Of a stretch of DNA of 64,000 bases, positions 1 to 64,000 are shown piece after piece. Made by a program: the position numbers and the translations under genes. Origin of the DNA: Helianthus annuus (taxonomy: Eukaryota > Streptophyta > Magnoliopsida > Asterales > Asteraceae). The stretch spans positions 112,615,591 through 112,679,590 of the forward strand of contig NC_035436.2 in NCBI RefSeq assembly GCF_002127325.2, given 5' to 3'. Within the stretch, counting starts at the first letter, position 1, and each line of letters opens with the position of its first letter. The notes below the pieces were generated by a model that ran no database searches, had not been told where the DNA came from, and worked only from the letters and a program-made list of their open reading frames with translations.

Positions 1-1435
1 CACATATTCGGCCCACTAACTAAGGCCCAAATCATGTAAGTCCAGCCTGCAGTCTCGAGTCGAGACTAGAGGTCTCGAGTCGCAACCGAACTCGCAAGCA
101 TGGTTGCGGGTCATGCTGTTTATGTTGATCATAGGTGGTTGCGAGTCGCAACCTATGTCGCAACTATGGTTTCGGTTGGTCATGTTATGATTACGAGTCG
201 CAACAGGACTCGTAACCTGTGTCGCAACTGTCGGTCTCGGCTTGTAATGTTGTGGTTGCGAGTCGCAACCAGGGGTTTCGACTCCCCAACAGTCGCTGAT
301 TCTGCACAGTTGTACTGTCCAATAGAATTCCAATTGCATGCACCCTATTCGTGTACTATCCACTTAAACATGTTTCTTTGTCTAAAAACTAACCAAATCG
401 GATCAAACATTGCAGAATTCAAATATTCAACACACACTCATATGATATTCATATTGTTCTTCATGTTCTTCAAACATTCAAAGCATAAATAACCTTCATT
501 CAACCTTATGCATATTCGGACAAAACTATAGTTTCTAAGCTAACATCAAACCCATTTTCCAAGCAACAACATATGCAACAATTCATGAGACAAGCATGTA
601 ATCGATACTTTCATCATACATATCATCATTGAACCGAAATGTTATTCATGTGTACACATAACTTATAAATCTTGGTTTTCATTTCTTAGACAAGTATAGT
701 AACAAACAACTCAAATCAAAACTTCATCATACACATCCGAATCACAAGAGCATCAACACACTTACGACTATACTTAGTTAAATCATGTCATTCTTACTAT
801 CATTTAACACCACAAACACAATAAACATTCTAGTATACTAGCATCAACAGTAAACATCATAAACACTAACCGGTTATGAAAGGGGTACCGAGGAGATGGA
901 TGGAATGTCCGATAGTTCCGGGCTCTTGTTGGTTCCGACTAGAATCCGAGAGAGAGATAGGGGTGGTGTTTGGTTCAAGGGTCTTTAGAGAGGGAAAGTG
1001 TGAGAGTGTGGGTGTGTGTGTTGTTCAAGAAAATGGCAAGGTTTGCCATGAGTGTGGTTTATATAGTGGACTTGGTGCACCCTAGTGGGCTTAGAAGTCA
1101 ATAGAAGGGGTTTACGGCCCAAAGGCCCAACCGGCTATACTGTTTACTCGAGACCTCATGGTCTCGAGTCGGGTTCTCGGCTCGCATTTACACATACATA
1201 TATGTATACGAATACAACACATAATCACATAAAAGCTTCATATTTATTATTAAGTTAACAAGTTAACTAGTCACATAGTGTTCAAGCATGTTACATCAAG
1301 GCACAAGAAAGGTTCCAAGTTTCGGGTTGTCACATCATCCCCAAGTTGAAAGAAATTTCGTCCCGAAATTTGATGGCACTCACTGAGGAAGCTAGTTAAG
1401 TTGTATGGTTTTCCCGGTTTCCCTGGGGTGTCACA
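1..1435 (-). repeat. Element A 3' LTR, partial
   Basis: Matches 7575-8990 almost base for base. The inner edge is the TGTCACA at 1429-1435 beside the polypurine tract. It has an extra 20-base copy of a CTCGAGTCG-containing word near 60-80 that the other LTR lacks. Small ORFs seen here (100-492, 876-1085) recur in the other LTR and have no recognisable domain, so I do not call them genes. Confidence 0.92.
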
Positions 1436-3552
1436 TCCTCCCCCCGTTGATCTGGAATTTCGTCCCGAAATTCCGTAGCTTCAGCCTCAGTAGTGGTCGT
1501 ACTGTTTGCAAACAGTTGGGGATACTTTTGTTTCATCCGATCTTCGCGCTCCCAGGTAAACTCTGGGCCGCGACGTGAGTTCCAACGAACTCGAACGAGA
1601 GGTATTCTAGTGCTCTTGAGGACCTTAACATCCCGGTCCGTGATTTCGACTGGTTCTTCGACGAATTTCAACTGTTCGTCGATCGTGAGTTCCTTCAGAG
1701 GAACTACGTGGGTCTCATCTGACAGACACTTCTTCAGATTCGACACGTGGAAAACGTTGTGAACTGCACCGAGTTCTGCTGGTAGGTTCAGTCTATAGGC
1801 CACCTTGCCTATTTTCTCAATGATTTCGAAAGGTCCAACGTATCGTGGGTTGAGTTTGCCTCGTTTACCAAAACGAACCACACCCTTCCAGGGTGAAACT
1901 TTGAGTAATACCCGCTCCCCAACCTGGAGCTCAAGTGGTTTCCTGCCCTTATCGGCGTAGGCTTTCTGACGGTCACGAGCGGCCGCCATGCGTTGTCGTA
2001 TTTGAGCAATCCGCTCAGTGGTGTCTACCACATGTTCTGGACCAGTGATTTGACTATCCCCCACCTCTGCCCAACAGAGAGGTGACCGGCATTTACGTCC
2101 GTACAATGCCTCGAACGGAGCAGCTTTAATGCTGGTGTGGTAGCTGTTATTATACGAGAATTCCACAAGTGGCAGATGCTTTTCCCAGCTGTTGCCAAAG
2201 TCGATTACACATGCACGAAGCATGTCTTCTAAGGTCTGAATAGTGCGCTCGGACTGCCCGTCCGTCTGTGGGTGATACGCTGTGCTCATATCTAGACGTG
2301 AGCCAAAAGACTTGTGCATTGCTTGCCACAGTTCCGAAGTAAAATGTGCATCTCGATCAGAGATGATAGAGGTGGGCACCCCGTGCCTCGAAACAACTTC
2401 CTTGAGGTATATTTCCGCTAAAGTGGAGAATTTATCCGTTTCCTTAATTGCCAAGAAGTGTGCGGATTTCGTGAGTCGATCCACGATCACCCAAATAGTA
2501 TCGTTTCCACGCTGGGATCTAGGTAGGCCAGTAACGAAGTCCATGGAAATTTGCTCCCACTTCCATTGTGGTATCTCTGGTTGTTGGAGTAGGCCCGAGG
2601 GTTTCTGATATTCCGTCTTGACTCGCGCACAAGTCAAACACTTGCTGACGTAAGTTGCTATGTGGGCCTTCATGCTAGGCCACCAATACGTAGTTTTAAT
2701 ATCGTGGTACATCTTGTCCGAACCAGGGTGTACCGAGTAGCGAGATTTGTGCGCTTCGTCCATCACAAGTTCTCGTAAGTCACCATAGAGTGGGACCCAA
2801 ATGCGTCCTGTTACGTAGTAAGCACCGTCTTCCTTCTGTTCTAAGCGTTGCCTTGACCCGCGTAGGGCTTCGGCCCTTACGTTTTCTGGTTTCAGTGCTT
2901 CTATCTGAGCGGCTCGTATTTGCGAAGGTAGACTAGAATGTATAGTGAGTTGTAGAGCTCTCACGCGTTTAGGCGCAGTGTCCTTTCGACTGAGGGCGTC
3001 AGCCACAACATTGGCCTTGCCCGGGTGATACCTGATGGAGCACTCATAGTCATTCAGCAGCTCGACCCATCGTCGTTGCCGCATATTCAGTTCCTTCTGC
3101 TTGAATATGTGCTCTAGGCTCCTGTGGTCGGTGTAGATGGCGCACTTGGTTCCGTACAGGTAATGCCGCCATAACTTAAGTGCGAAAACAACAGCTCCCA
3201 GCTCTAAATCATGCGTAGTGTAGTTCTTCTCGTGAACTTTGAGTTGTCGTGAGGCGTAGGCTATGACTTTATCTCGTTGCATCAATACACAACCAAGACC
3301 TTGAATTGATGCATCACAGTAAACCACAAAATCTTCTGTGCCCTTTGGCAGTGAAAGGATAGGTGCACTACAGAATCTATCCTTTAGATGTTGAAAAGCT
3401 AACTCCTGCGCATTTCCCCAATGATAGACAACGCCTTTCTGCGTTAACAAGGTGAGAGGCTGCGCGATCTAAGAAAAATCCTTAATGAATCTCCTGTAGT
3501 AACCTGCCAGTCCCAAGAATTGGCGAATCTCCTTTGGTGTACGAGGTGCAGG
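1396..3552 (-). pseudogene. pol: Element A pol, 3' part: RNase H, integrase, chromodomain
   Basis: The open frame below position 3450 is 684 codons. It starts in RNase H (VYCDAS near residue 43, [10 protein letters not shown] near 105), continues through the integrase zinc finger (HPGSDK, then CLTCARVK), the DDE core ([15 protein letters not shown], then the Glu of GQSERT) and the C-terminal GPF module. It ends in a chromodomain-like stretch, [16 protein letters not shown], at about residues 600-647. It is separated from the upstream frame by two nonsense codons, at 3553-3555 and 3469-3471, both TAG. The stop at 1396-1398 lies 40 bases inside the LTR, so the last 13 or so codons are LTR-encoded. 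Integrase would insert the cDNA in the nucleus and the chromodomain would bias the target. Broken by stops, otherwise well preserved. Confidence 0.88.
1436..1445 (-). other. Element A polypurine tract (outer)
   Basis: Read on the minus strand this is GGGGGGAGGA directly before the LTR start TGTGACACCCC. It is the expected plus-strand primer. A second, inner tract-like module lies about 100 bp away inside the LTR (see findings). Confidence 0.85.
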
Positions 3553-6098
3553 CTAGTTCTTAATAGAGTCCACTTTGGATGGATCAACGTGAATCCCATC
3601 CTTGTTCACCACATGCCCTAGGAAATGGACTTCACGAAGCCAGAAGTCGCATTTCGAGAACTTTGCGTAAAGCTGTTCTGTTCGAAGGAGTTCCAGAATA
3701 AGTCGCAGATGCTGTTCGTGCTCCTCCTGACTCTTAGAATAGATCAGGATGTCATCGATGAAGACTATAACGAACTTGTCCAGATAAGGCTTGCACACTC
3801 GGTTCATCAAATCCATGAAAACTGCGGGTGCGTTTGTCAGCCCAAACGGCATGACCAAAAACTCATAGTGCCCATATCGAGTCCTAAAGGCTGTCTTAGA
3901 GACATCCTCTTCCCGAACTCTCAGCTGGTGATATCCCGATCTCAGGTCGATCTTTGAATAGTAGCTCGACCCCTGCAACTGGTCGAACAAGTCGTCAATG
4001 CGCGGTAGAGGATAACGGTTCTTCACAGTTACCTTGTTGAGTTCACGATAGTCGATACACATTCTAAAGGTACCGTCCTTCTTCTTCACAAATAGTACTG
4101 GAGCTCCCCAAGGCGATGAGCTAGGACGAATGAAACCCTTATCCAAGAGTTCTTGTAGTTGCGTGGAGAGTTCTTCCAACTCTGATGGAGCCAAACGATA
4201 AGGTGCACGTGCTATAGGCGCAGCTCCAGGAGCTAGTTCAATCTGAAACTCGACTTGGCGATGGGGTGGAAGACCAGGTAATTCCTCAGGGAATACCTCA
4301 GGATAGTCACGTACAACTGGAAAATCTTCTAGCTTCTTTTCTTTCTCTGTGGTGTCAGTAACTAGAGCCAAAACTGCAGTGTGACCCTTTCGTAAGCACT
4401 TCTGGGCCTTAAGGAGAGAGATGATGTTCTCAACAGCACTTCTCTTGTCGCCACGAATCATGAGAGGTTCACTACCTAAACCAGGAATACGAACGATCTT
4501 CTCGTTGCAGAGAATCTCTGCTCGGTGTTGGGATAACCAATCCATCCCAATGACAACGTCGAAACTACCCAAGACGATAGGAATGAGGTCAATAGAGAAG
4601 GTCTGGTTAGCGAGGATAAGTTGGCAACCTTTGACTACGTGTGAGGCCTCCAAACTCTTACCATTAGCTAGCTCTACAGTGTGCTTGTCGCTCAGGGGTG
4701 TTGGAATACGCTTAAGCATTTGACTAACTTCTAGTGACACATAGCTAGTATCGGCACCCGAATCAAATAAGACTGTAACATAAAAGTCGTCGAGAAGGAA
4801 CTTACCCGTCACCACGTTGGGATCATTCCTTGCTTCACCTTGACCAATCACGAACACTCGCCCCCTGGCACCATTGTTGTTGTTGTTGTTCCCATTGTTA
4901 CCATTCCCCTGATTGTTGTTGTTGTTGTTCTGGTTCAGTTGGGGACAATCTTTCTTGAAGTGGCCTTCAGCTCCACACTGAAAGCACCCTTTGTTGTTAC
5001 CCTGTTGCTGTCGCTGGTTCTGTTGAGGTTGCTGGCGATTCTGATTGGCGGGGTATGCGCTCCTGCAATCCTTTGCAACATGACCAGGCTTGTTGCACCG
5101 ATGACAGTTGCCCCTGGTGCATGGCCCACTGTGGTGTAGGTTGCAGCGATTGCATTTGGGGTGATTCCCCTTGTACCCACCATGACTTTGCCCACCAGAC
5201 GATTGCTGACTGGGGCTCTTGTGGTCGTCAGTCTTTCTCTGCTGAGACTGAGATTGCACAGAAGTTGAACCCTTGCTTGAAGTTCCATCCCATTTCCGTT
5301 TGTTCTCACTAGAGGTACCAGAAGTAGTTGCTGCACCTATGCGCTTTGGTAACTTGTTCTGCTCCACGGCCTGATCAGTAAGACGGTGAGCCAACTGAAC
5401 AACCTGCTGGATAGTAGTCAAGTTTGCTGAAGTCACATGACTTTGGATCTCTGGCACCAAGCCCTTGAGATAGAGTTCAATTCGCTTATACGGAGGGTCC
5501 ACCATAGTAGGACACAACAAGGCAAGCTCATGCGATCTCTTAGTATATGCCTCAATCTCTGACCCCGTCATCTTGAGGTTGTAGAACTCATCTTCCAACT
5601 TATGGATGTCATCGCGACTGCAGTATTCCTCCTTGACCATTTCCTTGAAAGTTTCCCATGGGGTGGCGTTGGCAGCAACCAACCCCAGCATTTGCACTTG
5701 AGCATTCCACCACGTGAGGGCCAAACCCTCGAGAGTACCAGTAGCATACTTTACCCTGCGCGCTTCAGGGCATTCACACATTTCGAACACAGATTCCAGT
5801 TTCTCAAACCAGTGGAGGAGACCTACTGCTCCTTCAGTTCCGCTAAAAGTAGTGGGTCGACAGTCCATAAAGGTCTTAAAAGTGCACACCGGTGCCTGAG
5901 CATGTTGACCTAAGGTAGGTGAAAGAAAGACAGAGTTTAACACAAAGGTTGGTTCACGAGAGTAGGATTCTAAAGATCCTAGGATAAGTTCGGGCTGCAG
6001 GATATACCTCCTGCGTACGCAGCGGCGAGTGCTGCGGCAACTCGTTCGTTGATTAAAGCCGTCAACTGGGCTTGTGTCATGTTAACGCGTCCAGACAT
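3553..6098 (-). pseudogene. gag-pol: Element A gag-protease-RT, with 98-bp intron-like insertion
   Basis: I place the start at the ATG at 6098 ([12 protein letters not shown]), because the same N-terminus opens gag in sister element I (60394). After about 30 codons the frame is broken by the 98-bp insertion 5910-6007, then runs open for over 780 codons. In order: gag core with LTWWN, a linker, zinc knuckles [14 protein letters not shown] and [14 protein letters not shown] preceded by [12 protein letters not shown], an Asn/Gln-rich spacer, retropepsin [10 protein letters not shown], and RT with [10 protein letters not shown] and the catalytic FIDD at about residue 728 of the long frame. A TAG at 3553 replaces an expected Trp codon. 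Without removal of the insertion, translation stops soon after the Gag N-terminus. Gag would form cytoplasmic particles and RT would copy the RNA. Confidence 0.88.
5910..6007 (-). other. 98-bp intron-like insertion in element A gag
   Basis: On the minus strand the segment begins GTATATCC and ends with a pyrimidine-rich stretch and CCTTAG. Removing exactly this segment rejoins the gag frame so that it aligns with the uninterrupted frame of element I around 60315. The sequence at each edge is AG|GT, which could be a proto-splice site or a 4-base duplication. It contains in-frame stops and shifts the frame. Splicing is inferred. Confidence 0.6.
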
Positions 6099-6388
6099 GA
6101 TTCTTCATAACAAGAGTAATACGAGTGAGAGAGGTTCGTGAAAGTACGATAGTAGGATAGAGTAAGCACGCATGTGTTCAAGCAACAGTAGTTATACTAA
6201 TCAAGCATACCATGGGCAATGTACTATGTAACTAACAAGTAGGCAATATACACATATCATATCACCTAGAATGTCGAGCCTTGCATGTGGAGTGGAGCGT
6301 CGTTGTGGACCGTTGAGCACTATACCGGTTATAGTCTGGTTTTAACAAAAACGTTTATCCTTTATCAAAACCAAGTTCACTATAACCT

Positions 6389-6401
6389 GGCTCTGATACC
6401 A
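6389..6401 (-). other. Element A primer binding site (initiator tRNA-Met type)
   Basis: Minus strand TGGTATCAGAGCC, three bases inside the 5' LTR edge at 6405. This is the usual plant complement of the 3' end of initiator tRNA-Met. Confidence 0.9.
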
Positions 6402-6780
6402 ATCTGTCACACCCCAAAAATCCACCCGCGGAGTACTACCGCTTGGAGGCGTGACTGACCAGGATCCAGCCACCAATCATACTGAACAAGCATATAAACA
6501 GTTATAAAAGTTTAACCAATACGATTGGTGTTTCAAACAAACAAAGTTTAAGTTGCAAGCGGAAGCATAAGTCATAAAATTTAAAACATAAGTTCAAATG
6601 GTTTCAAGTTCAACATAGTACGCAGCAATCCGTGTCCCACAACGACTCTCCTCCATGCAAGCTCCAGCTGAGTACCTAAGGTCCTGCAAAGCATGTAGTA
6701 ACGAGTCAACAACTAGTTGAGTGAGTTCACAGTTGGGTGTTCGTTTTAGTTGTTTCGAAAACAGTTTCCTTTACTGGCAT

Positions 6781-7265
6781 CCTGCCGTGGGGGTTACCCC
6801 AAAGTTTAAAAACGTGACATGTTCATTCCCAGTTACTCTGGCATTCCAGCCGTGGGGGCTACCCCATGATAGTTATCAGGCATTTCGGCCGTGGGGGCTA
6901 CCCCATGCGTACACTAGACTCGTTACCATATCGACTGCTGACTGTAGTCATGTTTATGTGCCCTGAAAACATCAATGTCTATCATCATTGACGTGCCCCA
7001 GATCCATTAGTTCACGCCCGTCCTCTGCGGCACGGTGTGAGGTTTGTCAGACCTAAATAGCGCTATCTAACTAATGACCCGCTCGCCATTGGCCCGACGA
7101 TTAAGTCGATATAAAAAGGAGGGACTTCGTGATAGAGTTTTAGTCTAGTACGAGTTATCCGTCCGTCCGGACGAGGAATCATATTCCTGAACCACTGCCG
7201 TCCTACCCAAGGAGGACGAGGAATCCACGTTCCTTAACCCCGTTCCCAACCCAGGGAATCCCATG
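6781..7265. repeat. Short hairpin repeats in element A U5
   Basis: CCGTGGGGG(C/T)TACCCCA occurs three times (about 6785-6803, 6850-6866, 6888-6904), each with TGGGG/CCCCA arms. From 7160 follow GTCCGTCCGGAC and GTCCT...AGGAC hairpins with GACGAGGAATC units. Element I has a related array. Confidence 0.75.
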
Positions 7266-7625
7266 CTTTGTAGAGGGTGTGAACTCACCTTGGTTTGCTC
7301 GGTAGTAACACAGAAAAGTTAATCAAATTGCAGGTAATCAATTAGGTCCTATCACAGATATTATTCGTATCAGATTCAAGCCAAGCAGTGCACGTACAAG
7401 TAGTAGTCATGGCATGCATGTTCTAGTATGGCAGTTCATCGACAGTTCACAACAAGTTTCACAGTTAACAATCAACTACAATCCAAAGTCTAAGTGTGAA
7501 GCCCGGACAGTTGGGCTCGTAGTAGCAGGCCAGCCCAGACAGTACATGTATACACAATTACAGTTCACAGAAGTCCACATATTCGGCCCACTAACTAAGG
7601 CCCAAATCATGTAAGTCCAGCCTGC

Positions 7626-7825
7626 AGTCTCGAGTCGCAACCGAACTCGCAAGCATGGTTGCGGGTCATGCTGTTTATGTTGATCATAGGTGGTTGCGAG
7701 TCGCAACCTATGTCGCAACTATGGTTTCGGTTGGTCATGTTATGATTACGAGTCGCAACAGGACTCGTAACCTGTGTCGCAACTGTCGGTCTCGGCTTGT
7801 AATGTTGTGGTTGCGAGTCGCAACC
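7626..7825. repeat. Cluster of GTCGCAACC palindromic words in element A LTR
   Basis: The 17-mer GGTTGCGAGTCGCAACC, with 8-bp arms around one base, occurs at 7692-7708 and 7809-7825 and as half-words between. The left LTR has the same at 137-153 and 254-270. Confidence 0.85.
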
Positions 7826-8610
7826 AGGGGTTTCGACTCCCCAACAGTCGCTGATTCTGCACAGTTGTACTATCCAATAGAATTCCAATTGCATGCACCC
7901 TATTCGTGTACTATCCACTTAAACATGTTTCTTTGTCTAAAAACTAACCAAATCGGATCAAACATTGCAGAATTCAAATATTCAACACACACTCATATGA
8001 TATTCATATTGTTCTTCATGTTCTTCAAACATTCAAAGCATAAATAACCTTCATTCAACCTTATGCATATTCGGACAAAACTATAGTTTCTAAGCTACCA
8101 TCAAACCCATTTTCCAAGCAACAACATATGCAACAATTCATGAGACAAGCATGTAATCGATACTTTCATCATACATATCATCATTGAACCGAAATGTTAT
8201 TCATGTGTACACATAACTTATAAATCTTGGTTTTCATTTCTTAGACAAGTATAGTAACAAACAACTCAAATCAAAACTTCATCATACACATCCGAATCAC
8301 AAGAGCATCAACACACTTACGACTATACTTAGTTAAATCATGTCATTCTTACTATCATTTAACACCACAAACACAATAAACATTCTAGTATACTAGCATC
8401 GACAGTAAACATCATAAACACTAACCGGTTATGAAAGGGGTACCGAGGAGATGGATGGAATGTCCGATAGTTCCGGGCTCTTGTTGGTTCCGACTAGAAT
8501 CCGAGAGAGAGATAGGGGTGGTGTTTGGTTCAAGGGTCTTTAGAGAGGGAAAGTGTGAGAGTGTGGGTGTGTGTGTTGTTCAAGAAAATGGCAAGGTTTG
8601 CCATGAGTGT

Positions 8611-8622
8611 GGTTTATATAGT
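8611..8622 (-). promoter_or_regulatory. Element A putative TATA box
   Basis: Minus strand ACTATATAAACC, close to the plant TATA consensus, within the 5' LTR. About 10-25 bases downstream lies the small palindrome ATGGCAA/TTGCCAT (8588-8604) near the expected start. The other LTR has the same box at 1056-1067. Confidence 0.6.
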
Positions 8623-8700
8623 GGACTTGGTGCACCCTAGTGGGCTTAGAAGTCGATAGAAGGGGTTTACGGCCCAAAGGCCCAACCGGCTATACTGTTT

Positions 8701-8724
8701 ACTCGAGACCTCATGGTCTCGAGT
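8701..8724. repeat. CTCGAG inverted repeat upstream of element A TATA
   Basis: Arms ACTCGAGACC and GGTCTCGAGT with a 4-base loop, 10 of 10 paired, about 80 bases upstream of the TATA box in element sense. Copy in the other LTR at 1146-1169. Confidence 0.85.
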
Positions 8725-8990
8725 CGGGTTCTCGGCTCGCATTTACACATACATATATGTATACGAATGCAACACATAATCACATAAAAGCTTCATATTT
8801 ATTATTAAGTTAACAAGTTAACTAGTCACATAGTGTTCAAGCATGTTACATCAAGGCACAAGAAAGGTTCCAAGTTTCGGGTTGTCACATCATCCCCAAG
8901 TTGAAAGAAATTTCGTCCCGAAATTTGATGGCACTCACTGAGGAAGCTAGTTAAGTTGTATGGTTTTCCCGGTTTCCCTGGGGTGTCACA

Positions 8991-10556
8991 AATATATTCG
9001 GATAAGACATTCTGTAAAAATTTGGGAATTATTGGAATAAGATAACCATTTTATTAAAATGTCTGAAAACAGTCCAGTTTTATATATTAAAAACTGAAAT
9101 GACAAAAGTAGTATCTTGCATGTCAGAATGTCGGGTTGATTATTTGAGAACGATCTAAAGTGTTATATGCTAAAGAAAATAATGTGCTACTTAGCATGGA
9201 CACCTCCATTCACAAAGGAGACTATGGCGAAATTTTCTAAAAACCCTCACACTTAGTAAATATTTTCTAGAAAAATGTTGCTAGTGTGTTTAAAACTATG
9301 CTTTTCAAGTATAAATCTCGCCATAATTTTTGTAACAAAAACACACATACAAGATACATAATTCGGGTGCAAAGTGCAAAACAAGAGATACTTATATTAA
9401 TTTGTGAGAAAATAATATAAGTAAGATACCTAGTTAAAAATATAAAATATTTTTAACACAACCATACGAATACAAAAGAGAGTGACTGTACTGTGCGACG
9501 CAAGTCTAGTAACTAACGTTAAGAAAACGTGTATAGGTCACGACGTTAATTAAGCAAACCCGGTTAAGTTTACGACGCACAGGAACGCAAAGTTGTGAGT
9601 TCATAACCCCACCTTTTTACGGTTTTACATTTTTTCAAAATGTTTTCGAGGTGGAAAGACATGCACTTTTTGCAAAGCATACAAGAATTACATATTCAGA
9701 AACCATTTTACAAGCAAGTTTTAACAGACACAAATGGTTTACAAAAAGCTTATGTTTTATACCGGTTTTTCAAACAAGCGTATTTTTCCAAATATGCATA
9801 CACACCAATTCTAGTTTTCTAAACTACGGGAAAATACAAATACAAGAGCTTACAATACATGTGTTATGGCATGATGGAGTACAAAAACATTCAAGTGAAA
9901 CATTCTAGATCATGTCTCGAATAGGGTACCGTAAGCACCATTAATCAACGTATACATTCAGACCGCGGAACAAAAGGTTAGATCTAATGGGTTTCAGGCA
10001 ACCCCACTCTTGGCCTACTTCTACAAATGAGTGCTTCTGTGTCTCAGTCAAGGTGACGAAAATGCCTAGGTTTGGTGGCTTCCTATGTCGTGACATTTGC
10101 TAGTGGCCTTGCAAACCACTAGCAATCTCACACATTCAAACAGTCATAGTACCCAGTTACATATACGTTTTACGAGTTACATTCAAACATTCACTCATTC
10201 TACAAGTTTATACTATGTTTTCATTCAAGGATATTAAACATTCAAAAACAATCACTGCATGAATTCACACCAACATTATGTTGATGTTTTTCCAAAACTC
10301 ACATGTATTTCAGGTAACTAAAGGTGGATGTGCGCGCGGTCCTACGCATGCTTATGGATGTCGTCTATGTTTTGTTTTAAATAAAGTTGTAACCTTTAAG
10401 ACAATATGCTATCTTGTGTTGTAAACACTTGACTTATGTTTTTGGCAATGTAATGTTTGAAGTTATTTTCGAGCATATAGTATGTTTACCTTTCGTATGC
10501 AATGAGAACCTTTCATGATCACACCTCGTGCTTCCGCCGCAGAAAGGGGTGTGACA
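8991..10556 (+). repeat. LTR fragment C (gypsy-type 3' end)
   Basis: No coding sequence. The right edge reads GAAAGGGGTGTGACA at 10542-10556 and abuts the middle of element B's 5' LTR (compare 19353). Upstream it has the features of an LTR tail: CTTCCGCCGCAG, a TAAATAAAG-like signal near 10378, and a perfect 10-bp hairpin TTGCTAGTGG/CCACTAGCAA near 10098-10126. The left part is cut by element A, so I cannot tell whether C is a solo LTR or part of a full element. Confidence 0.65.
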
Positions 10557-10728
10557 AAATGAAGCTAGACTAGTTAAAACATGTTATGTACTCTTTGTTT
10601 CATTTTGTTTCAAGAAAATGTAACTCTTTGGTTTGATGAATAAAATATAACTTTGTATGCCATGGTTGTGGAACAATAATTCTGTTATAACACTCCCCGA
10701 CGATGTTTTACGTGGTCGGGGTGTGACA
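10557..10728 (+). repeat. Element B 5' LTR, 172-bp remnant
   Basis: Matches 19353-19540 closely; the 3' LTR copy has about 16 extra bases in its last 60 (a TTTCCGCCACG segment). Ends GGGGTGTGACA. Confidence 0.88.
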
Positions 10729-10735
10729 GAAGAGT

Positions 10736-10748
10736 TGGTATCAGAGCC
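10736..10748 (+). other. Element B primer binding site
   Basis: TGGTATCAGAGCC seven bases after the LTR end, initiator tRNA-Met type. Confidence 0.88.
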
Positions 10749-11348
10749 AATGGTTATAGGGAATTAGGTTATTAGTAATGCTTTAACCTAGACTATAACC
10801 TTTCTAGGACCCCAACACAAGTTATCTTGTGTTAAGATCTTAAAACATGCACTTCACCTATCCTTAGGTGATCACCAAAACAAGAACCCAATTTTCTAAA
10901 ACGATTTTTGAAAAACAATCTTCTGTTTTTAAATGATATATTACATGGTTTTGAACCCTTCCAGTTTGATTTTTGGCCTTGTGCCTTCCAAATTTTCAAA
11001 ATCTCGTAAAGTTTTGGGTTCTAAATAGTGTGAACACGTGCAAACTGGAAGAGTGAATGCTTGTACCATGGGTTTTCTGTCTAAGGCTAGAGTGTTCGTA
11101 CAAATCCACATAATCGGACCAGTCACTCTTACCTGGGAACTCTTGGGGTGAGTGTTTACTTATAGGCGAGCATGTCTTCGCTAAGCATTATTTATGGACC
11201 TATTTACTTTGGTTAGTCACTGTGTGTCGTTTGTCTGCTTTGTGATACGGACAAATGACCACCATCCTTGTTTTTGTTGATTTTGTTTCATCTCGTTCTT
11301 TTTATCTAATCATCTCACTCGTTTCCTCTCATGTTTCCTCTTTTTAGC
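10749..11348 (+). other. Element B 5' leader, no gene seen
   Basis: Noncoding leader between primer site and gag start. I see no repeat array or conserved hairpin in it. Confidence 0.6.
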
Positions 11349-12080
11349 ATGCCTCCTCGACGTGAAAACCTATTAACCAATGCCGAAATGGCAGATATTC
11401 TGGCACAGCACATGGCTGCCGCACTCCCAAACATTATCGCTCAGGTGAACCAAGCCAACAACAATCAGAACGCTCCTTGTAACTTCAAGAGCTTCAATTC
11501 GGCTAAACCACTCAAGTTCAGTGGCACCGAAGGGGCAACTGGGCTCCTTCAATGGTTCGAGAGCATTGAGAGTACATTCCATCACATTCTGTGTCCTGAG
11601 AACTGGAAGGTCGAGTTTGCTTCTAGCGTATTTCAGAAGAGGGCTTTGACATGGTGGAACGGGGTTATGAGAGATCGTGGTGCTGAAGTTGCTTTAGCAC
11701 AAACATGGGATGAACTAAGAACTCTTATGATGAGGGAGTTTTGTCCTCGTCATGAACTGCGAGCTTTGGAAAGGGAGTATGATGATCTGAAGCAAGAAAG
11801 TGGTTACCACCAAGCATATACTGACAGGTATTTGGAGCTGAGTTTATTAAGCCCAACAATGGTTACCCCACTCGAGAAGGCTATCGAGAGGTACATCGAT
11901 GGTCTACCTGACTCAGTGCAAGACATCGTTACTGGTAGTAATCCTACCACTGTCCGTCAAGCGATCGAGCTATTTGCGACGTTGACTGAGTCGGAGATTC
12001 AAAAGGGTAAGTTGCACAGGAAGGGAGACAAGAAGGGTAAGAAGCAGGAGTCTGATAAGAAGGATAGCAAGAAAGGTTAA
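11349..12080 (+). pseudogene. gag: Element B gag, capsid part
   Basis: I chose the second ATG (MPPRRENLLT) because it begins a typical Tekay-like Gag N-terminus; an upstream in-frame ATG at 11331 adds six residues of leader character. The frame has the retrotransposon Gag core (FSGTEGATGLLQWFE, ALTWWNG) and a Lys-rich tail. It ends at a TAA (12078-12080) where the downstream zinc-knuckle region should continue in frame, probably a Gln codon hit by C to T. Gag would coat the genomic RNA in the cytoplasm. Confidence 0.85.
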
Positions 12081-12563
12081 AACAAGCAGGGTAAGGATCC
12101 AGGTTCTGCAAAGGGTTCAAGGAAGCGTAAGGCTTCCCAAAATTTTGCTCTCACTACCCAAGCTAACCAGGCAGCTCCCAATCAGCCTGCACAACTGCCA
12201 GCTAAGAAACAGTATGCAGGGAATGCACCTTTGTGCAACAGACGCAATAGCCACCATCAGCCACAAGTTCAATGTCGTTTCTGTACAAATTGTGGGAAGT
12301 CAGGTCATCTTTCTGATGTCTGTCGTTTTGCTCAGAATCTAGCTGCACGTAGTCCAGCTCGGAAGGCTGCTCAACCGCATGTTCAACAGCAAGCACAAGC
12401 TGCACGACCTCACTTTCCTCCTGGTTCGTGCTTTAATTATGGAGACCTGGCCCATTATCGAAACTAGTGTCCAAGGCTGTTTAATGCAAATCAGAATCAG
12501 GCTCCAGCTCGAGGTCGAGCTTTTAACATGAATGCATAAGAGGCGCAAGCAGACAATAAAGTA
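12081..12563 (+). pseudogene. gag: Element B nucleocapsid region, broken
   Basis: Continues gag after the stop. One intact-looking knuckle, CTNCGKSGHLSDVC, is seen near 12285-12325. A second one, near 12430-12470, has Tyr in place of its second Cys (CFNYGDLAHYRN) and a TAG in front of its last Cys. Another TAA follows at about 12538. RNA binding by this copy would be impaired. Confidence 0.75.
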
Positions 12564-13268
12564 GTGAATGGTACGTTCTTTGTTAATAATCAACCTGCAT
12601 CTGTTCTTTTTGATTCAGGGGCCGATAAAAGTTTTGTGTCATTGTCTTTTGAGCCATTGCTTCGCGTGTCTAGAACAAAACTAGGTAAGCCTTTGAAGGT
12701 AGAAGTTGCTAGTGGTGAACCCGTTGTTCTTGATTCTGTTCTTCGCAACTGCCAGTTGAACCTTAACAACCAACTTTTTCCCATTGACCTCACACCTATG
12801 CAACTGGGAAGTTTCGACATTATTGTGGGTATGGATTGGTTAGCCAAGCATCGCGCAGAGGTAGGTTGTTTTGAGAAGATCGTTCGTGTGCCGCTTTCGT
12901 CAGGCGAGATCCTACAGGTTCACGGTGAGAAACCTGCTAGTAGCCTCAAGCTTATGTCCTGTTTTCAAGCTCAGAAGTATCTGCGAAAGAACTATGTGAC
13001 CTTCTTGGCACATGTTATGGCAGATAAAGGCAAAGGTAAGTCTATTCAAGATATCCATGTCGTTCGGGATTATCCGGAGTTGTTTCCTGAAGAGTTACCT
13101 GGTCTACCCCCAGCACGCCAAGTCGAGTTCCGTATTGATCTCGTACCTGGTGCAAATCCTATTGCCAGAGCTCCATATCGTCTTGCACCGTCTGAGATGC
13201 AAGAGTTGTCTAATCAACTTCAGGATCTTTCTGATAAAGGTTTTGTTCATTCGAGCTTTTCACCTTAG
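12564..13268 (+). pseudogene. pol: Element B protease and RT N-terminus
   Basis: Retropepsin with DSGADKSFVS (12615-12645), the flap region and GMDWLAKHRAEV, then the linker to RT ([21 protein letters not shown]). The frame ends at TAG 13266-13268, where the other copies have the Trp of SPWGAPVLF. Confidence 0.85.
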
Positions 13269-14363
13269 GGTTCTCCCGTTCTTTTTGTCAAGAATAAGGA
13301 AGGATCCTTCAGGATGTGCATCGATTATCGTGAGCTGAATAAGCTTACCATCAAGAATCGATATCCCCTACCTCGCATTGATGATCTCTTTGACTAGTTA
13401 CAGGGTGCTACTTGCTTTTCGAAGGTCGATCTTCGTTCTGGGTATCATCAACTTCGTGTGCATGAATAGGATATTCCCAAGACAGCATTCCGCACTCGTT
13501 ATGGGCATTATGAGTTCACAGTCATGCCATTTGGTTTGACCAATGCTCCTATTTTTTTCATGGACATAATGAATAGGGTCTGCAAGCCTTATTTGGATAA
13601 GTTCATCATCGTCTTTATTGATGACATCTTGATTTATTCTAAGACGCGAGCTGATCACGAGCAACATCTTCGTCTTACTCTGAAACTCCTAAAGAAAGAG
13701 CAACTTTTTGCCAAATTCTCCAAATGTGAATTTTGGCTTAAGGAAGTTCAGTTTTTGGGACATATTGTCAACGAACAAGGTATACATGTAGATCCCTCCA
13801 AGATCAGTACGATTAAGGATTGCGATACGCCTACTACTCCTGCTGAGGTTCGTTCTTTTCTTGGTCTTGCGGGTTATTACCGCCGCTTCATAGAGAACTT
13901 CTCGAAGATTGCAGTTCCTCTAACTGCTCTAACTCAGAAGAACAAACCCTTTGAATGGGGTTCTAAGCAAGAGGAAGCATTTCAGACCTTGAAGCAGAAG
14001 CTTTATGACGCACCTATTCTGACTTTGCCTGAGGGCAATGATGATTTCCTCGTTTACTGTGATGCATCGAAATTGGGCCTTGGCTGTGTTCTGATGCAAA
14101 GGAACAAAGTCATAGCCTACGCATCAAGGCAGTTGAAGGTGCATGAGAGAAACTACACCACTCATGATCTTGAGTTGGGTGCAGTTGTCTTCGCTCTTAA
14201 AATCTGGAGACATTATTTGTATGGCACAAAATGCATGGTTTTCACTGACCACAAAAGTCTTCAGCATATCTTCAATCAGAAAGAACTCAACATGAGGCAA
14301 AGACGTTGGGTCGAACTCCTAAACGACTATGATTGCGAAATTCGCTACCATCCTGGTAAATAG
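13269..14363 (+). pseudogene. pol: Element B RT core and RNase H
   Basis: RT motifs [26 protein letters not shown] then a TAG (13395), a second TAG after HE (about 13467), the catalytic FIDD near 13615, and RNase H ([42 protein letters not shown]). A TAG at 14361-14363 ends the frame before the tether. Most stops fit C to T change at CAG or CAA, or G to A at TGG, as expected for an old methylated copy. Confidence 0.85.
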
Positions 14364-15134
14364 AATGTTGTGGCCAACGCATTGAGTCGTAAGGAACGTA
14401 CTAAGCTTCACTGTGTTCATGTTCAATCTGCTATTCAAGCTCGATCTGATATCCAAGCACGCATTTCTCAGGCTCAGCATGCTTGTGTTTCACAAGACTT
14501 GATGGGTAAGGAATTACCCTGTCAAAATAAGCCTGATCTTGTGCTGAAGGAAGATGGATCGTATTATTTCATGGACCGTTTGTGGGTCCCAAGCCAAGAT
14601 GATCTTCGCACTTTGCTTATGGATGAAGCCCATAAGTCTCGTTACTCTATTCATCCTGGCTCAGACAAGATGTATAAGGATCTTCGTACTCAGTATTGGT
14701 GGCCTGTTATGAAGAAAGACATTGCCTTGTACGTTTCAAAATGCCTTACTTGTCTAAAGGTTAAGGCTGAACACCAACATCCTTCTGGTCTTTTGGAGCA
14801 ACCAGAGATTCCGGTTTGGAAATGGGAAAACATCGCTATGGATCTCATTACTAAACTTTCACGCACTAAGAAAGGTCATGATGCCATCTGGGTAATTGTT
14901 GATCGTCTTACTAAGTCAGCGCATTTCCTGCCGATCCGTGAGGGTCTATCTGCTGAACATCTGGCTAAAATCTATGTGGATGAAATCGTATCTCGACATG
15001 GTGTTCCCTTGAACATTATATCTGACAGAGATGCTCGCTTTTATTCTCGTTTTTGGAGAACCATGCAATCTGCTATGGGGACCCAACTTAATCTGAGCAC
15101 AGCATATCATCCACAAACTGATGGCCAAACTTAA
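14364..15134 (+). pseudogene. pol: Element B integrase, N-terminal and catalytic domains
   Basis: HHCC finger ([13 protein letters not shown]...CLTCLKVK) and the DDE core with the Asp of AMDLITKL and the Asp of SDRDARF. The frame ends at TAA 15132-15134, exactly where the third catalytic residue, the Glu of the TDGQ-E-RT motif, should be, so the nonsense falls on the catalytic codon. Confidence 0.85.
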
Positions 15135-15851
15135 AGAACAATCCAGACTTTGGAGGATATGCTTAGAGCTTGTGTGATCGATTTTGGTGGTAGTTGGGAT
15201 CCACATCCTCCATTGATTGAATTCTCCTACAACAACAGTTATCACTCCAGCATTAACATGGCTCCTTTCGAGGCTCTCTATGGTCGAAAATGTCGTTCAC
15301 TAGTCTGCTGGAATGAGATAGGAGAGGCTCAGCTTACTGGACCTGACCTCATTCTAGAGACAACAGACAAGGTTAAGAAAGTTCGTGATAACCTTCAGAC
15401 AACTCGAAGCCGTCAAAAGAGTTACGCGGACCGACGATGCAAGCCCTTGGAGTTTCAAGTCGGTGATCGTGTATTACTTAAGGTCTCACCTTGGAAAGGT
15501 GTGATCAGATTTGGAAAGAAAGGAAAACTTGCACCTAGATATGTTGGACCATTCAATATCGTCGAAAGAATTGGTAAGGTAGCCTACAGACTTGAATTAC
15601 CTCCTGAACTTGGAAATGTTCATCCAATTTTCCACGTATCCAATCTCAAGAAGTGTTTACCTGTGGAAATTATGGATCGTGAATTCAAATGGCTTAAACG
15701 CAAGCGCATTCCGTTTGTTAAAGTTCACTGGGAATCTAAATGTGGACCTGAGTTTACTTGGGAACGTGAAGATCAAATGAAAGCGAAGTATCCGCATCTA
15801 TTCCCACGAGTTTCTTCTAAACAAATTTCGGGACGAAATTTCCACAAGTAG
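15135..15851 (+). pseudogene. pol: Element B integrase C-terminus and chromodomain
   Basis: Continues in frame after the stop: [44 protein letters not shown], then a chromodomain-like [19 protein letters not shown]. Compared with A, about 30 codons are missing between LKKCLPVE and IMDREF, an internal deletion. The tail runs into the palindrome and the polypurine tract, with the stop at 15849-15851. Confidence 0.85.
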
Positions 15852-15857
15852 GGGAGA
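15850..15857 (+). other. Element B polypurine tract
   Basis: AGGGGAGA followed by C and the LTR start TGTGACA. Just upstream is the palindrome AAATTTCG-GGA-CGAAATTT (about 15823-15841). Confidence 0.8.
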
Positions 15858-16699
15858 CTGTGACATTTGTGCTTGTAATCATTGTGAACAATTCCATTAT
15901 CAATGAAATAATGTTATTTGATCCCAATGTTTATTTGGTTATGTTTGATGTTTTTCATGTTTTGGTTTTTATTCGATTTTAAACTCTATATCGCTTTCTA
16001 GAGAATTATACGCAAACTGGTGCGTAAACGTAATTAGTTTAATGCGACAAATACTCCAGAACATCAATTTATGCTTAACATACCTTAAATAACCTTTACA
16101 TAACTTAGAAATAAGTTTTGAAGGCTTTGGTATGGTAAAATCAAGTTAATTCGCTTATAGGGACTAAGTTGACAAAGTACGAAAGTATAGCAATTTGAAC
16201 TGTGATGAACATTACGGAACATGGCCATAAGTTAAACACACCTTAAATATCCTTTACATAGCTTAGAAATAGGCTTTGAGGGATTCGGTGTGCTAAAATA
16301 AACTTTATGCTCATTTAGGGACTAAAAGCGTCAAAAAGTGCATAAGTTTGCATTTTCGCGCATAACTTACATTCTGAATACATCCGGACATCCAAAAATT
16401 TATGTAAGCATTAAAATATTTTATTTTAGTGTTTGGCATGAGAAAAATCCATTCGTCGCGCAATTTGGATCGTTTTTCGCGCTTATGCGCTTTCCATCGT
16501 AATTAAGCAAACATCGCGATCGTACGACCATACGAACCGACATCCGGAATATTTTTTAGCATGTTTCTTGTCCACAATGTTTAAGCATCATTTTAGGGCC
16601 TTAAAGTTGGCTTAACGGGCCTTAAACATGTTGGAAATGGCTTTAAACACCAACAGGGACTGAAACTGTCATTTTTCAAAGATGTTTGCTGATCAGAAC

Positions 16700-16750
16700 C
16701 TCAGGCGAGGCGCGTAAGGATTGGTTATACCTTACACGGGGCGCGAGGGC
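16700..16750. repeat. Paired GTAAGG/GGCGCG words upstream of element B TATA
   Basis: GCGCGTAAGG followed by CCTTACACGGGGCGCG gives an imperfect inverted repeat about 200 bp upstream of the TATA box. Solo LTR D has CTTACGG words at the same relative place. Confidence 0.7.
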
Positions 16751-16940
16751 CTCCCAGATCTGTAGAATTGCTGAAAACAGCTGTTAACAGTTGTTATGCA
16801 CTCCAAAACCACTTGTAAATGGTATTTCTCAAAACTTGGGCTTAATCTATGGGCTCTAATGGTTTCCCAAAACAAGGGGCCCATGTGTACGGCCTAGATT
16901 GAAGCACGTTTTTCGACGAACGATCCTAATGGTTGTGCCA

Positions 16941-16953
16941 TACATATATAAAC
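16941..16953 (+). promoter_or_regulatory. Element B putative TATA box
   Basis: TACATATATAAAC followed by a pyrimidine-rich stretch, as in plant LTR promoters. It lies about 1.9 kb upstream of the conserved-loop hairpin, which would therefore be transcribed. Confidence 0.6.
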
Positions 16954-18487
16954 TCAACTCATTTCATTCATTCCTCACATTTGAATCTGATTCAAGCTCT
17001 ATAAGTGGAAGTATATGCTTCCTACCTGAGAGTGAATCGGGTCAAATCTTGCGGGGACCTTCTGTAAGTATTCTTTCGTGTTTTTCGTTCGTTTTAGCGT
17101 TAAAGTCAAACTGTGTTTGACTTTCTGCATTGACCAGTTTATGGTCAATGCGAAGTTCGTTTGAACTCCATAACGTGAGCGTAATCACAATGGTTATAGT
17201 CACTACCTACTAACTACCACGTTATCTAGGCTCAGTAACGGGTCGTACTTTCGGCCAAAATGCGTTTTCTCGCGTATTTTGTAACCAAACTACTCTAGGG
17301 TATCAAAATCGTTTGTTCTGATACCAAACCTGTTTTCCAACTTAACTAAACATGTTCTAGCATGTTTAGCTCGTCACTTTTTAGATAGTGCTTGTCAAGG
17401 GTCGTAAAGGTAAGCGATCTAAACAATCACTTATACTTTCGAACCCGACCCATTTGGTCGATCATTAGGGTCTGACCAAATACTTTAGGTGACCATAGTT
17501 GTATAGGGAATAACATCCCGAAGTTATACCTTATGGTCGCGTCGTTTAAGTAGTTGTATGATAGGTAATGTATGTATGCCATAGGAAAATTACCAAAATA
17601 CCCTTTTTGCGCCAAAATTCATTTTAAGCATAAGTAACATAACTTTTGACATCTAAACTGATTTGGCAACAATATTAAACATGTTAAGGCATATCTTGCT
17701 TGTCATAGGGCTAGTTAGGCGTTCCGAACGCGTTTTACGCAAACGACGCGTTAAAGTAGCATAAGCTACCTAAACGGATCATAATGGGTCAAAAGCACTT
17801 AATATAGGTTTCGTTTTAGTATGTAGGCTTTGTCAAACCATATTACATATGTGCCCACACTTATTTGGTTTACAAACCCTCGTACTACCCGATCCTCCGA
17901 TAGGTCCGTTAATTAATGTAGATACCTATATTAGGTGTTGTTTGAATCCGTGATCTTCTAGCTTTGCTTGGTGGTTATCCTAGGACTTCTAAGCAATCTC
18001 AAGTGAGTACATAGACCCCTCTTTTACTGTTTTCCAAACATTTTGGGGTGAAACACATGTGCCTACTTGTTACTTTCATGCTTTCCATGTTTTCATACCA
18101 TATGCTTGTTATGTTCATTAGTACACTTATAGTACATGATTTCATTGTGTTTTTGCAATGTATGTCCATTGTGTGCAAAATTAGTACATCGTTTTACATT
18201 ACATTTTATGCTATGTATGTCCATTGTGTGCATACTTAATACATTGTTTTACATTACATTTCACGCTACATATGTTCATTTGATTACATACTTAGTGCAT
18301 TGTTTTCACATGCTTACATTTTGGTATGACATTTGGTCTGTTTAAATGGGACAAAAATACATTCATTAACATTGATCACGCAGTTCGTTAGTAGGTAGTG
18401 GTACCATAGGAATTGACAACTCCCATTCCTGACATCCTAGGTATGTTTGGATGAAAGGAATGACCGAATTCGATATACATTAACTCA

Positions 18488-18518
18488 GATAAACCTTTAA
18501 CTTGTTTAAAGGTTTATC
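18488..18518. repeat. Perfect 13-bp hairpin in element B LTR
   Basis: Arms GATAAACCTTTAA and TTAAAGGTTTATC (18488-18500, 18506-18518) with loop CTTGT. Confidence 0.9.
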
Positions 18519-18883
18519 GCCACAGTCGCAAGGCTTGAATGTATGCATTTTCACAATACCGTATAGATGTTTGTATCAGTATAGCATGCATTTCCACAAA
18601 ACATAACGTTGATTTAAACCATGTTTTACTTCAATATATTGTTTTGTGCATTTTCACCTATGGTTTAGTTGATACATATTCCACTTGCCATACATGACAT
18701 TTTGTTTACACATTATTTGATTGACATTTGACATAAGACATTGTGATATTGATATACATGTTTCATGGACCACATTTTGACATAAACATTTTGACATGGT
18801 TTACACAAAGACATTTGACAAATGATTTAGACAAGGGCAATTCACATTGGTGGTTTGTTTGGGAAAGTGATTTAAGTAACGAG

Positions 18884-18962
18884 ACATGTGTAATATGGTA
18901 CAAGCATGGTGGATACGCCACTGGTACTTCCTATATATAAGTGCTTGTATTGTATTACATGT
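18884..18962 (+). other. Conserved-loop hairpin, copy in element B LTR
   Basis: A 35-nt core (18907-18941) starts TGGTGGATACGCC and ends CTATATATAAG. The flanks 18884-18906 and 18942-18962 pair with each other over about 21 positions, including G-T pairs that would be G-U in RNA. The innermost pair is ACAAGCA/TGCTTGT. Function unknown. Confidence 0.8.
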
Positions 18963-19540
18963 TGTAGCGTTATTTAAATCATTCAATTTGGACTTATACA
19001 TTTTATACAAATAGCATACTTTTCATAAGACTTTGTTTTACAAAGAAATTGGTTTTTATACAACTCATTTTACTTGGTTATTCATTTAACCATACATTAC
19101 TCTTTTAATTATACATATCATCTGATTCATTATCGTTTTTCAAATAATTTATACAAAAAAACACTTAAACTTGATTCATGACAAGTTTTCATTAAACATT
19201 TTCTTAAACCTAAGTCATGAATCCTATTTTCACAAAACCTATGTTACTCACAGGCATTTTTATGCTGACGTACCTATTTTCACATGTGTTTCAGGAGCTA
19301 ATGCATAGGACGTTCGTGACACGCTAGGGTGGACTTGGGCCTTAGTGACATAAAATGAAGCTAGACTAGTTAAAACATGTTATGTACTCTTTGTTTCATT
19401 TTGTTTCAAGACAATGTAACTCTTTGGTTTGATGAATAAAATATAACTTTGTATGCCATGGTTGTGGAACAATAATTCTGTTACAACATTCCTCGACGTT
19501 TCCGCCACGATTTGATGTTTTACGTGGTCAGGGTGTGACA

Positions 19541-20681
19541 CCGAACTAGATGACCAAGGTAACTAGAAGGCACGCAGATGAACACTCATCTAGACCAAAG
19601 ACAACCATGACGAGGTCAGCAACACGACAAAATTTTATGCGATGAGTTGTTGCGAATAAAATGTTTTAAGTTAAAATTTTGTATGAACTAGATGGAAATA
19701 AAAAGGGATTGTTCCGAATTTCCGAGCGCAAGTGTAATAAAGTGAATTTTGGTTATATGTTTTAAACCTTAACGAGTCGTCTAATATGAGTTGAACATCA
19801 CAACCCTAACCAGTATCGTAACCTATGCCCAGAGCTTGGAAAATTCGAGTCGAGGGCACATGGTGGGGATAATTTTTTTTTCCTGATCTCAAAATTTGGT
19901 TTTATAAAATAATAATAAAATGTAATAAATATATACTGTAAATGTTCTACTTGAGGCCAAAAAAATGTTTTCCCTGAAGTTTAACGAAATATTTTTCTAG
20001 ATAAACTAAGTTGCTTTTGTACATGAACAATTTATAATACCAATGTGCTACACTTGGTAAAGTGTAAAAAATGTTAACAAAACGAAATGCACGTGACTTG
20101 AGTTAACAAAGTTATGGCTTCCTTAATTTATCTTAGGACCCTTCTACTTTTTTCTGAATCGTAATTATCGCCCGACTGGTGGAACTATAAATCAATGCTG
20201 CTACTTCATCTCCTCCAGCATTCGACTTCACGTTTAGTTTTCCCTCATTAACGACCTCACCTGCTACTCTCACTTCGTATCCTTGGCGTTTGCACTAACG
20301 CCAATCGATACAAATATCAACTCTTAATCAGTACCGTTGATAGCTTGTGCCGTTGTCACGCTTTCAACGTTACTATTTGTCGTCATTTTCATCCTTTACT
20401 CAGACGTTTTTATGTATCATTATGTTATGCATTTATGATTTGTTTTATTGCTAGTTCATGTTGTTGCAGTTTCACATCATCACTTATCACGACTTACTTT
20501 TTCCCATAATTTGTGTGATATGGGTATCGTCTCACTTATTCATAGACTGGCCCTTTTCCCTAAAACTATGGATGTATGTACTGCCACCATTTAGTCGCAC
20601 CCTTTTTGGGTTCGAGACTCATACAATAGTTGGTTGTGGTTTCGTTGTGGTTATTTAATTAGTAAGTTGAGTTGAGTTGTC
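19541..20681 (+). other. Element E internal sequence, no gene recognised
   Basis: AT-rich, with runs of T and A and no frame with a recognisable domain. I see no polyprotein motif here. It may be pol-derived sequence decayed past recognition, or a leader-like insert. Confidence 0.5.
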
Positions 20682-20823
20682 ACATAGAACCAATCAAAAC
20701 CACTAACGAAGCCAATGAAATTTGATAAGGACATGGTGGATACGCCGCTGGTACTTCCTATATATAAGTGTTCTTATCAAACCATCAAAAGCCTTGTTAG
20801 ATTGGTCGAGAGAGGTTCTATGT
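20682..20823 (+). other. Conserved-loop hairpin, tandem copy 1 in element E
   Basis: Core 20734-20768. The outer arms share ACATAGAACC with its complement at the base and TTTGATAAGGACA/TGTTCTTATCAAA next to the loop, giving about 50-nt imperfect arms. Confidence 0.8.
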
Positions 20824-20843
20824 AAGTTGTGTTTGCGTCGTCA

Positions 20844-20965
20844 GTCATGATCCGAATAACGAAGCTGATGAAACTTGATAAGGACATGGTGGATACGCCG
20901 TTGGTACTTCCTATATATAAGTGTTCTTATCGATGTATCAAAAGCATCGTTAGATTGGTCATGAG
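20844..20965 (+). other. Conserved-loop hairpin, tandem copy 2 in element E
   Basis: Core 20887-20921 differs from copy 1 at one base. Arms pair over about 42 positions (for example GATAAGGACA/TGTTCTTATC next to the loop, TCATGA/TCATGA at the base). Confidence 0.8.
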
Positions 20966-20983
20966 AAGTTGGTTTGAGTCGTC

Positions 20984-21108
20984 AATCATGATTTGAATAA
21001 CGATGTGGATGAAAATTTGATAGGGACATGGTGGATACGCCGCTGGTACTTCCTATATATAGGTGTGTCTGTCAAATTTTCAGAAGCAGCGTTAGACTAA
21101 TCATGAGT
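20984..21108 (+). other. Conserved-loop hairpin, tandem copy 3 in element E
   Basis: Core 21029-21063 ends in AGG instead of AAG. The arms changed together relative to copy 1: GATAAGGACA/TGTTCTTATC becomes GATAGGGACA/TGTGTCTGTC, which includes one A-T to G-C pair change and two pairs turned to G-T. Confidence 0.8.
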
Positions 21109-21395
21109 GTTTGAGTTAGTTTGTGTTGGTTTTGTGATTGGAGAATTCAAATTCTATAATTTTGCTCATTCAACTCAAATTGTGGCATTTTATGAGAATT
21201 TTTTCTTTTCAAAATCCCAAGTCGTGACACAGATTGCAGTCGGGCATCACATGTATACCTCACGACTTAGTTGCAAACTCTCTCGTGTTACAAATCATCT
21301 TTGGGACATGACTTTCTCTTTAGCTACAATACATCTTGATACGCCAATCTTGAGCTTCGTGATTGTAATGATCATAGAGCCTATAACCGGCTATC

Positions 21396-21734
21396 TTGTA
21401 CATAACAGTTAACACTCTTCATTTTCTGCATCCTTGGCATTTGAAAGCGATTCCTATAATTGGGTATGTAACCCTTGTCAGGAACGCTACCGCCTCAATA
21501 AGTCTACACCTCTTGATATATCCTAGTTCGAGCGAGTTCCCAGCAACGTTGGGACTTGTGTATAACACTTGTTGCCTGACATTCCTGAGGCACAATCCGA
21601 TCTTAAGATTCGAGTTCCTAACGCTATTACTAAATCAAGCAAAAATCGTTACGCCAATGAAAGACCCTACACTTAATCCTACACGAGCGGTTTCCTCCAA
21701 ATTTTGGGACGAAATTCTCAAAAGTTGGGGAGAC
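21396..21734 (+). pseudogene. pol: Element E integrase C-terminal remnant
   Basis: The frame around 21520-21734 reads FPATLGLVYN then FLRHNPILRFEFLTLL, which resembles the integrase GPF-to-chromodomain junction of chromoviruses ([18 protein letters not shown], then a VLxxE segment). It ends SKFWDEILKSWGD beside the polypurine tract. No catalytic domain is left. The match is by eye and weak. Confidence 0.5.
21720..21734 (+). other. Element E polypurine tract
   Basis: AAAAGTTGGGGAGAC then LTR start TGTAACATCC. Just upstream is a weak form of the palindrome, AATTTTG-GGA-CGAAATT. Confidence 0.7.
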
Positions 21735-21846
21735 TGTAACATCCGCCAAAATCGGATCTCCGAAATCCGACCCGGATTTCAAAACTGGACCCATTCAAGT
21801 AAATAAAAATCAGAATTTTTAAAAATTTTAATATTAAACTATTAGA
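21735..21846 (+). repeat. Element E 3' LTR, segment 1
   Basis: First 112 bases of the LTR, ending at the TTAGA target duplication of solo LTR D. Confidence 0.75.
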
Positions 21847-22430
21847 TGTCACACCCCGACCACGTAGGACAACAAACCGTGGCAGAAACGTCGGGGAGTG
21901 TTGTAACAGAAGCTATCGTTTCACAACCATGGATACAAAAAGTGTTTCGTTTTATTGATATAATTAAACATTACATTGTCTTAACACAGAATAAACAAGT
22001 TTTACATTGTCTATCACTATTATTATGTCACTAAGGCCTCGTCCAGATCCTATGTGATGCATGCATCCTAGTAATCAATCAAGCATCAACACCTGAAACA
22101 TATGTAAAAACTTAGTCAGCAAAGAAATGCTGGCGAGTACATAGGTTTTATAAGAGTACCAGAATCATGGCTCGTTTATATGTTGCAGTACTTTATTAGA
22201 CTACAAGAACCAAAAAAACGCAAACCTCGTTTTGAAAAGTGTATTGCAACATAGTTAACCAACTCAAATCAAGCGGGTTATAGTTTATAAAATCGCGTAG
22301 CCATGATTCTTAACCCAAAAACATTTGCTTTAGAAAACCAACTTGTAAAACATCTTGTAAAAACTCGTTAAAACTCGTATATTATTTCGAAAACCTCGTT
22401 TGTGTGATATCGTTCCAAAATCGTTTACCC

Positions 22431-22549
22431 AAGTGAACTAAATAACGCCACGGTATGCAATATGATGAAAACACTTATATATAAGAAGTACCAACGGCGT
22501 ATCTACCATGTTTTCACCACATTACCCCCGTCTCGTTATCTAAACACTT
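22431..22549 (-). other. Conserved-loop hairpin, copy in solo LTR D
   Basis: In LTR sense (minus) the core at 22474-22508 reads TGGTAGATACGCC...TATATATAAG, also 35 nt. The arms pair over about 40 positions and share no sequence with those of B or E; next to the loop they are GTGAAAACA/TGTTTTCAT. Confidence 0.8.
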
Positions 22550-24168
22550 AACCAAAAACCAATCGTTTATCGAAATCGTTTAACATCGTTTCCAAATCTT
22601 TCCCAAATCTTTTACTCGTTCCCAAATCGTTTCCAATCGTTCCCAATCGTTTACTCGTTTCCAAATCGTTTAAATCGTCATCGTTTTAATTGTGAAAAAC
22701 TTATATATGGTCGTCTCGTTAACAACATTCAAACCTTTGTGACTCGTCCATCGTTCAACTCGTTCTCATATTAACAAACCACCAAAGGGTAAGTTAACAA
22801 ACATCAGATTCAGTCGCTACCCACAACCCCCACACATAACCATGGGTGTAGTAAAGTAACGGGATTTGTCAGATCCTATGGTACCATAACCTAATACTGG
22901 TCGGCTTGATCAATGCTAATGAATGTCATTCGTTATGTAACTACAACCAACAAGTTCATTCACTTTATCGAAATCGTTCTTAGTTTAGTAAAAAAATCGT
23001 TTGAAATCCTCGTTTAAACTTTGAAAATATTTCGTACATATGAATCACCCCAAAACATTTAAAAACAGTAAAATAGGGGAACTATGTACTCACATGTAGT
23101 GCAAAGTATTCTCGATCAAATAGAACTTCAACAAACTCGAGCAAACCAGAGAAATCAAGTAGCTCCTAATAATCGAACCACTAGTCAAACAATAGACGCC
23201 TAAATCGGAAGATCGGACAGAATGAGGTCTTGTAAATCAAATGAGTGTTGGAACTCATGTGATATGGTTAAACAAAGCCTACATCCTAAATCGGAACCTA
23301 ACCTAAGTGCTTTCGACCCATCGTGACTCATTAAGGTAGCTTACGCTACTTTAACGCGTCGTGCGCGCAAAAGCGCGTTCGAGACATCTAACTAGTCCTA
23401 TGACAAGTATTATATGCCTATACATGTTTAATTATGTTACATAATTAGTTACGTGACAAAAGTTTAAGTTACATATGCTTAATTACCAATTATGTATGAA
23501 AAGGGTATTTTGGTAATTTACCAAAGGCACATAAACTACTTATCATGCGACTAATCAAACCTATGTGACCATAAGGTATAACCTCGGAAGGTTATTCCCT
23601 ATGCTACTATGGTCACTAAACATGTTTGGTCGGATCCTAATGATCGACCAAACGGGTCGTGTTCGAAAGTCTAAGCGGGTGTTTAGTCCGCTTGACTTAC
23701 GACTCTACATAAGCACTAAACTAACAAGTGACGAGCTAAACATGTCGAAACATGTTTAGTTAAGTTAGAAAACAGGTTTTGATATCAAAACAAACGGTTT
23801 TGACATCCTAGAGTAGTTTGGTTACAAAATACGCGAGAAAACGCATTTTGGCCGAAACTACGACTCGTCACTGAGCCTAGATAACGTGGTAATCAGTAGG
23901 TATAGTCACTAGGGACTATAACCATCGTGATTACGCTCACGTTATGAAGTTCAAACGAACTTCGCGTTGACCATAAACTGGTCAAAGTAGAAAGTCAAAC
24001 ACGGTTTGACTTTAACGATAGAAACGAACGAAAAACGCGAAAGAATACTTACAGAAGGTCCCCGCAAGATTCGAACCCGATTCACTCTCAGGTAGGAAGC
24101 ACAAACTTCCACTTAGAGAGTGTAGAATCAGATTCAAATGTGAGGGAAATGAGTGAAGGGTGGGGGGG

Positions 24169-24180
24169 TATTTATAGGAT
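24169..24180 (-). promoter_or_regulatory. Solo LTR D putative TATA box
   Basis: Minus strand CCTATAAATACC followed by a C/T-rich stretch. It lies about 1.6 kb upstream of the conserved-loop hairpin in sense orientation. Confidence 0.6.
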
Positions 24181-24374
24181 TTTCACAACCGTTAGGATCG
24201 TTCCTCGTAAATCGAGCTTGAATCTTAACCTTACACTTGGGCCCAAGGTATTAGAATACAATGGGAACATGAAAACCATTAAAGTTTGCCCATAGAATGC
24301 CAAAAAACTAGGTGCAAGTATGAGGAACAGCTGGATCAAGCTGTTTGCAACATTCTGCTGATCTAGGGAGGCTT

Positions 24375-24413
24375 TACGGACCGTATGAGGTCCCTTACGG
24401 TCCGTAAGGACCT
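24375..24413. repeat. CTTACGG palindromic words upstream of D TATA
   Basis: TACGGACCGTA (24375-24385) and CTTACGGTCCGTAAG (24394-24408). The second extends outward to AGGTCC/GGACCT. Each has arms around one central base. They lie about 200 bp upstream of the TATA box. Confidence 0.85.
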
Positions 24414-25293
24414 CTGGTGCTGGCAACAACTTTCAGCAATTGGCAGAACAGGCCCCTGCACCTCCAAAACTTGATTTTTAAGCATTTTTGGCACGTTTAA
24501 ACCCCGTTAACCCCATTTTAAGGCTCTAAAATGAAGTTAAAGTATAGGGAACTTAAAATGTGCTCAAAAATATCTCGGATGTCGGCTCGTTTGGTCATAC
24601 GATTGCGTTGTTTGGTTAATTACGACGGAAGTCGTAACGAACGCAAAAACGGTCCAAATGGCGCGACGAATGGATTTTTATTATGCCAAACACTAAAAAA
24701 TAATATTTTAATGTTTACATAAATTTTTGGATGTCCGGATGTATTCAGAACGTAAGATATGCGCGAAAATGCAAACTTGTGCACTTTTTGGCGCTTTTAG
24801 TCCCTATTGATCAATAAAGTTTGTTTTAGCATACCGAACCCCTCAAAGCCTATTTCTAAGCTAGGTAAAGGTTATTTAAGGTATGTTTAAGTTATGATCA
24901 AGTTCCGGAGTGTTCGATACCATAAAAATCGGTATAGTTTCGCAATTTGACATAAATAGTCCCTGCGATCGAACAAGGTTGATTTTAACACACCGAACCA
25001 TCCAAAACTTATTTCTAAGTTATTTGGAGGTTATTTAAGGTATGTTAAGCCTATTTCACTATTCTGGAGTGTTTGTTGCATTAAACTAGTTATATTTACG
25101 CTTTAGTGCACGTATAACCTTCTAGAAAGCGATTTAGAGCTTGAAATTGGAATTGAATCGAATAGTAAAAATTACCCAACACAAATACACACATAATACA
25201 TCAAAACACATATAATAACACCAAAGCACATTGTTTTATTAATAATCAACTTTGTTTTATATCGTACAGAGATTACAGAGCACAGTTGTCACA

Positions 25294-26307
25294 TTAGATT
25301 AAACCATCACGTATTTCGTTGGTTTAAAAACGGAGGTTTATAAGCGAAACTTGATTAGTTCGGTTAATAGTTATGAGGGAAATAGTTAACCACGTTAAAT
25401 ATGGTAGTTAAAACAAGTATCACACTTAAAAGGGTTAAAGTTGTCAAAACTTCAAAGTTATAAGTTAAGGGGTTGTTTTGTAATTAATGGAAACTATAAA
25501 ATAAACAAATCAACTAGGTTAACTCAGTTAGTTATTTTTCTATAATAGGTTAACTAGGTTAGTTAGTTCATTTTATATAAGAAATATGTTAACTAAGTTA
25601 GTATTATAAGTTAAGCAAGTTAGTAGCTCTTGTAAAATTTAGAGACCTGGTTGTCTTTTAATGAAAGTTATAAAGTGCAGGGTCCAATCTGTAATTAATG
25701 AAATCTTTTAAAAACAAAACAAAGAGAAAAAAAGGTTCACTCGGACTCATACCCGGGTACACCCATTGAACAGTCAACAAGTAAACCAACTGGACTGCAC
25801 ACTCACTTGCGTTTGATTGCTGTTCTTATATGATGTAAACTAGACCTGTACATATGAATGAACAATGATAAAAATGAATGTCGGCGACTGGTTTCAAACC
25901 CAGGTACAAACTACACAACAAACAACAGCTCAACCACTACACCATCTATACACCATGTTCAGAAGGTTAAGGCGCTCAGTATATATAAACATACTGACGC
26001 GAACCTGCTATCTTCTATTCTTCTTCTTCTTCTCTGCGCGAAAGGTGATCCAATCATACAATTCAATACGTTACAACACGATTCATCTTCATTTATGCTT
26101 CCTTGAATTCGCAATTATGGAGAATAATGGCCCATAACATTTCAATCGTCCAATTTTTGATTAACCAGACGATTAGAAATAGGATTAACATCACCATTAA
26201 AGCTCCTCAAGAACACAATTGGTTTTTCACCTTTTTCATAAAATCAACTTCCAGAACTCATATCACTTATTCTCTAGATCAAACCATGCAAAACCCCACT
26301 GATATTT
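25294..26307 (+). repeat. Element E 3' LTR, segment 2
   Basis: Begins with the D duplication TTAGA and ends with the F duplication TATTT. No gene; small ORFs here overlap in several frames and have no domain. It contains a TATATATAAAC box inside a palindrome (25972-26003). Confidence 0.75.
25972..26003 (+). promoter_or_regulatory. Element E LTR TATA box within an inverted repeat
   Basis: GCTCAGTAT and ATACTGAcGC flank ATATAAAC, so the putative TATA box sits in the loop of a short hairpin. Confidence 0.45.
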
Positions 26308-29300
26308 TGTAACACCTCGAAAATTTACGTCCAATAATGTGTTGACACGTGTCATAGACTTTGAAAATGCGAAAACATACTTTAGAGGGACTAAAGTTGA
26401 TAAACAGTGAAAACTATGGAACGTAAGGGTCCAAAGTGTCAACAATGGATCATACGAAGCGGAAATTGCACGAAAGTGAGGAATTGCAAACTATAGGGGC
26501 CAAAAGTGTCAACATGTTGAATTTATACCTCTGAGTGAACTTTTGGCAGACCCGAAGCTTTTTAATGCTAAAATATACTCACTAGAATATGTGGTAAAAA
26601 TTTCATGAAGTTTCGTTATCATATGAGAAAGTTATGGCCAAAACCGTACTTGAGGGGTTAAAAGCGTCAACGTCGAATTTCATGACTTTTCGGGTGAGCG
26701 CAAAGTTAACCGAGGACATTACCATGTTGGTAAATGTCCCAAGGTTCTTAAAAACCAGATTTGAGGGTTTACGAGTCGAAATAAATAGCCAAAACCTCGC
26801 GTGCGAAGACAGGGACCAAAACTGCCAACATTGAACAAAGTTTGGAACCTGCAGACACCAGGCGGCCCGCCTGGGCTGTCTTAAGCGGGCCGCATGCCCC
26901 TACCAGTAACAGAAAATCGCAAAAATTTGATTTTGGGTCAGTTTTGTGAGTTGGGAACAGCTGGTTTCACCTCCCATTTGCACCAATAGATAGCCATGCA
27001 TGTAAGGACACCTGGAAGCCTCTTATAACACCTGAATTCCTCTTAAATTCAGATCATTTCTCATTTTGGGGGGGGGGGGGGGCACTTGTGTTAGTAACAA
27101 GAACACCCACAAGCTTGCAAGAACTCACAAGGCTTTCCAGGAGCAATCTGATCGACAAGGCAACTTCCAAGTGCTATCTAGGCTTCATTAGGACCTTTGT
27201 AAGCCTTCATATCATTCTCTAATCCGTTCTAGCATATAGTTTGACTTTTCGATTAAGCGAAATTGGCTCTGTCATTTCTCAAATTGAAACCACTTATAAG
27301 TTGGTATTTAGGTGGGAAACAAACCCTCAAAAGGGTATTCTCTGATTCCCACTCTAAGCATGCTATTTGTCGAGTCAAAGTTGTTCTTAAAAAGTCAACA
27401 GAAATCGTTTTTGCAAAATATAGCATAAATGGTAATGTAGGTGACATGCAATCAGTTTGATCATCAAAAAATAACTTATAATGAATATAAGAATGTGTTT
27501 TATCATAATCAACTCGACAATCTTTAGTATAAACCCGGATTGGAACCGAAAGTCTTATAAAACGACTTTTTCGTTGACTCTCGATTCGGATCCGGGCATG
27601 CATGTTTGAGATCTGTATTAGAGTCTATTTTTGACCATTTTCATTTAAGTGTAACTCTCTGGAATTTTTACTACTCGAGTCTATGCTTAGCCGATTCATA
27701 TGCATGTTTCCAATTATGCTTAAAAGTTGACTATTTTGCCCTTTTTGATAAAAAACGTGATTTTTGGAAAAGTGAAAGAGTAGAAATCTTTATTACTGAT
27801 TTATAAACTTGCACCGAAAATTTGAGGTCAGTTGGTGGTCCAGATTTTGAGTTATGGCCGATATCGTAAAACTATATCTTTATGTTACATAAACGGCGCA
27901 TTTAGCGTATAACCTATTTAAGGCCACTTTTTGATATAAAACTTTTTACCCACTGATGTTATATAATATTTTGGGATTTTTGAAGATTTTTATTTAATTT
28001 TTGGCTGATCGTATCATAGGTCGCTAAGTTGATTCGGTTAATGTCGATTTTGACCGTTTAGGCCATAAAATGAGTTTTATACATTCTTTTGACCCCAAAC
28101 CTTTTTCTACTGATTTTAATTGTTAAATAAAGTATTTTGAGCATTCTGGAAATATAAAAATCTCAGCTTTCTTTTAAAAACCCGGAAACGGCTCTAAATC
28201 GCATTTTTAGCATTTTTAGCGCATGGTAAGCGTTATACTCATATTAAACATATAAGACTTATACCTACTGATGTATTTAGCATATTTTTATAAAATAACA
28301 GTAAGTATAAGTTTTTGAGCTCAGGTTTCCAGTTTTGACATTTTTAGCCCTTGTGAAATTACCAAAATACCCCTACGGTGCATAGTTTGATTTTAAGCGA
28401 TAAGTTTCATAAACGGGTCATACCCTACTGTTATACTATGTCAAATGAAGTATATCTACTGTATAAATTAGACCTGTAACTCAGATTTCCAATTTAACTC
28501 TTTTATAATCTCTTAAATGACCAATATGCCCTTATAAGGCATAAATTGAGTTTAAATTCATCCGGGGCATAATAGAACATAACTTGCTGATATTATATCA
28601 TATTTAAAGCATATTATCTCAGGGAACTTGCATATGACTCTTTTGGATACACGTAATGCTCTTTTAGCGTTTGGTTCGGTTTATGTAACTAGTTTGCATA
28701 AATTGACCGAAACGGGTCAAACGTTATCATTTTTGTCTCAAAATCCAGAATGTATTTAGTATACCCATATTATACAAGTATTCAAACTTGTCGGGTCTAA
28801 ATCACATTCTATCCGGTCTTCGCTTAATCGTGCGCTTGAACCGTATATTTCCTTAAAACTAACCGGTCTAAGTTTAGGCTTAATTAAAGACCCGTTAGTA
28901 TTCTAATTGGTTATTTATACCATCGTTCCAGACTAGAGCCTTCCGGTAAATTGTACCTACGCTTACTTAAGTGAATACGGCTGAGTTATTATAATTCTTG
29001 CTATTTAAGACAGGAGCTAGCTCAGGTAAATACTCTTAACTTATTTTCCCTATTACGGGCTTGGGATACGGTAATATAAATACCGCATGGTCAGGTATGG
29101 GATTCGAAGACCAATGAGTCGGGAAATTCAAATAACCTGTTTTAATTTGTATTGCTTGACTGAAACATTGGGGGTTAATGCGACCGTGTCCTGGATATCC
29201 TTGACTCATTAAATGCAATGGCCACGACCTAAGCACGGGGTGTAGGCATACACCTGACAGATGCTTTATGCTATTAATCGATTATACCCAATAAGGGATT

Positions 29301-29856
29301 CCCAATAAGGGAATAGTGGTGTGTCGGTTAATCTTGAACCGGCATAGTACCAGGCCCCGTATGTAGAGTAAGTTATGTAAAACTGATAACATGAGATATA
29401 GTTTGTCCCAAGTATAAAAGATTAATCTTGCCTTGTGCATTTTAATCAAGTGTCAAAATAGTTTTGTGCCTTGTGCGCCTAAACCAATTTTCATAAACTC
29501 TTTTCAAATGAGTCAGTTGAGTGTATTTACTAGTGAAAACTGACGTATTTTCCAAAGTCTAAGTGACAGGTACAAGTACGTAATAGGCTGGAAGCTGCTC
29601 AGGGCGTTAATAAGGAATCTTGCAAGTTCTAGGCGCCTAAAGTCTGTTGAACAACATTTAAGTTTTAAGATCCGCCTGTGGATCCTCTACTTTCCGTTGT
29701 AATACTTGATATTACTTTATATTCGGATTGTAATATATTTATCTTTTGCTTCCGCTGTGCATTATTATATTGTGTTGTTTGTCTATGACGATGCAAACTA
29801 CGTCACGATACCCCACACCGGGCCCACCGGTGACACGTGGAGATCGGGGTGTGACA
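26308..29856 (+). repeat. Element F 5' LTR (3549 bp)
   Basis: TGTAACACCTCG...CGGGGTGTGACA. Relative to the 3' LTR it lacks a segment after 26449 and one after 27236, and it has a run of 15 G at 27068-27082 against 7 in the other. The hairpin GCGGCCCGC/GCGGGCCGC is at 26862-26893. Small ORFs occur in both LTRs in the same places and show no domain. Confidence 0.93.
26862..26893. repeat. GCGGCCCGC inverted repeat in element F LTR
   Basis: Perfect 9-bp arms (26862-26870, 26885-26893) with a 14-base loop; each arm is itself a near palindrome. Same in the 3' LTR at 36591-36622. Confidence 0.9.
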
Positions 29857-29859
29857 GGT

Positions 29860-29872
29860 TGGTATCAGAGCC
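29860..29872 (+). other. Element F primer binding site
   Basis: TGGTATCAGAGCC, three bases after the LTR end. Confidence 0.9.
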
Positions 29873-32773
29873 AACATTGAGTGAATTAAACACTAGCTTT
29901 TTGTGTTTAATCTCAATGACACAATAGCACATTCCTTAACCTTCTGAGTCTAGACTTAACATAGGAATACCCTCATCTCTATTCGGAGAATTTTTGTTTT
30001 CAATTCTATATATTCTTGATATGTCGTCAAGCAAAGAAGCTATAATGGAAATTCTCCCCATTAGAAGCCTAGGGAAGGCTGAGCTTCGTACCGCGACCAG
30101 GATTAACGTACGACCAAGGAGGGGACATTCAGAACAAAATGAAGAAGAGACTCCTTTTACTGAAGATCGTTTTCTTAAAAGTCTTTATAATGATAATTAT
30201 CTTCTGGTCCCTTTGAGGACAACATCATTTCTTTTAAGTCCCTTTTTGAGCAATTCTATATCTCTTTTGAAACCATTGGGATGTTTTATCTAAATTTCAT
30301 TTATTCAATATATAAGAATATAATATATGAAATAAATTAAAGTAACATTCCTTTTTGCAAGATCTACCATTATTATAAGATGGCAAAATCTAAACAGGGA
30401 CAAGACCTAGCTCAGGTGTCATTTAAGACAGAGCCAAGATGGTATCTCCATAATTAGATTCAGATCCATAATTAACGTCTCAACTTAGGATTGATCTGCG
30501 TTATGTTAAAAAGAGAATCTTAGGGGTGAAACCTAGCCACGTGTCGTCGCAGACATGGCCAAGATGGTAGAACCTGTCAAAAAGATTCCAAATTTATGTT
30601 AACATCTGAAAGTGTGTTAACATGCTGGGCAAATTGTGATGCAGTATAAATCACACGGGCCATATTTGAAAATTGGGATTTATTTAAAAATTCCCTGTAA
30701 GTAAAACAGCCATCCATTAAGGATGAAGTGCCTACGGGTAATAAATTTGAAAATTGGGATTTATTTAAAATTCCCTGTAAGTAAGATAATCATCCCTTAA
30801 GGATGAAGTGCCACGGGCTATAATACACTATCCGATTGCGACATTGACAGTTGTGATCTTTTGAGATTCCCCGTCCTAAGGGGGTGAGCTATGCTCAAGA
30901 CCCTCTAGACGATAATATGGTCGTCATGTCATTATTATGACCGCTGAATGACAATTGATTTAAATTAAAGTACTAATCCTGTCGTTATGTCATTATTATG
31001 ACCGCTGAATGACAGTTGATTAAGTGCTAATCCTGCCGTCATGTCATTATTATGACCACTGAACGACAGTTGATTAAATTAATGGCACTGATCATGGCGT
31101 CATGTCATTACTGTGACCGCTAAACGTAACATCAGTGCAATGACTATATGTCTTAACATCTTACGAAATGTTAATTGATAGGCCCACGGGCCAGAAATTT
31201 TAATAAAGACAGTCGTAACCTATGACTCCCTGTCAGAAAAAGGTAATGAACTAAGTTCAAACCTCAAGGCTTTGATTCTCTGAAATCCTAGCTTATAATT
31301 TATAAATGTCCTTGTGACTAGGCCTTTGTGCCACCTTAATATCCTAATGTTTTATAACTAGGATAAATTGTAATGCCTCGATTCTCAGAAATCATAAATT
31401 ATAAATTAAACTTGTCTTCTCGACTAGGCCATTTGTGCTATTACTAACTTATAAATTAGGATTCATGATAAAAATCCTGAATAAAATAAATATTATTCCT
31501 TTTCTGTTAAGTGTATGTATTAAAGGAGAATCTTAAAGGGTTTGACCTAGCTTGAATGTCATTGAAGACCTTGCTAAGATGGTAAACCTGTGTAGAAGAG
31601 ATTCAGATCCTGATTAACACTTGAAAACGTGTTAATACTCCCGACAACAGTGATGCGATAAAATCACGCTTGTCATCCCTATATTAGGAACTTCCAAACC
31701 CCTTAATCAGTCTATATAATAGATAGGAATCATGGCTAGTAAACGTCGAACATGATGTACACATCTAAACATCCACCTGGGATTGTATACCTACGGGCAA
31801 AGATGCATACATGAAAACGATAGTTTTATTACATAACTTCTGGTCAAGACAATGAAATATGAAATTTTCCGATCCAAAGGAATCATTGATTATGTTTTAA
31901 AATTTCCCTAGTGACAAGGCGTCTGTGCCATCAAAAAGTCCTTTGGAACAAGCCCTTATGCTATATAAAGTGCCGGTACGACATTGACAGTCGTGACGTA
32001 TGTCCCCTGTCTATTAAATATGAAGGATTATATTCCGTTCAAACTCCAAAGATGGTTTATCTAAAAACCTAGGCCAAGCATAATCAAATAAATTTAATAC
32101 TATCTATTGGTCCATATGGTTGAGTTACACCATGACTAGTTAATCGCCACGTTCGACAATTAGCTGTATAATTAAACAATTATTATTACATGGTTAGTTA
32201 GCCTTCAAGGCTTCACCACGGCTGACTCCTCTGGGGCTCACAATCATCTAGTTAGTCAGAATGATGTACATTGACTAGCCTTTGTGGCAAAATAAATTAT
32301 CTTCCAAAAGATGACGGTTGTAGTCTTTGACTCTCTATCCAAAGGTGAAGAACTATGTTCGAACCTTAAGATCTCTGATCCAATAAGATTACAGCTTATA
32401 TATTAATGCCCTAAGTGCCATATTTTGTATGTCCTTTGTGACAAGGCCTTCGGGCCTATGATTATTAATGTCCGACATGACAAGCCTTCCAACTATCTAA
32501 AGATTGTCGTTATGACAAGGACAGTTGTGACATTGTGATCCCCAGTCAAAAGGTAATGGACTCGGTCCAAACCATGAACAATTGATGGTCCTTTTTGACC
32601 TAGGCTAGATACAATTGACATACTCTCTAGTAGCATACTATAAGGAAGTTATAGACCTAACAGCCCTTATGGCTTAGTAATACCATGACTTTATAAATCA
32701 TCCGTTACGATGATTCCATAATAACTTGCATCTAAGCATACGTTATTCTTGGTGTTAGTACCAAAGCTCCAGA
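29873..32773 (+). other. Element F leader built of diverged repeats
   Basis: No long frame. A module with ACCTAGC, CCAAGATGGTA and GTTAACA recurs at about 30380, 30510 and 31525. A 70-base unit with AATTGGGATTTATTTAAA is duplicated (30667-30740, 30749-30815). A unit with ATGTCATTATTATGACCGCTG occurs four times (30918-31140). A motif like GTGACAAGGCCTTxGTGCC recurs at about 31310, 31410, 31905 and 32435. It looks like an expanded untranslated leader. Confidence 0.6.
30021..30293 (+). CDS. Small ORF in element F leader, unknown
   Basis: 91 codons starting MSSSKEAIMEILP, basic in its first half and hydrophobic at the end (LLSPFLSNSISLL). It lies about 150 bases after the primer site. I do not recognise it. 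It could be a relic of a Gag N-terminus or a chance frame. Confidence 0.25.
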   Translation: MSSSKEAIMEILPIRSLGKAELRTATRINVRPRRGHSEQNEEETPFTEDRFLKSLYNDNYLLVPLRTTSFLLSPFLSNSISLLKPLGCFI

Positions 32774-33946
32774 ATGGAAGTTTCCGACAAAGCACACAGC
32801 AATACAGCGGCTAAAAACAAGGATGCAAATATAAATATAAATGTTAATGGCACTACTCTTCAGGCCTTGATTAGCGCAGCAATTAGTGAAGTTGTGGATA
32901 AGGTCCTTGAGAACAAAAAGGAACCGAGTGTCACTCACTCAAAGATCTATACGGAAACGCATACATCAGCTCATAAGGAGAGCTCCGTTCACTCTTCAGA
33001 TGAAAAGAGCGAACCTCAGGAGTTAGTACTCTATGATAAGCCCCGTTCAACTGAGGGCGGGTGCACCTACAAATATTTCGTCTCATGCAAACCCAGAGAT
33101 TTCAATGGCGAAAAAGGAGCAATTGATGCTATGGAATGGCTTGAGGAAATGGAAACGGTTGTGGACATCAGCGATTGTGCTGATAAGGACGTAGTAAAAT
33201 TTGTTTCACAATCTTTTAAGGGAGAGGCTCTTGTATGGTGGAAGGCCATGATGCAGTCCACGGGGAAAATTCCCCTATACCTTATGGGATGGTCCAAGTT
33301 TGTGGACCTCATCAAAGAGAACTACTGTCCACAACACGAAGTGGAAAAGGTGGAGACAGATTTTCTGAATCTCACTATGAAAAACCTAAATTGTCAGCAA
33401 TATGTTACCGACTTCAACTCCCTATCTAGACTGGTACCCTATTTAATTACCCCGGAACCAAAACGCATTGCGCGTTTCATCGGTGGTTTGGCACCAGAAA
33501 TAAAAGGGGATGTTAAGGCTTCAAGGCCAACCAACTACAGATCAGCTGTAGATCTATCCTTGTCTCTCACTCTAGATATAGTGAGACAAAAGTCGTTCAT
33601 GAATGAAACTAATGACAAAAGACAAAGGGAGGAGGATAACTCTCAGAATCCTAAGAAGAGCAAATCCAAGCTCAACAATAACCAACAGGATTCCAACAAA
33701 AAGCCCACATGCAAAACCTGCAAAAGAAGACATTGGGGGCAGTGTCGACTAAACCAAAAGATAAAGCAATGTGGCATCTGTAAAAGAACTGGCCACCAGT
33801 CCCACGAATGTAGGGACATGAAGGACGCAAACTGTTTCAGCTGTGGTGAAAAGGGACACATCAGTACTAATTGCCCTAAGGCTGTCAAGAAAGGAGCAGC
33901 TAGGTCTGGAAAGGTTAAGAAAGGAACCGCCTGGACTACCGGTTGA
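32774..33946 (+). CDS. gag: Element F Gag (intact)
   Basis: 390 codons, no internal stop. The N-terminal 100 residues are hydrophilic and Ser/Glu-rich. The Gag core spans about residues 100-270 (YKYFVSCKPRDFNG, AMEWLEEME, ALVWWKAM, ENYCPQHEVEKVE, FIGGLAPEIKG). A Lys/Asn/Gln-rich linker leads to three Cys-rich fingers: CKTCKRRHWGQC, CGICKRTGHQSHEC and CFSCGEKGHISTNC, the last two being CX2CX4HX4C knuckles. The short basic tail ends at a TGA. It would form the particle and bind the RNA. An intact gag beside a destroyed pol suggests that Gag in cis still helps this element spread while enzymes come from elsewhere. Confidence 0.88.
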   Translation: MEVSDKAHSNTAAKNKDANININVNGTTLQALISAAISEVVDKVLENKKEPSVTHSKIYTETHTSAHKESSVHSSDEKSEPQELVLYDKPRSTEGGCTYKYFVSCKPRDFNGEKGAIDAMEWLEEMETVVDISDCADKDVVKFVSQSFKGEALVWWKAMMQSTGKIPLYLMGWSKFVDLIKENYCPQHEVEKVETDFLNLTMKNLNCQQYVTDFNSLSRLVPYLITPEPKRIARFIGGLAPEIKGDVKASRPTNYRSAVDLSLSLTLDIVRQKSFMNETNDKRQREEDNSQNPKKSKSKLNNNQQDSNKKPTCKTCKRRHWGQCRLNQKIKQCGICKRTGHQSHECRDMKDANCFSCGEKGHISTNCPKAVKKGAARSGKVKKGTAWTTG

Positions 33947-35506
33947 ATACCTGAGACAGTGCACATCGATAATAGCATTAGGTACGTCCTTTACCATTTA
34001 GCATTGATAGTGACTGCCAAGTATTTTTACATTGATGCAAGGGATAATAAACCTTTAGCAAACCATAAACTTAGCAAACTCTGGATTACGTTCATAAGGA
34101 CCCCAGATATTAAATATGAGGTATAATTTACCAATAGAATCTTTAATGACCTCTCTCCCATCCTCGGAGATAATCCTTTCATGAGAATCTGGAATACTCT
34201 TCCCCAAAAAGAGTACGACAATATATATTATTTATTTTATTTTATTATTTTTCTCATTGTTTTTCCATCGTCTGCGAATGCCAAACTATGTTTGATAAGA
34301 GTACCATATGAGGATTGGCGTATCCTAGTGTGTCCCATAGATTACTTCCATGCCTGATCAGTATGGAAGTTTAATGCATGGGATCCCCGAAGATATCCCA
34401 ATGGTCATATTGTACTAAAGTCGACTAGTAGTATTCAAAGAAGATATCCAATATAAAAATGTCCTTATAAGTATCTCTACTTAGGGCATCCTTGCAACGG
34501 TAAAGGGAATGTGTCATTTATCTAACACCGACAACGATGGATGAGCCAAAGCCTGAGAATGCGGAAATCTCTGACATCTCTATGTGTCATAAATAGCTTC
34601 TTTATGAGAATTACCATGTTTATCTTCTGAGAGGCAAGAGGATGTTAGGACAAACATCCCGCTTAGGGCTGCAGATATTGTAAGAACCTTATATCTGTTA
34701 TTACCAGCGAAATAGGAAGAACTAAAAGCCAAATCAATAAGTTTTGGATAAGGTTTCGTAAAGCCAAAATTCAAAGTTCTAAGAACTCCGATTTTTAGTA
34801 AATAAGAAAGACGGTTCATCTTGCTTATGCATTGATTACCGCAACCCTATTTAGGCAATAACTAGGAATCCCCAATTGCTGCCAGGATCGTCGATTTATT
34901 CGACTAGCTGTAAGGAACAACTATTCTTTGAGATTAGTCAAGTAGTGGTTGGAATAACCATATCGCCTTAAGATAAGCTTTTCGATAATAGTTGTTATAT
35001 AAGTATCAATGCTGCTCCTTTTGGAGACCTTGTATAGATAAGATGTTAAACATCTATTGCTAGACAGAAAATTGGTAAGTCCAATTATCAGGATCTAAAA
35101 GTTGCCTTGGAACAACGAATAAGATCAAGCAAATCCATAACCATCTATAAGATGCCAGTATTCGGCAGAGAATCAAGGATTCATGGAAATAGCAAACCTC
35201 CTAAGTTCTTGTTAAGAAATAAGGTTCAACAAAAGATATCACCCTGGAAAGGTGTGCCAATCTGTTAATTGTCAGGCTAATAAGCTCTGAATATATAAAA
35301 ATCATCCGAAGGAATCGAATGTATCATAGATCATATAACTTATGAGCTAAAACCTATTTAAGGAGCTTGGTGGAGCTCGCAATGTATTACACCCTAAGGA
35401 CTAAGGGATATGTTTCGCCAATAAGTCAAGAAGCACTATCACATATCGGTAGGAAGACTTGTGATATAATGGTAAAACCGTATCGAATGCGGATCCAAGG
35501 CGCAAA
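33947..35506 (+). pseudogene. pol: Element F pol remnants, rearranged
   Basis: Only scraps remain. 34803-34853 encodes KKDGSSCLCIDYRN and then a stop, matching the RT motif around [15 protein letters not shown] near 35240 recalls the integrase C-terminus. Protease, the FIDD site, RNase H and the DDE core are not recognisable, and 1.5 kb is too short for them. Confidence 0.6.
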
Positions 35507-35941
35507 GATTTTCACTTCGATGTAGGTGATAAAGTGTTACTTAAGGTATCGCCCTGGGAGGGGGTGATGCGATTTGGTAAGAAAGGCAAGCTAAGCCCGA
35601 GGTACATAGGACCCTTCGAGATTGTCGAACGTATCGGGTCAGTTGCTTATAAGTTAAACTTGCCTGAAGGACTTAAGCGCTATACATAATGTGTTCCGCA
35701 TCTGTAATCTGAAGAAGTGTTTCGCTGACGAATCACTGGTTATACCGCACACAGATATACGCATAGATGAAAGATCGAAGTTCGTGGAAAAACCATTGTC
35801 GATTGAGGATCGACAGTGAAGAAGCTTCGAAGGAAGCATGTGCCTATTGTCAAGGACAAGTGGGATGCCCATAGAGGTCCCGAATATACGTGGGAAGTGG
35901 AATCCACGATGAAGGAAACATATCCTCATTTATTTCAGTAA
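35507..35941 (+). pseudogene. pol: Element F integrase C-terminus and chromodomain, frameshifted
   Basis: [40 protein letters not shown] reads openly in its first 50 or so codons. Frame breaks follow near 35685-35820, and the last part again reads a chromodomain-like GPEYTWEVESTMKETYPHLF with the stop at 35939-35941. It resembles the tails of A, B and I. Confidence 0.8.
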
Positions 35942-35942
35942 A

Positions 35943-35977
35943 TCTCGAGGTCGAGATTTCTTTTAAGGGGGTGAGGA
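35943..35977 (+). other. Element F palindrome and polypurine tract
   Basis: A TCTCGA/TCGAGA inverted repeat (within about 35940-35960) precedes AAGGGGGTGAGGA at 35965-35977 and the LTR start TGTAACACC. Confidence 0.75.
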
Positions 35978-38900
35978 TGTAACACCTCGAAAATTTACGT
36001 CCAATAATGTGTTGACACGTGTCATAGACTTTGAAAATGCGAAAACATACTTTAGAGGGACTAAAGTTGACAAACAGTGAAAACTATGGAACGTAAGGGT
36101 CCAAAGTGTCAACAATGGATAAATAGACTCTATGATAACCCTACATAATTTTTATAACCTTAAACGGATGGATCATGGATCATACGAAGCGGAAATTGCA
36201 CGAAAGTGAGGAATTGCAAACTATAGGGCCAAAAGTGTCAACATGTTGAATTTATACCTCTGAGTGAACTTTTGGCAGACCCGAAGCTTTTTAATGCTAA
36301 AATATACTCACTAGAATATGTGGTAAAAATTTCATGAAGTTTCGTTATCATATGAGAAAGTTATGGCCAAAACCGTACTTGAGGGGTTAAAAGCGTCAAC
36401 GTCGAATTTCATGACTTTTCGGGTGAGCGCAAAGTTAACCGAGGACATTACCATGTTGGTAAATGTCCCAAGGTTCTTAAAAACCAGATTTGAGGGTTTA
36501 CGAGTCGAAATAAATAGCCAAAACCTCGCGTGCGAAGACATGGACCAAAACTGCCAACATTGAACAAAGTTTGGAACCTGCAGACACCAGGCGGCCCGCC
36601 TGGGCTGTCTTAAGCGGGCCGCATGCCCCTACCAGTAACAGAAAATCGCAAAAATTTGATTTTGGGTCAGTTTTGTGAGTTGGGAACAGCTGGTTTCACC
36701 TCCCATTTGCACCAATAGATAGCCATGCATGTAAGGACACCTGGAAGCCTCTCATAACACCTGAATTCCTCTTAAATTCAGATCATTTCTCATTTTGGGG
36801 GGGCAGTTATGTTAGTAACAAGAACACCCACAAGCTTGCAAGAACTCACAAGGCTTTCCAGGAGCAATCTGATCGACAAGGCAACTTCCAAGTGCTATCT
36901 AGGCTTCATTAGGACCTTTGTAAGCCTTCATATCATTCTCTAATCCGTTCTAGCATAGATTATTAGTTAAAAGTCAAACCGTTGTTCATATAGTTTGACT
37001 TTTCGATTAAGCGAAATTGGCTCTGTCATTTCTCAAATTGAAACCACTTATAAGTTGGTATTTAGGTGGGAAACAAACCCTCAAAAGGGTATTCTCTGAT
37101 TCCCACTCTAAGCATGCTATTTGTCGAGTCAAAGTTGTTCTTAAAAAGTCAACAGAAATCGTTTTTGCAAAATATAGCATAAATGGTAATGTAGGTGACA
37201 TGCAATCAGTTTGATCATCAAAAAATAACTTATAATGAATATAAGAATGTGTTTTATCATAATCAACTCGACAATCTTTAGTATAAACCCGGATTGGAAC
37301 CGAAAGTCTTATAAAACGACTTTTTCGTTGACTCTCGATTCGGATCCGGGCATGCATGTTTGAGATCTGTATTAGAGTCTATTTTTGACCATTTTTATTT
37401 AAGTGTAACTCTCTGGAATTTTTACTACTCGAGTCTATGCTTAGCCGATTCATATGCATGTTTCCGATTATGCTTAAAAGTTGACTATTTTGCCCTTTTT
37501 GATAAAAAACGTGATTTTTGGAAAAGTGAAAGAGTAGAAATCTTTATTACTGATTTATAAACTTGCACCGAAAATTTGAGGTCAGTTGGTGGTCCAGATT
37601 TTGAGTTATGGCCAATATCGTAAAACTATATCTTTATGTTACATAAACGGCGCATTTAGCGTATAACCTATTTAAGGCCACTTTTTGATATAAAACTTTT
37701 TACCCACTGATGTTATATAATATTTTGGGATTTTTGAAGATTTTTATTTAATTTTTGGCTGATCGTATCATAGGTCGCTAAGTTGATTCGGTTAATGCCG
37801 ATTTTGACCGTTTAGGCCATAAAATGAGTTTTATACATTCTTTTGACCCCAAACCTTTTTCTACTGATTTTAATTGTTAAATAAAGTATTTTGAGCATTT
37901 TGGAAATATAAAAATCTCAGCTTTCTTTTAAAAACCCGGAAACGGCTCTAAATCGCATGTTTAGCATTTTTAGCGCATGGTAAGCGTTATACTCATATTA
38001 AACATATAAGACTCATACCTACTGATGTATTTAGCATATTTTTATAAAATAACAGTAAGTATAAGTTTTTGAGCTCAGGTTTCCAGTTTTGACATTTTTA
38101 GCCCTTGTGAAATTACCAAAATACCCCTACGGTGCATAGTTTGATTTTAAGCGATAAGTTTCATAAACGGGTCATATCCTACTGTTATACTATGTCAAAT
38201 GAAGTATATCTACTGTATAAATTAGACCTGTAACTCAGATTTCCAATTTAACTCTTTTATAATCTCTTAAATGACCAATATGCCCTTATAAGGCATAAAT
38301 TGAGTTTAAATTCATCCGGGGCATAATAGAACATAACTTGCTGATATTATATCATATTTAAAGCATATTATCTCAGGGAACTTGCATATGACTCTTTTGG
38401 ATATCCGTAACGCTCCTTTAGCGTTCGGTTCGGTTTATGTAACTAGTTTGCATAAATTGACCGAAACGGGTCAAACGTTATCATTTTTGTCTCAAAATCC
38501 AGAATGTATTTAGTATACCCATATTATACAAGTATTCAAACTTGTCGGGTCTAAATCACATTCTATCCGGTCTTCGCTTAATCGTGCGCTTGAACCGTAT
38601 ATTTCCTTAAAACTAACCGGTCTAAGTTTAGGCTTAATTAAAGACCCGTTAGTATTCTAATTGGTTATTTATACCATCGTTCCAGACTAGAGCCTTCCGG
38701 TAAATTGTACCTACGCTTACTTAAGTGAATACGACTGAGTTATTATAATTCTTGCTATTTAAGACAGGAGCTAGCTCAGGTAAATACTCTTAACTTATTT
38801 TCCCTATTACGGGCTTGGGATACGGTAATATAAATACCGCATGGTCAGGTATGGGATTCGAAGACCAATGAGTCGGGAAATTCAAATAACCTGTTTTAAT

Positions 38901-39610
38901 TCGTATTGCTTGACTAAAACATTGGGGGTTAATGCGACCGTGTCCTGGATATCCTTGACTCATTAAATGCAATGGCCACGACCTAAGCACGGGGTGTAGG
39001 CATACACCTGACAGATGCTTTATGCTATTAATCGATTATACCCAATAAGGGATTCCCAATAAGGGAATAGTGGTGTGTCGGTTAATCTTGAACCGGCATA
39101 GTACCGGGCCCCGTATGTAGAGCAAGTTATGTAAAACTGATAATATGAGATATAGTATGTCCCAAGTATAAAAGATTAATCTTGCCTTGTGCATTTTAAT
39201 CAAGTGTCAAAATAGTTTTGTGCCTTGTGCGCCTAAACCAATTTTCATAAACTCTTTTCAAATGAGTCAGTTGAGTGTATTTACCAGTGAAAACTGACGT
39301 ATTTTCCAAAGTCTAAGTGACAGGTACAAGTACGTAATAGGCTGGAAGCTGCTCAGGGCGTTAATAAGGAATCTTGCAAGTTCTAGGCGCCTAAAGTCTG
39401 TTGAACAACATTTAAGTTTTAAGATCCGCCTGTGGATCCTCTACTTTCCGTTGTAATACTTGATATTACTTTATATTCGGATTGTAATATATTTATCTTT
39501 TGCTTCCGCTGTGCATTATTATATTGTGTTGTTTGTCTATGACGATGCCAACTACGTCACGATACCCCACACCGGGCCCACCGGTGACACGTGGAGATCG
39601 GGGTGTGACA
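35978..39610 (+). repeat. Element F 3' LTR (3633 bp)
   Basis: Near-identical to 26308-29856 but with two extra segments (about 36117-36172 and 36956-36990). Ends GGGGTGTGACA before the TATTT duplication. Confidence 0.93.
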
Positions 39611-41425
39611 TATTTCTCCATTTCATCACCTCTACATCACGAATTTAATCGAAGAACATTCCAGGGCTTGTAACTTGTGCGGGTGATATCTCCTTCAATT
39701 CTCAACATTTTCAGGTGATTCCAAAGCCTAACTTGCTTAATTTTTCGTGATCTACAAAGCCCTCCATCAATTTCAGTGATAGAAGGCTAATTTATCTGAT
39801 TTTAATTTTAGTTGAAATTAGGGTTCTTCATGCATAGAATTTGGGGCTTTTAGATATAGACTTGTGTTTTGATGAAATTGAAAGTATAATGTTGTTATAT
39901 ATCATATTAGCATGTTATGTGCAAATTTTGGGAAGTTTTAGATATCAAATTGGAATTTTGGTGAATTATATATATTTTAATCGCTAGTTAAATCAAATAA
40001 AAATACAAGATAGTCTTATAAAAATTCAGTAAATATTTTTGTTGATTAGTTCAGATTATATAAACACTAGGTAATTTTTATAGAAACTTTCCTTAATTTT
40101 TTTGTGAATTTTTAGATCTAATTGGCACCACTCGTTTTTATATATTTTAATCCTTTAAAAATATATACAAGTTTATCATAAATAATTTTTATAAGTAATA
40201 TTACTGATTTTTACAGATTATATGATGGTTGTAAAATTATTATGGATTTTATATATTTTTTTATGATTATATAACTAAATAATTGGTGGAATGGTTTAGA
40301 CAAATAAATCCCTTTACGAAATTATTTTTTCAAAATAAAATTGGGGATGAATATTAAATTGAATCTATATAATTTTTTGATGAACTTGATGAACTTATTT
40401 AATCATTTGCCATTATCAAATATTTAAAACCATTAAAATAGCAATTCTATAATTTTTTCCATATTAATAAATTCTAAAACATATACAATTAGTATTTTGG
40501 TTATTTCTTTGTTGAACAAATATAATTTTATATATTTCCAAGCCCCCAAATAGGAGAACCCAATTTCCTAAAATCATTAGGTTATCCTTTCTTTTACTGT
40601 GTCTGTTATTTACAATGCGGTTATTATCTTAGAATTCCACATATAATTCTCGTGGAACGTTTCTTCGCAACCTGTGAGTAATTTCTTCCACTTTCCCCTT
40701 TTTAACTTTTTCAAATTTTGGGGTGCATCACGTTACACTTTTCGATTTACTTAACATGCTATGATCAAGTGTTATTATGTGAACATCTTATGTGTATTCA
40801 ATTATTTTATATGTTATCTGATGTCAAGTCTATTGCATGCTATTGTGTCTAGTGGATCCACGGCTGACTAGGTTCCCCACGGCCATAGGTTGTAGCTTAG
40901 TATCGCCAACAGTATTAGACTCGCTCCTCGGGGCTTGAGCCTAATGCACGCTATTATCAGGAGTCTATTTATTTTGGTTGTTTGTGTTATTTGATTATGT
41001 ATTCTTGTCTTGTAAATTTGGAATTATGGATATGTTGACTATGTTGATGATATGAGACCATTTACACACTAACCTTGAGGTGCATATTAAAACTATTTTT
41101 TTAAGAAATAAATATAAAACTGTTTTCTATAAAAGGAGGAAATTATTCACCAACACATTTGTTGACCCAAAAATACATTTTTCTAACGTGGTGTAGGTTT
41201 TCAAAGTTGATGATCAAGTGATGTGGACACCTAGCATGGGCCTTAGGAAATTAAATTGAAATCTTGATATGTTTGTTTTGAACAACGTATGAACAATTTT
41301 GATTATTATATGTTATGTGAAAATTTAAATGGATATGTTGTAAATATTAAAACAATAATTAGTTGTCATGAGCTATGGGCAATCATCATGCCCCGTACTT
41401 TTCCGCTGTGGGTCGGGGTGTGACA
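39611..41425 (+). repeat. Element E 3' LTR, segment 3
   Basis: Resumes with TATTT and runs to GGTCGGGGTGTGACA at 41425. AT-rich, no gene. CTTTTCCGCTGTGGGTCGGGG near the end is typical of these LTR tails. Confidence 0.75.
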
Positions 41426-41751
41426 GATGGTTCTTTACGCCATGGTTCCTCATATTAAGCATATGAAGGTGGAGGCTCATATCTTGGTTCCTCAAAGTAT
41501 GAGTATGAATGCTCATACCTTGGTTCATCAAAATATGAGTATGAGGGAGAAGGTTCATACCTTGGCTCTTCATAGGTTGTGTATAAAGTGGATGGCTCGT
41601 ACCTGGGCTCCTCATAGTAGTTGTATGAAGTGGAGGGTTCAAAGAGGTCACAATATTGTACCGAATGAGGATTACCACAAATAGTACAATAGTCTTCCCT
41701 ATAATCATCCTCCTCATAGTGGTAGTTGTAACCTCCTGAGTATTGATCCAT
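41426..41751 (-). pseudogene. Element G first ORF, Tyr/Glu/Pro repeat protein, truncated
   Basis: From MDQYSGGYNYHYEEDDY (start 41751) the frame has a Cys/His cluster, CTICGNPHSVQYC, one residue short of a normal knuckle, and then repeats of EEPRYEPSxSY in four to five copies. An in-frame TAA near 41455 replaces what looks like a Gln codon, after which the repeat continues to the junction with E. I do not recognise a function. By position it is the start of the G internal coding region (Gag or a pre-Gag ORF). A host cell-wall-type protein is unlikely because it lies directly after an LTR, primer site and leader. Confidence 0.55.
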
Positions 41752-42130
41752 AAGAATCACTTAGCAGATCACAACAGAGTCTCGGGACCAGAAAACAAAA
41801 ATGAAAACGGAAACAGAGCCGGAGCACAGCCCCGTGTTCAGTGAGCACGGCCCCGTGTTCAGGTTCTGTATCTGGGCGTTTTAAAAATGTGACTGGTTTT
41901 GTGCAGCACGGGGGCGTGTTCAGGGAACACGACCCCGTGTTCAGACTTTGTATCTAGGAGTTTTTTTAAAAAAAATGTGCAACACGGAGGCGTGTTCAGT
42001 AAGCACGACCCCGTGTTCAATCTAATGTAATGCAAAAACTAACTGAAATGAAAAAAAAATGTGTGCATGATTTTAAAAAGGTTTTGAAAAACTGATCAGG
42101 CCGTCAATTTTAAGCTTTCTTAAAATCCTT
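41752..42130 (-). repeat. Element G leader with CACG...CGTG words
   Basis: CACAGCCCCGTGTTCAG, GCACGGCCCCGTGTTCAG, GCACGGGGGCGTGTTCAG, AACACGACCCCGTGTTCAG and close variants, six in all, occur in pairs between about 41830 and 42020. The same words fill the LTR upstream of its TATA box. Confidence 0.8.
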
Positions 42131-42149
42131 GTCCCGGGCAACAGTGCCA
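42131..42149 (-). other. Element G primer binding site
   Basis: Minus strand TGGCACTGTTGCCCGGGAC, six bases from the LTR edge. tRNA type not determined. Confidence 0.7.
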
Positions 42150-42548
42150 AAAATTTGATGCGTGTGTAGAGTTATATAATTTTAATGATATTTTAAGCAC
42201 TTTTTAACACATTAGTCAAGTTTTAAATTTATAAAACACGATATTCTACTAACACTAAACACACATATGGGCACGTGCACCCATCGTGAGCATAGTATAG
42301 CGTTGGTAAGATACCGAGGTCGTCCAAGGACACAAGAGCTTTTAGTACCGGTTTATCCTCAACGTCTAATCAAATCAAAAAATTTAGAAAATGTTTTAAA
42401 CATGAAAATAAAAACTAAAAATGCTGAAAAATAAAATAAAAAAAAAAGATAGACAAGATGAATCACTTGGATCTGACTCGCCTTTAATGTAACCTTTGAT
42501 GATTTCCGCACTTTTGCACTTATTAAGACATTATCTTAGTTATAGTCG

Positions 42549-42742
42549 TAGGCCCCTCTTTTGAAGGTGACGTTACCCCCAACCCAGTGGTTTGAGGCAG
42601 CAAGGATACAATCCCAAAGGGTCAGAATATTGAAAGATAATCAATTAAGTTACTAATGCGTAATGTGGTAGGCCTCTCTTTTGAAGGTGACATTACCCCC
42701 GGCTAAGTGGTTTGAGTCAGCTGGGATACAATCCCAAATAGT
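42549..42742. repeat. Tandem duplication in element G LTR
   Basis: Two diverged copies of a unit beginning TAGGCC(C)CTCTTTTGAAGG, with TTACCCCC, GTGGTTTGAG and GGATACAATCCCAAA in order. Confidence 0.85.
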
Positions 42743-43340
42743 CGGGTTAATGCATTAATAGTAGTTTACATATGAGGGATCAAGCCATTCACAACCCCGC
42801 CATCCAATACCAGTGGGTATTGAGGGAGGTCCTAGTAAGCTTGACCCAGGTCCTTGCAGGATCTATACACTGAACAAGGCAAGAACCTTACCAAACCATT
42901 CCCTTAACCCCCGACCAGGTAGCCAACATATCTCTATATAGACCGTAGAGATATGAATGGTGAAAATCTCTTATTTTATATAGACAGTAAAATAACGCCA
43001 AGACACCACAGACAAATGATAAGGAAGTTTCACCTTCAACATAAGAAACTAGTTATTAAAGTCATTAATACAAAACCAAGAAAAAGTGCGAAAAGATTAA
43101 AAATCAAAAGTATTACATTAAATGCTTGTCTTCACCAAATGATGTAAGAGACTTAGGCAAACATGGCATTTGATTGTCAAGAACTCTTACTATCAATCTT
43201 GGATCCCGAGACTACTACACACACTATAAGGTGGATGATGGATGATGGTGGTGGATGTGGGTGTTGTAGTGGTGGTGGAGTGGTGGTGAAGCGGAAGAGA
43301 GGTGGTTTGCCAAGGGATGCCTTTGAAGTGAACCAAGCAC

Positions 43341-43351
43341 CCCTATTTATA
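43341..43351 (-). promoter_or_regulatory. Element G putative TATA box
   Basis: Minus strand TATAAATAGGG, a strong plant TATA match. The CACG/CGTG words lie within the next 350 bp upstream. Confidence 0.65.
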
Positions 43352-43374
43352 GCTTGTACAGAAGCCCAGACACG

Positions 43375-43680
43375 GCCTCGTGTTCATTGGACATGGCCCC
43401 ATGTCCATCCTCTTTCTCTTTCTTCATTAATTGCAATTGTCTGTATTAGGCTCCAGACGCCCCCGTGTTTGTTAGGCACTGCCCCGTGTGCAGAAGTGTA
43501 TCTGTACTATCAAGATTTGCAAGATTCTGCAAATCTTAGCGTTGACCACGACCTGTGTTGAGTTGGGCACGCCCCCGTGCTGGGAATAGAAGCTTCTATA
43601 GCTTTGTCTTTTCTGGAGGCACCTGGCCACGCCCCCGTGTCCGCTGGGCACGGGGCCGTGGTCAGCCTTCTGTTTCTTTG
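43375..43680. repeat. CACG...CGTG palindromic words in element G LTR
   Basis: CACGGCCTCGTG, CATGGCCCCATG, GACGCCCCCGTG, CACTGCCCCGTG, CACGCCCCCGTG (twice) and CACGGGGCCGTG. CATG/CATG is a paired change of CACG/CGTG, so the arms vary together. Confidence 0.8.
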
Positions 43681-43909
43681 TTTTTGCTTGGGAAGATGTT
43701 GTCGAGGGGTCGGGCATGCCATGTTTATTCGTTTTCTTGTATATATGTTAGTTTTTGCTGCATATTTGTTCCTTTTTTCATTTAAGCTCATTTGGTCCTG
43801 AAAATACAAAAGGAAGACAAAAGCATACTTTTTCCAACATTAGTACTAAAAAAGGGTTAGTTTTTGGCCTCATTTGATGTAATTTATATGTTGCATTTTA
43901 CACACATCA

Positions 43910-44517
43910 TGAATCCGAGAGGTGAGATCAGTTTGTATAGTGATCTCTAAGGCCCGCACCCTTAAAGGTTAAGCACGTTCCGTGCGGCCCAAGACGCCCG
44001 CCACAACGTTCGCCTTGCCCGGGTGATACTTTATCTCACAGTCATAATCGTTCAATAATTCGACCCATCGTCGTTGCCACATATTCAAGTCCTTCTAATC
44101 AAATATATGTTGTAAACTCCTGTGATCTATAAAGATTGTACAACGAGTACCATATAAGTAGTGACGCCAGATCTTCAACGCAAATACCACAGCACCTAGC
44201 TCAAGATCGTGCGTGGTATAATTTTTCTCATGTACCATTAATTGACGAGACGCGTACGCGATGACTTTGACTCGTTGCATCAACACACAGCCAAGACCTT
44301 GATGCGACTCATCACAATAAACCATGAAGTCATCGGTGCTGTCAGGTAAAGATAAAATAGGCGCGTCACAACGTTTATCTTTTAGTAGTTGAAAAGCCGC
44401 CTCTTGTTTCTCGCCCCAATCAAATTTCTTGTCCTTTTGTGTTAGGGACGTTAGTGGTTTAGCAACTTTTGCAAAGTTCTCTACGAATCGTCTATACTAG
44501 CCCGCTAATCCCAAAAA
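43910..44517 (-). pseudogene. pol: Element H RNase H to integrase junction
   Basis: In minus sense: a damaged FLGLAG-YRRF connection with two stops (44480-44520), RNase H with [32 protein letters not shown] and [10 protein letters not shown], a TAG near 44096, the tether [31 protein letters not shown], then a short stretch up to where G is inserted at 43909. It is older than A, with many stops. Confidence 0.8.
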
Positions 44518-45439
44518 TTATCGCACTTCTGTAGGGGTCTTACGCGCTTCCCAATTCTTAATCGCCTCAATCTTAGCCGGGTCGACATGAATTCCCTTTT
44601 CATTCACGACATGACATAGGAATTGTACCTCGCGAATCCAAAATTCGCACTTTGAAAATTTCGCATAAAGTTGTTCCTTTTTCAAAAGCTCCCAAATAGC
44701 TCGCAAATGTTGCTCGTGTTCCTCCTTAGTTCGCAAGTATATTAGGATATCATCAATAAACACGATCACAAACTTGTCTAAATAAGGCTTACACATGCGG
44801 TTCATGAAGTCCATGAATACCGACTGAGCATTTGTTAAGCCGAACGGCATAACAAGAAACTCGTAATGTCTGTAACGAGTTCTAAAAACCGTATTGGGGA
44901 TACTTTCCTCTTGTATTCTTAACTGATGGTAACCCGATCTCAAATCGATATTGGAGTAATAACTTGAACCTTGTAGTTGATCGAACAAATCGTTGATTCT
45001 CGGTAGAGAATATCGATTCTTAATGGTCAGCTTGTTTAACTCCCTATAGTCAATGCACATGTGAAAAGTGTCGTCTTTCTTTTTAACAAATAATACCGGA
45101 GCTCCCCAAGGTGAGAAACTCGGTCTGATGAATCCTTTATCTAGTAACTCTTGCAGCTGAGTAGATAACTCATGCATATCTGACGGAGCTAACCGATATG
45201 GCGATTTCGCCACTGGTGCCGCTCCTAGCACCAAATCAATCCAAAACTCCACTTGTCGCTGTGGAGGCAGCCCAGGCAAGTCTTCTGGAAAGACTTCTGG
45301 AAACTCTTTCACAACCGGGATGTCTTCTAACTTTGGCTCCTTGGTTTCCTTGTCGACTACGTGGGCGAGGAAGGCTACACAGCCTTTTCGGAGACACTTT
45401 TACGCCTTCATACAATTAATGATTTATAGGGGTGTCTCG
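44518..45439 (-). pseudogene. pol: Element H protease end and reverse transcriptase
   Basis: The frame from 45312 holds [20 protein letters not shown], the RT motifs [54 protein letters not shown], the catalytic FIDDILIYL at about 44760 and the connection domain. Upstream, 45312-45439 continues the protease C-terminus (KCLRKG) with one TAA. I interrupts it at 45440, and the TCTCG duplication shows the frame resumes at 62887. Confidence 0.85.
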
Positions 45440-45924
45440 TGTCACACCCCAAAATCCACTCATGGATATCACCGCATGGAGGCGTGACTGACCAGGATCA
45501 AGCCACCAATCATATTGAACATAGCGTATAAATAAAAGTAGTTTATAAAATCCAACACAATACAATTGGTGTCCAAACAAAACATAGTTTAAGTTGTAAG
45601 CGGAAGCACAATGTTTAAAACCATCACATACGTTTAAGCTTTTCAAATGTTTAGCATGGCACACAGCTGTCCATGTCCCACAACGACTCTTCCCACTCCG
45701 ATGCAAGCTCCATATATACCTAACGACCTGCAAGGCATGTAACAGAGAGTCAACAACAAAGTTGAGCGAGTTCACAGTTGATTGTTCAGTTAATGAATTC
45801 GTTTCAGAAATCGTAAGTCCGTTTCATAACCATGCATTACCCAGTATCCTTGTTTCCCAAACCTTTACAATAATAAGTGGGGGCTTCCATGTTGTATGGT
45901 ACTAGACTAGTTGTATCTATAGGT

Positions 45925-46185
45925 GTCCTTCCCAATCCAAGGACTGTGATAAGTATGAGTTTACGTAGGTTTTACGTAAGTGCCCTTCCCTATCCGAGGA
46001 TAGTGGTACGTAGCGAGTACGTAGGTTTAGCGCTGGTGTCCTTCCCAACCGAGGGCAATAGTACGTAGGTTTTACGTAGGTTCTAACACTAGCGTCCTTC
46101 CCAAACCGAGGACAATGGTACGTAGGTTTTACGTAGGTTTTAGCACTGGCGTCCTTCCCAATCCGAGGACGGTGGTAAGTAGCCT
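45925..46185. repeat. Hairpin repeat array in element I U5
   Basis: Five units of about 60 bp, each with GTCCTTCCCAAxCCGAGGAC (arms GTCCT/AGGAC or variants) followed by GTACGTAGGTTTTACGTAGG. One unit reads GCCCTTCCCTATCCGAGGAT. The 5' LTR copy is at about 61180-61440. Confidence 0.85.
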
Positions 46186-46520
46186 AGTAGTGATAAAAGT
46201 ATGGGTAATCATACAAATCCCATTCCCAACCCACCGGGAATCCCATGCCTTGGTAAGAGTGTGAACTCACCTTGGTTTGCTCGGTATGCTAAGGTATGTG
46301 CTCACAAATAATCAGTCAAGGCCTAGAGTACGCACGCATACATAATCAGTTGACATTCACAAAGTTCGACTAACAGTCAAGATCATCACGTACATGTAGT
46401 ATCAACTAACACATAGTATTTATCAGTTAAACAAGTTCATGCAAGTCATCATCAATAACAGCTAACAAACCCAGTTAACTCTTAACAGATCTAACCAAGT
46501 TACTGTACAGTTTTCAAACT

Positions 46521-46680
46521 CGACGAAACACACTTGTTTCGTCGTGAATTCCCTTCGACGAAACACCCTCTGTTTCGTCGTGACTACTCTCGGCGAAACA
46601 CATTTGTTTCGCCGTGCTTGTTTCGCCGTGATGATCCTCCGGCGAAACACACCCGTTTCGTCATCAGCTGTGTTTCGTCC
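46521..46680. repeat. CGACGAAACA hairpin array in element I LTR
   Basis: Three consecutive hairpins with perfect 10-bp arms: 46521-46544 and 46556-46580 (CGACGAAACA/TGTTTCGTCG), and 46591-46614 (CGGCGAAACA/TGTTTCGCCG), where both arms changed together. Further half-words follow to 46680. Confidence 0.9.
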
Positions 46681-47612
46681 AATGAGTCAGTTACGTCGTG
46701 TAACTGATAATGGCCCAGAAACCCTAACTGCCGATCCCCATCACACAGCAATCATACAATCATACAACACAGTAATCATTGATACCCGCAAGGTTAATAC
46801 ATGTATTCATTTAACAATCAATCCAGTGACGATCATGGTGTACAAATATCAAATCAAACCTAAACGGTGACATCACAATTGCATTCATAACATTGGGTTC
46901 AGTCTAAATGATTCAAGACATAACATTAAGCCCTATGTATTAACCAATTAAATCATTCAACAATCCAAACTCGGCATACAATCCGCAACCTATAATCTAG
47001 ATCCTATCAACAACAATTCATCATCAAAACATGAGCATAAGCATTACTTCAGCAATCAATCCAACTGATTTCTATGAAACAGTTTACAATGATCTCAAAT
47101 CATTAATCAATAAAAGTTAATCACTAACCGCGATAAACGGGAATAATAAATTGGTCGATCTTGAGGGCTTCGAGAACAAAAGGTTGCCATCGCTCAGAGA
47201 GAGAACTTTAGGGTTTTCGATTGGTCTGATGAACGTCAGTTGTAACAGTCTCGGGTAACAAATACCCGTGTAAATGTATTGGGCCCTTAATGGGCTTCGG
47301 CGAAAGACTTGGCCGGCGAAACTCCTTGTTTCGTCGGGGTGTTTATGACGAAACATAAGTTGTTTCGTTTAGTTGGTTGGTGGCGAAACACAAGCTGTTT
47401 CGTCGAGGTTGCTAGTGTGAAACCTTAAGTGTCATCAAGTTAAACCAAACACAAGTTTATAACACTAACCACATAACACAATAGTCTCATAACATCTCAA
47501 CATATATTAAACACATATGATTACAAGGTAAACAAGTCGAGCAAACAAACAACTGAACAGTTAACGTACAATTAGTGTGAAGACGGAAATCCTGAAAACT
47601 CGAGTTGTCACA

Positions 47613-47714
47613 TTATCCCCAACTTGAAAGAAATTTCGTCCCGAAATTTAGCATGCGGTTACTAAGGAAGCTAGTTGTGTTGTGTTGTTTACTGGTTTTT
47701 CCTGGGGTGTCACA
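47613..47714 (-). other. Element I double LTR-start module
   Basis: 47613-47623 is the inner polypurine tract (minus GTTGGGGATAA), which borders the LTR as actually inserted. At 47704-47714 a second LTR start (GGGGTGTCACA in plus) with its own tract (47715-47724) lies internally. In element A both LTRs extend to this outer point. Confidence 0.75.
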
Positions 47715-48529
47715 TCATCTCCCCGTTGATTTGGATTCGTCCCGAAATTCTCTTGTAGTTTCAGCCTCATTAGTGGTTGCATTGTTCTTGAACAACTGGG
47801 GATACTTGAGTTTCATTTGGTCTTCTCGTTCCCAGGTAAACTCTGGGACATGACGGGAGTTCCAACGAACTCGAACAAGAGGAATTCTGGTGTGCTTGAG
47901 GACCTTAAACTCTTGGTCCGTGATTTTAATTGGTTCCTTGACGAATCGCAACTGGTCGTCGATAGTGAGCTCCTTCAAAGGAACTATGAGCGTCTCATCT
48001 GATAGACACTTCTTCAAATTTGACACGTGAAAAACGTTGTAAACTCCACCAAGTTCTGCGGGTAGGTCCAGTTTGTAGGCCACTTTGCCTATTTTCTCTA
48101 TGATTTTGAACGGTCTGACATATCGCGGATTGAGCTTGCCTCGTTTGCCAAAACGAACTACACCTTTCTAAGGTGAGACTTTGAGTAGCACTCGATCCCC
48201 AACCTGGAACTCGAGTGGTTTCCTGCGCTTATCAGCGTAGTTTTTCTGATGGTCACGAGCTGCCGCCATTCGTTGCCGTATCTGTGCAATTCTTTCCGTT
48301 GCGTCTACTACAAGTTCTGGACCCGTGATCTGACTATCACCCACCTCTGCTCAACAAAGAGGTGATCGACATTTATGCCCGTACAATGCCTCAAATGGAG
48401 CGGCTTGGAGGCTGGTGTGGTAACTGTTGTTATACGAAAACTCCTCTAACAGGAGATGTTTTTTCCCAACCATTGCCGAAATCGATTACACATGCCCGAA
48501 GCATGTCTTCTAGAGTTTAGATGGTGCGT
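47715..48529 (-). pseudogene. pol: Element I integrase C-terminus and chromodomain
   Basis: Reads [12 protein letters not shown] sequence near 48430 with frame breaks, then [24 protein letters not shown], and a chromodomain-like [27 protein letters not shown] with a tail ending at the outer tract. Several stops and frameshifts lie between 48084 and 48529. Confidence 0.8.
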
Positions 48530-49663
48530 TCAGACTGCCCATCTGTTTGTGGGGTAAGCTGTGCTCATGTCTAATCGTGAGCCAAAGGACTTGTGCATTG
48601 CTTGCCACAGTTCAGAAGTAAAACGTGCATCCCGATCGGAAATAATAGAGGTTGGTACCCCGTGCCACGAGACAACTTCCTTAAGGTAGACGTCTGCTAG
48701 AGTGGAGAACTTATCCGTTTCCTTGATAGCCAAGAAGTGTGCAGACTTTGTGAGTCGATCCACGATCACCCAGATAGTATCATTCCCACGTTGAGATCTG
48801 GGCAGGCCAGTAACAAAATCCATGGAAATTTGCTCCCATTTCCATTGTGGTATTTTTGGTTGTTGGAGTAGGCCCGATGGTTTCTGGTATTCGGTCTTGA
48901 CTCTCGCACAAGTCAAACGTTTGCCAACGTAAGTTGCTATGTGAGCCTTCATGCTAGGCCACCAATACGTAGTTCTGAGATCATGGTACATCTTATCCGA
49001 ACCAGGATGTACCGAGTAATGAGACTTGTGTGCTTCATCCATTACAAGTTCTCGTAAATCGCCATAGAGTGGGACCCAGATGCGTCTTGTTACGTAGTAG
49101 GCGTCGTCTTCCTTTTGTTCTAACTGTTGCCTTGAGCCACGTAGGGCTTCAGCCATGACGTTTTCTGGTTTCAATGCTTCTACCTGAGCATCTCGTATCT
49201 GTGCAGGAAGACTAGACTGGGTAGTAAGTTGTAATGCTCGCACACGGTGTAGTATCCTTTCGACTGAGGGTGTTGGCCACAACATTTGCTTTGCCCGGAT
49301 GGTACTTGATCGCACATTCGTAATCTTCAATAGTTCGACCCATCGACGTTGTCGCATATTCAACTCCTTTTGCTTGAAGATATGCTCGAGACTCCTATGA
49401 TCGGTGTAGATGGTGCACTTGGTACCGTACAGGTAATGTCTCCATATCTTAAGCGCAAAAATAACAGCTCCTAGCTCCAAGTCATGCATAGTGTAATTCC
49501 TTTCGTGAACTTTAAGTTGGCGTGATGCATAGGCTATGACCTTGTCACGTTGCATCAACACGCAACCAAGACCCTGAATTAACGCGTCGCAATAAACCAC
49601 AAAATCGTCTGTGCCCTCAGGCAATGAGAGAATAGGTGCGCTACAAAGTCTACACTTCAAATG
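48530..49663 (-). pseudogene. pol: Element I RNase H and integrase
   Basis: RNase H with VYCDALIQGLG, where the motif DAS has become DAL, and the DLELGA block. Then a stretch out of frame between about 49325 and 49260 (two compensating frameshifts across the tether), the HHCC finger with CLTC changed to RLTC, the DDE core ([16 protein letters not shown]), and a frameshift at the end of the AYHPQTDG region. The loss of a zinc ligand and the frameshifts mean it is inactive. Confidence 0.82.
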
Positions 49664-50597
49664 TTAGAACGCTGATTCTTGAGCATCACCCCAATGATAG
49701 GTGACCCCTTTCTGAGTTAGTAGAGTAAGCGGCTGCGCAATCTTCGAGAAGTCTTTGATTAACCTCCTATAGTAGCCCACCAAACCAAAGAATTGGCGGG
49801 TTTCTGTTGCTGTACGCGGTGCAGGCCAGTTCTTGATCGAGTCGACTTTTGATGGATCAACGTGAATCCCATTCCCGTTTACCACATGGCCTAAGAAATG
49901 GACTTCCCGAAGCCAGAAGTTGCATTTGGAAAACTTAGCATACAGCTGTTCTGTTCGAAGGAGTTCCAAAATAAGTCATAGATGCTGCTCGTGTTCCTCC
50001 TAACTCTTAGAATAAATCAGAATGTCGTTGATGAAAACTATAACAAACTTGTCCAAGTAAGGTTTGCACACTCTGTTCATAAGATCCATGAAGACCGCAG
50101 GCGCGTTTGTTAACCCGAATGGCATGACCAGAAACTCGTAGTGGCCATAGCGAGTTCTGAATGCTGTTTTGGAGATATCCTCGTCCCGGACTCTCAGTTG
50201 ATGGTAGCCTGACCTCAGATCAATCTTTGAATAGAAGCTCGACCCTTGCAGCTGGTCAAATAAGTCATCAATGCGTGGAAGAGGATAGCGATTCTTCACG
50301 GTCACCTTGTTTAGTTCGTGGTAATCTATGTACATACGGAAGGTACTGTCTTTCTTCTTCACAAATAATACTGGAGCTCCCCAGGGCGAAGAGCTAGGAC
50401 GAATGAAACCCTTATCCAAGAGTTCTTGCAATTTCTTAGACAGTTCTTCCAGTTCGGTTGGAGCTAAGCGATAAGGTGCTCGAGCTATGGGTGCTGCTCC
50501 AGGAGCTAGCTCGATTTGGAATTCGACCTAGCGATGAGGCGGTAGCCCAGGTAAATCTTCAGGAAACACTTGAGGAAAATCACGTACAACTGGAATA
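49664..50597 (-). pseudogene. pol: Element I reverse transcriptase
   Basis: [24 protein letters not shown] (Cys of MCIDY changed to Tyr), [23 protein letters not shown], then the catalytic motif reads FIND instead of FIDD near 50025, which should abolish synthesis. A stop follows after LIYSKS, and a second open piece (49664-49969) gives the connection domain. The frame begins at the J junction (50597), where VVRD-type linker sequence continues from 57744. TAG near 50529. Confidence 0.85.
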
Positions 50598-51027
50598 TGT
50601 AGGATCGTTATGCTGACCCGAATGAGTCAATCAGAGGAGTTTGATCAATTACAGGTGCGGAAAACAAGTAATTGTCATAGAAACAGCTAAATCTTCACTT
50701 AATTCACTGATTGTATTGATTTGACAGCAATTACACTCAGTCTTCACACCGACAGCAGTTCGGTATGGAATACAAGGTCTGGATTCCTGATTTCGCTCAA
50801 GAGAAACCTATATATAAGCTTCTGATTTCGGCCGAAATGACATGAAGTCATTTGGAGCGGAATCAGCTCTTGTGATTTCAGGCGAAATCACTTATACATG
50901 CTACTAGGAGCGAAATCAGCCTAAATACACTATAACACTTCCTATTTTCTCATAAAACATGCCCTGATCTATACAATGCAATCTAAGACTCGATACAAGA
51001 CGAAGTCAACAGATGTATGCACCAACA
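50598..51027 (-). repeat. Element J 3' LTR
   Basis: In plus: TGTAGGATCGTTATGC...GCACCAACA. Contains GATTTCG/CGAAATC words and the TATA box. Confidence 0.93.
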
Positions 51028-51040
51028 GACTCCCCCTCAG
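51028..51040 (-). other. Element J polypurine tract
   Basis: Minus strand CTGAGGGGGAGTC directly before the LTR start TGTTGGTGC. Confidence 0.85.
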
Positions 51041-52919
51041 ATGTTGACGAGTATGTGTCGAGTCTGACTGTGACATATCTTCACATCTTCAGTCTAGATC
51101 AGTCTCTGGGCTTCATTCTCTCTATCTTCATCTTCATCATCAACAGACTCCCCTTAACAATGTGCTGGCATTCCTTTAGTCTTCAGCAACATCTGCTTCA
51201 GGATCGTTGTCTGGATCGATGTCTGGCTTTCACAGGTCTACCGAAACGAAACCTGGCTCATGCTCTATCCACAGAATCCTCAGGTATTGTAACTTGGCTC
51301 TTTAACACATAAGCTTCTCAAGATCAATCAATCTGGCTCATACTAACCTGCAAAAACTCTACCTCACAATAAATTTTTACATTTAAATGCTTCAAATTTT
51401 GAGGCATACACCAACACTAACTCTCTCTCAAATCAATACCTACATGATGAACCACTTGTAAAACATAGGATTTAAAACGATTTGGTTTCAAACACATACT
51501 ACCCCTCAACACATGGTCATCATGTTTAGCACTCGGAATTTTGAAAATCAGCTCTCCAACATCAGTTGTTGAAAATCTTTTTGACTTTTTCAAAATTTAT
51601 GCTAAAACACACACAAAATCTTTTTGGATTTTCTGAAAGAAAATAAAATGCAGTAAAGAAATATATACAGACAATATTTTTGTGAGTTTGCGTAAGAGGA
51701 TCATATCAGTTAATGAGACATGTCACCAACACCGTTAAAACTACATTTCATTTTAAGTTCAAAACAATTCACCTAGATTGTCAGTATATTTGTCCACTTA
51801 AATTTTCACACAAAGTTCAATTGTTTCGAGATACGATGTTAATGTTTTAAGAACTTAAACTTATCCGTGTATCCCACTACTTGAATATACTCCCGTATCC
51901 AGATCCCAATATTCAGTCTTACAGGTGAGTATACCACAGCTGATATCTGTAAAGGGGTTATAATGCGAGGGTCGTGAGAGCTCAGGTCGATACTTCCGTA
52001 TACGCAGAGAGATGACGACTTCGACTTTTCGGTGTGTCCCCTTTAGAGGATCTTTTCTTTCAACAGCAGCGACTATCAATTTTATTGTTTCATCAGCTTG
52101 CTGAGGGCGGCGCTTATATTTCAAAGCATATGCGGAAAATATTATACGGGGACTAGGTCAGTATTTCCATACAGCAGAAGTCCCGGGATAATACCCCAGA
52201 TATCACTAAGCATAAAGACCTAGTATCTAAGAATAAAGGACCTTTCAAACAAGATTTCTGGGGTTACCTATATATCCAAGAAGTTGTTACCCACAGAATA
52301 AGCAAGTTTGATTTTTAGGTTTATATCTCGACACAACTTACTAAATGTGTAAAAACCTACTGGCACATCCACAGTAAGATTGTTTATCACATTTAAACTT
52401 TTCATTTCTTTAGCATGTTGTGACAGTCCACTGATGTACTATCATTTCCTCTTAACTATTTTCCCATTATGATTTCAAAACACTCAAGTTTGTTTTAATG
52501 AAAATGGTTTTTCCAGAAAATTAGTTTTGTTGATTTTAACATTTGCAAAATTTTGGGGATCAAATCATCACATTGTTTGCCAAAATTTTTAATGATAGTT
52601 AACTCAAGTTCAAATTAATGACCTTAATTAACCACTTGTAGGATCAATGGCTGAACCACTTGTAAAAACCACAAACAAACATATCAAACCTTTTTTTCAA
52701 CCAATTACCATCTGTTGGTTGAATTCTCAAGATGCCGATTCCTACTCCACTCTTACAAACCTGGGAGTTCCGGCATAGTCCTTCATCCTGTAAAATTTAA
52801 ACAATTTCAATAAACTTTCATATAGACTCATTAATACATGAATGATGCCGATTCCTGATCCACGATTACAAACTTGGGATCTCCGGCATAGTCCTAATAC
52901 TTTTCAAGGAAAACAAATT
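51041..52919 (-). other. Element J 3' internal region, no gene recognised
   Basis: Low-coding sequence where copia elements carry pol. No YVDD, integrase or RNase H motif is seen in any frame I read. It contains two copies of a short hairpin unit at 52731-52788 and 52844-52896. Confidence 0.6.
52731..52896. repeat. Duplicated GATGCCGATTCC...CCGGCAT unit in element J
   Basis: Two copies of about 55 bp, each starting GATGCCGATTCCT and ending TCCGGCATAGTCCT, with ATGCCG/CGGCAT arms, 55 bp apart. Confidence 0.8.
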
Positions 52920-53775
52920 TCCATCCAAGTCTTTTCAGACTTGATGGTTTTCAATTCTTGCGCAGTAGGGTTATATGTTGCCTTTTTAGTTGCATAAAAG
53001 TCTTTAACCCCCTTTGCTTTCCCGTTAAGAATTTTCCTAAAAATTTTCTTAACATTCCCATTGAATGTTTTCTCGACATCAAATTCATTTTTTTCGATGT
53101 AAAACTGTCCCGAGATTTCAACTTTACCAATTTTTTGCTAAACCTCTTCAAACTTCAGTGATGGAAAATCATCATCATTCACTGAAATTTTCATCTCAAA
53201 CTGTGGCTCTTCTGGCTTTGTGGAACCAGATTCATCGCCAACTTTCTCATCATTCTTCTTAACAACCCAAACTTGGTTATCTTTACCTTTCTTTTTGTAA
53301 ACATTTTTCTTTGAACATTCACCAACCTCATGAATAGAATTTTAAAAAATTTTGAAGTTTTCAGTTGATGGTTCAATATCAACAACTTTCTCTTTAAGTT
53401 TATCAGAAACTCCCTGTTTTTTCTTGATATTCTTTGGACAATTCCATGCAATGTGACCAGCTTCATTGCATTTGAAACAGGTTCGAGTCTCTCTTGGATG
53501 AAACTCTCCCGTTCCATTCCTCCTTTTCTCAGCAAGAAACTCCTGGTTCGATTGTCTCTAGAATGGTTTCTTCTGCTCTTCCTCTGCACTTCCACCTGAA
53601 ACAAATTCTGTTTTTGTTTTAGAATTTTTCTCATTTTTATAGTTTTCGGGTGGAACAAAACCTAAACCTTTCTTTTTAAGTTTACCGTTTTGGTTTGGTT
53701 TCTTTAGGAAACCAGAACCAAAACTATAACCTTTTTTTCTTGTTTAGACGTTGTTGAACTCTTGAAGTGTATTTT
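52920..53775 (-). pseudogene. Element J gag-side ORF 3 with second zinc knuckle, frameshifted
   Basis: Frames in minus sense include a CX2CX4HX4C knuckle, CFKCNEAGHIAWNC, near 53435-53480, Lys-rich sequence, and FYATKKATYNPT near 52975. Frame breaks occur near 53150, 53345 and after 53658. It probably continued ORF 2. Function beyond nucleic-acid binding unknown. Confidence 0.6.
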
Positions 53776-55182
53776 TTAGGTTTTTCCAGTAAGATTTAAA
53801 TCTTTTATTTCAGAACTATTAATTTCTGTCATTTTGAAAACCTTTTTGATCATGTCAAAACGAACACTTCTTATTGGAAACTCTTTGTCAGAGTATAATT
53901 TGTCAGAATCATTTAAAGTGTATGCAACTTCAAATGTTTCATCATCCAAATTAGCTTTTGATAACAAAAATTCTTTACTGTAAGACCGTTTAACCGACGA
54001 TTTTGGACTGTTGACCGATGAACATGAACCTCCAAACTCTGACTTTGACTTAGACTCCTCATCAGTATCTAACACCTGATCGACCACCTTTTTTATTAAC
54101 TCAGACTCATGATCAGTGTCAGACGATGTGTAAGTGACGTCAATATTTTCTGGTAATTCATCAGTTGTGTCGGTTTTTAGCTTAATATTGACCGCTTTTT
54201 CAAGTTGCTCCTCATTTGGTTTTCTAGGTGAATACCCTTCCCAGATTGGAGGCGGACACTTGTTATAGCTAACAGTCGGTTTCTTACCAGTATCCTTTTT
54301 CTTTAACTTCTCATCTTGGAAAGCTTCGAAACCTGCAACAGTTGGGTAAATTCGATCAATAAGATAATCAGAACTAGAATAACTCTGTAATAAACGTTTG
54401 ATTCTCTCATTCTCGTTCTCGGTTTCCAACTCCTGTTTCCACTTTGCACTCTCCTCGATGTAAAAGTTGATAGCTTTCTGCTTCGACATCATTACAGCAT
54501 TCATCATTGTCCAAGCATCTTCTCTCCCAGAGTTTGTCTTTTGAAGACCAGTCGCTGTTCTGTTCAAGACGTCATGCGATTCTTTCACATAGTTGAGGTT
54601 GAACAACAACTGCTCTTTTTTCTTTTCATACTCAGCTATTATCTCATTTTTCATCGCACAATCTTTACAAGGTTCAAGACACTTTTCACAAGGCTTGACC
54701 ACTTCAACAATCTTTTCAACTTCAACCATTTTCTCTACTTCGATCACTTTCTTAACTTCAGTCACCTTTTATGCTTCACTCACCTGTTCAGTCTCAACCA
54801 TCTTCTCAGCAACATTTTTAACTCCTTCATTCTGAACAGCATTTTCAGCCTTCATTTCTTGTTGTTCTTTTGCAGCTCGTTTTTCTTTCAGCTTCTCCAG
54901 GCGATCTGCAAAATAGAAATAAAAACTTTCAGGAGACAGATGAGTTTTAGCAATGTTAATATGTTTTTCTTCCTCATCGTCACTACTGCTGTCATCAGTT
55001 GGTGACTGATCAAACTGTACAGATTTTTCAGAATTGTTATCTGATGAAACAGACACAGATGGTGTTTGATCAAAAACCACTTCTTTTTCTGAATTAACAT
55101 CTGAGCTTTGTGAGCTTGCATCTTCACCCTGTGAACTTTCATCAGACGCAACAGATTTTACAGTTTCACCAATCGATTTCAT
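53776..55182 (-). pseudogene. Element J gag-side ORF 2, acidic and coiled-coil region
   Basis: An acidic Ser/Asp-rich segment (SDESSQGEDASSQSSD, DDSSSDDEEEKH), then KLKEKRAAKEQQEMKAENA and, after an in-frame TAA near 54767-54770, valine/glutamate-rich heptad-like repeats (VIEVEKMVEVEKIVEVV), a CEKCLEPCKDC cluster and a coiled-coil-like stretch. It joins the upstream Gag by a frameshift: the junction has a run of six T where the frame needs seven (55190-55196). Similar long gag extensions occur in Asteraceae copia elements from memory; unverified. Confidence 0.6.
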
Positions 55183-56786
55183 CCATGCAGTAAAAAATCA
55201 GGCTCTTTAACAATCTTTGCAATGAACGCTTTAAAATTTCCATTTTCATCCATAAACATATCCCAGCTAAAGCCTTCAGGTAGTTTTTCATCATCTTGGT
55301 TAACTAAACAGACTTTGCTTTCAGGTGATATGTAATCATTCCAGTCAAAATCCACCAAACATGCTCTTTTTGAATCCTCGATTCTTCTACCATGAGCCAC
55401 CTGTGGTTCTTGTTGTTGACCCACTTGTTGGTATATAGCTTTCCAGTAGTAGTCATCTTTTCCGAACGGATTCTGAGCTCCACTAGCTTCCCTGTTCTTG
55501 CATTCTCTCTTGAAATGACTTTTCTCCCTGCATTGAAAACAAGTAACTTTAGATTTATCAAAACTTAAAGTAGATACATAAGCATCAAGAAAGTCATTTC
55601 TCCCAGTAATAAGCTTAAACTTTTCAGCTCGTCTGAGAACACTAGCAAGACACCATTTAATATCCATCAATTCCATCTCTTCGGCGTCTACCTGATCGTA
55701 ATCCTCCTTTGTAAGCATAGGATTCCCGATCCTTCCAGCCTCTAATCCTTCATATGAGAGTAACACTGAACCAAGTAGAGCCATGTGGTCTTTTGCAGTT
55801 TCTTCAGAAAAACTTTGACCCTCTGGAAGATTCAAGGCTATGTTGCACTGGATCACATAACCATTTCCTGTTTTAGTGCTCTGAGAATGGAAACTTGATG
55901 TAGTCTCTTTCGGATTGACGCTTGGAAATGAAGAGAATCCACTACTACTTTTGTTTGAACTTTGATCAACTTTTTCTGTTGAATCACCAGCACTAAAAGC
56001 AGTTTGAATCTTTGCGCTTCTTTCAGCTTCCGGAACACTGCCTTTGTAGTACATCTTCACATCTTGTTGACCACTTGGACTGTTCATCCTCTTCAGATCC
56101 TGACTTTCAATCTTCTCAATGAACTGAGAAATAGTTAACCCATCGTAAACCCCGGTATTTTTCAATATCATCAAGTAAGTTCCCCATTCCTTCTGCGGTA
56201 ATGCGTCGGCTAGCTTGTCTACCCACTCTTCATGATCTTTTGTGATACTCAACATTGACATGGATCGCACTACGTGGCAGTAACGTTCAATCAGCTTCTT
56301 CGTATCCTCTCCCGATAGACTACTAAACAAATCAAACTCTTTCTTAAGCAAAGCCTTCTTGCTTTTAATCATATTCTCACTACCCTCAAATTCGACATGG
56401 AGAGCATCCCAGATTGATTTTGAAGTTTTGTCGTGTTGTAGTAGAATGAAGATGTCTTCTTTGATGGCTTGCTGTAGCAGACTGATCATCATCTTTTCGG
56501 CTTTGTACATATCTTGCTCTTTGTCACTGAATTCTGACAACTCTTTGATAACTTGTAAATCTGTTGGTGGCAAAACGTATTTTTTCAGAATACATTCCCA
56601 TGATCTAAGATGGTTCGCCTGAACCCAGTTTTCAAATCTGTCTTTCCACCCGTAGTATTCCTCAATGCTCATCAGTTTTGGGGGCTTTTGTAACGTTCCG
56701 GTCTCGTTTTCCAAGTTCATATTCTGAGCAATAGAAGTCGGAGTAGTCGGAGATGAAGCGAACGCGTTGAAGAATTCTTCACTCAT
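55179..56786 (-). CDS. gag: Element J Gag (UBN2/copia type)
   Basis: 535 codons from MSEEFFNAFASS. The core has EEYYGWKDRFENWVQAN, EFEGSENMIKSKKALLKKEFDLF, LIERYCHVVRSM and LPQKEWGTYLMILKN, matching the UBN2 retrotransposon Gag layout. A CX2CX4HX4C knuckle, CFQCREKSHFKREC, lies at about residues 410-423. The frame ends early at 55179 because of a one-base loss in a T run; the sequence continues in ORF 2. It would form the particle. Confidence 0.82.
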   Translation of the reverse strand: MSEEFFNAFASSPTTPTSIAQNMNLENETGTLQKPPKLMSIEEYYGWKDRFENWVQANHLRSWECILKKYVLPPTDLQVIKELSEFSDKEQDMYKAEKMMISLLQQAIKEDIFILLQHDKTSKSIWDALHVEFEGSENMIKSKKALLKKEFDLFSSLSGEDTKKLIERYCHVVRSMSMLSITKDHEEWVDKLADALPQKEWGTYLMILKNTGVYDGLTISQFIEKIESQDLKRMNSPSGQQDVKMYYKGSVPEAERSAKIQTAFSAGDSTEKVDQSSNKSSSGFSSFPSVNPKETTSSFHSQSTKTGNGYVIQCNIALNLPEGQSFSEETAKDHMALLGSVLLSYEGLEAGRIGNPMLTKEDYDQVDAEEMELMDIKWCLASVLRRAEKFKLITGRNDFLDAYVSTLSFDKSKVTCFQCREKSHFKRECKNREASGAQNPFGKDDYYWKAIYQQVGQQQEPQVAHGRRIEDSKRACLVDFDWNDYISPESKVCLVNQDDEKLPEGFSWDMFMDENGNFKAFIAKIVKEPDFLLHG

Positions 56787-57298
56787 GTTGACGTATCACG
56801 TTTTTCAAAAACAGTTGGTTTCGAGCGAAATCACACACAGAAGCAGTTCGAGCGAAATCCTTGATGGCAGGTTGGAGCGAAATTACAGATTATTTGGAGC
56901 GAAATCTGATGTTTGCTAATTGAAGCAAAATCAGCAAGTTTGTTGGAGCGAAAACACAACTTTGCAATCTGGAGCGGAATCAAAATTAGCTTTGGAGCGG
57001 AATCCCTCACAACCTGTACTCTGGAAGGAAATCACCAATACTTTTGGAGCGAAATCAGACGATATCGAGCGAAATCAAAAGTTGTCCGTTCGAGCGGAAT
57101 CAGCTCGGAGTCCATTTTGGTCCATTTTTAGTTCGAATTTAAGTGTGAAACTTTCAAGGGTTTGTCTATGTTCAATTTTATACAATCAGTGAAAATTTGA
57201 ACTGATTTTGACCGGTAAATCTCGATCTGATGAAAAAAGGTGTAGAAGTAAGAAATTTCGATGAATTCCAGCTATTCTCTGTAGAACTCCTCTTCCTG
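56787..57298 (-). repeat. Element J leader with repeated AGCGAAATC words
   Basis: Between 56815 and 57110 the word (G)AGCG(A/G)AATC or a one-base variant occurs about a dozen times in the same orientation, 15-30 bases apart. The LTR has the same word and its palindromic form. No gene. Confidence 0.85.
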
Positions 57299-57311
57299 GG
57301 CTCTGATACCA
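57299..57311 (-). other. Element J primer binding site
   Basis: Minus strand TGGTATCAGAGCC, two bases from the LTR. Confidence 0.9.
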
Positions 57312-57313
57312 CT

Positions 57314-57743
57314 TGTAGGATCGTTATGCTGACCCGAATGAGTCAATCAGAGGAGTTTGATCAATTACAGGTGCGGAAAACAAGTAATTGTCATAGAAAC
57401 AGCTAAATCTTCACTTAATTCACTGATTGTATTGATTTGACAACAATTACACTCAGTCTTCACACCGACAGCAGTTCAGTATGGAATACAAGGTCTGAAT
57501 TCCTGATTTCGCTCAAGAGAAACCTATATATAAGCTTCTGATTTCGCCCGAAATGACATGAAGTCATATGGAGCGGAATCAGCTCTTGTGATTTCGGGCG
57601 AAATCACTTACACATGCTACTAGGAGCGAAATCAGCCTAAATACAATATAACACTTCCTATTTTCTCGTAAAATATGCCCTGATCTATACAATGCAATCT
57701 AAGACTCGATACAAGACGAAGTCGACAGATGTATGCACCAACA
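57314..57743 (-). repeat. Element J 5' LTR
   Basis: Copy of 50598-51027. Words GATTTCG-CC-CGAAAT and TGATTTCG-GG-CGAAATCA at about 57539-57606; in the other copy the central bases differ (GC, AG) while the arms are kept. Confidence 0.93.
57523..57534 (-). promoter_or_regulatory. Element J putative TATA box
   Basis: Minus strand CTTATATATAGG, with palindromic words 10-90 bases upstream. Confidence 0.6.
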
Positions 57744-58262
57744 GAATATCCTCTATCTTCTTCTCTATCGTTGATGCGTCAGTAACGAGTGCTAAAATAG
57801 CGGTGTGGCCCTTTCGCAAACACTTCTGGGCCTTAAGGAAGGAGATGATGCCCACCACAGCAACACTCTTGTCTCCTTGAATTTCGAGGTGTTCTTTACC
57901 AAAATGGGGAATACGAACAATCTTCTCTTTGCATAGGATCTCTGCTTGCTGTTGGGACAACCAATCCATCCCAATGACGATGTCGAAACTACCCAGAACT
58001 ATAGGAATGAGATCGATAGAGAAAGTCTAACCAGCGAGGACAAGATTACAACCCTGAACTATGTGTGTGGCCTCTAAACTTTTACCGTTTGCTAACTCTA
58101 CGACATGCTTGGTGTTCAAAAGTGTTGGTGTGCGCTTGAGAATTTGACTAACTTTTAGAGACACGTAACTGGTATCAGCACCCGAATCAAATAAAACAGT
58201 AACATAAAAGTCATCGAGAAGAAACTTACACATCACCACATTAGGATCATTCCTTGCTTCAC
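57744..58262 (-). pseudogene. pol: Element I protease
   Basis: [19 protein letters not shown] (58140-58200) and MDWLSQQQAEILC (57930-57970), separated by a TAG near 58027. The frame continues [17 protein letters not shown] to the J insertion. It aligns with the A protease throughout. Confidence 0.82.
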
Positions 58263-58753
58263 CCTAACCCAGCACGAACACTCGACCCTTAGCACCGTTG
58301 TCATTATTGTTTACCCCAATGTTGTTCCCGTTATTGTTCCCGTTTCCTTGGTTGTTTTTCTGATTCTGGTTCTGATTTAACTAAGGGCAATGTCTCTTGA
58401 AGTGGCCTTCAGCGCCACAATGAAAGCATCCCTTGTTGCCCTGTTGATGTTGTTGATTCTGTGGTGCTTGCTGTTGCTGCTGATGATTCTGATTTGCAGT
58501 TCGTGAGCTCCTGCAACCCTTGGCTTCATGACCCACCTTGAGACACCTCTGACAACGACCCCTGTTGCACTGACCACTGTGGTATCTGTTGCATCTATTG
58601 CACTTTGGGTGATTTCCTCGATATCCACCCTGCCCTTGACTACCAGAAAATTGCTGACCAGGGCTCTTGTAGTCATCGATCTTTCGCTGCTGTGACTGGG
58701 ACTGAACTGTAGTCGAACCCTTGTTGGAGGCCCCATCCCATTTTCGTTTGTTG
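58263..58753 (-). pseudogene. gag: Element I nucleocapsid region
   Basis: CNRCNRYHSGQC, CQRCLKVGHEAKGC, a Gln/His-rich spacer, and [14 protein letters not shown], then a TAG near 58380. An Asn-rich stretch follows. Same order as in A. Confidence 0.85.
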
Positions 58754-59456
<703 letters not shown>

Positions 59457-59542
59457 TGTAGTCATCGATCTTTCGCTGCTGTGACTGGGACTGAACTGTA
59501 GTCGAACCCTTGTTGGAGGCCCCATCCCATTTTCGTTTGTTG

Positions 59543-60394
<852 letters not shown>

Positions 60395-60681
60395 GATATT
60401 CATATCAAAGGAAACATGGGTGAGAAAGGTTCGCGAAAATGCAATGACAGAAGAGAGTAAGCACACAAGTGTTCTCAAACAATAGTTATTACGTTCATCT
60501 AAGCATACTATGAGCAGTGTACTATGTAACTAACAAGTAGGCATAAATCATATCACCTATAATGTTGAGTCTTGCACGTGGAGCGTAGCATCGTTGTGGA
60601 TCGTCGAGCACTGTTCAGGTTATAGTCTGGTTTTAATAAAAACTTTTTCCCCTTATTAAAACCAAGTTCACTATAACCAAT

Positions 60682-60694
60682 GGCTCTGATACCA
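60682..60694 (-). other. Element I primer binding site
   Basis: Minus strand TGGTATCAGAGCC, three bases from the LTR. Confidence 0.9.
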
Positions 60695-60697
60695 ATC

Positions 60698-62886
60698 TGT
60701 CACACCCCCAAAATCCACTCACAGAGTATCACCGCATGGAGGCGTGACTGACTAGGATTAAGCCACCAATCATATTGAACATAGCGTATAAATAAAAGTA
60801 GTTTATAAAATCCAACACAATACAATTGGTGTCCAAACAAAACATAGTCTAAGTTGTAAGCGGAAGCATAATGTTTAAACCCATCACATAAGTTTAAGCG
60901 TTTCAAATGTTTAGCATGGGACACAGCTGTCCATATCCCACAACGACTCTTCCCACTCCGATGCAAGCTCCATAGATACCTAACGACCTGCAAGGCATGT
61001 AACAGAGAGTCAACAACAAAGTTGAGCGATTCATAGTTGATTGTTCAGTTAATGAGTTTGTTTCAGAAATCGTAAGTTCGTTTCATAACCATGCGTTACC
61101 CAGTATCCTTGTTTCCCAAACCTTTACAAAAATAAGTGGGGGTTTCCCATGTTGTATGGTACTAGACTAGTTGTATCTATAGGTGTCCTTCCCAATCCAA
61201 GGACAGTGATAAGTATGAGTTTACGTAGGTTTTACGTAAGTGCCCTTCCCTATCCGAGGACAGTGGTACGTAGCGAGTACGTAGGTTTAGCGCTGGTGTC
61301 CTTCCCAACCGAGGACAATAGTACGTAGGTTTTACATAGGTTCTAACACTGGCGTCCTTCCCAAACAGAGGACAATGGTACGTAGGTTTTACGTAGGTTT
61401 TTGCACTGGCGTCCTTCCCAATCCGAGGACGGTGGTAAGTAGCCTAGTAGTGATGAAAGTACGGGTAATCATACAACTCCCATTCCCAACCCACCGGGAA
61501 TCCCATGCCTTGGTAAGAGTGTGAACTCACCTTGGTTTGCTCAGTATGCTATGGTATGTGCTCATAAATAATCAGTCAAGGCCTAGAGTACGCACGTATA
61601 CATAATCAGTTGACATTCACAAAGTTCGACTAACAGTCAAGATCATCACGTACATGTAGAATCAACTAACACATAGTATTTATCAGTTAAACAAGTTCAT
61701 GCAAGTCATCATCAATAACAGCTAACTAACCCAGTTAACTCTTAACAGATCTAACCAAGTTACTGCACAGTTTTCAAACTCTACGAAACACACTTGTTTC
61801 GTCGTGAATTCCCTTCGACGAAACACCCTCTGTTTCATCGTGATTACTCTCGGCGAAACACATTTGTTTCGTCGTGCTTGTTTCGCCGTGATGATCCTTC
61901 GGCGAAACGCACTCGTTTCGTCATCAGATGTGTTTCGTCCAATGAGTCAGTTACATCGCGTAACTATAATTACTCAGAAACCCTAACTGCCGATCCCCAT
62001 CACACAGCAATCATACAATCATACAACACAGTAATCATTGATACCCGCAAGGTTAATACATGTATTCATTTAACAATCAATCCTGTGACGATCATGGTGT
62101 ACAAATATCAAATCAAACCTAAACGGTGACATCACAATTGCATTCACAACATTGGGTTCAATCTAAATGATTCAAGACAGAACATTAAGCCCTATGTATT
62201 AACCAGTTAAATCATTCAACAATCCAAACTCGATATACAATCAGCAACCTATAATCTAGATCCTGTCAACAACAATTCATCATCAAAACATGAGCATAAG
62301 CATTACTTCAGCAATCAATCCAACTGATTTCAATGAAACAATTTACAATGATCTCAAATCATTAATCAATAAAAGTTAATCACTAACCGCGATAAACGGG
62401 AATAATAAATTGGTCGATCTTGAGGGCTTCGAGAACACAAGGTTGCTGTCGCTCAGAGAGAGAACTCTAGGGTTTTCGATTGGTCTGATGAACGTCGGTT
62501 GTAACAGTCTCGCGTAACAAATACCCGTGTAAATGTGCTGGGCCCTTAATGGGCCTCTGCGAAAGACTGGACCGGCGAAACGCCTGCCGGCGAAACGCCT
62601 TGTTTCGTCGGGGTGTTTATGACGAAACATAAGTTGTTTCGTTGAGTTGGTTGGCGGCGAAACACAAGCTGTTTCGTCGAGGTTGCTAGTGTGAAACCTT
62701 AAGTGTCATCAAGTTAAACCAAACACAAGTTTATAACACTAACCACATAACACAATAGTCTCATAACATCTCAACATATATTAAACACGTATGATTACAA
62801 GGCAAACAAGTCGAGCAAACAAACAACTGAACAGTTAACGTACAATTAGTGTGAAGACGGAAATCTTGAAAACTCGAGATGTCACA
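60698..62886 (-). repeat. Element I 5' LTR (2189 bp)
   Basis: Copy of 45440-47612. Ends at ATGTCACA, immediately followed by the TCTCG duplication, so the 100-base outer module present next to the 3' LTR is absent here. The hairpin arms near 61781-61930 have picked up mismatches relative to the other copy. Small ORFs here have no domain. Confidence 0.92.
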
Positions 62887-63330
62887 TCTCGCGCTTCTCC
62901 CCATGAATTACGAGCGTTTATTCATTTAGCACTAGGATGCGTATGGTTTTCTCGTGACAAACTACTTCTGCCCTGTTGTCGAACAACTAGTCCATTCCAA
63001 CAACCCGTCAAAACTACCCAACCCAACGGGTAAAAGGTCGATGGAAAATTTTCTCTCTAAGCTCGAGTGTCAACCCTCAATAACCTCATCTGCTTCGACT
63101 AATTTTCCATTCGCCAATTCTATAGAATACGGATGTCTAGTTTACTCGAATCTAGGCCAAGTATATTCTTAAATTCTATAGATATAAAACGAAAGTCGGC
63201 GCCAGTATCAAATAGAATAGATGCAAATTGTTGGTTTATAGGGAACGTACCCATAACTACGTTCGGGTCCTGTCATGCCTCGCGTGCTCCTATCGAAAAA
63301 ACACTCCCACATCTTGATTTTCCTTCGGGC
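62887..63330 (-). pseudogene. pol: Element H protease
   Basis: In minus sense the retropepsin region reads FDTGADFRFISIEF near 63170-63205, with IELANGKLVEADEVIEGC further on, up to the junction with I. Frame breaks occur, including near 63135. Preceded by a DPNVVMGTF-type linker. Confidence 0.72.
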
Positions 63331-63638
63331 AATCCTTCCTAAAATGCCCCATGTCTCCACAGTTGTAACATCCTTGCCCTTTTCCAGCTCCATCTCCATT
63401 GCCTTTGCCATTTCCATTGTCGTTTCCATTTCCATTCCCATTCCCGTTGCCATTCCTGTTTCCATTTCCATTTCCATTGCCACTTCTGCCTTGATTGTTG
63501 TTACCAATGCCACAGTTTATGTTTCCTCTTTCCCTTCCTACCCATTGTGACCTACCTTACCGCATTTATCACACTTCGCATTTATGCAACGGCCCGCATG
63601 ATGATACTTACACTTATCGCACTTTCGCTTATATAAAT
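63331..63638 (-). pseudogene. gag: Element H nucleocapsid region
   Basis: In minus sense: CDKCKYHHAGRC, CDKCGKVGH, a Gly-Asn hexanucleotide repeat (about 63390-63500, units of CCATTT in plus), and a CYNCGDMGHFRKDC knuckle near 63330-63372. Coding similarity stops near 63630. Confidence 0.72.
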
Positions 63639-64000
63639 GTTTATTGAAATGGGCTTTTGTCCATGTGTTTAGGATGTTATTAAGCCCAATATTTATGTTA
63701 TTTAAGCCCAATATCAATATTTTAGCCCAATTTTAGTGTTCTTGAATTTTTTGTAATCTTTCACTATGCATTGCGTAAACTCACTAGTAAACTTTTATAA
63801 TTACACTTAGGGTAATTTTCATTGTTAAACTTTCCGGTTTCCTCGTTAATATATATTAAGTGTCTAAAATATTTTATTTTTAGACTTGTCGTAACGATCG
63901 GTTAATATATATAGTGTTTGTGTCGAAGTTGTCGAACGTCGTAGTAACCTTTCTTTAGGATCGTCGTGCGACCTTAATGAGTCGATCAAAAGAGTTCTTA
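63639..64000. other. Unresolved sequence K, possible start of another LTR
   Basis: Gag similarity of H ends and AT-rich noncoding sequence begins TGTTTATTGAAATGGGC. The TG start and the abrupt break suggest another insertion, but the other end is outside the window. Confidence 0.3.

Follow-up and report, generated by a model that had tools for sequence, protein, structure and literature searches.

An RNA hairpin with a covarying stem and an almost invariant loop in sunflower Ty3/Gypsy LTR retrotransposons: a candidate genomic-RNA signal

Hairpins and LTR Retrotransposons in the Window

The window, i.e., the whole 64,000-nt stretch of Helianthus annuus DNA analysed here, holds an LTR retrotransposon (the B element) that ends in LTR B, a second element (E) and a minus-strand LTR (D). 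The PBS of the B element, TGGTATCAGAGC, lies at 10736..10747 (+) and is followed by TATAGGGAATTAGG. Downstream of it are a broken gag-pol (11310..15851, +), with pieces of gag, aspartic protease, RT, RNase H and integrase, the PPT GGGACGAAATT...GGGGAGAC (15830..15858, +) and the 3' LTR, LTR B (15859..19540, +), which ends 634 nt past the start of the hairpin core that it contains. The order gag, protease, RT, RNase H, integrase, together with PBS, PPT and LTRs, fits Ty3/Gypsy, and the lineage is presumably Tekay. In element E, the PPT (21706..21734, +) is followed by an LTR from 21735, which D interrupts near 21847.

Five hairpins, each recognised by its fold and by model R1, lie in these elements, and thus all the copies claimed by an earlier note on this DNA were located. 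Hairpin B (18866..18983, +; core 18907-18941; 90.1 bits) lies in the 3' LTR of the Ty3 element; E1 (20690..20815, +; core 20734-20768), E2 (20845..20964, +; core 20887-20921) and E3 (20990..21102, +; core 21029-21063) belong to element E, with the PPT downstream of E1; and D (22426..22554, -; core 22474-22508) lies inside the minus-strand LTR. The earlier note had placed the copies correctly but drew them too short, as by MFE they span roughly 110-130 nt. In agreement with the claimed pairing of the flanks, all five fold around the core, with MFEs of -50.6 (B), -35.4 (E1), -45.5 (E2), -39.5 (E3) and -49.4 (D) kcal/mol and shuffle z values of -7.9, -3.6, -6.4, -4.7 and -6.5, respectively. The first 13 nt of the core, with up to two mismatches, match the window seven times, five of these being the hairpin copies (shuffles: mean 0.75, maximum 3). 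Compared with the commonest 35-mer, B, E2 and E3 each differ at one position, E1 at none and D at three; B and D are therefore four apart, which is the upper limit that had been claimed. An inner loop pairing GGTG/CGCC, also proposed, is broken by one base in D.

The arms differ between B, E and D, as had been noted, but to call them unrelated was an overstatement. Hairpins B and D, both in LTRs of related elements, align at 78%, and the E arms have TAACGA and bases near the loop in common with them. By sequence comparison, the arms of B, E and D are homologous and have diverged through matched changes. The distances of 1.6-1.9 kb from an upstream TATA box that had been described are upheld, with about 1.96 kb for B and 1.67 kb for D. 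Both hairpins are also enclosed by putative LTR introns, at 17064..19294 (+; donor GTAAGTATTC, GCTGAC, acceptor TTTCAG) and 22093..24052 (-), respectively.

Genome-Wide Abundance, Loop Constancy and Stem Covariation

A genome search for the core, which the earlier note had recommended, came out in its favour with about 35,000 copies: with up to three mismatches, the 35-mer matches 34,927 times in the window's 3.01-Gb genome, and its first 25 nt occur exactly 21,964 times, the reversed control giving 0 in both cases. The detailed examination covered the window on C4 and the initial 14.6 Mb of contig C1, at loci chosen by the presence of the core. In 93 of 94 hairpin records the flanks fold around the loop. 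The exception is L069, in which the core is present and the arms are unpaired; because its 3' arm is deleted, the unpaired flanks that had been named as contrary evidence occur only as decay. At L022:4437-4476 the stem is retained and the core absent. Ten loop positions outside the sampling criterion are identical across clusters, and when the 12 middle positions were left free, 89 of 100 copies were exact among the copies listed. Loop positions, paired and unpaired, are equally constant. An unfiltered covariance search recovered the known copies, in sense and antisense; its remaining matches were weak and taken as chance, with the exception of L028:8144-8218.

The stem behaves differently, with an identity of about 50% between the 11 flank clusters. 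Double changes affect 14 of its 17 pairs, and the observed covariation was matched by none of 1000 tree-aware null alignments, a scripted equivalent of R-scape's phylogenetic background; compensatory change above that background, for which the earlier note had asked, is thus present. On this comparative evidence, the hairpin is a structured RNA element, in which a covarying stem of ~17 bp, continued by a lower stem, stands beside an almost invariant 35-nt loop.

The same note took G-T pairs as pointing to RNA, and both their excess and the folding energies favour the transcribed strand overall. In the arms, G.T outnumbers A.C by 64 to 15, compared with 344 to 197 when arms are swapped between clusters (p 0.002), although the count with one record per cluster, 27 to 8 (p 0.14), is not decisive. 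The arms alone have the lower energy on the sense strand in 81 of 94 records and in 11/11 clusters, partly owing to base composition. The antisense strand folds as well, with at least 12 arm pairs in 89 of 94 records, and E1 is not decisive either (antisense -35.8, sense -35.4 kcal/mol).

Carriers and Their Shared Islands

The carriers are Ty3/Gypsy LTR retrotransposons of gag-pol (B, L011, L027 and L089), gag-only (L012, L013, L022 and L090) and empty types, the last without a gag or pol match (L010, L016, L018, L019, L020, L023, L026 and L028). L018 retains a zinc-knuckle ORF. The hairpin occupies an untranslated site, namely the 5' leader, the LTR (within the putative intron) or the region before the PPT; it stands just before the PPT in 12 of 25 elements and outside the LTR in 13. 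Its sense orientation, claimed for the window, holds in 25/25 judgeable elements. In L089, five hairpins lie in the interval from PBS to gag, where retroviruses usually have their packaging signal.

Otherwise unlike carriers share nearly only the hairpin, the LTR end with the PBS, and the PPT with the LTR start, as seen in L010 vs B, B vs L022, L010 vs L018 and L090 vs L022; the sharing of the hairpin itself is ascertained, because loci were chosen by the core. The motif TATAGGGAATTAGG follows the PBS in 14 of 16 carriers and a one-base variant of it in the other two, and it is absent in hairpin-free relatives. PBS and PPT are of the same type wherever readable, among carriers, to which sampling was confined. 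Ty3 relatives without the hairpin occur in the window. The hairpin thus has a sense position in the genomic RNA, and autonomous as well as dependent elements carry it alongside PBS and PPT.

Known Families and Rejected Identities

Within the window, Rfam 15 yields no match at gathering score and only chance-level matches below it. The core is absent from IMG/VR and from the bacterial and archaeal genomes searched, and among paper texts its letters occur in a single paper, on chicken, with 13 of them. No earlier description of the hairpin was found in the literature searched, which leaves out most subscription papers. Several identities were rejected. A MITE would have constant ends, the reverse of what had been claimed and is seen here, i.e., variable ends and a constant centre, at fixed places inside LTR elements. 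A miRNA precursor is contradicted by the lack of a conserved mature arm, as the arms are about 50% identical between clusters and the loop is constant. Known self-cleaving ribozymes, hammerhead included, were set aside as no ribozyme model matched, and the core as a promoter because it lies outside the LTR in 13/25 elements.

A Candidate Signal for Packaging and/or Dimerisation

The earlier note had listed packaging, RT control, export and small-RNA production as possible roles, a list that is narrowed only in part, toward the replication cycle. The argument for that cycle is that, besides the hairpin, unlike carriers have hardly any sequence in common except PBS, PPT and LTR ends. With a probability of about one half, the hairpin is a cis-acting signal of the genomic RNA, with packaging and/or dimerisation as its most likely role. 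The loop would be read by a protein from gag-pol members, in all likelihood Gag's nucleocapsid part, and the stem would do no more than present it; RNAs that also bear the right PBS, PPT and LTR ends would be copied in trans, so that the signal would be used by an autonomous lineage and by the families riding on it. In LTR-type members only unspliced RNA would retain the hairpin, because it sits in a putative intron. At somewhat less than even odds, the loop and the PBS, PPT and LTR ends together form an RNA passport that admits a guild of Ty3 elements to a common replication machine, whatever their coding content or hairpin site. A single reader for L022 and B-type elements is not obvious, because their Gags are only about 31-34% identical, and the stem without core in L022 and the core without stem in L069 also count against packaging.

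The variation of the site (5' leader, LTR, before the PPT) is a further point against packaging, and it would be equally tolerable for a transport element. A CTE-like export/stability element, through whose loop a host mRNA-export factor would bind and export the unspliced, intron-bearing element RNA, would fit the location within a putative LTR intron or, often, just before the PPT, as well as the position-tolerant tandem copies; the MPMV CTE likewise sits before the 3' LTR. This explanation is possible but rather doubtful, as hairpin-free Ty3 relatives in the window manage without it. The single PBS/PPT type of the carriers also speaks against a host factor, which should serve other superfamilies, but weakly, because only carriers were sampled. 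Constant core, covarying stem and tandem copies also match the pattern of a new type of self-cleaving ribozyme, with a constant catalytic core, a drifting stem and repeats as in retrozymes, which bring ribozymes into plant LTR elements according to the part of that report available (PMC4918200). The absence of Rfam matches above chance level makes this improbable, as does the equal constancy of paired and unpaired loop positions. Ribozymes tolerate variation in inner stems.

A DNA-level feature, either a promoter core (TATATATAAG) or a palindrome with arms matched by template-switch repair, could explain the good TATA box within the loop and the antisense folding. It is just as improbable, considering the G.T excess and the lower sense energy of the arms, with the limits given above, and the useless transcripts that a promoter directly before the PPT would produce. 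That the families have only short islands in common would suit a module without present function, passed between them via recombination in reverse transcription; such a transfer would bring the stem too, yet stems differ via matched double changes, and this reading is very improbable. Least credible is a pre-miRNA-like Dicer substrate yielding small RNAs that serve or counter the elements: the stem is long and B weakly matches a miRNA precursor family at chance level (E 0.44), but it is the stems, as the small-RNA source, that vary from family to family and the loop that stays constant, the opposite of miRNA genes.

Comparison with Known Systems and Significance

A packaging and/or dimerisation signal would have a parallel in barley, where the RNA of the parasitic BARE2 (Ty1/copia) is packaged in BARE1 particles; in the part of that source available, Gag-less elements keep the RNA signals for entry into the particles of an autonomous partner, and unspliced RNA is replicated (PMC3735527). 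The sunflower elements differ from that account in being Ty3/Gypsy, in comprising many families with a variable site, in having up to five copies of a covarying stem with a single, almost unchanging 35-nt loop, and in that packaging is a prediction from sequence. Constitutive transport elements such as the MPMV CTE (cited in PMC10309623) offer another parallel. A CTE is similarly a position-tolerant hairpin RNA that helps unspliced RNA and in which the part that is recognised is conserved, but no Rfam sequence match links the two, and the export role here is putative. In retrozymes, too, non-autonomous LTR elements bear several copies of a conserved RNA motif (PMC4918200); they differ in that the hairpin matches no hammerhead or other ribozyme and gag-pol elements are among its carriers. 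Sunflower TR-GAG elements have gag alone between two LTRs, as do L012, L022 and L090, and the available part of their description, like that of other non-autonomous elements, covers coding content and mentions no common RNA hairpin (PMC9784723).

It is poorly known how plant LTR retrotransposons select the RNA that they package, and what enables pol-less families to ride on others. A short, almost constant loop in ~35,000 copies offers a bait for binding and pull-down and marks, genome-wide, the families that possibly have machinery in common. A constant loop on a drifting stem is also a natural experiment in RNA evolution. If the passport reading holds, the hairpin would be one of the most frequent structured RNA motifs in a plant genome. 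There is also a second type of loop, in about 1,400 copies, that may represent a sister passport. Cofolding of a dimer through TATATATA predicts an extended duplex that favours no particular reading. For the loop and the motif that follows the PBS, the prediction is a short duplex, which is no more than a lead, because shuffles did equally well in 18-165 of 300 cases for the 15 carriers tried.

Abundance and constancy of the loop

The five hairpins that an earlier note had claimed for the window, namely B (plus strand, in the 3' LTR of a Ty3 element), E1-E3 (plus strand, upstream of a PPT) and D (minus strand, in an LTR), are all present as described. Searching the genome (3.01 Gb, 334 contigs) for their 35-nt core, a check proposed in the same note, gave tens of thousands of copies: exact matches of TGGTGGATACGCCRYTGGTACTTCC number at least 10,976 + 10,988, and the 35-mer with up to three mismatches at least 17,427 + 17,500, repeat-match counts being lower bounds; both reversed controls gave 0. 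A sample of 94 hairpins with 65-nt flanks (89 distinct sequences) was drawn from the window and loci L009-L088, leaving out L001-L008 and cores less than 65 nt from a locus end; the loci, all on contig C1 up to 14.6 Mb, were selected for a 25-nt core, and some hairpins were included by chance. By flank identity the records form 11 clusters (59, 11, 8, 3 and 2 members, and six singles), with 35 representatives whose flanks are below 90% identity to one another. Compared across clusters, loop positions 26-35, which were not used in sampling, have a mean identity of 1.00, against 0.50-0.51 for the arms and 0.27-0.29 for the sequence outside them.

Variant loops are rare. When the 12 middle loop positions were left free, 18,656 matches were found genome-wide, and among 100 matches listed 89 carry GCTGGTACTTCC and the other 11 depart from it at one or two bases. 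Freeing 11 first-half positions gave 21,965 matches, with 90 exact and 10 singly changed among 100 listed; in six of the ten the change is C-to-T or G-to-A inside ACGCC. No second loop family appeared within either pattern among the matches listed, which come from one end of C1. A model search returned two exceptions to the constant loop. One, at L022:4437-4476, is a hairpin built in the same way (z -6.9) that has lost the core from its loop, and an intact hairpin lies about 570 nt downstream. The other, L028:8144-8218, matches weakly (E 0.25, z -2.3) and is located 112-186 nt before the L028 PPT; its loop holds CGGTGGACGCACC and TATATAAGTG, which would make the inner stem GGUG/CACC rather than GGUG/CGCC. 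With up to three mismatches this loop type has at least 697 + 705 matches genome-wide (about 1,400; control 0). The L028 element thus has a diverged hairpin before its PPT and a canonical one in its LTR.

Folding and covariation of the stem

With 32-nt arms folded, at least 12 arm-to-arm pairs form in 93 of the 94 records (median 27). Cores with non-pairing flanks, named in the earlier note as evidence against a structured RNA, are represented by L069 alone, in which the 3' arm is deleted. In controls, twelve pairs were also reached at 288 of 2000 positions drawn at random from the window and by 382 of 916 between-cluster arm swaps; the second figure reflects bases near the loop that clusters partly have in common. 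Over longer stretches, the window copies have shuffle z values of -3.6 to -7.9, and not every stretch is distinguishable from shuffles (L010 -0.7, L012 -0.8, L031 -1.7).

RNAalifold predicted 23 pairs, 14 with double changes, in an alignment of 35 rows (without L069, window D added). Across 17 arm pairs, 91.6% of cells are paired (78.6% in shuffles and 33-53% with slid partners), double changes occur in 82 cells (shuffles 20.1) and covariation is 0.495 (shuffles 0.253, slid partners at most 0.146). Columns 59/105, for example, show A-U 17, C-G 8 and G-C 8 times, and columns 62/102 A-U 13, G-C 13 and G-U 9 times. A second alignment of 31 rows, without L069, L012 5085, L012 4988 and L082 (arms deleted or shifted), gave 92.6% paired cells and covariation of 0.537 vs 0.269. 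Phylogenetic background was modelled by throwing the parsimony changes of each column anew on the branches of a FastTree tree, built from all columns outside the loop, in 1000 alignments. None of the 1000 reached the observed pairing (91.6; null mean 58.4, maximum 72.0), G sum (312; mean 113, maximum 223) or double changes (82; mean 35, maximum 79), and covariation above this background, as the earlier note had anticipated, is thereby borne out. Taken one at a time and without correction, 8 of the 17 pairs had no more than 49 of the 1000 null alignments exceeding them; G is 0 in two pairs because one side is invariant.

The sense strand folds more stably than the antisense in four of the five window copies (MFE: B, -50.6 vs -30.2; D, -49.4 vs -20.5; E2, -45.5 vs -30.9; E3, -39.5 vs -21.2), the antisense being as low in E1 (-35.4 vs -35.8). 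Sense energy is lower in 89 of 94 records with the natural loop and, once A is substituted for the loop, in 81 of 94 records, 29 of 35 representatives and all 11 clusters. True pairs give a sense advantage of 6.6 kcal/mol and swapped arms one of 3.8 kcal/mol, so part of the advantage is base composition. In the representatives G.T outnumbers A.C by 64 to 15, compared with 344 to 197 when arms are swapped (p 0.002, with non-independent cells); one record per cluster gives 27 to 8 (p 0.14).

Carrier elements

Twenty-five elements (L009-L028, L089, L090 and window B, D and E) were judged for position and orientation. Twelve of them carry the hairpin inside the LTR (13 hairpins, whose cores start 606-662 nt short of the LTR end) and another 12 between coding region and PPT, where the nearest core is 354-1139 nt before the PPT (503-677 nt in nine). 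In the remaining element, L089, with gag and RT, five hairpins lie in a row between PBS and gag (L089:4298-5403), their loops all exact and their stems different. All 25 carry the hairpin in sense, as the earlier note had held for the window copies; orientation was read from a same-strand PBS or PPT in 23, and solely from LTR end and splice signal in L017 and D. On the opposite strand, some loci contain a PBS or PPT that belongs to other elements. Gag and pol pieces occur in B, L011, L027 and L089, and gag without a pol match in L012, L013, L022 and L090; L010, L016, L018, L019, L020, L023, L026 and L028 match neither, all eight having PBS and PPT, and nine elements are too incomplete to judge. 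L018 retains a zinc-knuckle ORF, and the pol matches at L023:5-2140 lie outside the L023 LTR.

Twelve pairwise comparisons (E 0.01) were made between elements. Exactly three stretches, the hairpin, the LTR end with PBS and some 50 nt, and the PPT with LTR start, are common to the unlike families L010 and B, B and L022, and L010 and L018; L090 and L022 likewise share exactly the hairpin, LTR end with PBS, and PPT with LTR start. One further match was added in B vs L012 (38 nt) and in L090 vs L010 (54 nt, to both LTRs), and LTR and other pieces in L010 vs L022 and L010 vs L012. L021, compared without its PBS, shares only hairpin and PPT with B and L022, and these plus three short matches with L010. 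Related pairs match widely. Sharing of the hairpin is expected because the loci were picked by core; the telling point is how little else besides hairpin, PBS and PPT these sequences have in common. The PBS is followed by TATAGGGAATTAGG in 14 of 16 carriers and by a one-base variant in the other two (L028, L089). Hairpin-free relatives have TATAGTGAACTTGG there (window 60694 and 6401, minus) or other sequence (window 29860 and 57311; L010 8430 and L014 7926, minus). The motif TATAGGGAATTAGG, which in the window stands behind a PBS at 10748-10770, thus accompanies the hairpin.

Possible function

The orientation and place of the hairpin suggest that genomic RNA would contain it, and the constancy of the loop together with the covariation of the stem strongly suggests that recognition falls on the loop, which the stem holds in place. 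Among the 13 hairpins of LTR-type copies, 9 have a GTAAGTATTC-type donor 1.4-2.3 kb upstream, and 11 are followed by a conserved GCTGAC...TTTCAG/G starting 328-388 nt after core start. These sequence signals delimit putative spliceosomal introns at window 17064-19294 (plus) and 22093-24052 (minus), within which the hairpin would sit. If the intron is real, the hairpin is a mark of unspliced RNA. Packaging signals and transport elements likewise mark unspliced RNA, and the main rival reading is that a host factor exports the hairpin RNA. The company of PBS and PPT and the members without pol point to a recogniser within the common Ty3 machinery. Analogy with BARE2 (PMC3735527) and the hairpin row of L089 suggest that this recogniser may be Gag/nucleocapsid, acting in packaging or dimerisation. 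Retroelement cis signals, like parasitic partners, belong to known kinds; the hairpin RNA itself has no match in Rfam release 15, and no earlier report of it was found in the literature searched, including portions of PMC10309623, PMC9784723 and PMC3735527.

Other elements in the window

In window 26308-39610, paired repeats matching at 98-99% (27233-29856 to 36987-39610, and neighbours) enclose a gag ORF (32774-33946); the arrangement looks like that of a young LTR element lacking the hairpin. Direct repeats at 45440-47613 and 60698-62887 (95.5%) are probably the LTR pair of a minus-strand element. At 58381-59729 (minus), a simple-repeat expansion codes for a long threonine run in a gag-like frame.
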